Part shown: piece after piece, positions 1-26,063 of the stretch | How the letters are laid out: every line of letters begins with the position of its first letter | Numbering within the stretch: position 1 is the stretch's first letter | Origin: a virus | DNA: 26,063 nucleotides | Direction: 5' to 3' (one strand) | Virus record (IMG/VR): IMGVR_UViG_3300020034_000063 | Span: 1 to 26,063 of that record | The notes under the pieces: generated by a model | Told to the model about the DNA's origin: nothing | Seen by the model: only the letters and a program-made list of their open reading frames with translations | Database searches by the model: none | Position numbers and translations under genes: made by a program

Positions 1-125
1 ATCACGATCTTGCCGGCCTTCTGCGTCGCCTGGACCGCCGCAACCAAATCCTGCACCTTCGCGGGTAGTTCAGACAGCAGCTCCCCTTCCCGGATTTCCC
101 GCAACGTCTCGATAAACGCTTTCAT
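1..125 (-). CDS. Hypothetical early phage protein, cut by the left window edge
   Basis: The first 41 codons of a gene that runs off the left edge. It begins MKAFIETLREIREGELLSEL and continues with an amphipathic, helical-looking stretch. The ATG overlaps the stop of the HNH-like gene upstream in an ATGA arrangement, the same translational coupling seen throughout this operon, which fixes the start. I do not recognise a function. Short helical proteins with this type of N-terminus are common in phage early regions, but that is a general impression and not an identification. Confidence 0.6.
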   Translation of the reverse strand, partial: MKAFIETLREIREGELLSELPAKVQDLVAAVQATQKAGKIV

Positions 126-523
126 CCAGCCTCCCTCTCTTCTGTCGTCACCGTCACATGCGAAGGCACCGCACGCCCGCGAAAGACGAGATGCGCCACG
201 GGCTTCTGCATTTCGAACGTAAGTGGCACATTGCAGCTCGCGCCGAACACGTCGATCCCGTGGTGCTGCAGATACGGATGGCACACCCGGCAGGCGCACA
301 TCGAATTGACCAGACTGGCGACGCCGCCGAGACTCTTGAACAGCCGCTCGTGCACATCCCGCGTCTTGCGGCCGCAGACCCGGCAGCACTCCCGATCCCG
401 TACGCGAACGCGCTCTTTTTCGATCCGGTCCATCCGCGCCACCCCGAGCCGCTTGCGCACCTTCGCGACGATCTGCGGCAGCCCCTTCGCGAATGCGAGC
501 CGCGGCGAATTGGACGCGCCCAT
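122..523 (-). CDS. HNH-like zinc-binding nuclease-type protein
   Basis: 133 aa, possibly a DNA endonuclease of the phage recombination region. After a basic N-terminus (residues 1-40) there is a Cys pair (ECCRVCGR), then DVHERL, then LVNSMCACRVCHPYL. The spacing C-x2-C ... H ... N ... C-x2-C-H is what an HNH/beta-beta-alpha-metal fold needs, with paired Cys holding a structural zinc. A GGTGAGG ribosome-binding sequence lies about 9 nt before the ATG. It follows a NinB-like gene, and in lambda the NinB gene is followed a few genes on by NinG, another Cys-rich protein, so the neighbourhood fits DNA repair or recombination. The HNH fold is inferred from motif spacing only. A non-catalytic zinc finger is the alternative. 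Confidence 0.6.
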   Translation of the reverse strand: MGASNSPRLAFAKGLPQIVAKVRKRLGVARMDRIEKERVRVRDRECCRVCGRKTRDVHERLFKSLGGVASLVNSMCACRVCHPYLQHHGIDVFGASCNVPLTFEMQKPVAHLVFRGRAVPSHVTVTTEEREAG

Positions 524-713
524 TCAGAACAGCCTCACCACGCAACGCGCGCAGGAACATTTCGCGGCAGTCGTGACAGACGCCGACGTGCTCCCCTGGT
601 GGGAGCGGCTTCCAGCACGGGCGCGTGCGCAGCCGCCGACGCGAGACGCAGCGCGCGACATAGCGCGTCGGCCCCAGCCATGACCGTTTCCGTTTCGGTG
701 TCAGATTGTTCAC
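522..713 (-). CDS. Small basic Cys-containing protein with unresolved 3' end
   Basis: A GTG at 713-711 overlaps the stop of the NinB-like gene (GTGA), and the frame reads into a strongly G/C-ending-codon stretch encoding a basic protein: MNNLTPKRKRSWLG, then PCWKPLPPGEHVGVCHDC (C-x2-C pair near residues 46-49), then REMFLRALRGE. This reads as a genuine zinc-ribbon-type mini-protein of about 60 residues. The odd point is that this frame has no stop codon before the window edge and runs in a different frame underneath the HNH-like gene. The given left end is only where the next gene takes over. A one-base indel, an assembly error or a programmed shift near 520-560 would resolve it. Confidence 0.45.
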
Positions 714-1156
714 GCGACCTCCCCCGCCTCGTTCTGCTTCGCGCGCCAGTCCCAATCCGGCTCAGGGATGAACACCCCGAGCTCGGACGGCGCCCAATCG
801 AGAATCCAGGTGATCAACTGCCCGAACTCGTCCACCGACAGTTCCGAACTGGACGGCTTGACCGGGATCGGCTTGCCGCCGGGGCCGTCGACATAGCCGA
901 AGCACTCGCCCAGGAGCGCATAGTGCATCTGTGAATCGGTGTACCCGCAGTGATTCGCGCAGAGCGGCACCGGCTTCGCCCACCAAAAACGGTTCTGGGC
1001 TTGGCTCCGCGTTTCTTTGAACTCCGTCACCGCGACCACCACCCGTTTGCCCTTCAGGGTCTTGACGTAGCGGGCCATGTCGCGCCGCGCGGTGGAGGGG
1101 AGCGAGAGTTTGCCCGCAGCATCCACCTCCCCCGCAAACGTCGGCGTCAGGGCCAT
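710..1156 (-). CDS. NinB-like recombination protein
   Basis: 148 aa. It resembles lambda NinB (Orf), which helps load phage annealing protein on ssDNA in RecBCD/RecFOR-independent recombination. Visible family features are a beta-rich N-terminus (KGKRVVVAVTEFKETRS), the motif RSQAQNRFWWA where lambda NinB has RSLDQNRKLWA, and a C-terminal helix SVDEFGQLITWILDWAPSEL followed by EPDW, which parallels lambda VGEFAELLELIQAF and WSDE. I chose the ATG at 1156 because it overlaps the upstream stop as TGATG. A 12-codon extension to 1192 would overlap the Cys-rich gene. It sits with Erf and a YqaJ exonuclease in one operon, which supports a homologous recombination role. The match is from memory of the lambda sequence. 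Confidence 0.65.
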   Translation of the reverse strand: MALTPTFAGEVDAAGKLSLPSTARRDMARYVKTLKGKRVVVAVTEFKETRSQAQNRFWWAKPVPLCANHCGYTDSQMHYALLGECFGYVDGPGGKPIPVKPSSSELSVDEFGQLITWILDWAPSELGVFIPEPDWDWRAKQNEAGEVA

Positions 1157-1308
1157 CACCGCTTCGTCCCAGCGCACTCGCCGCACTTCCAATAGAGGTC
1201 CCGCTGCACCATGAACGAGGTCCAGCCCTGCGCCTTCAACCGGATGCGATCACCCGCCGAAATCCAGAGCCGCACGCCGCACTTGACGCACTCGTAACAG
1301 ACGGCCAT
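1156..1308 (-). CDS. 50-aa Cys-rich zinc-ribbon-type mini-protein
   Basis: Starts MAVCYECVKCGVRLWISAGD and ends WKCGECAGTKR. It has two Cys clusters, C-x2-C-x2-C at residues 4-10 and C-x2-C near residue 43, separated by about 30 residues: the layout of a zinc ribbon. The ATG at 1308 overlaps the previous stop (TAATG) and its stop overlaps the NinB-like start (TGATG), so both ends are supported by coupling. Function is unknown. Tiny zinc ribbons in phage early operons may bind nucleic acid or host proteins, but nothing here shows which. Confidence 0.7.
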   Translation of the reverse strand: MAVCYECVKCGVRLWISAGDRIRLKAQGWTSFMVQRDLYWKCGECAGTKR

Positions 1309-1454
1309 TACCAGGGGACCTCGTCAGATTCATCCGCTGGCAGATCGGCGTCGGCGAGTGACTCGCGCAGTTCGCGGCAGTCGGGGCACTCCTCATTCGT
1401 GCAGCCTGGATTGCCGCACGGCACATAGGCGCCGCACGTCGCGCAGTCACACAT
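1308..1454 (-). CDS. 48-aa Cys-rich acidic mini-protein
   Basis: Starts MCDCATCGAYVPCGNPGCTN, then EECPDCRELRE, and ends in an acidic tail (DADLPADESDEVPW). Eight cysteines fall in the first 31 residues, enough for two zinc sites, and the last third is acidic. It overlaps the 3' end of the upstream Cys-rich gene by 8 nt and its TAA overlaps the next ATG. Cys content this high in so small a protein points to metal binding. An acidic tail could contact basic proteins or mimic DNA charge, but that is speculation. No family is recognised. Confidence 0.7.
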   Translation of the reverse strand: MCDCATCGAYVPCGNPGCTNEECPDCRELRESLADADLPADESDEVPW

Positions 1455-1683
1455 CAGAACCCGCCGCCCGCACGTGCAGCACGCGATGCCCGGTCAGCAC
1501 CGGCGGCCGCCGCGCACTATCCGACGCCGGGGCGCCTTCGGGGCGAATCACGCCCCACGCGCGTTTCGCCGCTGTCGCGCAGTCCCAGGTATGGAACCGT
1601 CGCTCCACGCCGCGCAGACGTCTGGCCTTGAACAGCACCCCGCACCACGCACACGGTCGTTCACGGAGGGCGTCTCGTCTCAT
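1447..1683 (-). CDS. 78-aa zinc-finger-like protein
   Basis: Starts MRRDALRERPCAWCGVLFKA, then RRLRGVERRFHTWDCATAAK. The order C-x2-C-G-x-x-F ... RFHTWDC resembles short FCS/MYM-like zinc knuckles in which a Cys pair is followed by an aromatic-His and a terminal Cys. The C-terminal third is arginine and proline rich and looks unstructured. The ATG overlaps the exonuclease stop (ATGA). It is the first of three consecutive Cys-rich mini-genes between the exonuclease and the NinB-like gene. Role unknown; DNA binding beside the recombination enzymes is plausible. Confidence 0.65.
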   Translation of the reverse strand: MRRDALRERPCAWCGVLFKARRLRGVERRFHTWDCATAAKRAWGVIRPEGAPASDSARRPPVLTGHRVLHVRAAGSDV

Positions 1684-2354
1684 GCGGCCGCGCCCGCCAG
1701 CGCGAGAATCGAGGTGACTTCTTTGTCGACTTCGCTCAGGAACAACGTGAGCGCGAGGTGATACGCGGGCAGATCGAACGTGTCGACGGACACCCGCACG
1801 CGGAACACCTGCAGCTCCGGCGGCATCCGCGGGTCGTAGGAGACAAAATCGCAGTAGCTCGCATTCGTGATCAGCAGGTTATGGATCACCTGCCACTTGT
1901 AATCGTCGGGGAGCACCTTCTCGCGGAGATAGCGCAGATGCGTGGAAGATTTCGGACACTTGAATTCACAGATGCCGTCGAACTCGCCAATGTGCCCATC
2001 CAGAGAACAGCCCGCCTGGAGTACGTTGTGGGACAGGAAGCCCGTCGTGCTGACCATCTGCCCCGTCAGCACTTCGTACGCCGCGACGGCTTCGGCTTCG
2101 GTGTCGATCCCGTGCTGCATCGCGGTCGACACATACCCGGAGCCGTCTTCCTCGGGCTGGCCCGTGATGCGCTCGAGCGCCAGGCGGATGCGCAGATCCC
2201 GACGTTGCACGGATTCGGCCCCTTTGCCCTTGCCGTTCGCCATCATGGCGGCGGCGACCGAGCCGGTAACCCGCCCAGCGCGGGCCGCGAACCACGCACT
2301 CGAGCGTTGCGGCGCGTCGATCACCCGAAAGTTCCCCGCCACGTCGGCAATCAC
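1680..2354 (-). CDS. YqaJ/lambda-exonuclease-family recombinase nuclease
   Basis: 224 aa from the GTG at 2354, which overlaps the Erf stop (GTGA). A longer reading from 2459 would overlap Erf by about 100 nt and is unlikely. It is the 5'-3' dsDNA exonuclease partner of a single-strand annealing protein. Family features: RSSAWFAARAGRVTGS at residues 17-32 (the N-terminal helix that opens YqaJ domains), QHGIDTEAEAVAAYE at 80-94, SLDGHIGEF at 117-125, and the PD-(D/E)xK core CEFKCP at 129-134. Probable metal ligands and catalytic residues are E86, D119, E130 and K132, with Q155 in the following helix. All expected catalytic positions are present. The pair with the adjacent Erf gene is the standard two-component phage recombination module. 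Confidence 0.88.
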   Translation of the reverse strand: MIADVAGNFRVIDAPQRSSAWFAARAGRVTGSVAAAMMANGKGKGAESVQRRDLRIRLALERITGQPEEDGSGYVSTAMQHGIDTEAEAVAAYEVLTGQMVSTTGFLSHNVLQAGCSLDGHIGEFDGICEFKCPKSSTHLRYLREKVLPDDYKWQVIHNLLITNASYCDFVSYDPRMPPELQVFRVRVSVDTFDLPAYHLALTLFLSEVDKEVTSILALAGAAA

Positions 2355-2962
2355 GCCGTCACCTGCTGACGCGTGGCCGCGATCTTTTTCAGGTTCTCCC
2401 AGGTCGCGGGCTCCGTCGCCGTGATGTGTGCGCGGTATTCCGACCGCGACGCTTTCCACGCCTTCTCGAGTTGCGCCGTTCCTTCATCCGCCGCGGCGCG
2501 CATGTCATCCAGCCATGCCGCATAGCCGTGCGGGAGCGCCCGCGCGATCGGCTCACTGGCGCCGTTGCCCTTGCTCACCGCCGCGTTCGCATCATCGTCA
2601 TCCGCCACCAGCCCGAGGGCCGCCCCGAGCGAATAGCGGCGCGCATACGTGACCGCCGATCCAACCCCGTGCGCATCGTTCTTACTGCACGGCACCGTCA
2701 GCGGCTCAAAGTGAATCCACTGGCCGGAGCTGTGGAGCAGGCGCGTCGAGCACGCCACCCCACCCGGCGTCGTCACCGGTTCCTGAACGTAGCTCAGCCC
2801 GTTGTCGGCCATCGGCTTACGCGCCGCTTCCACGTTCGCGGCGAGGTCCGCATACTTCGACTTAAAATGCGGATTGGTCGCGTCCTTCGTCGCCGGCTTC
2901 ATCGCGCCTTGCGCTTTCGCCAGGGCCGCGCAGATCGCGTCAAGATTGTCTGAAGTAGTCAT
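2351..2962 (-). CDS. erf: Erf-family single-strand DNA annealing protein
   Basis: 203 aa. Erf proteins form rings on ssDNA and anneal complementary strands; in P22 Erf circularises the genome after injection. The N-terminal 130 residues carry the family pattern: a helical lead ending MKPATKDATNPHFKSKYADL, then ANVEAARKPMADNGLSYVQE, a strand pair around RLLHSSGQWIHFEP, and GSAVTYARRYSLGAALGL followed by the acidic VADDDDAN. This TYARRY...GL..DDDD block is the hallmark of Erf/Rad52-like phage proteins. The C-terminal 70 residues are divergent and helical. The ATG overlaps the upstream stop by 4 nt (ATGA). Confidence 0.88.
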   Translation of the reverse strand: MTTSDNLDAICAALAKAQGAMKPATKDATNPHFKSKYADLAANVEAARKPMADNGLSYVQEPVTTPGGVACSTRLLHSSGQWIHFEPLTVPCSKNDAHGVGSAVTYARRYSLGAALGLVADDDDANAAVSKGNGASEPIARALPHGYAAWLDDMRAAADEGTAQLEKAWKASRSEYRAHITATEPATWENLKKIAATRQQVTA

Positions 2963-3168
2963 AAGGCCAGCTTCTCTCTGTGTGCGGCTTCGATGGCCGC
3001 TTCCGCTGCATTCAAATAAATGGCGCGGTCGTACGCCGTCGCCTGCGCGAAGATCACCCCGTCAAACCCCGCCAGCAGATCCGCAATCGCATGCACGCGT
3101 TCGCGCCGCTGCGCCATGCGCGCCTTGTGGATCGATTCCGCCGTCATCGGCTCGCCGTGGCGCTCCAT
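2959..3168 (-). CDS. 69-aa hypothetical early protein
   Basis: Starts MERHGEPMTAESIHKARMAQ and continues with helical, charged sequence to AHREKLAL. The ATG at 3168 lies 1 nt after the stop of the membrane mini-protein; an internal ATG at residue 8 is an alternative. Its stop overlaps the Erf start (ATGA), so it is coupled to Erf translation. I see no metal, nucleotide-binding or membrane motif and do not recognise the family. Confidence 0.6.
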   Translation of the reverse strand: MERHGEPMTAESIHKARMAQRRERVHAIADLLAGFDGVIFAQATAYDRAIYLNAAEAAIEAAHREKLAL

Positions 3169-3169
3169 C

Positions 3170-3322
3170 TCAACTCCGGCGTCCCCAGATGGCCCTGAGC
3201 CGCGCTTCCCGATCCTTCGCCTCGCGGCGCTCGATCAATAACTCCCCGATGTAGAGCCATGACCAGCCCGCGACCAGGAGCAGCACGACAAACAGCAGAA
3301 TGAACAGCGTCTGGCCGCTCAC
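3170..3322 (-). CDS. 50-aa single-pass membrane protein
   Basis: Read from the GTG at 3322, which overlaps the stop of the upstream membrane gene (GTGA). Sequence MSGQTLFILLFVVLLLVAGW gives one transmembrane helix at residues 5-22, followed by a strongly charged tail (IERREAKDREARLRAIWGRR) likely in the cytoplasm. It is expressed early, beside the immunity and recombination genes. Small early membrane proteins in temperate phages often alter entry of other phages or host envelope processes, but this sequence gives no specific evidence for that. Confidence 0.6.
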   Translation of the reverse strand: MSGQTLFILLFVVLLLVAGWSWLYIGELLIERREAKDREARLRAIWGRRS

Positions 3323-3447
3323 CAGAGCCACCAGAGGCCGAGAAGGACCGCGACGCCAGCGATCGCCATCGAGACGGCGATCCAGAAGCCGACCCGGCCG
3401 AGCGCGTCGCCTTCGTCGTAGGGGGGATCGAGGTGGCGATCGCTCAT
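3319..3447 (-). CDS. 42-aa single-pass membrane protein
   Basis: Begins MSDRHLDPPYDEGDALGRVG and then has one hydrophobic helix (residues 21-42, ending LLGLWWLW) reaching the C-terminus. The N-terminal half is acidic and soluble. The ATG is 3 nt after the excisionase-like gene's stop, and its stop overlaps the next gene's GTG. It lies directly upstream of a second membrane mini-protein, so the two may act together. Aromatic residues at the very C-terminus would sit at the far membrane face. Confidence 0.6.
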   Translation of the reverse strand: MSDRHLDPPYDEGDALGRVGFWIAVSMAIAGVAVLLGLWWLW

Positions 3448-3450
3448 GGG

Positions 3451-3669
3451 TTAGCCGACCTTTCGAATCTGGCCGCGCCGGACGAGAAACTGATTCGCGA
3501 GGTACCGATCGACGAGATCCGCGCGGTAGCGGGGCCGGCCGCCGATGCGGGGTTGCAACTCCTCGAGCATCGGCAAGCCCCCGGCGGCGCGCAGCCGGTC
3601 GAACGTCGGCCGGGAGATTTGCAACGCGACGAGCAGATCGGCAATCGTGTAACAGCGTCGCGCCGTCAT
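3451..3669 (-). CDS. Excisionase/AlpA-like helix-turn-helix protein
   Basis: 72 aa from the ATG at 3669, chosen because it overlaps the Cro-like stop (ATGA); an upstream ATG at 3708 would overlap that gene by over 40 nt. The sequence RCYTIADLLVALQISRPTFD followed by RLRAAGGLPMLEEL and GGRPRYRADLVDRYL fits the winged-helix HTH of excisionases and MerR/AlpA-type regulators: helix, turn, recognition helix (SRPTFDRL), wing, then a final helix. In an integrase-carrying phage with immunity genes next door it is the best candidate for the directionality factor of excision. A second early transcription regulator is the alternative. Confidence 0.65.
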   Translation of the reverse strand: MTARRCYTIADLLVALQISRPTFDRLRAAGGLPMLEELQPRIGGRPRYRADLVDRYLANQFLVRRGQIRKVG

Positions 3670-3887
3670 GCGACCCTCCGGCGACGCGGCGAGGTTTCCG
3701 CGATGCACGCCGCGACGACTTGGGGCGTCGTCCCCAAGCCATTCGCCAGCGCCGCCACGGTGGCGTACGTCGGATTCCGGACCTTGCCGAGTTCGAGTTG
3801 ACTGATCGTGGTGGACTGAACGCCGGTGTTCTGCGCGAGGCGATACTGGCTCAGCCCGGAGCGGCGGCGGAGCGCGCGGAAATTCAT
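3666..3887 (-). CDS. Cro-like XRE-family repressor
   Basis: 73 aa. Starts MNFRALRRRSGLSQYRLAQN, then TGVQSTTISQLELGKVRNPT and YATVAALANGLG, a complete five-helix XRE/HTH_3 domain (residues 2-60) with recognition helix around STTISQLE. The rest is a short basic tail. Small size with no dimer/peptidase domain and position as the first gene of the leftward early operon, divergent from a second HTH gene, match lambda-type Cro. Its own promoter is predicted so close that transcription would begin at or within a base of the ATG, giving a leaderless mRNA. No clear ribosome-binding site is visible. Confidence 0.8.
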   Translation of the reverse strand: MNFRALRRRSGLSQYRLAQNTGVQSTTISQLELGKVRNPTYATVAALANGLGTTPQVVAACIAETSPRRRRVA

Positions 3888-3893
3888 TCCACG

Positions 3894-3922
3894 ATTTTAG
3901 AATTGCAATTCTAGAATGTCAA
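3894..3922 (-). promoter_or_regulatory. Leftward early promoter (PR/PL-like) for the cro operon
   Basis: On the minus strand: TTGACA (3922-3917), a 17-nt spacer, then TAAAAT (3899-3894), close to consensus sigma-70. The spacer contains all but two bases of the 16-bp palindrome at 3898-3913, so repressor binding there would block RNA polymerase. Start of transcription is predicted near 3887, the A of the cro ATG. Confidence 0.75.
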
Positions 3923-3953
3923 GACTTACTTTCTATAGTAGAATGCGATTCCA
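3898..3953. promoter_or_regulatory. Operator cluster between the divergent repressor genes
   Basis: Four copies of TAGAAT or its complement and one near-copy form symmetric sites. O1 is TAGAATTGCAATTCTA at 3898-3913, a perfect 16-bp palindrome. An overlapping TTCTAGAA lies at 3910-3917. A third is TTCTA-TAG-TAGAA at 3931-3943. A fourth is TAGAAT-GCG-ATTCCA at 3939-3953, with one mismatch. The centres are about 8, 23.5 and 9 bp apart (roughly 3905.5, 3913.5, 3937 and 3946). This is the expected binding region for the Cro-like and CI-like proteins; which protein prefers which site cannot be told from sequence. Confidence 0.7.
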
Positions 3954-3977
3954 TCTATGGGCACTTGAGGTCAACTC

Positions 3978-4421
3978 TTGCGTACCACCGTCGAAGAATT
4001 TTCTTACAATGCCAACGTGACGCCCCAAGACCTCTGGAAGCGCGTGGGGAAGAAACTCCTTCTCCACCGAAGCGACAAGCATTGGAACGCCAGCGAGGTT
4101 GAACGCAACGGCGGGCCGAGTTATAAGACGGTGCTCGCGATTGAGCACGGGCGGGCGGGCAACGTGGAGAGCCTCACCCTGCACGCGCAGGCGCTCGGGC
4201 TCTCCATTGTCGATGTCATCAAAGCCGTGCTGGACGAAACCGCCGAACCGCTCAGCGCCGAGTGTGTCCAGGTCGTGCGGAAATTTCAATCAACGACCGT
4301 CGACGGCCGGACGGCGCTCTTGGCGTTGGCGAACGCGCTGCCTGATGACGCATCAGCGCCACCAAGGCCAGATCGATTGCCGCCCGACCGGACGGCGCAC
4401 ACGCGGCGTAAGACGCCGTGA
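3978..4421 (+). CDS. CI-like XRE-family repressor
   Basis: 147 aa from a TTG at 3978, supported by GAGG at 3967-3970 spaced 7 nt before it; a GTG at 4017 is the alternative. The sequence has a helix-turn-helix region at about residues 18-70: LWKRVGKKLLLHRSDKHW, then SYKTVLAIEHGRAGNVESLT and LHAQALGLSIVDVIKAV. It is divergent from the Cro-like gene across a shared operator region, the lambda-type immunity layout. The C-terminal part (EPLSAECVQVVRKFQ, then a proline/arginine-rich tail) is short and lacks the serine-lysine peptidase domain of LexA/CI, so induction by RecA-stimulated self-cleavage is not expected. Confidence 0.7.
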   Translation: MRTTVEEFSYNANVTPQDLWKRVGKKLLLHRSDKHWNASEVERNGGPSYKTVLAIEHGRAGNVESLTLHAQALGLSIVDVIKAVLDETAEPLSAECVQVVRKFQSTTVDGRTALLALANALPDDASAPPRPDRLPPDRTAHTRRKTP

Positions 4422-4513
4422 CCCAGGCGAGTTTGCGCTGGAGATGCTTGCGCGACAGGGAGCCCTTCGACTCCTGGCGTCGCGTGGCAGGCGAAGACGA
4501 CAACGGCATGTAG
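4418..4513 (+). CDS. Possible 31-aa ORF after the repressor
   Basis: A GTG overlaps the repressor stop (GTGA) and reads MTQASLRWRCLRDREPFDSW then RRVAGEDDNGM to a TAG. The only support is translational coupling and position. In another frame 4444-4605 is also open and could encode a basic peptide. The whole stretch 4422-4690 shows no clear gene. It does contain TTACTTTCT at 4646-4654, also found in the operator region (3926-3934), and an AT-rich patch near 4610-4625 that could be an integrase promoter. Confidence 0.2.
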   Translation: MTQASLRWRCLRDREPFDSWRRVAGEDDNGM

Positions 4514-4690
4514 GCAAACTCCCGGACCTAGAGGGAATCGACACAGGGAAAAACGGAAACAACGTGCCACGATACCCGCCGCGTCATAGAAAAGCAATCC
4601 TGTAATCGCGGTTTTATTTCCTATACGGAAGCCCAACTAGAGCATTTACTTTCTGTTCTAGGAACCGAGGATCACACACGTGCGAGAGGC

Positions 4691-6172
4691 ATGCCGCGGC
4701 GACACCGTGACGGTCAGGACGACACGAAACAGTCTGTCCACTACCGTGCAGAGCCGGCAAGATTTCTAGGACATTCGTACCACATGCCCAGCCGTCCCAC
4801 ACCCCCGAAAGGGTCCGGCATCCACCCTAAAAATGCGGGCTACCGGATCAAGGTCGTCATTGACAAGCTCGCGCACTACCACAGCTGCACCGCGGCGGAG
4901 GCCTTCCGCACCAAACCGCCGTTCCTGATCCTGCTCAACTGGAAGACACAGCAGCTCGCGATCCATGGCGGGGGCGACGCGGCCCCGCTCACCGGGAGCC
5001 TGGCCGTGGACATCACGGACTATGCCGACAGCGGCGCCGACGCGCGGCGCGTCACCTACCTGTGGAGATGGGCCGACGAGCTCGGCGCGGATCGCCCGAC
5101 GTTGGGGATCGCGGCCATCGAGTTGAACGACGTGATGCAGCGGTGGCGTACGACGCCGACGAACCAGGAGCGCCGCTTCCGACAGGGGCGTCCGAGTGCG
5201 GCGACTGGCCTGGATGATCAGAGCCTCAAGAAGCGCCGCGATCATCTCGCCGTGTTCGTCGATTGGGTGATTGCGCGCGACGTGCGCCAGGAGCATCCGA
5301 GCGCCGCGCCGGGCGAGCTCGCCGCGTTCACCGCGACCGCGCAGGCGACGCGGAACCCGGTCCGGTTCAGTCAGAAGTACAAGAACCCGGCGCCGAGCAC
5401 GCTCGAGGCCCGCGGGACCGACGAGCTCCACATTCTCGATCGCATCCTGGACGCGATGCCGGCGATCCGCTCGCACAAACCCCACGCGCCGGCCGTCCCA
5501 AGCGCCGCGCGCCTGATCGCCGCCGTGGAGATGCATACCGGGATGGCGTTCGCGACCATTGATCGGCTCGTGCGCAGCGACTTCGACCCGCTGGCCGCGA
5601 CGCTTCGGTTGCCCGAACGCATCAAAGGAGAAGGCGTTCCCCGCCGCACCGTGCCCCTCTCGAGCCGTGGCGTGATCGCCTTGCGCGCCTTCGACGCCGC
5701 CGGGCTCTGGGCCACGCTCACGCCCGCGAGCAGTAACACGACCCGCCGAGCGGTCCGGAAGGCGGTGGCCAAGGTGCGCGCCGCGCTCGCGGCCGAAGAC
5801 GCCGCCCTGGAGGCCGGTGGGGTCCACGTCGACAGTCCCGCGCGTCACGCGGTCCGGACGAGTCTGGCGAAGCTGCAGACGTGCGGCACCCAGAAGGATT
5901 TGCGGCACAGCTTCGCGAGCGTGGTCTTTGCGAAGACGGAGGGGAACGAAGCGATCACCGGGCGGCTCCTGCAGCACGCGCCAGGCTCGCCGTTGACGGC
6001 CCGCTATGCGAAGGCGGCGCAGGCCGAAATTGACCGGCGTGCGGTCGCGAAACTGGACGCGCCGGAGACGCCAGCGCCGAGGCCGTCGGGAGACAAGCGG
6101 GAAAAGAAAGTGCCCGCGAAAGTGCCAAACGTCGCCAAACCTAGGTTAATACGGCGCTTAGCTGCCAAGTAA
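4691..6172 (+). CDS. int: Tyrosine recombinase (phage integrase)
   Basis: 493 aa; an internal ATG at 4784 (residue 32, MPSRPTPPKGSG) is an equally good start and would give 462 aa. It integrates the phage at the host tRNA-Glu gene. Residues 110-215 look like the helical SAM-like core-binding domain (YLWRWADELG, DWVIARDVRQEH); 270-445 is the catalytic domain. Visible catalytic residues are K312 (IKGEGVPRRTVPL), R405 in KDLRHSFAS, H429 in LLQHAPGSPLTARY and nucleophile Y439. Two positions differ from the usual pattern: the box I arginine site reads TGMAFATI (A286), and the His before LRH is K402. The gene stops 1 nt before the tRNA-derived core and its last codons carry two copies of the putative arm-type sequence. 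Confidence 0.88.
   Translation: MPRRHRDGQDDTKQSVHYRAEPARFLGHSYHMPSRPTPPKGSGIHPKNAGYRIKVVIDKLAHYHSCTAAEAFRTKPPFLILLNWKTQQLAIHGGGDAAPLTGSLAVDITDYADSGADARRVTYLWRWADELGADRPTLGIAAIELNDVMQRWRTTPTNQERRFRQGRPSAATGLDDQSLKKRRDHLAVFVDWVIARDVRQEHPSAAPGELAAFTATAQATRNPVRFSQKYKNPAPSTLEARGTDELHILDRILDAMPAIRSHKPHAPAVPSAARLIAAVEMHTGMAFATIDRLVRSDFDPLAATLRLPERIKGEGVPRRTVPLSSRGVIALRAFDAAGLWATLTPASSNTTRRAVRKAVAKVRAALAAEDAALEAGGVHVDSPARHAVRTSLAKLQTCGTQKDLRHSFASVVFAKTEGNEAITGRLLQHAPGSPLTARYAKAAQAEIDRRAVAKLDAPETPAPRPSGDKREKKVPAKVPNVAKPRLIRRLAAK
6107..6126 (+). repeat. Paired GAAAGTGCC repeats, left arm-type integrase sites
   Basis: Two copies of GAAAGTGCC at 6107-6115 and 6118-6126, starts 11 bp apart (one helical turn), inside the 3' end of int where they encode a KVPAKVP repeat. 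They match the pair on the other side of the tRNA-derived core and lie 48 bp from it. The pattern resembles lambda Int arm-binding sites. Confidence 0.6.
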
Positions 6173-6173
6173 C

Positions 6174-6222
6174 TGGCCCTTTCAAGGCCAAAACGCGGGT
6201 TCGAATCCCGCTGGGGACGCCA
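6174..6222 (+). other. attP core: 3' portion of a tRNA-Glu(UUC) gene
   Basis: The 49 nt fold as the 3' part of a tRNA: anticodon arm TGGCC-CTTTCAA-GGCCA (anticodon TTC, Glu), variable AAAC, T arm GCGGG-TTCGAAT-CCCGC, 3' acceptor strand TGGGGAC, discriminator G, and CCA at 6220-6222. G73 and GGGGAC match bacterial tRNA-Glu. The upstream 27 nt do not provide the partner strand GTCCCCA, so this is not a complete tRNA gene. It is the segment a tRNA-targeting phage carries to restore the host gene on integration. Crossover is expected in the anticodon arm. Phage genes lie on both sides, so this appears to be attP, not a prophage end. Confidence 0.85.
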
Positions 6223-6260
6223 CTCAAAAACCCCATAAACATTGAACAAAAGTGGCCTGA

Positions 6261-6291
6261 ATCCCGCGATTTCGCAGGATCGGCCGATCCT
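6261..6291. repeat. Two adjoining palindromes in the attP right arm
   Basis: 6261-6280 is an inverted repeat ATCC-c-GCGA-tt-TCGC-a-GGAT with one mismatch pair. Overlapping it, 6276-6291 is a perfect palindrome AGGATCGGCCGATCCT. They sit between the core and the right arm-type repeats, where accessory proteins (excisionase, IHF or Fis) bind in lambda. Which protein, if any, binds here is unknown. Confidence 0.5.
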
Positions 6292-6303
6292 CGTAACTGC
6301 ATC

Positions 6304-6327
6304 AAAAAGCCTCATTCTGGCTCTTTT
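6304..6327. terminator. Possible bidirectional terminator downstream of int
   Basis: AAAAAGCC, a 7-nt loop (TCATTCT), then GGCTCTTTT. The G/C stem is only 4 bp, extended by A-T pairs across one mismatch, with T-runs on both strands. It would end integrase transcription before the moron operon. It is weak, so confidence is limited. Confidence 0.4.
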
Positions 6328-6335
6328 GGAGAGTC

Positions 6336-6365
6336 GAAAGTGCCCAGAAAGTGCCCGCGAGTGCC
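6336..6365 (+). repeat. Paired GAAAGTGCC repeats plus a degenerate third, right arm-type sites
   Basis: Exact copies at 6336-6344 and 6347-6355, starts again 11 bp apart, with a 7/9 match GCGAGTGCC at 6357-6365. A longer 15-bp identity (AGAAAGTGCCCGCGA) links 6105-6119 with 6346-6360. Here the sequence is non-coding, so conservation is not explained by protein. Three tandem sites resemble the P' arm of lambda attP. Confidence 0.6.
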
Positions 6366-6384
6366 TGCCGTCTGTCGATTTCGC

Positions 6385-6413
6385 TTGACCCTACACCGCT
6401 GTGGGTTTATACT
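6385..6413 (+). promoter_or_regulatory. Strong sigma-70 promoter of the moron operon
   Basis: TTGACC at 6385-6390, a 17-nt spacer, and TATACT at 6408-6413. It points right, opposite to the flanking late genes, with the first gene's ATG 50 nt downstream. No operator half-site TAGAAT is visible nearby, so it may be active in the lysogen. Confidence 0.75.
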
Positions 6414-6462
6414 CACTTCTGTCGACGCACTCACGCAGCGACGCAGCCACCGGAGAGCGAAC

Positions 6463-6615
6463 ATGAAGGCCAGCGAACTCATCACAATCAAAGTCGCCGC
6501 CCTGGTGGAAGCCGGGCTCCCCCCAGTCGAGGCACTCCGCGCGGTCTGCGGTGCGGCGGTGGTCGACGCGATGATCGACAGCTTGTATACGGAGCTGCGC
6601 GGGCATCGTGGCTAG
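6463..6615 (+). CDS. 50-aa hypothetical protein, first moron gene
   Basis: Starts MKASELITIKVAALVEAGLP and continues with small hydrophobic and acidic residues to YTELRGHRG. A GGAGAG ribosome-binding site lies about 7 nt before the ATG, which decides this start over a 41-codon extension beginning at 6340. It is followed by an 8-nt overlap with the next gene. Predicted helical throughout, with no recognised domain. It is the first cistron behind the 6385-6413 promoter and so is probably expressed in the lysogen. Confidence 0.6.
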   Translation: MKASELITIKVAALVEAGLPPVEALRAVCGAAVVDAMIDSLYTELRGHRG

Positions 6616-6763
6616 GAAACATCCGGCCGCCGTCGCGCTCGGTCGGCTCGGCGGGCTGGCGAGCAAAGGGAAGACGAGCCCGAAGAAAGCCGCCGCCGCA
6701 AGGGCGAACGGCAAAAAAGGCGGACGGCCGCGTAAATCCGTGACAGACAGAAAGCAGTCCTAA
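6608..6763 (+). CDS. 51-aa basic AT-hook-like protein
   Basis: GTG start at 6608 inside the previous gene's last codons. It reads MARKHPAAVALGRLGGLASK and then ARANGKKGGRPRKSVTDRKQ. GLGRLGG / NGKKGGRPRK is the small-residue and GGRPRK pattern of AT-hook-like or histone-tail-like basic peptides common in phage and plasmid accessory genes. It carries about a dozen Lys/Arg and almost no acidic residues, so nucleic acid binding is likely. It ends immediately before the next ATG (TAAATG). Confidence 0.55.
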   Translation: MARKHPAAVALGRLGGLASKGKTSPKKAAAARANGKKGGRPRKSVTDRKQS

Positions 6764-7168
6764 ATGAATCGCACGACTCTTCTCGGCGTCGTCCTCGCAC
6801 TCGGCTTGTTCACGGGTGGCGTCTATGCCCAGGACAAAATTTTCGCCTTCAAAGGCGCGCACCTGGATGTGCCGCTGTCAGACGCGCCGTGCGCGTTGAT
6901 GGGCCCGGTGTCCATGACCGTCTATGATAAGAATCCGTGGATCGTCTACACCTGCAACACTGGACAGGTGATCCTCCGGCGATACATGAATCCGAACGAC
7001 AGCGCGATCACCCCCGTCCCGGTGATCATCTTCCCGGATCAGCAGCCGGAGCCGGTGCCGACGCCCCAGCTGCCGACCGCCACGGTGCGCTGCACGGTGC
7101 CCGGCATGGTGACGAGCATCTACGGTGGGTGTGTGCCGCCGAACCATCCGTCGGCACCCAAGCGGTAA
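6764..7168 (+). CDS. Secreted 134-aa protein, lysogenic conversion candidate
   Basis: Has a clean signal peptide: MNRTTLLGVVLALGLFTGGV then YAQDK, with cleavage expected after YAQ or VYA. The mature part is about 110 aa, beta-rich (MTVYDKNPWIVYTCNTGQVI), with Cys at SDAPCALM, YTCNTG, VRCTVPG and GGCVPP, so two disulphides are possible in the periplasm. Near residues 85-100 there is a proline-rich linker. It is the third gene of an independently promoted operon convergent with the late genes, and stops abut at 7168/7169. The combination of own promoter, export signal and position is typical of a phage gene that changes the lysogen's surface. Target unknown. Confidence 0.6.
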   Translation: MNRTTLLGVVLALGLFTGGVYAQDKIFAFKGAHLDVPLSDAPCALMGPVSMTVYDKNPWIVYTCNTGQVILRRYMNPNDSAITPVPVIIFPDQQPEPVPTPQLPTATVRCTVPGMVTSIYGGCVPPNHPSAPKR

Positions 7169-7393
7169 CTACCCGACCAGCGCGAGGCTCAGCCCATGGA
7201 TCGCGCGATCGATTGGGCTGAGCCCTTGCCGTGACACCGCCGGCCGCGGCTCCCGTAACTGCCCGAGCGCCCGTTCAATCACGCCACGATAGCGCGCCGA
7301 CTCCGCCCGGGCCTCGGTGGCCTGCGCCCGCGCTTCCGCAATGTCCCGCCGCACAATCGAGAACGCCGTTTGCGGGAGCGGTTTCAAGTACAT
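7169..7393 (-). CDS. 74-aa hypothetical helical protein, last late gene
   Basis: Starts MYLKPLPQTAFSIVRRDIAE, then an Ala/Glu/Arg-rich helix (ARAQATEARAESARYRGVIE) predicted to form a coiled coil, and ends SPIDRAIHGLSLALVG. It is the final gene of the leftward late operon and ends back-to-back with the moron operon. No enzyme motif is seen. The heptad-like alanine pattern suggests oligomerisation. Confidence 0.5.
   Translation of the reverse strand: MYLKPLPQTAFSIVRRDIAEARAQATEARAESARYRGVIERALGQLREPRPAVSRQGLSPIDRAIHGLSLALVG
7186..7224. repeat. Perfect 11-bp inverted repeat at the convergent gene ends
   Basis: GGCTCAGCCCA (7186-7196) and TGGGCTGAGCC (7214-7224) form a stem around a 17-nt loop that itself contains the palindrome GATCGCGCGATC (7199-7210). 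It lies just past the moron operon stop and inside the last codons of the convergent gene. There is no T-run, so it is not a standard intrinsic terminator. It could still stop, protect or pause transcripts. Confidence 0.6.
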
Positions 7394-7405
7394 CCCGTCC
7401 GCCTT

Positions 7406-7568
7406 TCAGTCCGAGTGCCGCCCCGTCACGGTGTCCCACCCCTCCAGCGTCAGGGCAACGCTGGTTCCCAGCGGAGCGTCCGTGACGAGGCGGCATCTTC
7501 CCGCACGCGTTGCAATAGCCATCCGCATCGACGGATCGCACCGAGCGGCAGATCGGACAGTCGGTCAC
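7406..7568 (-). pseudogene. Zinc-ribbon mini-gene with a one-base frame break
   Basis: The ATG overlaps the upstream stop and opens MTDCPICRSVRSVDADGYCN then ACGK, a C-x2-C ... C-x2-C zinc ribbon. After about codon 24 that frame becomes low-quality sequence and would overrun the next gene by about 120 nt. The +1 frame from about 7500 instead reads RLVTDAPLGTSVALTLEGWD then TVTGRHSD and stops at 7406, 12 nt before the next ATG. Its codons end mostly in G or C like the neighbours. The two pieces total 163 nt, one base off a multiple of three. An assembly error, a real mutation or a programmed shift are all possible. Confidence 0.45.
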
Positions 7569-7900
7569 GCCGCGGCCTGAACCACCTTCGCGCCCTGAAC
7601 GATATGGATGGTGCCGATCACCGCATCGATCCCCTTCCCCGCCACGTCCTCGACCTCGGTTTCGCTGAGCCGCACCTTGCCGGTGCTGTTGGCCACCGTC
7701 ACGGCGGCAGTCGCAATCTTCAGGACGTGCGCTTTCTTCTCCGCGCCCGTGGCCCCCTTGATCGCCTGCGCGTCCCCGATCGCGGAGATGATCACCGGCA
7801 CCAGCGGCGCGAGTGCGGCGCCGCCAGGCACGGCGACGAGGACCGCGGGGCCGACGAACGCGAGAATCTGCAAGAACTTCGCAATGTCAAACTTGGCCAT
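7565..7900 (-). CDS. 111-aa hydrophobic protein, holin candidate
   Basis: The ATG at 7900 has a strong AGGAG site 6 nt upstream. A short N-terminal helix (MAKFDIAKFLQILAF) leads into hydrophobic sequence (VGPAVLVAVPGGAALAPLVP then VIISAIGDA) long enough for one or two membrane helices at about residues 9-45. The rest is a soluble Ala/Val/Lys-rich region. Size, hydrophobic start and position in the lysis/accessory region next to a hydrolase suit a holin, which forms membrane pores timing lysis. No holin family signature is recognised, so this is inference from topology. Confidence 0.45.
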   Translation of the reverse strand: MAKFDIAKFLQILAFVGPAVLVAVPGGAALAPLVPVIISAIGDAQAIKGATGAEKKAHVLKIATAAVTVANSTGKVRLSETEVEDVAGKGIDAVIGTIHIVQGAKVVQAAA

Positions 7901-7925
7901 GAAGGCTCCTTTTGTGAACGTCGGG

Positions 7926-8927
7926 TTACGGCCGAATTCGAATGAGATGCGCACGCCCGTCGCTGAGCGTCCGCGTATACGCCCGGATGCACTCCGGACC
8001 CTCCAGGTCGTCGCGATGCCGATACGCCCCGCGCTGAAACGCCAGCGGCACGCTTCGGGCCCCTGCGACCCAGGCCTTCGCGCACTCCAGCTCCGGGCCG
8101 TCCGCGAACCGCGTGGAAAACTTGCCACTCGTGGAGTGATAACAGCTGCCCGCGCACAGCAGCGCCCCGCCCATCGCGGCGTCGTAGGCGTGCACGGCGT
8201 TGCGGTCGCGATCGGGATACCGGGTGTTCTCGTTCGATAGGCAAGGCGTCCCGCTTTGGTCCGCGAGTTCCATCGCGTTGTGGCCGACCTTCCGCTGGAA
8301 CTCGTCCAGGTCGTTCGTGTGATAGAGCTCGTAATCCCACGGCGGCCGCGGCGGCATCTTGTCGGCGCCGTTCGAACCGCGCGAGATCAGCACCCCAGCG
8401 GGCCGGCGCAGATCAGATGCGACGGCGTTGTCGTGCTGGTCGCCTTCGTTCACGAGCTCGAGCAGGACATGGCCGCGCCCGCGCACCGCGTCGGCCGTGC
8501 GGTCCAGATGCTGCTGCTGGTCCCACCGATTCGGCATCAGCGTCTGCGTCTGCGTGAACACCGTGAGCTCCACCACCATCCCGTACTGCCCACACAGGCT
8601 GACGAAGGATCCCAACGCCTCATAGAAATCCGGATAGTCGGCGGGGTGGATCCGACTACCGTCGAAGCCGCCATTGCGTCCCCCGATCACCGACTGATTG
8701 AGCAGCCAAACTCTCAGACAGTTGAAGACGATCTCTTGACGCTGCAATAAGATCGGTGTGACAGATTCGCGGTCAAGATACCGCTTGAACAGGCTGAAGT
8801 CGGACGCTTCAATCGCGGTCCACGGCTGGCCGTTCATCGTGAAGAAGCGGCCGTCGATGCCCAGCGCGCCCACGGTACTCCCACCCCCGCCGCCATAGAC
8901 ACGCGCCCGCGGCAGATCGAGATTCAT
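7926..8927 (-). CDS. TIM-barrel glycoside-hydrolase-fold protein
   Basis: 333 aa from the ATG overlapping the upstream stop (ATGA). It resembles clan GH-A (GH5-type cellulase) barrels: a short N-terminal substrate loop (FFTMNGQPWTAIEASDF), NCLRVWLLNQ at about 69-78 (strand 2), a helix YPDFYEALGSFVSLCGQYGM, VELTVF at 119-124, then HVLLELVNEGDQ (153-164) with N160-E161 at the acid/base position and CLSNENTRY (229-237) with E233 as the likely second carboxylate. It would cleave a polysaccharide such as host capsule, EPS or cell-wall glycan. It lies where phages often keep lysis or tail depolymerase genes. Substrate cannot be read from sequence. Confidence 0.7.
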   Translation of the reverse strand: MNLDLPRARVYGGGGGSTVGALGIDGRFFTMNGQPWTAIEASDFSLFKRYLDRESVTPILLQRQEIVFNCLRVWLLNQSVIGGRNGGFDGSRIHPADYPDFYEALGSFVSLCGQYGMVVELTVFTQTQTLMPNRWDQQQHLDRTADAVRGRGHVLLELVNEGDQHDNAVASDLRRPAGVLISRGSNGADKMPPRPPWDYELYHTNDLDEFQRKVGHNAMELADQSGTPCLSNENTRYPDRDRNAVHAYDAAMGGALLCAGSCYHSTSGKFSTRFADGPELECAKAWVAGARSVPLAFQRGAYRHRDDLEGPECIRAYTRTLSDGRAHLIRIRP

Positions 8928-10096
8928 GCGGCCTCGAGCACGAGCACCGGCCCGGCCAATGTCCCGTCCTGCACGCGATACGCGAGGTTCGTACCGTCGG
9001 GCTGCGTCGTGCAGAAGGGTTGTTCCCACTCCCCGATCGCCCCCGCCGGTCGAAGCTCAAGGCCGTTCGGCCCGAAAGACAGCTGACGATTGCCAGCCAC
9101 GAGCAGCGCATCGAAGCGCCCGTTCTCGTGGGCCGTCAGTTTGATCCGCTCCCATCCGTCGCCTTTGGTGCGGTCGGCATAGAGCGTGTCCGGCGCGCTC
9201 GGATCGACGCCGATGTACTTTCCGTTGAGTCGTGCGTAGACATCCATGTGACCTCCAAATCGAGCGGCGGGGGGCAGAAACGGTGCGGGCGGCGGCGGAT
9301 CGGGCGGGCGCGGCGGAATTGGGGGCTTCGGCGGCGGCTCCGGTGGCGGCAGCGGCGGTTTGGGCGGCACGCCAGGCGGGGCACTCGCATCCGCGAGCTC
9401 CTCGAACGACCCGCAGAACACCCGCACCGTCCCACTCCCGGCCGTGGCAATCGCCCACCGATCGCCGTCGACCGCGCATTTCGGCGTGAAGCTGTCGAGC
9501 GGCCACCACAGCAGATCGGTAAATCCGCCGGCCACCCAGCGCACGCCCCCCGTCGGGCCTTCGCCCACCGCGAGCGGATAGGCAAAGGCCGGGATCGTCG
9601 CGCCGTTCAGCGCCTGCCGATCTTCGTCAATCGTCACGACGTGCCCATCATCCAGGATGCGCGAGAGCCCCGTCGGCGCTCCCAGGCGCGGCTGCGTGAT
9701 CGCGCCCGTCCGCAGATCGATCTTCAGCACCCGGTAGGGCTGCGCAGGCTCACAGTACGCAAAGCACCCCGCCCCGAACGCGGTCGGATTGCTGAGCGCA
9801 TCAAATGTCCGGACCGTCCCCGCCGTGAGGTTGCGGAGCTGCAGCCGCGCGCCGTCGTGATACGCCAGCCACAGCAGAGCCTCAAAGACATAGAGGCCAG
9901 GAAACGCGGGCGACTCCGCCTTGAGACTCCACCGCCGCCACTCCTGCGCCAGCCCCAGGTCTGTGCCGTCCCAGACGTAGACGACGAGCGCGCCCGGGTG
10001 CCGGGGATCGCCTTCGCGGACGGCCATCCACCCCTGCCAGGCATCCAGAGCGACGGCGGGAAAGACGCCCATCGGCCAGTTGATCCGCAGACTCAT
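8924..10096 (-). CDS. Propeller-like plus fascin-like modular protein
   Basis: 390 aa in three parts. Residues 1-235 have repeated strand pairs with W/D motifs (DAWQGWMAVREG, LLWLAYHDGARLQLRNL, RVLKIDLRTG, WAIATAGSGTVRVF), which suggests a beta-propeller. Residues 239-277 are a proline-rich linker. Residues 285-390 (YARLNGKYIGVDP, then RFDALLVAGNRQLSFGPNGL) match the fascin-like beta-trefoil pattern, where each lobe has x-A-x-NG-x-Y-ig-v. Such trefoils usually bind carbohydrate. It is coupled by ATGA to the glycoside-hydrolase-fold gene, so the pair may recognise and cut the same glycan on the host surface. The propeller call is weaker than the trefoil call. Confidence 0.5.
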   Translation of the reverse strand: MSLRINWPMGVFPAVALDAWQGWMAVREGDPRHPGALVVYVWDGTDLGLAQEWRRWSLKAESPAFPGLYVFEALLWLAYHDGARLQLRNLTAGTVRTFDALSNPTAFGAGCFAYCEPAQPYRVLKIDLRTGAITQPRLGAPTGLSRILDDGHVVTIDEDRQALNGATIPAFAYPLAVGEGPTGGVRWVAGGFTDLLWWPLDSFTPKCAVDGDRWAIATAGSGTVRVFCGSFEELADASAPPGVPPKPPLPPPEPPPKPPIPPRPPDPPPPAPFLPPAARFGGHMDVYARLNGKYIGVDPSAPDTLYADRTKGDGWERIKLTAHENGRFDALLVAGNRQLSFGPNGLELRPAGAIGEWEQPFCTTQPDGTNLAYRVQDGTLAGPVLVLEAA

Positions 10097-10524
10097 GCGG
10101 GCGCCTTCGCCGTGTGTGTCGCGTCGGTTGGCCGCGGGCGATCCTCAGCGCGGCGATCCTGGGGCACCACGCCCGCATCCTGCGGCACGGTGGCCAGCGC
10201 CGGCACCAACGCGGCGGCCTGCGCCAGCAGTCGCTTGGTGACGTTCTCCTGCGCGAGCTGCTCACGGAGGAGCAGGTTCTCCATCTTGAGCGCGGTCTCC
10301 CGCCCCTCCGCCGCGGTTTTTTCGCTGTTGACGTGCCCCTTGATCGTCTCGGTGTCCTTCGCGACGGTGAGGAGGTCGCCCCGCGTGAGCTCCTGCTGCC
10401 GACTCACCACCGTCACGCGGAGCGCGGTAATGACGGCGACAATGCCCGTCACAATCGAGCCGATGACCGTGACGATCATGCCGCCGATGAGGGTAATCGT
10501 CAGCGGCTCGGGCCAGTTGGTCAT
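10093..10524 (-). CDS. Membrane-anchored coiled-coil protein (holin or i-spanin-like)
   Basis: 143 aa. An N-terminal membrane helix covers about residues 9-37 (LTITLIGGMIVTVIGSIVTG then IVAVITALRV). It is followed by a charged region (SRQQELTRGD, ETIKGHVNSEKTAAEGRET) and a long helix (LKMENLLLREQLAQENVTKR) predicted as a coiled coil, and a Pro/Ala-rich tail. The topology of one anchor plus a coiled coil fits Rz-type inner-membrane spanins. Overlaps its neighbours by 4 nt on both sides and follows an exported coiled-coil protein, a possible partner. No family is confirmed. Confidence 0.5.
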   Translation of the reverse strand: MTNWPEPLTITLIGGMIVTVIGSIVTGIVAVITALRVTVVSRQQELTRGDLLTVAKDTETIKGHVNSEKTAAEGRETALKMENLLLREQLAQENVTKRLLAQAAALVPALATVPQDAGVVPQDRRAEDRPRPTDATHTAKAPA

Positions 10525-10775
10525 TTAGGGGCTTTCGTAAACGTCCCGGTGTCCGTGTTGACGATCCAGCCCACGCGATCCCGCTCCAGATCCTGTTTCA
10601 AGGTGGTGCGCTTCGCCTGCCAGTCGGCGACTTCGCGCTGGATGATCACGCTTTCGAGCCGGAGGTTCTCGACGCGCAGGGTTTCGATCGGCGTCAGCGC
10701 CGGCGCGGTGTCCTTCGCCTCCTGCGCGACGAGCGGCACCGTGAGCAGGAGCAGCACGAGCAGGGGCACGCGCAT
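10521..10775 (-). CDS. Exported 84-aa coiled-coil protein
   Basis: The ATG at 10775 overlaps the fibre gene stop (TGATG). A signal peptide (MRVPLLVLLLLTVPLVAQEA) is followed by a heptad-like helix (PIETLRVENLRLESVIIQRE, then VADWQAKRTTLKQDLERD) and a short end VGWIVNTDTGTF. The secreted coiled coil next to the membrane-anchored coiled-coil gene recalls a two-component spanin pair, but there is no lipobox cysteine at the cleavage site as in a true Rz1-type lipoprotein. A periplasmic adaptor is the alternative. Confidence 0.5.
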   Translation of the reverse strand: MRVPLLVLLLLTVPLVAQEAKDTAPALTPIETLRVENLRLESVIIQREVADWQAKRTTLKQDLERDRVGWIVNTDTGTFTKAPK

Positions 10776-11959
10776 CAATAGGACCGGCAGAGCACGTAAA
10801 ACTCAGCCCCGAGCGCCGACGACACCCAGGAGAACCCGATCGATGATGTCGAGGCGCTAGTCAGACCCACTACTGGGAAGGTCGAATTGCTCGTGGCCAG
10901 CACACAGATCGGGGTCGTGGTCCACGTATGCCCAAAGTTGACCGTGCCACTCGATGAGGCATTGGCCTGCTTGACCACCTTGAACGCGTAATCGGTCCCG
11001 GCGATGGTCGGACTCGTGCCGAACCCGGTCGCAATCGTCGGCGTGCCGCTGGAGTCCGCGATATTGGAGGACGCCCCGAAGGTGAAATCCCCCGCCACGT
11101 TGACGCCCCACTTGTTCCCGAACACGATCGGCCCGGTGCCAATCGCATTCAAATACAAGCCGCCCGCGCCGCTACTGCCATCCAACGCTAAGTCTGACGT
11201 GCCGCGAATACTGGATACCCCAGAGTTCCGGGTGATGACCAGCGACGCGCCCGCGGCGGGGACCATCGCATTGGTCGCATTGAGCACCGCGACGTTGGTG
11301 CCGTCGCTCAGGTCCGCAATCGCGGGCCGCACGACGGTGATCGTCCCGCCGACCGTGTTCTGTCGGAGAAATTGCGAGGCCCCGCCGGTGCCCGCCAGAC
11401 TGACGCCCGCTCCGCCTTTCGAGAGCCCGATGATCGTCGCGTTCCACGTGCCGGTCGCAATCGTCCCGATGGAGGTCAGCGCGGCCATCGTCGTGACATT
11501 CGGCTGCACGGCCGTCGAGAGCGCGCCGCCCAGCGTCGTCGCGTTGAGCGCCCCTGCCACCGTCAGGATCGTGGCGCCGACGTTCTGCGTCATGATCGAA
11601 TTGCCGACCGCATTCGACGCGGTGAACACCGGGATCGTATTCAGCGTGCCGCTCAGACTCGCGCCGGTCGCCAGCACGACGCCGTTGAAACTCAGCGTGC
11701 CGGCATTGTTGACCAGCCGGTTCGTCTGCGAGGCGGGCACGTTACTCGCGATTTCAATGAACCCGGCGGAGGTCACGGAGGCCACGTCCAGCGCGCCAGC
11801 CGTGAGCCCACCCGTGCAGGGCCCGGTCAGCGCGCATCCCACTTTCACCGAGCCCGCGGCGGTCGACGTGGACCGCAGACTGGAGACCACGGTCGGCGCC
11901 GGTTGCGCCGCGACGGTGACGGGCCAGAGCAACGCGAGGAGCAGACAGGCCTTGTTCAT
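10775..11959 (-). CDS. Fibre-like beta-structured protein with a signal peptide
   Basis: 394 aa. The N-terminus MNKACLLLALLWPVTVAAQP is a clear Sec signal (cleavage after VAA or AAQ), which is unusual for a virion tail-fibre component. The rest is Ala/Gly/Ser/Thr/Val-rich with short strand-turn repeats (LVNNAGTLSFNGVVLA, GTIATGTWNATIIGLSKGGA, TSDLALDGSSGAGGLYLNAI), typical of beta-helical or knob-bearing fibres. TGTWNAT..GLSKGGAG is common in phage fibre repeats. The C-terminal part (TPICVLATSNS, SALGAEFYVLC) looks like a globular tip. It is coupled to another fibre gene by ATGA. It may be a virion fibre or a secreted adhesin-like protein. Confidence 0.65.
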   Translation of the reverse strand: MNKACLLLALLWPVTVAAQPAPTVVSSLRSTSTAAGSVKVGCALTGPCTGGLTAGALDVASVTSAGFIEIASNVPASQTNRLVNNAGTLSFNGVVLATGASLSGTLNTIPVFTASNAVGNSIMTQNVGATILTVAGALNATTLGGALSTAVQPNVTTMAALTSIGTIATGTWNATIIGLSKGGAGVSLAGTGGASQFLRQNTVGGTITVVRPAIADLSDGTNVAVLNATNAMVPAAGASLVITRNSGVSSIRGTSDLALDGSSGAGGLYLNAIGTGPIVFGNKWGVNVAGDFTFGASSNIADSSGTPTIATGFGTSPTIAGTDYAFKVVKQANASSSGTVNFGHTWTTTPICVLATSNSTFPVVGLTSASTSSIGFSWVSSALGAEFYVLCRSY

Positions 11960-12651
11960 AGGGTTCTCAAAATCCGGGCGCCGATGAGGAAGCCGCTATT
12001 CGCGGACACAATCGTTTTGATCCCGTAGCTCTTCGCCGTCCCGCCGCCCGGGAAGGTAATGACCGCGCTGTCGGCGGTCTGCCCGGTGAGGCTCGTGATC
12101 GCACAGGTCGCGATCGGGGTATCTGGCGATCCGTCGGTGAGGTTCACCAGCGCGACGGTGAGTGTGCCGCCGACGAGTTGCACGCCGACGGCTTCGAGCA
12201 CGTAGGTCCCCAGGAGGGTGCCGGAATCCACGATCCAGACGCTCGTCCCCGGGTGCAATTTGTCGTAGGTGGCGCCCGCGGCGTAGCTCGTCGCGGTGAC
12301 TTCCGCGGCGCTGTTGCTCCCGAAGTCGAACGCGAACGCCCCCACCCCGCCCGAGGCGCCCGCATTGGTCGGACTGATGGGATCCACGGTCGGCCCGAAC
12401 GGCACGCCCAGGCTGTCCGTGATCGTCATTTTCAGGTTGCCGACGGCGGGATCCAGATAGATCACGATGCGTCCAGACGCGTCGCAGGCGGCGGGCTGGG
12501 TCCAGGCGGTCGTCAAGTCGGCGTCGTGATAGACCGGCGCGGGCGTACTGGTGCCGCTCAAAAAGAACGACAGCAGCGCCCCGGGGACGATGAACCCGTC
12601 GTCTGACAGGGCGGTGAACCAGAACGCAGGAGCCAGGGTCCCGGTGGCCAT
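11956..12651 (-). CDS. Tail-fibre/virion-attachment-type protein
   Basis: 231 aa. The first 85 residues have the layout of phage receptor-binding-protein N-terminal domains: FWFTALSDDGFIVPGALLSF, then GTSTPAPVYHDADLTTAWTQ, P..CDASGRIVIYLDPAVG and NLKMTITDSLG, where the tail-fibre consensus reads F.D.NG.PL.GG.l.fy.aGT.t...vy.d...t.......lDa.Gr....l. The remaining part is Gly/Thr/Ala-rich beta sequence ending FLIGARILRT. It probably joins fibres to the tail. A GAGGAAGAG stretch lies about 10-15 nt before the ATG. It overlaps the next fibre gene by 4 nt. Confidence 0.7.
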   Translation of the reverse strand: MATGTLAPAFWFTALSDDGFIVPGALLSFFLSGTSTPAPVYHDADLTTAWTQPAACDASGRIVIYLDPAVGNLKMTITDSLGVPFGPTVDPISPTNAGASGGVGAFAFDFGSNSAAEVTATSYAAGATYDKLHPGTSVWIVDSGTLLGTYVLEAVGVQLVGGTLTVALVNLTDGSPDTPIATCAITSLTGQTADSAVITFPGGGTAKSYGIKTIVSANSGFLIGARILRTL

Positions 12652-12672
12652 GTGTGCTACTCTTCCTCTCCC

Positions 12673-12837
12673 ATGCCGAACTGGCGCCGCGTGCTCATCG
12701 AGTGGCCCGCTAGACTCTTCGATGCGTGGTGGGTCATGTACCGCGTCGTCCTGACCCTGGCCGTCATGACCATCTTTACCGTGACAGTCATTGCGCTGAC
12801 TCTAGAGCTGGGGTTCGGGATTCGCTGGGGCTGGTAA
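12673..12837 (+). CDS. Possible 54-aa membrane protein on the opposite strand
   Basis: Starts MPNWRRVLIEWPARLFDAWW, then VMYRVVLTLAVMTIFTVTVI and ALTLELGFGIRWGW, one strong membrane helix at about 22-44 with an amphipathic aromatic lead. It lies in the 136-nt gap between two late genes and its last 50 nt overlap the end of the gene at 12788. The surrounding late genes run the other way, and I see no good promoter or ribosome-binding site, so it may be accidental. The hydrophobicity is more sustained than in the ordinary antisense ORFs here. Confidence 0.35.
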   Translation: MPNWRRVLIEWPARLFDAWWVMYRVVLTLAVMTIFTVTVIALTLELGFGIRWGW

Positions 12838-14704
12838 GCGCGCCCAGCTCCGCGACCCACGCCGCCCGCCCCGCCTTGTTCCCCATCGGAATCCGAAACC
12901 CCTTCGTCAAGAGCGCGACCCCGGTTTTGGAGTGCAGGATCTTCGACAGACCCGCCAGCCCGAACTGCGCACTCACCCCGGCGATCGGATTGGCCCAGAT
13001 GGCCGCCCCTTGTGCCGCCGCGGACACCGCCTGCGCCGTGCCGCTCGGGTTGGGATTCTGCGCCGCCATCTTCGCCAGCCGAAAAAACTTGTCGAGCTCG
13101 TGGATGTAGGCCGGATCCTTGTAGAGCAGCAGCTTGGTTTGCGGCCCGAGCTTCTGCCAGTCCCCCGCGATCCGCTGCGCGTGGTCGAAGCCACTCTCCC
13201 CCGAGGCCGCCTTCTCGAGTAGGCCATCGAGCACCGCGCGCCCAATCTTCGGGAGCTCAGCGGGGGCTTCCTTGGCGACCGCCCGCAGATGCGCCACGGC
13301 ACTGTCGGCCGGCGCGGTCAAGCCCCGCTGCACGCGCACGGGCTCCGCCTGGAGCGAATCGAGCACGTCGGCCGCGCCGTACTTGGCAATCGTGGCCGTG
13401 CGCCCAGACTCCAGCGCCTGCAAGGCCTCCGGCCCGGCGTCGGCGGCGGTCTTTCGCACAATCGCGTCCAGATGCTTCACCGCGCCCGCCGCGGTCCCTT
13501 GACTCACGGATCGGAGTTCCGGTAGATCCGAGCGCGCAATCGACTTGATCGCGCCGAGATTGGCGTCGACCGTGGAGAGGGGCGAATAGTCCGGCCCGTT
13601 GACGATGTTCTGCAGCGCCTTGAGCCCCTTGGAGGCTTCCTGCTGCGCCACCGGATAGCGCGCCATCAGTTCGTCGTGAATCGGCTTCAGGGACGCCTTG
13701 ACGGCGCGCAGATCGACCGGCAACTGGATCTCCTCCATGACCGGCACGCGCGTGGTCGAGGCTTGTGAGATCGGGCGGCCAGCGGCATCGACGGCGCCCG
13801 TCGGCGTGTGCGTGGTGTCCACGCGCGTGCCGGTCTGGACCGTCTTGCGATGCACGGGATCGGCTTCGATCGCGCGGAGCTTGTCATAGGCGGTCGTCGC
13901 GTCCCCGGCGTGCTGGCGGACGTTCTCGAGCACGACATCCTTGACGCCTTGCCCGGCCTGCTCCACCGTCACGGATCCGCGATGCCCTCGCTCGGCGAGC
14001 TGCTCTCCGACCGCCCCGAGCCGCTGGGCCTGCGCCGCTTGCGCTTTCCCCGCCACCACGGACCCACCGAGCGAGCGATCCACCACATGCTGCAGCGCCG
14101 CCACCCCCTTGTTGCCGGAGGCCAGCGCGGCGTCGACCGGGATGCCATGCGACTCCGCAAACGCCAGCGCCTCCACGGCGGCCGGATTCGTCGGCCGCGC
14201 CACCGCCGGCACGCTCACGCCGCGCGCGCGCGCGAGGGCGCCTGGGGCGAGAATTCCGCCGATCATGCCCACGCCTTCCCCGACACCCCTGGCAATGTCG
14301 CCCGTGTCCGCGATGCGCTGGCCGACGTTCGCCGCGGCGGGCCCGAGGATAGGCAGAGCCGCCGCGCCCGCATGGCCGGCCGCTTCCGTATACCGTCCCT
14401 GCTTCGCGAGATCCCACGCCTGTCGACCTTGATCGACTTGCGCGCTGATCAACGCCTTGCCGGTATTGATCGGATGCGCGACCGCTTGCCCAATGCCTTC
14501 TGCCATCGCGATCGGATTGAGCTGCGACCACGCACCGGACACACCACGGCTGAGCGCGGACCTTTCCACCTTGTCTGCAGGCTTCGCCGCCGCTGGTCCG
14601 AGCTTGGCAAAAATCTCCGTCAGCTCGGCTTCCGTCGGCGGACTGTCCCCAGTCAGCGTCACCGCACGGCCGCTCTGCGGATCCGTGATGTGGTACTGCG
14701 GCAT
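12788..14704 (-). CDS. Large internal virion/ejection-type protein
   Basis: 638 aa, last of three large ejection-type genes. It starts MPQYHITDPQSGRAVTLTGD and SPPTEAELTEIFAKLG, a short domain that commonly opens big internal virion proteins in podoviruses, then an Ala/Gly-rich helical region with membrane-active stretches (GEGVGMIGGILAPGALARAR at about 150-169) and long helices (KQANLA-type absent; instead TTAYDKLRAIEAD, KPIHDELMARYPVAQQEASK). No lytic transglycosylase motif was seen. By position it corresponds to T7 gp16 or P22 gp20/gp16, proteins expelled into the cell wall to form the DNA channel. The identity is by context, not motif. Confidence 0.55.
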   Translation of the reverse strand: MPQYHITDPQSGRAVTLTGDSPPTEAELTEIFAKLGPAAAKPADKVERSALSRGVSGAWSQLNPIAMAEGIGQAVAHPINTGKALISAQVDQGRQAWDLAKQGRYTEAAGHAGAAALPILGPAAANVGQRIADTGDIARGVGEGVGMIGGILAPGALARARGVSVPAVARPTNPAAVEALAFAESHGIPVDAALASGNKGVAALQHVVDRSLGGSVVAGKAQAAQAQRLGAVGEQLAERGHRGSVTVEQAGQGVKDVVLENVRQHAGDATTAYDKLRAIEADPVHRKTVQTGTRVDTTHTPTGAVDAAGRPISQASTTRVPVMEEIQLPVDLRAVKASLKPIHDELMARYPVAQQEASKGLKALQNIVNGPDYSPLSTVDANLGAIKSIARSDLPELRSVSQGTAAGAVKHLDAIVRKTAADAGPEALQALESGRTATIAKYGAADVLDSLQAEPVRVQRGLTAPADSAVAHLRAVAKEAPAELPKIGRAVLDGLLEKAASGESGFDHAQRIAGDWQKLGPQTKLLLYKDPAYIHELDKFFRLAKMAAQNPNPSGTAQAVSAAAQGAAIWANPIAGVSAQFGLAGLSKILHSKTGVALLTKGFRIPMGNKAGRAAWVAELGALTSPSESRTPALESAQ

Positions 14705-16080
14705 TACTTCACTTCCACCGTGAAACGTCCGATCGTCGTCGGCTTGGGCGTGCGCGCGGTGAACTTCCCGGTGTCATAGCCGGCATCCGTGAGCGCATCC
14801 AGGCGGCGGCCCTTCCGTTTCGCAATGGCGGCATCAAGCCCGTCCAGTTTCGCCTTCGCCACCTCCGGCGAATCGCCGATGTTCGGCAAAATCTTTTCGT
14901 ATTTGGCTTCGTCCTCTTTGCGGAGCACGCCGCCCTCGAGTGTTTTGCCGATCACCTGCTTGACGCGATCGATCACCGCCTGCCGCTTCTTCGCATCGGC
15001 GCCCCAGCCGGTGATCTGCGTCACGTACGGGACGGTGGCCGCTGCGCGCGCCACGATCCCAGTGCTGTCGGTCGGGCTAATCGCCGCGCGCACGGCCGCG
15101 AGTTCATCCAGGGACGTATCGAAGTCGGCGAGATCCGACGCGTCGTTCGCCGTGACCGGACGACCCTGTTCCCGCGTGCTCGCGGGGCGCTTGCCTTCGG
15201 CCTGCGAGCGACGCACGAGCACGGGCTGTCCGTCTGCACCCATGATGGACACCAGCGGTTCAGTGTCCGTCGTCGGTGCCCGGCCGGCGGCTTCGTACTG
15301 GACCTTTGCGGCGCGAATCTGCCCAGCCGAAAGCGTGGCCGGATTGAGCTTCCGATCCGCCGCAAACCGCGTGACGTAGTCCTCGAAACTCCCGAGTGCG
15401 GGCGCCTTCTCCGGCTTCACGGGATTCAGCAACTGGAGCGCCGTGCCCGCCTGCGCATCCCCGCCGGCCGCCGCCATCGCCATCGAGGCGGCCGTCGGCG
15501 CACTGTCCTTCGTGCGCCGCGACGGGGAACTATCCCGCACGTGCTCGAGGAACGCTTTGATCTGCTCCGGTGGGGCATTCTGCAACTGCGCGGCGAGTTG
15601 CTGCGTCTGCTCGGCGTAGTCCGGGAAGTGTTCGACGGTGTAATCCATGCCGAGCTTCAGCGCGCCCGGCGTCGCGCCGTGCTTCAGGATCGAATCGGCC
15701 ACGTCGCCCATGAAGTCGGCTTCATCGGCCGCAATCTTCTGCCGCGCGGACTTGATCGTGTTGGCCTTCTCGTCCGACTTATCGAAAAACTCCGTCAGGG
15801 ACGGGACCGTGTTCGGCGCATTGGCGCGCGCCCAGTCGAGTGTCGTGCCGCGGACGCCGCCGCCCTGCTGAATGGCCTCCCCGGTCGCCTGGCGGTCGGT
15901 GTTCTCCTGTTGGATCTTGTCGGTGCGCGCTTTCCGCTCTTCCGCGATGGCGGCGCGCTGCTCCGCGAGGCCCCGCGCATTCTCCTGCTGGTTCCGGAGC
16001 TGCAACACCTGAGACAGATTCTCAAAAGGGGTGTTCAGCTTCACGCTGGGCTGCACGAGTCCGTAATCAGCTTGGGCCAT
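14704..16080 (-). CDS. Internal virion/ejection-type protein
   Basis: 458 aa. Starts MAQADYGLVQPSVKLNTPFE, then a long, charged coiled-coil (LVQLRNQQENARGLAEQRAA-type: LQLRNQQENARGLAEQRAAI, then AEERKARTDKIQQENTDRQA, residues 26-70). The middle has TDKSDEKANTIKSARQKIAA-like helical segments; the C-terminus is Lys/Arg-rich (AIAKRKGRRLDALTDAGYDT). The start is 3 nt past the Gln/Asn-rich gene's stop and the stop overlaps the next ATG (TAATG). Mostly alpha-helical, Ala/Gln/Glu-rich proteins in this slot build the ejectosome of short-tailed phages. No catalytic site is visible. Confidence 0.55.
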   Translation of the reverse strand: MAQADYGLVQPSVKLNTPFENLSQVLQLRNQQENARGLAEQRAAIAEERKARTDKIQQENTDRQATGEAIQQGGGVRGTTLDWARANAPNTVPSLTEFFDKSDEKANTIKSARQKIAADEADFMGDVADSILKHGATPGALKLGMDYTVEHFPDYAEQTQQLAAQLQNAPPEQIKAFLEHVRDSSPSRRTKDSAPTAASMAMAAAGGDAQAGTALQLLNPVKPEKAPALGSFEDYVTRFAADRKLNPATLSAGQIRAAKVQYEAAGRAPTTDTEPLVSIMGADGQPVLVRRSQAEGKRPASTREQGRPVTANDASDLADFDTSLDELAAVRAAISPTDSTGIVARAAATVPYVTQITGWGADAKKRQAVIDRVKQVIGKTLEGGVLRKEDEAKYEKILPNIGDSPEVAKAKLDGLDAAIAKRKGRRLDALTDAGYDTGKFTARTPKPTTIGRFTVEVK

Positions 16081-16083
16081 GGG

Positions 16084-17979
16084 CTATGCCGAGTAAGGGG
16101 ATCCGGCGTAGGGCTGGTTGTTCGCCCAGTACTGGCCGGCGGTATTCCCGATCGTGTTCAGCGCGCCACTCCACGCGCCGGCGCCGGCCATGCCCGCATT
16201 CGCGTTCGCCGCGCCCTGGTTCGCGTAGAGATTGGACGATTGGTTCCCGACATTCTGGGCCGAGTTCTGCCCGAGGTTCGCCAGCGCGAGATTCTGCGCG
16301 AAGTTCGAATCGTTGTTGTACTGGTAGACGCCCTGATTCGCGTTGAACGTCTGCAAGCCCTGATTGAAGTTCTGCCCGCTCTGCGCCAAGCCCAGTTGTC
16401 CCTGCGAGACGCCGAGATTCCCCATCCCGAGCGCGTACTGATTCGCTTGTCCTTGCTGCGTCGTGGCGTTCTGCGCGTAGCCGAGGCCGAGCTGCCCCGC
16501 CGCGATGTTCGCCTGATTGTTCAAGCCGCCCTGGCCCAGCTGCGCATTCGTGTTGCCCTGCCACGCGTTCTGCGCGTTCGCGTTGTTCCCCTGCTCCACC
16601 GCAAACTGATTCGCAAAGTTGTTCTGGGCCGCGCTCGCTTGCTGCCCGGCGTTGAACTGCGCATTCTGCTGCGCGAGGGGCTGATACGCGTTGTACGCCG
16701 CGAGCTGGTTACTGATGTTCCCCTGCTGCGTATTGAAGTTCATCCCGGCGTTGAACTGCCCGGCGTTCAAGTTGGCGGACTGATTCGCCAGCGCGGCCTG
16801 CTGGCCCTGCGCGCTGTTGAATTGCCCCGCCTGCAGTTGGTTGCCGACGTTCGCCAGATTCGCCTGCTGCTGCTGGCTTGAGTTGAACTGCCCCGCGTTC
16901 AGGTTCGCGGACTGGTTCGCCAGTTGTGCTTGCTGCTGATACTGGTTCGTGAGGCCGTAGGCTTGCGCGTTTGCCTGATTGTTCTGGCCGGTCGTGTTCG
17001 CCGTGTTCGTGATGTTCGCTTGCGCGGTCTGCTGCGCGCGCTGGTTGGCCGCCGCATATTCCTGCGACGCCGACTCGCCGGCGTAGTCCTGCAACCCCTT
17101 GAGCGTGCCCCCCGTATGCAGCAGGCCTTTCGCGGCGGCGGACGACTGCAGCGCCCCGAGGCCCTGTTTCAGCCGGAAGTTATAGGACGGGTCCGCCTGG
17201 AGCTCCGCCTCGGTCAGGTTGTGGAGCGCATCCGGATTCGCGAGCTGCGCCGCGGTCAGGGCTTGCGGGCCGGTGACCTGATCCGCGCTGACCGTGCCGC
17301 CGGTCTGGACCGTCCCGGCCTGGACCTGGGTGCCCGGGCCGACCTGATCGGCGGTGACGTTGGCGGGTTGCGACAATTGCGCCAGGCTCAAGGGTGCGGG
17401 GCCCGCGACACTCTGCGGCGTGTAGGCCGTCGCGGCGGTCAGCGGCGTGCTCGTGTACTTCGTGCCGTCCCAGCCTCCGGGCGCGCCGATGCCTCCCCCT
17501 CCGCCACCTGGGGCGCCGCCCCCACCTGGCGCTGCGACCAGTCCCCCGGGCGACTGTGCCCCGCCCTGGGGCGCCGCGCCGCCGTCGCCGATCCCGCCCC
17601 AGGCCGCGGACGCGGCGGGACCACCGGCCGCCGCACCGCGCGCGCCCTTGAGCATGTCGATGGATTCCCCGAACGGGGTCATCACGGTGCCGTTGCCGCT
17701 CTGCACTGTGCCGCCGTTGGCCGCGATGAACTTGTTCATGTCCTCCATGGACTGCGCGCCGCTGGCCTGCCAGGCGTCCCGATACTGCTCCCGGTTCATC
17801 CCGTTGATCGTGCCGTCGTGCCCCACCTGCTGACCGGGATTGAACGCGGGCGCCTGCTGTGTCTGCGCGCCGATCTGCTGCCCGGCTTGAGCGAGGCCCT
17901 GCGCCAGCGTGGCCATGCCGGCGCCGCCGGTCACGCCGCCCTGCTCGTAGATGTCCGCGTTGTCCTCCCAGAAACCCAT
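16084..17979 (-). CDS. Gln/Asn/Ala-rich repetitive virion protein, probable ejection protein
   Basis: 631 aa. The first 250 residues are Gly/Gln/Pro-rich (GGGGAPGGGGGGIGAPGG), followed by LTEAELQADPSYNFRLKQGL (a domain seen in phage ejection proteins), LQSSAAAKGLLHTGGTLKGL, and then residues 290-600 of low-complexity Gln/Asn/Ala repeats such as LANQSANLNAGQFN, present in at least two near-identical copies. The end is AGAGAWSGALNTIGNTAGQY. Position after a gp14-like gene fits an internal virion protein ejected with DNA. Long helical or amyloid-like behaviour is possible for the repeats. The LTEAELQADPSYNF motif is the firmest clue. Confidence 0.6.
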   Translation of the reverse strand: MGFWEDNADIYEQGGVTGGAGMATLAQGLAQAGQQIGAQTQQAPAFNPGQQVGHDGTINGMNREQYRDAWQASGAQSMEDMNKFIAANGGTVQSGNGTVMTPFGESIDMLKGARGAAAGGPAASAAWGGIGDGGAAPQGGAQSPGGLVAAPGGGGAPGGGGGGIGAPGGWDGTKYTSTPLTAATAYTPQSVAGPAPLSLAQLSQPANVTADQVGPGTQVQAGTVQTGGTVSADQVTGPQALTAAQLANPDALHNLTEAELQADPSYNFRLKQGLGALQSSAAAKGLLHTGGTLKGLQDYAGESASQEYAAANQRAQQTAQANITNTANTTGQNNQANAQAYGLTNQYQQQAQLANQSANLNAGQFNSSQQQQANLANVGNQLQAGQFNSAQGQQAALANQSANLNAGQFNAGMNFNTQQGNISNQLAAYNAYQPLAQQNAQFNAGQQASAAQNNFANQFAVEQGNNANAQNAWQGNTNAQLGQGGLNNQANIAAGQLGLGYAQNATTQQGQANQYALGMGNLGVSQGQLGLAQSGQNFNQGLQTFNANQGVYQYNNDSNFAQNLALANLGQNSAQNVGNQSSNLYANQGAANANAGMAGAGAWSGALNTIGNTAGQYWANNQPYAGSPYSA

Positions 17980-18527
17980 TAGCCCTGCACCACTTTCGCG
18001 CCGCGCTGCATCGCCATTTGCACAGCCGCTTGCGGAACCGCCTTCCGTGACCCGTCAGGGCCCTCCATCATCACCATGCCGCCCTGGGGCGGCTGGCCTT
18101 GCTGTGGCGGCATCTGGCCCTGTGGCGGCTTCATGCCCATCTGTCCGCCCATGCCGCCGACCCCTTGCGCGAAGGCGCCCATGCCACCCTGGGGCGGTTG
18201 GCCCAAGCCGCTCAGCGGGCCCGGTGGCGGCCCTTGCGGCGGCGGTCCCTGCGCTTGCGGCTGGAACGCCTGAAACCCGTTACTGCCACCGGGCCCGCCG
18301 AATTGCTGCGTATAGGGCTTGCCCATCGCCTGCCCCGACGCGAGCCGTGCGGCCGCTTGCTGTCCCACTTGCATATAGGGGGCATTCGCCTGCTGCTGGG
18401 CCGCGAGCGCCTTGTCCGTGGCGGCCTGCTGCTCCTTCGCGGCCTTGTTCGCCGCAGAGGACTGCATTTTGGCGCCCCCGAGCGCCGCGCCCGCCGCAAT
18501 CCCGGCCGCAATTACGAGGGGTGGCAT
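17979..18527 (-). CDS. Gp14-like internal virion protein candidate
   Basis: 182 aa from the ATG at 18527, inside the last 16 nt of the GNAT-like gene. Residues 1-18 (MPPLVIAAGIAAGAALGG) are a glycine-zipper membrane segment, followed by a helix (SSAANKAAKEQQAATDKALA, then AQQQANAPYMQVGQQAAARL), then Pro/Gly/Gln/Met repeats (QPPQGGMGAFAQ, GQMPPQQGQPPQGGM), and a basic end. A hydrophobic N-terminus followed by KAA/EQQ helix and NAPYMQVG is recurrent in T7 gp14-type and P22 gp7-like proteins that insert into the outer membrane during DNA ejection. Identification is by pattern and order. Confidence 0.55.
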   Translation of the reverse strand: MPPLVIAAGIAAGAALGGAKMQSSAANKAAKEQQAATDKALAAQQQANAPYMQVGQQAAARLASGQAMGKPYTQQFGGPGGSNGFQAFQPQAQGPPPQGPPPGPLSGLGQPPQGGMGAFAQGVGGMGGQMGMKPPQGQMPPQQGQPPQGGMVMMEGPDGSRKAVPQAAVQMAMQRGAKVVQG

Positions 18528-18895
18528 GAGGGACACTCCTTCACGTTGAGCGCAAACAACAGCGCGGGCAGCGGCTGCGCGCCGAGCCCCTGCAGCATCG
18601 TCCGCATTTCCTCGGTATCCGCCCCCGGAATCACGGTCGAAATCCCCAAGTCCCGCACCGTGCACCCGAGCCCCTGCAGCAACCGGCGCAAGACCCGGCC
18701 GCGCTTGCGATGCGCGGGGGCGATCCAGAGCCCTTCGGTGTGCCACATCGGCAGGACCGCGAGATGCCCGACGAACGCGCCGTCCTGCTCGATGACAATC
18801 ACGCGCGTCTCGGCGGGCAAGAGCGACACGTAGGGACCCAGCGTCGTGGGCGTGAGCCGGTCATATTCCGACGGGTCGAGCACGCGCGTCGTCAT
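18512..18895 (-). CDS. GNAT-like acetyltransferase-fold protein
   Basis: 127 aa from the ATG overlapping the previous stop (ATGA). The sequence follows the GNAT pattern: strand (TRVIVIEQDGAFVGHLAVLP), then EGLWIAPAHRKRGRVLRRLL, in which 'WIAPAHRKRGRVLRRLLQGL' aligns with the acetyl-CoA pyrophosphate loop (Q/R-x-x-G-x-G/A with R-K-R-G-R here), then ISTVIPGADTEEMRTMLQGL (late helix). The N-terminal strand-helix is short, so the fold is minimal. It sits between tail and internal virion genes, as do gp13-type proteins of T7-like phages, which have been linked to a GNAT-like fold. It may be structural, not catalytic. The C-terminal CPSC is odd. Confidence 0.65.
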   Translation of the reverse strand: MTTRVLDPSEYDRLTPTTLGPYVSLLPAETRVIVIEQDGAFVGHLAVLPMWHTEGLWIAPAHRKRGRVLRRLLQGLGCTVRDLGISTVIPGADTEEMRTMLQGLGAQPLPALLFALNVKECPSCHPS

Positions 18896-19110
18896 ACGAC
18901 GATCCGCAGTTCCCCGGTCACGGTCTGATAGACCTGGCCGATCGCGAGCCCGCCGGCGAGCGCGGCCGCATTGTTCGCAAAGACGCCGGCACTCTGCGCG
19001 GCCGTCAGCGCCACCTGGATGGTCTGGAGCCACCGATCCCAGTCGGGATTCACCAGGCGCGATTGCTCGGTCACGACCGTGCGGCGCGGGACGGGGGCAA
19101 TCGGCGCCAT
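18892..19110 (-). CDS. 72-aa hypothetical tail-region protein
   Basis: Starts MAPIAPVPRRTVVTEQSRLV, then NPDWDRWLQTIQVALTAAQS and a helical Ala-rich segment, ending YQTVTGELRIVV. The 'DWDRWLQTI' motif is seen in small proteins beside podovirus tail genes; function unknown. The ATG overlaps the gp10-like stop (TGATG) and the stop overlaps the GNAT start. Predicted helix-plus-strand, no membrane segment. Confidence 0.55.
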   Translation of the reverse strand: MAPIAPVPRRTVVTEQSRLVNPDWDRWLQTIQVALTAAQSAGVFANNAAALAGGLAIGQVYQTVTGELRIVV

Positions 19111-20561
19111 CAGCTCGTCCCCACGGTGAGCTCGATTTCCGCATCCGAGACGCGAAACGGCACCGGGTCGGTAAAGATGAACTGGTCGACGTAGTTGCGC
19201 GCCTGGCCACAGGGTTGCCAGACGACGCGCGTGTTGTACTCGCCGAGTTTCCCGGCGGAGGTCCACTTCTCCGGGCCCCACGTCTTGCCCCCGTCGCGTG
19301 AGGTGCGGCGCATGACTTGCGGATCGAACCCCGGCGTGCTGCTCGTCCCGCTCAGGCCGATCCCCACATCCATCACGAGCTGCACGCTGCGCACGGTCAG
19401 CCGCGTCTGGCCCTGACTGATGCGCGGTGGCTGGCGCAGGCGCCGGATCGCGGCCTCGTCCACGTCGGTGAACAAGTCGAGCCCTTGCCGGTAGAGCGTG
19501 CCCGTCGCGCGGTCCCCGACGATGTGCTGATCGAACATCATCGCGTGCGTGAAGACGCGGAGCGCTTCATAGGTGCTCGTCGTCGTGTCCCAATAGCCGC
19601 GTTCGCCCCAGGCGCCTTCGGTCACGTCATACGTCCACGTCACGTCTTCGGTCGGAAACGACAGCACATAGAACGTGTGGCCATCTTCCTGATACCCGAA
19701 CGACACGGCATCGGACACGACGGCGTAGCGCGTGATCGCCTGCTCGATCGCGTGCGTGCTCACCCGCTGGCCGGTGTAGCCCTGGGACATCAGCACCATG
19801 CGGGTGCCCTGCGCATTCGAGGAGAGCCACACGAGCGGCGCCACATCCCGATTCGCACTGAACGGCGCCGCAATGCCCTGCTCGAGAAAGGCGCCCTGGA
19901 TCGGCGCGAACGGAAACGGGAAGCTGCCCGCGTTGTACCAGACCTCACTGGTCTGCCCGCCCTGGAGCCAGATTTCCCGATGGAGCACGGTCATTGCGAT
20001 CCACGGATCGGCGCCGGCCGTGCGTTGCGCGATCTGCGTCGGATCCCACGTCAACCCATCGAGCAGATCCGAGATTCGAAGTGTCGCCGTCGACGCATCG
20101 AGCGCGAGAAAGTAGCCATCGAGAAAGGCGCCCATCGTCGCGCCCGACGGCAGCACGACGGTCAAGACATTCGTCGCCAGCGTGAGGATGTAGCCCACAT
20201 CGCCGCTCGTGATGAACAGTTCCCCGCCGTTGGGCCCGTTCCAACAGAGCGTCGCCGGATTCGCATCCGAAGCCACGGTGCCGCGGGCGGTCGCACTCCA
20301 CACCCCGCCCGCCAGAAACGCTTCATAGAGCCGGAAGCCCGCGACAAAGAACCCGCGCCCATTCACCGCCCCGATTTCGCCACGGATGGGCCCTTCCGGG
20401 ACGGTGAGTACGTCCGCAAAGCCCGGCGTGGGCAGCAAACAGTAGGGACTCGGCGCGTTCGGGGTTTCGTTCTTTTCGACGTACAAATTGACGCACCGCT
20501 CCGAATCGGCCAGATAACTGGCTGACTGGTAGCTGATGCCCACAAGCCCCGGATACTTCAT
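19110..20561 (-). CDS. P22 gp10-like tail hub / packaged DNA stabilisation protein
   Basis: 483 aa, close to the 472 aa of P22 gp10. It opens MKYPGLVGISYQSASYLADS, ERCVNLYVEKNE, with YCLLPTPGFADVLTV at about 40-55, matching the family start (a peptide that names genes of origin, followed by 'r.vNLY.E'). The body is a beta-propeller-like string of strands (GRGFFVAGFRLYEAF, NGGELFITSGDVGYIL, DGYFLALDASTATLRISDLL) ending in RSVQLVMDVGIGL and NYVDQFIFTDPVPFRVSDAE. In P22 this protein sits below gp4 and gp26 to plug packaged DNA and anchor the needle. It is followed two genes on by ejection-block genes. Confidence 0.85.
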   Translation of the reverse strand: MKYPGLVGISYQSASYLADSERCVNLYVEKNETPNAPSPYCLLPTPGFADVLTVPEGPIRGEIGAVNGRGFFVAGFRLYEAFLAGGVWSATARGTVASDANPATLCWNGPNGGELFITSGDVGYILTLATNVLTVVLPSGATMGAFLDGYFLALDASTATLRISDLLDGLTWDPTQIAQRTAGADPWIAMTVLHREIWLQGGQTSEVWYNAGSFPFPFAPIQGAFLEQGIAAPFSANRDVAPLVWLSSNAQGTRMVLMSQGYTGQRVSTHAIEQAITRYAVVSDAVSFGYQEDGHTFYVLSFPTEDVTWTYDVTEGAWGERGYWDTTTSTYEALRVFTHAMMFDQHIVGDRATGTLYRQGLDLFTDVDEAAIRRLRQPPRISQGQTRLTVRSVQLVMDVGIGLSGTSSTPGFDPQVMRRTSRDGGKTWGPEKWTSAGKLGEYNTRVVWQPCGQARNYVDQFIFTDPVPFRVSDAEIELTVGTS

Positions 20562-20563
20562 GC

Positions 20564-20836
20564 TTACCGCTGGTAGAGCGCGACCATCAAGGTGGCGGTC
20601 GTGGTCGTGAAGTTCACGCGGATGGCCGCGATCTGCAGCAGGGTCGGCGCCGCGCAGGTAAAGTTGACGACCGTGCCGTTCTGCATCACGGCAGCGACGA
20701 TCCCCGCGCCCCCCACCCAGAGCGCGTCACAGGGGAGCACCGTTTCGCCCGTGCTGGACATGGCCAGGATGAAGGGCGCCGTATCGCTGGGCACCACCGG
20801 CACCCAAACGTTGTAGCGGGCGACATTGCCGTTCAT
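20564..20836 (-). CDS. 90-aa hypothetical beta-rich virion protein
   Basis: Starts MNGNVARYNVWVPVVPSDTA, then PFILAMSSTGETVLPCDALW. It is a compact beta-sandwich-like sequence with alternating hydrophobic residues and turns, ending TTTTATLMVALYQR. The ATG directly follows the gp4-like stop; the next gene starts 2 nt past its stop. Small strand-rich proteins between connector and hub genes are common in these phages, often acting as tail or head decoration. No specific family is recognised. Confidence 0.55.
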   Translation of the reverse strand: MNGNVARYNVWVPVVPSDTAPFILAMSSTGETVLPCDALWVGGAGIVAAVMQNGTVVNFTCAAPTLLQIAAIRVNFTTTTATLMVALYQR

Positions 20837-21580
20837 TTATCGGCTCCCTCCGGAGTCACTGAGCACGTTGTAGGTGCTCGCATTGGTGCGGTGCGTCACC
20901 GCCGGATCGAGCCCGAGGATCCCCGGCTTCACATTCGGGCGCTTCATCGTCGCGAAGGACTCATCCGCCATCGTCTTAAGGGTCGGCGGCGGCGCGACCC
21001 CGAACGGACTGCACAGCCGGAGCGCGAGCTGATACAGAAACGCCTCCGCATAGCCCGACGGCCCGATGATGAGGTCCGTCAAGGCCAACGGAATCCCGAT
21101 GGCTTGCGGGCTGTAGATCACGAGCGACACGGCCTGCGTCACCTGGGGCCAGACGAACAGCGAGCCCAGCGCGGTGCTCATCGAGGTCTGGTAAAAGCAC
21201 AACGTCGGGAGCGCCGACGGCAGGCTTTTGATGCTGATCGCGGCGTAGGCATCCTCATCGCAGATCCCGAGCGGCACTTCCACCGTCGGACTTGCGCCGG
21301 GGATCAGATACGAGACGCCGTTGAGCGAGACGGGGCGCGCCATGGTCACATCCGCCCCCACCAGGCCCAGCGTCAGCGTGCTCGTACTGGGCGGGAGCGT
21401 GGCCGGCGTCCGCGCCTGGACTGCGAGCGTGAGCCGATCCGCCGCCCACGCATCCAATTGCATTTGGAACCGGCGCAACACGATCGCGCCCTGCGCCGGG
21501 CTCATCGTGTCCCCGGGTTCGAGCACGCCGATTTCCATCAGCGCATCCGTCCCGATCGCCCGCACGGTACTGGCCGGCAT
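20837..21580 (-). CDS. P22 gp4-like head-completion (connector) protein
   Basis: 247 aa. A GGAGGG site lies 8 nt before the ATG. The start MPASTVRAIGTDALMEIGVL followed by EPGDTMSPAQGAIVLRRFQM and QLDAWAADRLTLAVQ matches the family signature (D-A-L-x-E-I-G-V-l ... l-r-r-l-n-x-l-L-d-x-W-s-A-D-r-l). The C-terminal end (GPSGYAEAFLYQLALRLCSP, then TLKTMADESFATMKRPN) is also typical, with the closing helix that packs against the portal. It joins the portal to the gp10 hub. At 247 aa it is longer than P22 gp4 (166 aa), as in many environmental podoviruses. Confidence 0.8.
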   Translation of the reverse strand: MPASTVRAIGTDALMEIGVLEPGDTMSPAQGAIVLRRFQMQLDAWAADRLTLAVQARTPATLPPSTSTLTLGLVGADVTMARPVSLNGVSYLIPGASPTVEVPLGICDEDAYAAISIKSLPSALPTLCFYQTSMSTALGSLFVWPQVTQAVSLVIYSPQAIGIPLALTDLIIGPSGYAEAFLYQLALRLCSPFGVAPPPTLKTMADESFATMKRPNVKPGILGLDPAVTHRTNASTYNVLSDSGGSR

Positions 21581-21597
21581 CTACGGGTCCCTCCGCG

Positions 21598-21831
21598 TTA
21601 CCATGGGCGCCTGCAGAGGGTGCAGCGGGGGGGATCCTCGCACTCCGGCACGTCGGGCACCGCGTAGGGCGCCGTCCCGCGCGGCGGTTCGTGGCCCGGC
21701 GACAGCAGGCGCTCGATCGCCTGCCGACTCGCCTCGGACAACGCCGCCCACTGCACCGCCGTGATCCAGGGCACGGCCCGCCCCCGCACGACCGACGGAC
21801 ACGGGCCCGGACACCCACACGCGTGCGTCAC
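21598..21831 (-). CDS. 77-aa Cys-rich hypothetical protein
   Basis: GTG start immediately after the previous stop. It reads MTHACGCPGPCPSVVRGRAV, then PWITAVQWAALSEASRQAIE and ends PECEDPPRCTLCRRPW. Six Cys: three near the N-terminus (CGCPGPC) and three near the C-terminus (C...C-x2-C), likely to bind one or two zinc ions with a helix in between. It is unusual among head genes and has no recognised family. Confidence 0.5.
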   Translation of the reverse strand: MTHACGCPGPCPSVVRGRAVPWITAVQWAALSEASRQAIERLLSPGHEPPRGTAPYAVPDVPECEDPPRCTLCRRPW

Positions 21832-22026
21832 TCAGCCCTCGCTCCGGGGTGGCGGCTCATGGCGTGCGGGACTGGCGGGCGTCTTCACGTCCGCGGCTTT
21901 CGGTTTGGCCACGGGCTTCGCGGAGGGATCGGTAAACCCGTCCTTCTCAGCCGCGGCCTGGTCGCTCGGCGACTGCACCGAGCGCTCCACCCCGTCTTTG
22001 AACAGCAGCTTCGGATACGTGCTCAT
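21832..22026 (-). CDS. 64-aa hypothetical protein
   Basis: Starts MSTYPKLLFKDGVERSVQSP, then SDQAAAEKDGFTDPSAKPVA and a Lys/Pro/Ala tail ending RHEPPPRSEG. The first 35 residues fit a short domain ('YP.LLF.DG....V.s..d...a...GF.d.') common in phage head operons; the rest is disordered. The ATG overlaps the previous stop (ATGA). Confidence 0.6.
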   Translation of the reverse strand: MSTYPKLLFKDGVERSVQSPSDQAAAEKDGFTDPSAKPVAKPKAADVKTPASPARHEPPPRSEG

Positions 22027-22544
22027 GCCACCTGCTCCTTTTTGCGCTTCGCGGGTTTCGTGTCGACGCCGGCCAGCAACGCCTCGAGCTCCTCGGGCGA
22101 CAACGCGGAGAGTTTGTTGCGCAGCGCGGTCATTCGGTCCTGATTCTGGGCCTCGATCATCAGGGCGCGGTCCTCGGGCGACAGCGCCTCGAGGGCGGCG
22201 CGCATGGCCTCCATGGGATCCGGCGCCACCGCATTCGCGGGCGCGACGGAGAGATAGCCTTCCGCGACGCGCGCGGTGTACTGCGTCGCATCGGTCACGG
22301 TGATCTCGTCCCCGTTGCTGTGCCAAAGCAGCCGGGGATACTGCGCCGTCTTCGAGAAGTCCTCACCGGTGCGCGGCGTTTCCGCGGACATAAAGAACGT
22401 CGGCCGCGGATCATCCTTCGTCGGGAGCAAGCGGAGATCGTTGAGCTGCCGCGGTTTGATCGGCGACCGCCCGGACACGTCCGTGGTGCCCAGTTGCGCC
22501 TTGAGCGCGGCGATCTGCTCCGGGGTAAACATCGAGAGATCCAT
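22023..22544 (-). CDS. 173-aa head-region hypothetical protein
   Basis: Starts MDLSMFTPEQIAALKAQLGT, with a middle region TFFMSAETPRTGEDF and YPRLLWHSNGDEITVTDATQ, followed by EGYLSVAPAN and helices rich in Leu, Glu and Arg (ALEALSPEDRALMIEAQNQD then MTALRNKLSALSPEELEALL). The phrase YPRLLWH.NGDEI echoes YPKLLFKDG in the next gene, suggesting a shared small domain. The tail is Lys-rich. Located between the beta-rich head protein and gp4-like genes. Function unknown; a minor head protein is plausible. Confidence 0.6.
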   Translation of the reverse strand: MDLSMFTPEQIAALKAQLGTTDVSGRSPIKPRQLNDLRLLPTKDDPRPTFFMSAETPRTGEDFSKTAQYPRLLWHSNGDEITVTDATQYTARVAEGYLSVAPANAVAPDPMEAMRAALEALSPEDRALMIEAQNQDRMTALRNKLSALSPEELEALLAGVDTKPAKRKKEQVA

Positions 22545-22556
22545 GTCGATCCTTTC

Positions 22557-22967
22557 CTAGGTGACAGGGGCGACGTTGAGGGCCAGGACGTACCACGTGC
22601 CGGTCACGGCCCCCGCGGTCGTGATGGCGACGAGGCTGATGCTGGACCCGACAAACGCCCCGAAGGTAATCGTGCTCTTCGCCCCGCCCGTGACGCCGTC
22701 GTTGATCAGGCCGGTGGCCGTCACGACATGCGCGAACGCCGACCCGGCGACGATCCGGAGTTCGGTCCCTTCCTGCGCCGCACTCGGGGCCGCGAGCGTA
22801 TACGCGCCGATCGACCCTTTCGTCAGTTTCACGAGGCCGGTCGAGATCGGAATCGCCCCGTTGACCGGCATCAACGTGAGGGGTTGCAACTGACCGGGGA
22901 TCCGCACCGTGCCGGTCAGGTCGTAATCCGCGCCCGGGAGAAAGGCGCCGCCTGCGGAAGCTGCCAT
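22557..22967 (-). CDS. Beta-rich head protein, paralogue of its neighbour
   Basis: 136 aa. Sequence MAASAGGAFLPGADYDLTGT continues as strand-rich with the block LVKLTKGSIGAYTLAAPSAA, then QEGTELRIVAGSAFAHVVTA. A similar block, LTKATAGAYTLVGPALDQNN, RITFISNTAAAHTI, occurs in the gene at 23030-23617. Both sit just after the coat gene, so capsid decoration is likely. No cement-protein signature is seen. The stop is 12 nt before the next gene's start. Confidence 0.55.
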   Translation of the reverse strand: MAASAGGAFLPGADYDLTGTVRIPGQLQPLTLMPVNGAIPISTGLVKLTKGSIGAYTLAAPSAAQEGTELRIVAGSAFAHVVTATGLINDGVTGGAKSTITFGAFVGSSISLVAITTAGAVTGTWYVLALNVAPVT

Positions 22968-23029
22968 GTGTGCTCACTCCTTCGCGAAAACGGGGCCGCA
23001 CCCCTCAACTGCGTGCGGCCCGTGATGAC

Positions 23030-23617
23030 CTACGCAATCACGACGGAGACGCCGCCGACCGCCACCGGGACCCACACCCCGCCCGTCGCCTGGACGGTAA
23101 AGTTGGACCCCACCGCCGCGACAAACGTCGCCACATCGCTGGCGGTCGTGTTGCCGAAGAAGCCCGCCGTATACGTGATCGTGTGCGCGGCGGCCGTGTT
23201 CGAGATGAACGTGATCCGGTTGTTCTGATCCAGCGCGGGGCCGACGAGCGTATACGCGCCCGCCGTGGCCTTCGTCAGGAAGATGAACATGTCGGACACC
23301 GGCACCGTGCCCACACCGCCGGGGCCCGTGATCGCCCCGTCCACGCCGAAACTCAGCGACCAGGGCCCGCTGATGTTCACGAAGTCGATCGGATAGCCGT
23401 AGATGACCGGCGCGAGCACGCCATGCGGGCCGGCCGTGGTGCCGTGATACCCCGGGACCACCCCCACGACGGGGGAGAGCCCGACGCTGGTGATGCGCAT
23501 GTATTCGTCATCGACAATCGCCAGCATCTTGTTCGCGATGCCGGTGGCGGAGGTGAGGCGAATGGTCGTATCGTTCGTCAGTTTCGCGCCGGCGAGCGTC
23601 GTAATCGCAAGTGGCAT
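23030..23617 (-). CDS. Beta-rich head protein with duplicated domain
   Basis: 195 aa. The first 75 residues (MPLAITTLAGAKLTNDTTIR, LTSATGIANKMLAIVDDEYM, then RITSVGLSP) form a domain typical of phage virion proteins that carry 'mlaIDdEymrits' and 'rG..GT.a..H'. Here that reads VVPGYHGTTAGPHG. Residues 105-195 carry LTKATAGAYTLVGPALDQNN, matching the neighbouring gene. An AGGGAAAG site lies upstream of the ATG. It directly follows the coat gene, so a head-decoration or fibre-attachment role fits. Confidence 0.6.
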   Translation of the reverse strand: MPLAITTLAGAKLTNDTTIRLTSATGIANKMLAIVDDEYMRITSVGLSPVVGVVPGYHGTTAGPHGVLAPVIYGYPIDFVNISGPWSLSFGVDGAITGPGGVGTVPVSDMFIFLTKATAGAYTLVGPALDQNNRITFISNTAAAHTITYTAGFFGNTTASDVATFVAAVGSNFTVQATGGVWVPVAVGGVSVVIA

Positions 23618-23684
23618 GTCTTTCCCTTGACCCTTCTGGAGTGGCCGGGTCGTAGCCCGGCCCCGAGTTCACGGTTCTGACGGA

Positions 23685-24944
23685 CTAGCCCGCCACAACG
23701 ACGCCGAGTTCCTGCCGCAGGACCGCCGTGCCATAGAGCACGTCAATGCGCTGCAGCCATTGATCGGTCAGCGCGACGTAATCGCGGATGACCCGGATCG
23801 ACTTCCCGCTCTTCCGTGACGCGGCGCGATACGCCTTGTCGGTCCCACCAGGCAGCGGCATGTCGACCATCGCGATCGTCCCGAAGTCCTTGTGGACCGC
23901 GAGATTCTGCGGGCTCTGCTTGCCGACGATCGTCGCGAAGGACGCCGCGGGCGTATCCCACACGTAGACCGGGGTATTGACCGCGGGGAGGTTGGTGACG
24001 TTCTGCAGCTGCGAGCCGGGGCCGATGATCGCCGGGCCGATCGGGATGACCATGGTCCCGGTCGTGTCACTCGTGGTCGCGGTGACGACAAAGTGCATCG
24101 TCTGGCCGGTGGACGAGAACGACTGCGGGTTGATCCCGTTGACCGGGGTCGTGGTCGACACGAAGCTGATCTTGTCGCCCGCGTTGAGCGTCGACACACC
24201 CGACTGCCAGCCGGTCGTGGTGATCGTGCTCGCGCCAGAGGCCGGGACCGCGCTGACGATCGGCGTCGACACGCCGAGCGCGCCGACGGTCTGGACATAG
24301 ATGTTCTGATCCATGTACCAGTCGGCGCCGATGGTGTTCGACTGCACCATGGAGCCGCTGTTGTACTGGGACGAGATCGCCTTCGTCGCGTTGAACAACC
24401 CCTTCAGGTTGTCCATCAGCGTGAAATCCGCGATCGGATTCAGGAACATGTTGCGCTCTTCCGGCGGCGCGGCCATGTTGTCCAGCTTGACTTTGGCCAG
24501 CCCGTAGGTCGTCAGGGACGACGGCGTGACGCCTGGCGTGCCGACAAACTCATTGAGGCCCTGGGCGAGGTTGCACACGTCCTGATCGATCAGATTCGAC
24601 AGCCGCGCAATCTGCGGCGCCAGGACCCGCTTGCGGTAGTTGTCGATGTCCAGCATGAGCTGCTGGGAGCTGACCTGCGTGTCCACGCCGCGCTGGAACG
24701 ACAGCGTGAGGGGCACTTCCGTCTCGGTGATCGCTTCGATCTGCACCGCCTGGCCGAGCCGACCGAGATAGCGCGGGGGCTTGCGGATGCGGAGCGTCTG
24801 GCCGAGCACGGCGCCGCCGAACTCGAAATCGTCCGAGTATTCCGAGTTCAGATTGATGAGCACGCTGTTCGTGTTCTCGAGCACGTCCAGCGCTTCGTAC
24901 GTGATGATGTCGTTGGTGAGCAGCGTATTGGGCGGAGGGGGCAC
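23685..24944 (-). CDS. P22-type major capsid (coat) protein
   Basis: 419 aa, near the 430 aa of P22 gp5. GTG start. The opening (LLTNDIITYEALDVLENTNS, then VLINLNSEYSDDFEFGGAVL) and GQTLRIRKPPRY, with QAVQIEAITETEVPLTL, match the N-arm and E-loop region of P22-family coats ('lt...i..ea...l.n..v....vn.dy...f......G.t..irkP'). VPLTLSFQRGVDTQVSSQQL, DNYRKRVLAPQIARLSNLID follows as the spine helix. An inserted Thr/Ser/Val-rich region at about 220-300 fits the I-domain position. The final PLPGGTDKAYRAASRKSGKS, IRVIRDYV closes the P-domain. It forms the icosahedral shell. Confidence 0.85.
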   Translation of the reverse strand: MPPPPNTLLTNDIITYEALDVLENTNSVLINLNSEYSDDFEFGGAVLGQTLRIRKPPRYLGRLGQAVQIEAITETEVPLTLSFQRGVDTQVSSQQLMLDIDNYRKRVLAPQIARLSNLIDQDVCNLAQGLNEFVGTPGVTPSSLTTYGLAKVKLDNMAAPPEERNMFLNPIADFTLMDNLKGLFNATKAISSQYNSGSMVQSNTIGADWYMDQNIYVQTVGALGVSTPIVSAVPASGASTITTTGWQSGVSTLNAGDKISFVSTTTPVNGINPQSFSSTGQTMHFVVTATTSDTTGTMVIPIGPAIIGPGSQLQNVTNLPAVNTPVYVWDTPAASFATIVGKQSPQNLAVHKDFGTIAMVDMPLPGGTDKAYRAASRKSGKSIRVIRDYVALTDQWLQRIDVLYGTAVLRQELGVVVAG

Positions 24945-25006
24945 AGGGCACCTACCTTCTAGACGGCACCCTCCCGGCTACAAGGGGTGTCATCGCAGTC
25001 AGCGGG

Positions 25007-25050
25007 TGCCCGTAGCGTCCTCGAGGCCGGAGAGGCGAGGATGACGGGCA
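25007..25050. other. Long hairpin between the scaffold-like and coat genes
   Basis: TGCCCGT (25007-25013) pairs with ACGGGCA (25044-25050), a 4/2-nt internal loop follows, then TCCTCG (25018-25023) pairs with CGAGGA (25036-25041) around a 12-nt loop. This gives 13 G/C-rich pairs in the 122-nt gap before the coat gene. On the minus strand no T-run follows, so it is not an intrinsic terminator. It could stabilise or cut mRNA so that coat is made in excess of scaffold. Confidence 0.55.
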
Positions 25051-25066
25051 GAATTCCGACGCGAAC

Positions 25067-26026
25067 CTACGTGTAACGTCCTTTCACGCCGCGCTCTTGC
25101 GCCCGGCGCTGTCGATACCCACTCTTGTCGAAGTCGAAGCCTTTGCCCGCCAAGTCCGCAGACGGGGTGACGGTGGTACGGCTCCCACTCCCGACGGGTT
25201 GCATGGGCGCCGGGGCGTGAAACGTCTGGGCCTGCGCGTGGCCGTTCCCGGTCGACGCCGGCACGAGCTTGGCAAGCTCGATTCCGAATTCAATCGGGCC
25301 CACCGTCGCCAACCGTTGTGCCAACGCGGCATCTTTGCCGATCGCGTACTGCAGATGCTCTGACTGCGGATGGTGGATGATCGCTTCCAGACGATCCCCG
25401 CTCATTGGCACCTGCGCGCCGGGACCGTTCAGCGCGTGCACGTTGAAATCGGCATACGTCTCGCGGCCCTTCGCGCGTGTCCGCTCCACGGTGTCAGTGA
25501 ACGTGCGCTGATACCGATCCCGCTCGAGCGCCTGCTGGATGCGGCCGTCGAACGCTTGCGCCTGCTGTTCATGCACCCAGAGCGCTTGATCGCGCGTGAA
25601 CTGTTCGTACGTCTCGTACTTGGTGCCGACCTCGTTGACATCGGGCTCGGGGCGCGTGTAGACGGGCGCGGCGGGACGCTCCGGTTCCCGCGCTGGCTGT
25701 GGGGGCTGGGCCAGTCGCGCTTTGAGCTCGTCCCGTTCGCGGGCAATGGCTTCGCGCTCGCGTTCCGCTGCCTCCGCGCGCGTCTCCGCGGCTTTGCGCT
25801 GTTCCGTCAGTTCGGAGAAACGTTGCCGCCCGCGGGTTTCCTTGACGGGTTCTGTGGCGATCGGCGTGGCGGGCGTGGCCTCCGTGGCGGGGGCCGTCTC
25901 TGGCTCGGGGGCATGACGGTCCATGACCTCCTGCAGCGCCTCAGTCGTTGCGCCAGAGTCGGCCGCACCGGACAACACGCGTCCATCCTGTTCGGCAGAC
26001 ACGTGTGTCGAGGTTTCAACCGGCAT
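25067..26026 (-). CDS. Scaffold-like protein
   Basis: 319 aa. It sits directly upstream of the coat gene, the usual scaffolding position in P22-type phages (303 aa in P22 gp8). The first 60 residues are acidic and Ala/Pro/Thr-rich (APEPETAPATEATPATPI). Residues about 65-110 form a charged coiled coil (SELTEQRKAAETRAEAAERE, then REAIARERDELKARL). The middle carries YETYEQFTRDQALWVHEQQA and helices, and the C-terminal 30 residues are basic (GFDFDKSGYRQRRAQERGVK), as needed to bind coat protein. Scaffold recruits coat subunits and leaves or is cut before maturation. The basic C-terminus and position support the call, sequence identity does not prove it. Confidence 0.7.
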   Translation of the reverse strand: MPVETSTHVSAEQDGRVLSGAADSGATTEALQEVMDRHAPEPETAPATEATPATPIATEPVKETRGRQRFSELTEQRKAAETRAEAAEREREAIARERDELKARLAQPPQPAREPERPAAPVYTRPEPDVNEVGTKYETYEQFTRDQALWVHEQQAQAFDGRIQQALERDRYQRTFTDTVERTRAKGRETYADFNVHALNGPGAQVPMSGDRLEAIIHHPQSEHLQYAIGKDAALAQRLATVGPIEFGIELAKLVPASTGNGHAQAQTFHAPAPMQPVGSGSRTTVTPSADLAGKGFDFDKSGYRQRRAQERGVKGRYT

Positions 26027-26063
26027 GGACGGCCTCAGTGTACTCCCCTTGACGCACCGGGGC
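26016..26063 (-). CDS. C-terminal end of an upstream gene, possibly portal
   Basis: The frame at the right edge reads APVRQGEYTEAVHAG and stops at 26018-26016, 11 nt inside the scaffold-like gene. This is the overlap style used elsewhere here. A portal gene normally precedes scaffold in P22-type phages, but too little is visible to identify it. Confidence 0.35.
   Translation of the reverse strand, partial: APVRQGEYTEAVHAG

Follow-up and report, generated by a model that had tools for sequence, protein, structure and literature searches.

The closest described relatives of the arrangement that we analyze here are found in mycobacteriophages. In Cluster J and Cluster K mycobacteriophages, a core derived from a tRNA or tmRNA gene is surrounded by paired putative arm sites of 10-11 bp; in Cluster J the tRNA-derived core is 44 bp long, attP lies downstream of int, and the left end of attB falls in the anticodon loop (PMC3706429, PMC3203893). 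Giles, the Cluster J phages Omega and Baka, and CrimD of Cluster K all have two pairs of ~10-bp repeats that flank the core. Phage lambda also has arm sites on both sides of its core, and the lambda record has two separate left sites, at ~32 bp from each other, and a single cluster of 41 bp on the right. Another set of arm-binding integrases, the IntCTnDOT subgroup, is of interest for its active site: Arg I can be absent, and in IntDOT it is replaced by a downstream arginine (PMC8138268). Because Giles, Baka and Clusters J and K have paired arm sites, the putative attP described below is a new case of an arrangement that is already known, in a phage group that is poorly studied.

The DNA that we analyze is an entire IMG/VR virus record of 26,063 bp, classed as linear, to which we refer as the window. 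Among its gene products are a coat protein of the P22 type, a head closure protein (Hc3), an annealing protein (ERF) and an exonuclease (YqaJ); it is a P22-like phage with an attP. The best explanation for positions 6106-6365 as a whole, to which we assign a probability of about 0.9, is that a temperate P22-like phage has its attP here, and that the four copies of GAAAGTGCC in it are putative Int arm-type sites (Table 1).

Table 1. Features in and around the putative attP of the window (coordinates in the 26,063-bp record)
Feature	Coordinates	Strand	Evidence
Candidate excisionase / directionality factor, small HTH_17 protein	3451..3708	-	PF12728 E=1.4e-6; phrog_66 E=1.7e-5
int, divergent tyrosine recombinase	4691..6172	+	phrog_1 E=0.002; AF2 pLDDT 84.9, lambda Int best match
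Left arm-type site 1 (putative), GAAAGTGCC	6106..6114	+	Exact match; 2+2 pattern score 36/36
Left arm-type site 2 (putative), GAAAGTGCC	6118..6126	+	Exact match; 12 bp after site 1
attP core, equal to tRNA-Glu(UUC) from anticodon arm to CCA	6174..6222	+	49 bp identity; Rfam tRNA 27 bits, E=0.0023
Presumed crossover region, TGGCC / CTTTCAA / GGCCA	6174..6190	+	Anticodon stem-loop sequence; attB identity edge 6174
Right arm-type site 1 (putative), GAAAGTGCC	6336..6344	+	Exact match
Right arm-type site 2 (putative), GAAAGTGCC	6347..6355	+	Exact match; 11 bp after right site 1
Degenerate third copy, GCGAGTGCC	6357..6365	+	7/9 match
Promoter-like TTGACC-17-TATACT	6385..6413	+	1 found vs 0.1 expected in shuffles

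All four exact copies of GAAAGTGCC are confined to 250 bp, and an exact-match search finds none elsewhere in the window. It is the only 9-mer seen four times within 260 bp or less of the window, and when the window was randomised 100 times (first-order, dinucleotide-based), no 9-mer was repeated four times within 260 bp. The initial annotation of this DNA had described the repeats almost as we find them. It placed the first copy at 6107, one position too far, and the other exact copies and the 7/9 copy at 6357 correctly; its 11-bp spacing is that of the right pair, and the left pair is spaced by 12 bp, start to start. The distances to the core that it gave as 48 and 114 bp agree to within 1 bp with the 47 bp (left pair to core) and 113 bp (core to right pair) that we measure. 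The left pair does lie in int codons, in frame, where it encodes KVPAKVP, and the right array is indeed non-coding, in that no convincing gene covers it and the first good start downstream is ATG 6463. If up to two mismatches to GAAAGTGCC are allowed, the window has 93 matches against ~70 expected, and we consider it doubtful that the degenerate third copy is a true site.

The core matches the tRNA-Glu(UUC) genes of two Acidobacteriota genomes (MAGs) at 49 of 49 positions, and the sequence beyond it on either side differs between the window and those loci; the core is thus shared with a candidate host attB. The stop codon of int (6170-6172) almost abuts the position where identity to attB begins. 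The two halves of the anticodon stem form an inverted repeat around a 7-bp spacer, and this stem-loop is presumed to be the region of strand exchange, where the core-type sites would also lie. Since phage genes flank the core on both sides, the window carries an attP and not a prophage junction. The tRNA core also indicates that the host of this phage is probably a member of the Acidobacteriota.

The integrase is divergent. Its longest open reading frame has 493 aa from 4691, and ATG 4784 (462 aa) is the likelier start. It has no Pfam match, it matches the integrase family phrog_1 at no better than E=0.002, and direct searches with it in phages, plasmids, viral contigs and genome contigs gave no useful match. 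The route to its relatives went from the tRNA core to the host phylum, from there to a search of Acidobacteriota genomes, and then to profile searches. The Acidobacteriota genomes provided the first relative, P0002 (locus L058), which matches Phage_integrase, and the profile searches of viral contigs brought in about 60 relatives of Int. PF00589 matches 44 of the 46 aligned family members. An AlphaFold2 model built with the 46-sequence alignment has pLDDT 84.9 and pTM 0.74 (a run with 5 sequences reached only pLDDT 62), and its top PDB matches are lambda integrase, 1z1b and 1z19 (Z=16.2, rmsd 3.6 over 261 residues), with Tn1549 Int, Xer and Cre ranked below. The core-binding and catalytic fold of the model and the PF00589 homologues both place the window integrase in the tyrosine recombinase superfamily. 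At the N-terminus the model has a beta-beta-beta-alpha order (strands 13-16, 19-25 and 32-36, helix 47-61), with a pLDDT of only ~50-72. No Pfam arm-binding domain matches the window integrase; PF24624 Int_N matches 5 of the 46 members.

With residues numbered from ATG 4691, the window integrase has K312, K402, R405, H429 and Y439, and at the Arg I position it has A286. The family retains the catalytic Lys, Arg II, His III and Tyr, it has mostly Tyr at His II, and in place of TG-x-R it has TG-x-P/T/A, so that Arg I is lost. R310, two residues before K312, likely substitutes for it. The two arginines are perfectly reciprocal: the 49 integrases without Arg I have the arginine two residues before the Lys, and the 3 with Arg I do not, with no exceptions in 52; alignment A6 gives the same reciprocity, 44 to 2. 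The replacement arginine of IntDOT, which we take to be R285, near K287, would match the place of R310. The clade of the window integrase may thus provide a second case of an IntDOT-type relocation, and this active-site swap is the feature on which we compare the window integrase with the IntCTnDOT subgroup.

We then tested the repeats across the family. At each locus, the ~1000 bp that surround the int stop were scanned for one word that occurs four times as two pairs. The exact 6-mer version of this 2+2 pattern is present beside int in 30 of 58 loci, a count that includes the window and some near-identical loci, compared with 2 of 56 controls upstream, 2 of 58 inside int, 1 of 55 far downstream and 3 of 2900 randomised sequences. 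A tolerant 9-mer version, in which a score of at least 33 out of 36 counts as positive, finds the pattern in 31 of 54 family loci against 5 of 104 control stretches, and the window scores 36. In most positives, a tRNA 3′ half, mostly of tRNA-Arg, lies between the pairs, in either orientation relative to int. The scanned region has no quartet in 23 of the 54 family loci, some of which may be integrated, truncated, or directed to another target.

The words themselves differ. We find GAGGCACCA in L074, CGGGGCACC in L077, CCTGGCAC in L078, ACTTCCACG in L106 and L136, TGTCACGCA in L108, GGGGCACGC in L120 and GGGTTGCCC in L123; none of the relatives found has a word close to the GAAAGTGCC of the window. 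The word varies by integrase clade, and word similarity follows Int similarity (Mantel p <0.0005). The initial annotation had proposed an alignment of relatives to see whether the word changes together with the N-terminal domain of Int. The word does track Int, but the N-terminal domain is not singled out: in partial correlations the catalytic domain does at least as well, and linkage alone could yield part of the co-variation. Arm-type sites of an attP are short sequences that recur to the left and to the right of the core, and the window has such repeats. Because the 2+2 geometry recurs in relatives with different words, the GAAAGTGCC quartet is almost certainly a set of docking sites for the phage integrase.

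As for the word in isolation, a scan of viral contigs for paired GAAAGTGCC returned 33 stretches. A PF00589 integrase is present in 2 of the 25 parent records that were searched, neither of them attP-like, and therefore GAAAGTGCC by itself is not diagnostic.

The geometry is informative in several respects. The gap on the anticodon side, measured along the tRNA, is nearly constant in the family (median 38, window 41), while the gap on the 3′ side ranges from 68 to 139 (window 113), and the pair-to-pair distance from 183 to 251 (window 230). These pair-to-pair distances cluster at ~217, 230, 240 and 251 bp, and periodicity at close to 11.4 bp is preferred to a uniform null (none of 5000 draws reached it), in a test that shared ancestry weakens; for that reason, helical phasing of the distance between arm pairs is suggestive only. 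The int-proximal pair can start as early as 122 bp ahead of the int stop and as late as 589 bp past it.

This last observation bears on the position of the left pair in the window. One could argue that the left copies are a mere repeated peptide of Int, KVPAKVP, given that they are in frame with KVP in tandem, and that the right copies are there by chance or, given the 15 bp of AGAAAGTGCCCGCGA exactly common to both arrays, as a duplicated echo. We regard this as very improbable, as the right copies lie in non-coding DNA, no such set arises in randomised sequences, and the int-proximal pair of the relatives is often outside int and yet stays at the same short distance from the core. Because the pair drifts in and out of int at a fixed distance from the core, the location of the left arm-type sites inside int codons is incidental, and the coincidence of protein and DNA constraints that had been proposed for them is an accident of this locus.

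Most relatives have their entire attP inverted with respect to int, which then adjoins the long arm (L085, L087, L091-L093, L098-L100, L102, L105-L108, L111, L112, L116, L119, L120, L123, L136 and L137). The short arm is the one next to int in the window and at the loci L074, L077 and L101. L094 and L096 have the 2+2 repeats with a tRNA half just ~10 bp from the 3′-side pair, as if they used a different part of the tRNA. In L058, from an Acidobacteria genome, positions 2053-2120 after int hold the 5′ half, and not the 3′ half, of a tRNA-Arg gene; this 5′ half ends at the anticodon loop and is flanked by GTGGCACC repeats, and the stretch may be an attachment junction. In L065, ~210-330 bp past the int stop and in the orientation of int, the tRNA 3′ end TTCGAGTCCCGTCGACCCCGCCA appears twice, 96 bp apart.

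Applied to the mycobacteriophages, the same scan recovers AATTGGGGT four times in Giles, with spacing 12, 221 and 12 and a score of 36/36, and TGCATACG-type sites in Baka, with spacing 11, 217 and 11 and a lower score of 32. The window, with 12, 230 and 11, has the mycobacteriophage type of 2+2 pattern (same direction, ~11-13 bp in a pair and ~200-250 between pairs), at a pair-to-pair distance of 230 compared with 217-221 in Giles and Baka. In addition, the profile of the Giles integrase aligns with that of the window integrase (hhalign 96.9%, E=1.5e-10). The differences are that the repeat word, host phylum and tRNA are others in the mycobacteriophages, that the Giles integrase keeps Arg I and the window integrase does not, and that the CrimD pairs are mutually inverted whereas those of the window have the same direction. 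Like lambda, the window has putative arm sites to the left and right of its core, and lambda Int is the best fold match of its integrase, but it has 2+2 close pairs and a tRNA core, and the sequence-profile similarity of the two integrases is negligible. The window attP would, by analogy, work like that of lambda, with a 2+2 layout nearer to Giles and Cluster J. The match to the lambda P and P′ arm sites that the repeats had suggested from the start thus holds as an arm-site reading, on the strength of the family counts and of the lambda Int-like model, and fails as a description of the layout, which is that of Giles and Baka.

Other proteins could in principle bind these repeats. The sigma-70-like promoter of Table 1 starts ~20 bp beyond the right array and is directed at the small genes from 6463, and the HTH_17 protein encoded nearby matches PF12728 above the Pfam cut-off and phrog_66, annotated as 'excisionase and transcriptional regulator'. 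In KplE1, the Int arm sites and the sites of the RDF overlap the int promoter (PMC2951348). The repeats might then bind an excisionase, a directionality factor or another phage regulator instead of Int, for instance as operators of the promoter at 6385-6413. We find this improbable: the left pair is distant from that promoter, the pairs flank the core with a near-fixed gap on the anticodon side at many family loci and with different words, and the word follows the Int clade. Under the arm-site reading, Int on the right arm could still affect the promoter-like site.

Iterons are typically short direct repeats about one helical turn apart, as the copies of GAAAGTGCC are, and one may ask whether the repeats are replication-origin iterons, or a packaging signal, that flank attP by chance. 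That there are just two pairs, placed around a tRNA half beside int in relative after relative, makes this the least probable of the alternatives, with hardly any weight.

The arm-site reading is supported by the repeats, by the identity of the core with tRNA-Glu, by the recurrence of the geometry in relatives, and by the predicted lambda-Int-like fold. From these we infer how the site may operate. Int would cut and join DNA at the core, copied from half of the host tRNA-Glu(UUC) gene, with strand exchange most likely in the 7-bp anticodon loop, such that one of the junctions would regain a complete tRNA gene. Int would hold the GAAAGTGCC copies by its small N-terminal domain, and its own catalytic domain, or that of a neighbouring Int, would hold the core; the intervening DNA would be bent for arms and core to meet in one complex. 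The HTH protein at 3451-3708 would control the direction of the reaction.

In phages with related head genes we looked for a relative of the integrase and found none, bar one unrelated PF00589 integrase, and because they have no integrase relative, they could not be used for the repeat test. L052-L053 (41 kb), a relative of the head-gene block of the window, has collinear structural genes, a different early region and no integrase that we could find. Judging from this locus, the window appears to have gained its int/attP module by mosaic insertion.

We propose, tentatively and at slightly under even odds, that these integrases form an undescribed clade, with Acidobacteriota among its hosts, in which Arg I moved to an RxK motif and attP follows a strict rule, with a short arm of fixed length at the anticodon end, a long arm that changes in steps of approximately one helical turn, and a clade-specific word. 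If true, such a clade-wide rule would allow the specificity of arm sites to be read from sequence throughout the whole family. Dozens of uncultured phages have one attP geometry and differing repeat words, and therefore arm sites and integrases can be paired from sequence alone. This natural variation in arm words is material for understanding how the arm-binding domain reads DNA, and for phyla that are hard to manipulate, the family offers a collection of tRNA-directed integrases.

Follow-up and report, generated by a model that had tools for sequence, protein, structure and literature searches.

The 49-nt segment at positions 6174-6222 of the window, the whole 26,063-nt stretch of viral DNA analyzed here, very probably forms the core of an attachment site (attP) that is intact and that the adjacent phage integrase would use on a host tRNA-Glu(UUC) gene. 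The attachment mechanism itself is ordinary and known; what is new is the integrase clade and the fixed layout of its attP.

The attP core

The core and the integrase gene beside it comprise the following features.

6174-6222, plus strand: attP core, the 49-nt 3' part of the host tRNA-Glu(UUC) from the anticodon arm to CCA, identical to the tRNA-Glu genes of contigs L007 and L009
6175-6189, plus strand: anticodon stem, GGCC at 6175-6178 and GGCC at 6186-6189, read from the sequence
6179-6185, plus strand: anticodon loop CTTTCAA, read from the sequence, with the anticodon TTC at 6181-6183
4691-6172, plus strand: tyrosine-recombinase-type integrase gene (int), matching PHROG 1 integrase (E 0.0021) and homologous to the L002 and L003 integrases

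The segment runs from the anticodon arm (GGCC/CTTTCAA/GGCC) through the T arm to the acceptor strand TGGGGAC, a G, and CCA. All of these elements were read at 6174-6222, in agreement with a preliminary description of this DNA, which had seen the fold of a tRNA 3' portion there. The same description had noted that the matching strand GTCCCCA is missing upstream and that int ends 1 nt to the left; indeed, neither the 5' acceptor strand nor a tRNA 5' half was present upstream when looked for, and the int stop codon TAA (6170-6172) is separated from the segment by the single base 6173. ARAGORN detected no whole tRNA in the window, and Rfam gave a partial, sub-threshold tRNA match at 6156-6211 (27 bits, the gathering score being 29), whose first part lies inside the coding end of int. 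The segment had a single exact match in the window, on the plus strand, and a chance match was ruled out by a control in which none of 100 shuffles matched even at ≤3 mismatches. A 103-aa open reading frame antisense to the core (6004-6315, minus strand; WRPQRDSNPRFGLE...) represents translated tRNA sequence and is unlikely to be a gene.

Host and target tRNA

The host was sought by an exact scan of the 44-nt part of the segment against genome contigs, with one genome per species and 84,980 species covered. Three contigs were returned (L007, L008, and L009), two of which, both from Acidobacteria MAGs, carry complete tRNA-Glu(UUC) genes (L007, MAG16; L009, NC_groundwater_900). The identity between the window and these two genes is unbroken over 49 nt from the 3' end; it begins at the anticodon stem and stops at the tRNA 3' end (CCA). 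Over all 76 nt, 60 positions are identical, the 5' part contributing 11 of 27. The preliminary description had named tRNA-Glu(UUC) as the integration target and proposed comparing the 49 nt with bacterial tRNA-Glu genes; the 49/49 match to complete genes in L007 and L009 bore out that target.

The segment is present once (≤3 mismatches) in each of the L007 and L009 genomes, which suggests that both sites are empty. In an even draw of 396 genomes from the phylum, it occurred at ≤3 mismatches in 7 and exactly in 1, and the family of G003 likewise had it at ≤3 mismatches in 7 (of 12 genomes) and exactly in 1. On the third contig, L008, the core (5464-5507, plus strand) falls within the 3'-terminal stretch of a gene for a large serine recombinase (5433-7151, minus strand) and is read antisense; no whole tRNA was found beside this tRNA-Glu 3' part. 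According to PMC4383910, tRNA targeting is known only for tyrosine integrases.

Arm-type sites and attP geometry

The core is flanked by four copies of one 9-nt word arranged as two tandem pairs.

6106-6126, plus strand: P arm, two copies of GAAAGTGCC at 6106 and 6118, within the int 3' end; score 54/54, reached by 0/200 shuffles
6336-6355, plus strand: P' arm, two copies of GAAAGTGCC at 6336 and 6347; inner spacing to the P arm 218 bp (215-220 in relatives)

These were evaluated by a scan that looked on either side of the core for two 9-nt words 11-13 bp apart, without fixing where they should lie; the maximum score was 54, and each site was compared with 200 shuffles in which two-base blocks were moved. 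The window attained the full score, and none of its shuffles scored as high. The upstream pair is translated as part of the C-terminal tail of Int. All four words are best regarded as arm-type integrase sites, to which Int would bind.

The layout proved common to many related phages. The exact core was found in two further virus records (L002 and L003), a degenerate pattern allowing tRNA-Glu variants matched 32 virus records, and L027 has a tRNA-Gly(CCC)-like 3' part as its core. The pattern-matched virus records, together with the window and L027, gave 34 tRNA-core sites, after L088, L105, L106, and L111 had been replaced before counting by L030, L031, L033, and L029 (shared contigs). At 24 of these sites, covering 18 of 22 integrase clusters, the P arm starts 81-94 bp before and the P' arm 138-152 bp after the T-loop GGTTC, and the inner spacing is 215-220 bp. 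The words differ between sites and include GAAAGTGCC, CCTGCCCGC, AAGTTAGCG, AGTTCGCCG, AAGTTGCCA, and others. That the arm words are alike within each phage yet different between phages implies continued binding. Of the 23 standard sites that have a family integrase, 15 have one of their arm pairs within the coding sequence of int. L029, counted as standard, had a score reached by 1/200 shuffles, and the P pair of L003, overlooked by the repeat finder, was recovered by the scan with shuffles.

Ten of the 34 sites were without the standard geometry (L089, L091, L092, L093, L094, L096, L097, L104, L107, and L109). Among them, L091, L104, L107, and L109 scored above all 200 shuffles with other spacing or position, and L094, with an inner spacing of 207, had a score reached by 3/200 shuffles. 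L104 and L107 combine tRNA-Glu cores with significant four-word repeats at other positions and have no family integrase, possibly reflecting other integrase families on the same tRNA-Glu target.

The integrase and its active site

Position 4691 is the first ATG of the int reading frame, and alignment with relatives suggests a start near 4784. The window integrase had no Pfam match, Phage_integrase included; among the seven integrases scanned, PF00589 (Phage_integrase) scored above the gathering score in four (L002, L027, L029, and L030) and below it in L003 and L033. The family HMM matched the window integrase at E 2e-95, this protein being included in the model, and the family profile matched XerD at E 8e-23. 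For structural comparison, the model of the L002 integrase (mean pLDDT 81.6) was used and that of the window integrase (mean pLDDT 59.5) was set aside. The best structural match of the L002 model was lambda Int (1z1g_B; Z 15.5, rmsd 14.1, 291 aligned), matches within Z 1 being tied; archaeal Xer gave Z 15.3 (rmsd 8.7, 246 aligned). Residues 8-51 of the model form three strands and a helix, a candidate arm-binding domain, and the lambda Int alignment begins at residue 2 or 1 in two matches.

The catalytic Lys, Arg II, second His, and Tyr nucleophile (Tyr439 in the window) are kept in all 26 readable viral rows of the alignment, from which L108 and L116 were left out as too short to read all catalytic columns. 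The canonical RKHRH pentad is broken at the two other positions. Arg I (TGxR), whose column was placed by profile alignment to XerD TGLR, is Pro or Ala in 23 of the 26 rows (Ala in the window), and the first His (HxxR) is Lys in the window and Tyr in the other 25. Every one of the 23 viral rows without Arg I has an Arg (Arg310 in the window) at K-2, two residues before the catalytic Lys, which would take over the role of the missing Arg I. The remaining three (L096, L097, and L109) keep Arg I, have Thr at K-2, and show no standard arm geometry. The 11 genome relatives divide into six with both arginines, three with Arg I alone, and two with the shifted Arg alone; the Arg at K-2 occurs together with Arg I in 6 of 19 rows, and the two arginines are therefore not strictly exclusive. 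In the tree, 18 viral rows without Arg I formed one group (SH-aLRT 99), and a genome row, L034, was placed apart from it, so that the loss of Arg I was not one event on the wider tree. The window integrase is the most diverged member and sits on a long branch, lacking both Arg I and the first catalytic His.

Some genomic relatives deserve separate mention. L121 (G198) is a genomic integrase of the same family without Arg I that has two stops within the match; the reading frame after it is presumably an antisense translation of a tRNA. Complete tRNA genes (L038, 1690-1766; L041, 2388-2464; L046, 2284-2358; Arg CCG twice, Gly CCC once) lie just downstream, on the same strand, of both-arginine integrase relatives, an arrangement not accounted for by the 3'-fragment scheme.

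Active-site changes of this kind have precedents. In IntDOT of CTnDOT, the residues R285/K287 put the Arg at K-2 too. According to Smyshlyaev et al. (PMC8138268), IntDOT has no Arg I in the usual place and a downstream Arg takes over, and IntDes has a displaced Arg I and a Tyr as first His. The integrases studied here resemble IntDOT, as described there, in having lost Arg I and carrying a downstream Arg, and, the window's excepted, resemble IntDes in the Tyr at the first His. Unlike IntDOT and IntDes, they are phage integrases with tRNA targets.

The Ala and Lys that replace Arg I and the first His in the window protein raise the question of whether the attP is a relic, its integrase being dead or a DNA-binding protein only. 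The repressor SroF of phage phi3T, a retired integrase, was also among the structural matches. The agreement of arm words within each phage and their divergence between phages argue against a relic, as do the four catalytic residues invariant in all readable rows and the K-2 Arg in every row without Arg I; we consider this explanation unlikely, and a working attP remains the preferred reading.

Phage genes on both sides of the core

Three features of the window identify its flanks.

3451-3708, minus strand: candidate excisionase, HTH_17 (Pfam HTH_17, E 1.4e-6; PHROG 66 excisionase, E 1.7e-5)
3666-3887, minus strand: Cro/CI-type HTH regulator (Pfam HTH_31, E 4e-13)
7565-26026, minus strand: late-gene block with genes for head closure, major head, and scaffold (PHROGs matches; synteny with G547 and G546)

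To the left of int, Pfam identified ERF and YqaJ-type recombinases and a weak NinB match in addition to the Cro/CI-type HTH. To the right, the late-gene block from 7565 on contains the virion genes that the preliminary description had placed there. The 41-kb phage record G547 gave tblastn matches for 16 of the 32 window ORFs, all from 7565 rightwards; their order is conserved except where the G547 record is cut, and the two ends of that record join up in gene order. This synteny identifies the right flank as phage, although G547 itself has no integrase of the window's family. For the 1.3 kb directly right of the core (6223-7564), no matches were found, and nothing seen backs the moron-operon label given to it, its ORFs 6463-6615 and 6764-7168 being without a Pfam or PHROGs match.

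The earlier reading of the site as an intact attP and not a prophage junction was upheld by the arm pairs on both sides and the late operon syntenic with G547. Its further proposal, a circular or packaged form, is one possible option; a junction of two tandem prophages in one tRNA gene would look identical, since it would likewise give phage genes and arms on both sides. The record carries no circular mark, and tandem islands in tRNA genes are reported in PMC4383910. Within the 26 kb, however, neither a second integrase nor a foreign late module occurs, a single phage suffices, and the relative G547 closes on itself by gene order, which makes a tandem junction very unlikely.

It is exceedingly improbable that the window is instead a prophage end (attR), with int and a bare tRNA fragment followed by host DNA. 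Two integrated relatives, G542 and G360, do show this order (int, fragment, host-type genes), their far ends being off-contig. In the window, by contrast, a second arm pair and the G547-syntenic late genes lie right of the core, and no bacterial housekeeping gene was seen among the right-side ORFs scanned; a host junction at the segment was rejected. Neither G542 nor G360 had a significant four-site arm set (7/40 and 5/40 shuffles equally high), and no second core copy was found in G542 within 2 mismatches.

Given that int precedes the core and shares its strand, integration through the intact attP should leave the bare fragment next to int and restore the complete tRNA at the opposite prophage end. 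The preliminary expectation that prophages carry int beside a complete tRNA-Glu was thus the reverse of this arrangement, and of the order seen in G542 and G360. In the search for integrated copies, the family model gave matches in 0/27 genomes of the family of G005, in 15/193 genomes of its class at E ≤ 1e-10 (many distant), and in 2/396 genomes of the phylum at E ≤ 1e-25, one being a broken gene. An integrated copy of the window's phage with both ends was not found in the family, class, and phylum genomes searched, and no whole-tRNA prophage junction was recognized among the loci read. This negative result, the divergence and missing residues of the window integrase, and the unmatched 1.3 kb right of the core are the points that count against the attP reading.

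Relatives, module, and int direction

A family integrase adjoins 28 of the 34 sites (22 clusters at 90% identity) and is lacking at six, one of them cut by a contig edge. The window integrase alone as query confirmed no close relatives, whereas a three-row alignment (A2) as query yielded 6 loci; tblastn with the window and L002 integrases gave no match in 50,697 phage records. When the 32 window ORFs were searched by tblastn, G001 shared two (int and the HTH_17 protein) and G002 three (the same two and one more), the candidate excisionase and int being the only genes with homologues in both. Since G001 and G002 are otherwise little related, it appears that int and attP, probably with xis, move together as one module. 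At most sites int enters the core from the 5' side, and at L003, L030, L031, L096, L097, L098, and L108 it enters from the opposite side. The starred branches of an 18-integrase tree force at least three changes of direction, yet the position of the arm pairs with respect to the tRNA core does not shift. In prophages with the L003 orientation, the whole tRNA would be expected next to int.

The sequence from the anticodon loop onward is common to the 34 sites, the shared part at pattern-found sites being built into the pattern itself, and the 5' side of the anticodon stem varies, as does everything before it. This start of the shared part fits the previously suggested, putative crossover in the anticodon arm. 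In L092 (3497-3571, minus strand), a close relative of L030 in which standard arm sites were not found, the tRNA-Glu 5' half is also present in attP, almost whole though damaged, which would be consistent with capture of an entire tRNA followed by decay of that half.

Phage cargo tRNA was rejected as an identity for the segment. There is a negligible chance that the segment is a decayed phage tRNA gene and no attachment site: although the related attP sites L030, L031, L091, L092, and L103 fold as poor whole tRNAs, the conserved part extends from the anticodon loop to the tRNA 3' end, an integrase adjoins it at 28/34 sites, and most of the sites have arm sites.

Proposed mechanism and known systems

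Starting from what was observed directly, namely the host tRNA identity, the arm pairs and their geometry, the residue changes, and the phage genes on both sides, binding, strand exchange, and cutting may be envisaged as follows. The N-terminal domain of the integrase would bind both tandem arm pairs, and its core-binding and catalytic parts would bind the inverted repeat of the anticodon stem, whose putative role as inverted core-type integrase sites is drawn from known tRNA att sites as treated in PMC8371274. Strand exchange with the identical sequence in the host tRNA-Glu(UUC) gene would most likely take place across the 7-bp anticodon loop; by analogy with known tRNA att sites, CTTTCAA (6179-6185) is likely the overlap, or crossover, region. 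The host 5' half and the phage 49-nt 3' half would then rebuild the tRNA at the int-distal end of the prophage, leaving the displaced 3' half of the host gene beside int.

Such a scheme is in good agreement with known systems. Islander (PMC4383910) counts 2083 class A islands (anticodon-centred sites) and 3760 with a 3' fragment. In the class A phages and islands with tyrosine integrases, attP contains the tRNA from the anticodon loop to the 3' end and integration rebuilds the tRNA, as proposed here; the present phages differ in their host group and integrase clade, both new to this class, and in that the coding end of int often contains one of the arm pairs. For the mycobacteriophages Boilgate and Omega, PMC10865867 describes a common core of 43-44 bp that includes the tRNA 3' half, a tRNA rebuilt at attL, and putative arm-type sites around the core. 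The tRNA 3' half as core and the flanking arm-type sites are shared with that account; the integrases are other than those studied here. Lambda Int, besides being the best structural match of the L002 model, also has arm sites on both sides of its core, whereas here Arg I and the first His are replaced and the target is a tRNA gene. No published description of the integrase clade was found in the literature searched, which is no proof of absence.

Implications

On balance, the evidence leans somewhat toward a clade of integrases from uncultured acidobacterial phages in which the catalytic arginine moved from Arg I to K-2, with the both-arginine relatives as living intermediates. The move would be combined with a rigid attP, its two tandem arm pairs set at constant distances from the tRNA core and one of them often encoded in the 3' end of int; this attP would form a unit independent of int, which would have changed side and direction at least three times without any change in arm geometry. 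The series of relatives with Arg I only, both arginines, and the shifted Arg only makes the relocation of an essential residue in a tyrosine recombinase testable. The host group, target gene, and complete attP are now given for a set of soil phages. Engineering Acidobacteria is difficult; an integrase whose tRNA-Glu attB is defined could be used as a tool for single-copy integration.

Follow-up and report, generated by a model that had tools for sequence, protein, structure and literature searches.

Virions of tailed phages, their fibres included, are normally assembled in the cytoplasm, and a signal peptide serves as evidence against a role in the virion. In tailspikes of the P22 and Pam1 type the head-binding domain and the receptor part lie in the same chain. 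Phage DGR proteins are described in the accessible part of PMC6199706 as being without bacterial surface-protein signals, which is taken there as support for a phage origin. The excerpts of PMC5723332 and PMC4615864 give 0–2 signal-peptide genes per phage genome for seven phages. An exported phage protein coded between tail genes is Lom of lambda (PMC12309495, partial text). The closest prior art that we found is a set of five Q-rule signal-peptide genes of unknown function in phages of Porphyromonas gingivalis (PMC10367356, partial text). As in the fibre described here, the signal cut exposes a Gln; unlike the gene described here, none of them is called a fibre in that part of the account. 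Our literature search, made outside the subscription journals and weak as evidence of absence, returned no account of a Sec-exported tail fibre.

Here we analyse a window that comprises the whole of a linear IMG/VR virus record, from a soil-type phage, of 26,063 bases with 66% GC. Judged from the sequences, the observation is real: the window encodes a tail-fibre-type protein with a conserved export signal, the export, cleavage, oxidation and virion content of this protein being putative. That two unrelated families keep such a signal on a fibre of the spike operon runs counter to the use of signal peptides as an argument against a virion role.

The fibre gene and its leader

The fibre-type protein of 394 residues is encoded on the minus strand at 10775–11959, as indicated by the open reading frame and by relatives of like layout. 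The original prediction had placed it at exactly these positions and had left the strand unstated. Its N-terminus reads MNKACLLLALLWPVTVAA/QPAPTVV, where the slash marks the predicted cut. The signal peptide reported in that prediction is readily recognized as a segment of 18 codons (11906–11959, minus strand) that contains one Lys, an eight-residue core with a mean hydropathy of 3.14 and an A-x-A motif before the predicted A/Q cut; the signals of the relatives differ in sequence. The layout is that of a type I Sec signal (an n-region with positive charge, an h-region and an A-x-A cut within about 30 residues) according to a crude score of our own, for which a threshold of 4.1 was set by eye.

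Two other classes of envelope protein were considered and rejected. The window fibre is not a lipoprotein, as it has no Cys at position +1, where 17 of 18 records have Gln and L009 has Ile; the status is ambiguous in L002 alone, where the leader contains a Cys (LFGC). A unimolecular spanin is excluded by the Gln at +1, the C-terminus YVLCRSY and the beta character of the protein, with neither a lipobox start nor a C-terminal membrane helix.

No match to the window fibre was obtained in Pfam, PHROGs or the INPHARED phage records. The fibre features that could be recognized are a generic fibre repeat in the window protein itself and a Peptidase_S74 domain in one relative, L030. An action as a depolymerase, which had been proposed, finds no counterpart in the searches: no enzyme family was matched in Pfam or PHROGs at E = 1. 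The proposed placement on the outer surface of the host fares no better. The mature protein lacks a Cys at +1 and no membrane-spanning or autotransporter part was seen, and Sec alone would therefore leave it in the periplasm of the host, assuming this to be a diderm.

Conservation of the leader among relatives

A search with the adaptor encoded upstream of the fibre, which is blind to the signal, gave eight records, or nine with the window. In six of these nine (the window, L002, L007, L009, L013 and L014) the tail gene that follows encodes a fibre-like protein with a hydrophobic leader. An HNH gene on the opposite strand lies between adaptor and fibre in L002 and L007, and the L007 fibre is cut at the contig end, its leader being known by translation. 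The remaining three records (L015, L016 and L017, with adaptors that are 35–37% identical) have a next gene of 142 residues without a leader, and leader-bearing genes follow further on. Searches with the fibre N-terminus added 12 more records, all with a leader, in a sample that is biased by the query itself being the fibre N-terminus.

The cut junction is A/Q in 17 of the 18 records, L009 being the one that differs. Of 13 distinct fibres 12 score at least 4.1, against 14 of 218 other genes in a non-redundant set from these 18 records; seven of the 13 are biased through having been found with the fibre's own N-terminus. Among the six scored fibres that come from the adaptor search or from the window, five pass the threshold and L002 fails at 3.78. 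The HNH gene in L002 (4349–4996, minus strand) and in L007 (minus strand) overlaps the first codons of the fibre, and a new leader is present each time. Both leaders end in FA/QPA despite a quite different leader sequence. The predicted leader is conserved while its sequence changes. The signal on the window fibre is hence more than a product of chance, and it is kept beside the adaptor in relatives.

As the relatives retain the signal, export of the fibre from the cytoplasm is probable, and as the leader is maintained despite replacement of its sequence, Sec export would be its simplest use. Export had already been suggested in the original prediction, and Sec is the likeliest use that a conserved signal of this kind points to; we consider export of the window fibre by Sec very probable. 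The alternative is that the leader goes unused for export, the protein folding in the cytoplasm and its hydrophobic start being either dispensable or used to anchor it in a membrane or in the virion. This would agree with the usual assembly of fibres in the cytoplasm and with the ordinary fibre body, which includes Peptidase_S74 in L030 and a generic repeat that recurs in L003 and L005 in proteins lacking a signal. We regard it as unlikely, given that the order of n-, h- and c-regions and the A/Q junction are kept in 17 of 18 records despite varying sequence, and that the leader was re-made after the HNH insertion. Moreover, in most records the fibre start lies against the adaptor stop or overlaps it, and thus the leader is translated.

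Gln is found at +1 in 17 of the 18 fibres, and most of the remaining exported genes in these records share it as judged by eye. This recalls the Q-rule of Bacteroidetes, by which Gln stands at +1 after the signal cut (PMC5837995, partial text), and may be a pointer to the host; with the window at 66% GC, a Bacteroidota host is only a suggestion. Genome contigs scanned with the adaptor profile and the fibre N-terminus contained no relative, and consequently neither a prophage nor a named host is assigned.

A tailspike head-binding adaptor upstream

The gene preceding the fibre (11956–12651, minus strand) encodes a tailspike head-binding adaptor of 231 residues without a signal, identified by a PDB profile search and by a match to phrog_26190 with an E-value of 9.5e-7. 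The fibre ATG overlaps its stop codon by four nucleotides (ATGA), which agrees with the coupling that had been proposed. A profile of nine rows, made from the window gene and eight relatives, matches PDB entry 7eeq_A ('Tailspike head-binding domain') with an E-value of 9.9e-16 and also the tail spikes 9vyg and 9vyh. Because of these matches the label of an ordinary virion-attachment gene is correct for the adaptor, which contains a head-binding domain of the P22 type. The domain of P22/Pam1-type tailspikes resembles the first 90 residues of the adaptor; unlike those spikes, which carry the receptor part in the same chain, the adaptor of the window stands alone. No receptor or enzyme domain was recognized within the adaptor chains, which in the window's clade stand alone at 227–245 residues. 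Exactly one adaptor is present in each of the 12 records examined and a single profile-detected fibre in 11 of them, the twelfth (L009, in record G002) having a divergent fibre.

Cultured phages were compared through INPHARED. Neither the window adaptor nor the fibres of L013 and L014 has a match there, and the head-binding domain was searched with L014 and L017 as queries, which gave 32 and 38 records, respectively. The matches span only about the first third of the query and lie within longer proteins. Fifteen adaptor-domain loci were taken, and L055 and L063 were dropped for want of a usable gene call under the match. In 12 of the 13 loci that remain, the adaptor domain forms the N-terminus of one chain of at least 385 residues; the protein of phage DSL-LC05 has 170. 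None of the 13 head-binding-domain proteins carries a leader. The next gene was checked in eight of the 13 loci, and one of the eight, PBR31 gp35, has a leader, with a score of 3.86 that falls below 4.1.

Conserved start and exchanged end of the fibre

The first 45 mature residues (11771–11905, minus strand) form a conserved stretch with a pair of Cys at mature positions 24 and 30, as seen in the alignments and in a table of Cys positions. Between the window and L002, identity is 80% over residues 1–45 of the mature fibre and 21% from residue 221 onwards to the C-terminus, and six of 18 aligned signal residues agree. The middle repeat of the window fibre (residues 140–192) is found as well in structural proteins of L003 and L005 that have no signal.

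A structure model of the whole fibre is useless (pLDDT 39). The C-terminal domain, modelled over 91 residues (10778–11050, minus strand) with Cys at mature positions 334 and 373, is predicted with a pLDDT of 83.5 and a pTM of 0.75. The description of the protein as repeat-beta is fair in view of the beta-rich repeats visible by eye, the weak whole-protein model and this confident all-beta domain. According to the alignment, the domain is common to the window, L031, L034, L036, L044 and L047. Its model has a single significant match in BFVD, a protein of an uncultured Caudovirales phage (E = 1.3e-5). A fold search of the PDB with the same model gave nothing at E = 0.001, and the carbohydrate-binding names in the match list were therefore set aside. 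The L030 fibre ends in a Peptidase_S74 fibre chaperone with an E-value of 9.3e-8, above the cut-off, and the L002 and L013 fibres have C-termini of other kinds. Sequence comparison shows a conserved N-terminus joined to a swapped C-terminus, which is what receptor-binding fibres show.

Of 16 full-length fibres, 15 have an even number of Cys in the mature protein, as do ten of 11 distinct ones; L002 has seven, an odd number, and L014 has none. These even counts, taken in the fibres only, are no more than suggestive of disulfides. The exported fibre is probably disulfide-bonded.

A second leadered family in cultured phages

Xanthomonas phage PBR31 gp35, which adjoins the tailspike, starts MKKLIALFSLFCTSAFG/ATLNPIQLLNPAG, and Burkholderia phage BcepC6B gp19 starts MKKLIAILLAVPALALG/ATLAPIQLLNPAG. 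Both cuts were placed by eye, and our script places them two residues earlier. The two proteins are annotated as 'tail fiber protein' and 'putative structural protein'. Section 3.3 of the PBR31 paper (PMC10975493) deals with the tailspike gp34 and notes that the esterase gp40 has a leader, gp35 being absent from that part of the account.

The C-terminal parts of gp35 and gp19 belong to the fibre family phrog_11393 (E = 1.1e-15 and 2.3e-14, respectively). The matches cover positions 319–538 (gp35) and 281–538 (gp19) of the 538 positions of the family, so that its first 280–318 positions are unmatched. Members of phrog_11393 from Pectobacterium and Klebsiella phages have an N-terminal part of their own. 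Tail fibres of Phimunavirus and related podoviruses share the C-terminal domain with gp19 and gp35, keep an N-terminal domain of their own and show no sequence kinship to the window fibre; two fibres of this type were translated (PP90 orf49 and Mulvp2_69), and neither has a leader.

Like the window fibre, gp19 and gp35 have a Sec-type leader, an even number of mature Cys and a position right after the tailspike and before the lysis genes. Unlike it, they have their junction before ATL instead of A/Q and adjoin a complete spike, and no sequence relation to the window fibre was found. A second, sequence-unrelated family thus appears to place a leader on a fibre end at the equivalent position between tailspike and lysis genes. 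The complete tailspikes measure 711 residues in PBR31 and 637 residues in BcepC6B (gp18, pectate-lyase-like), and for this reason the signal-bearing fibre is an extra protein in both phages. In BcepC6B the fibre/spike gene gp18, whose annotation notes a similarity to Bbp9 of Bordetella phage BPP-1, is immediately followed by gp19. The receptor-binding protein gene mtd of BPP-1 follows bbp9 in the same position as gp19; in contrast to the leadered fibres, Mtd has no signal peptide, and we take it to be of a different fold family.

Fate of the exported fibre

In the model that we prefer, the fibre would be made as a Sec precursor from the spike operon, signal peptidase I would cut the chain at A/Q after export, and the exported chain would fold and form disulfides in the periplasm. 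Once the envelope breaks at lysis the mature fibre would meet the progeny virions, its conserved N-terminus docking onto the adaptor and its variable C-terminus acting as the receptor-binding tip. On the sequence evidence we give a probability of roughly 0.4 to this late route, which puts the fibre on the virion when lysis brings it together with the spike adaptor outside the cytoplasm. In its favour are the strict adjacency of adaptor and fibre in the window's clade and record G011, which showed no further large gene of fibre type with composition as the sole criterion. The stand-alone adaptor, the even Cys counts, the Peptidase_S74 end of the L030 fibre and the place of mtd after bbp9 in BPP-1 also speak for it. 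Against it are the normal assembly of tailed virions in the cytoplasm, the leaderless fibre-like, beta-helix or GH30 genes in G006 and G001, the complete spikes of PBR31 and BcepC6B in combination with the match of only the fibre C-terminal part to phrog_11393, the odd number of Cys (seven) in L002, and the leaderless next gene in three of nine adaptor-found records.

The original prediction had offered a secreted decoy or depolymerase; the depolymerase falls away and a soluble decoy becomes the main rival. The exported fibre would here be a free receptor-binding tip that never joins the virion and masks the phage receptor in the periplasm and on lysis debris. Such masking would keep progeny from binding to dead envelopes or else prevent superinfection. 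The tip would work like T5 Llp, though as a soluble protein. This reading fits the cultured cases PBR31 and BcepC6B better: the leader replaces the N-terminal half in gp35 and gp19, the tip region alone matches ordinary fibres and a complete tailspike adjoins. The gene also adjoins lysis genes and another exported gene, and a swapped C-terminus suits a receptor binder equally. On the other hand, the adaptor of the window's clade would be left without an obvious receptor domain, special conservation of the mature N-terminus would be unneeded, and no resemblance of the exported tip to the spike of the same phage was seen (gp18 is pectate-lyase-like). We judge this fate to be possible, if doubtful.

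A place on the virion and a soluble decoy are about equally plausible, the virion being slightly favoured for the window's clade because its adaptor has no recognized receptor domain, all 12 records examined contain a single adaptor, 11 of them contain a single profile-detected fibre, and conservation of the mature fibre lies at its N-terminus. A fibre that joins the virion would mean an extracytoplasmic step in the assembly of phage tails; one that stays off would be a soluble receptor blocker encoded by the phage. As the cultured phages PBR31 and BcepC6B carry the second family, the question is testable. A wider proposal, which we put forward only tentatively, is that some tailed phages split the spike, so that the adaptor stays on the virion, the receptor-binding fibre travels via Sec to be cut and oxidised, and the tip is gained only at lysis. 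If true, a split spike with an exported tip could stop virions inside the dying cell from binding its receptors.

It is very unlikely that the fibre is an adhesin or envelope factor exported to serve the host or lysogen outside lytic growth, in the manner of lambda Lom. Phage-coded Sec proteins between tail genes do exist (Lom, in the partial text of PMC12309495) and an integrase-like reading frame can be discerned by eye in the window. However, the fibre overlaps translationally with a late virion gene instead of forming a separate unit, and no promoter-like site was found between 7500 and 17000, which is a weak test.

Neighbouring genes

The gene following the fibre (10521–10778, minus strand, probable ATG at 10775) encodes an 85-residue protein with a coiled-coil-like body. 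It begins with a signal-like segment, and the signal peptide that had been predicted for this gene is therefore supported. A short signal-bearing gene resembling it lies nearby in L021, L022, L023 and L047 and on the opposite strand in L037–L042 and L046. A function as a dedicated periplasmic chaperone was set aside on account of the counterpart on the other strand in the L037 group. Further downstream, 10093–10524 (minus strand) encodes a membrane protein of 143 residues that is holin- or spanin-like by position only, with no family match above the cut-off.

Two more genes on the minus strand have counterparts in L002 and lack a signal and a family match: 8924–10096 encodes a protein that is rich in beta structure and has a proline-rich linker, and 7926–8927 encodes a protein that is glycosidase-like by eye. 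The major capsid protein is of the P22 type (23685–24944, minus strand; PF11651, E = 6e-19). Scans of the window for tRNA and Rfam families returned none.

On the plus strand, 4784–6172 resembles a tyrosine integrase by eye, with an R..H..Y-like motif near its end and no Pfam match, which suggests a temperate phage. Near it, 6764–7168 (plus strand) encodes a 134-residue protein with a signal of its own (GVYA/QDK), four mature Cys by eye and no Pfam match; it is possibly a lysogeny or exclusion factor.

Other signal-bearing proteins were noted in the compared records. Record G006 encodes a beta protein of 768 residues with IPT/TIG domains (L071, 7497–9803; PF01833, E = 1.8e-34) and one of 216 residues without a family (L072, 18613–19263). 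In the more distant relative L015, three signal-bearing genes follow one another at 3030–5016, one of which encodes a fibre-like protein of 428 residues with a QVTIIPS start. The cultured Rhodoferax phage P26218_24 has a signal-bearing protein of 169 residues (L053, 6718–7227) two genes past the head-binding-domain protein.
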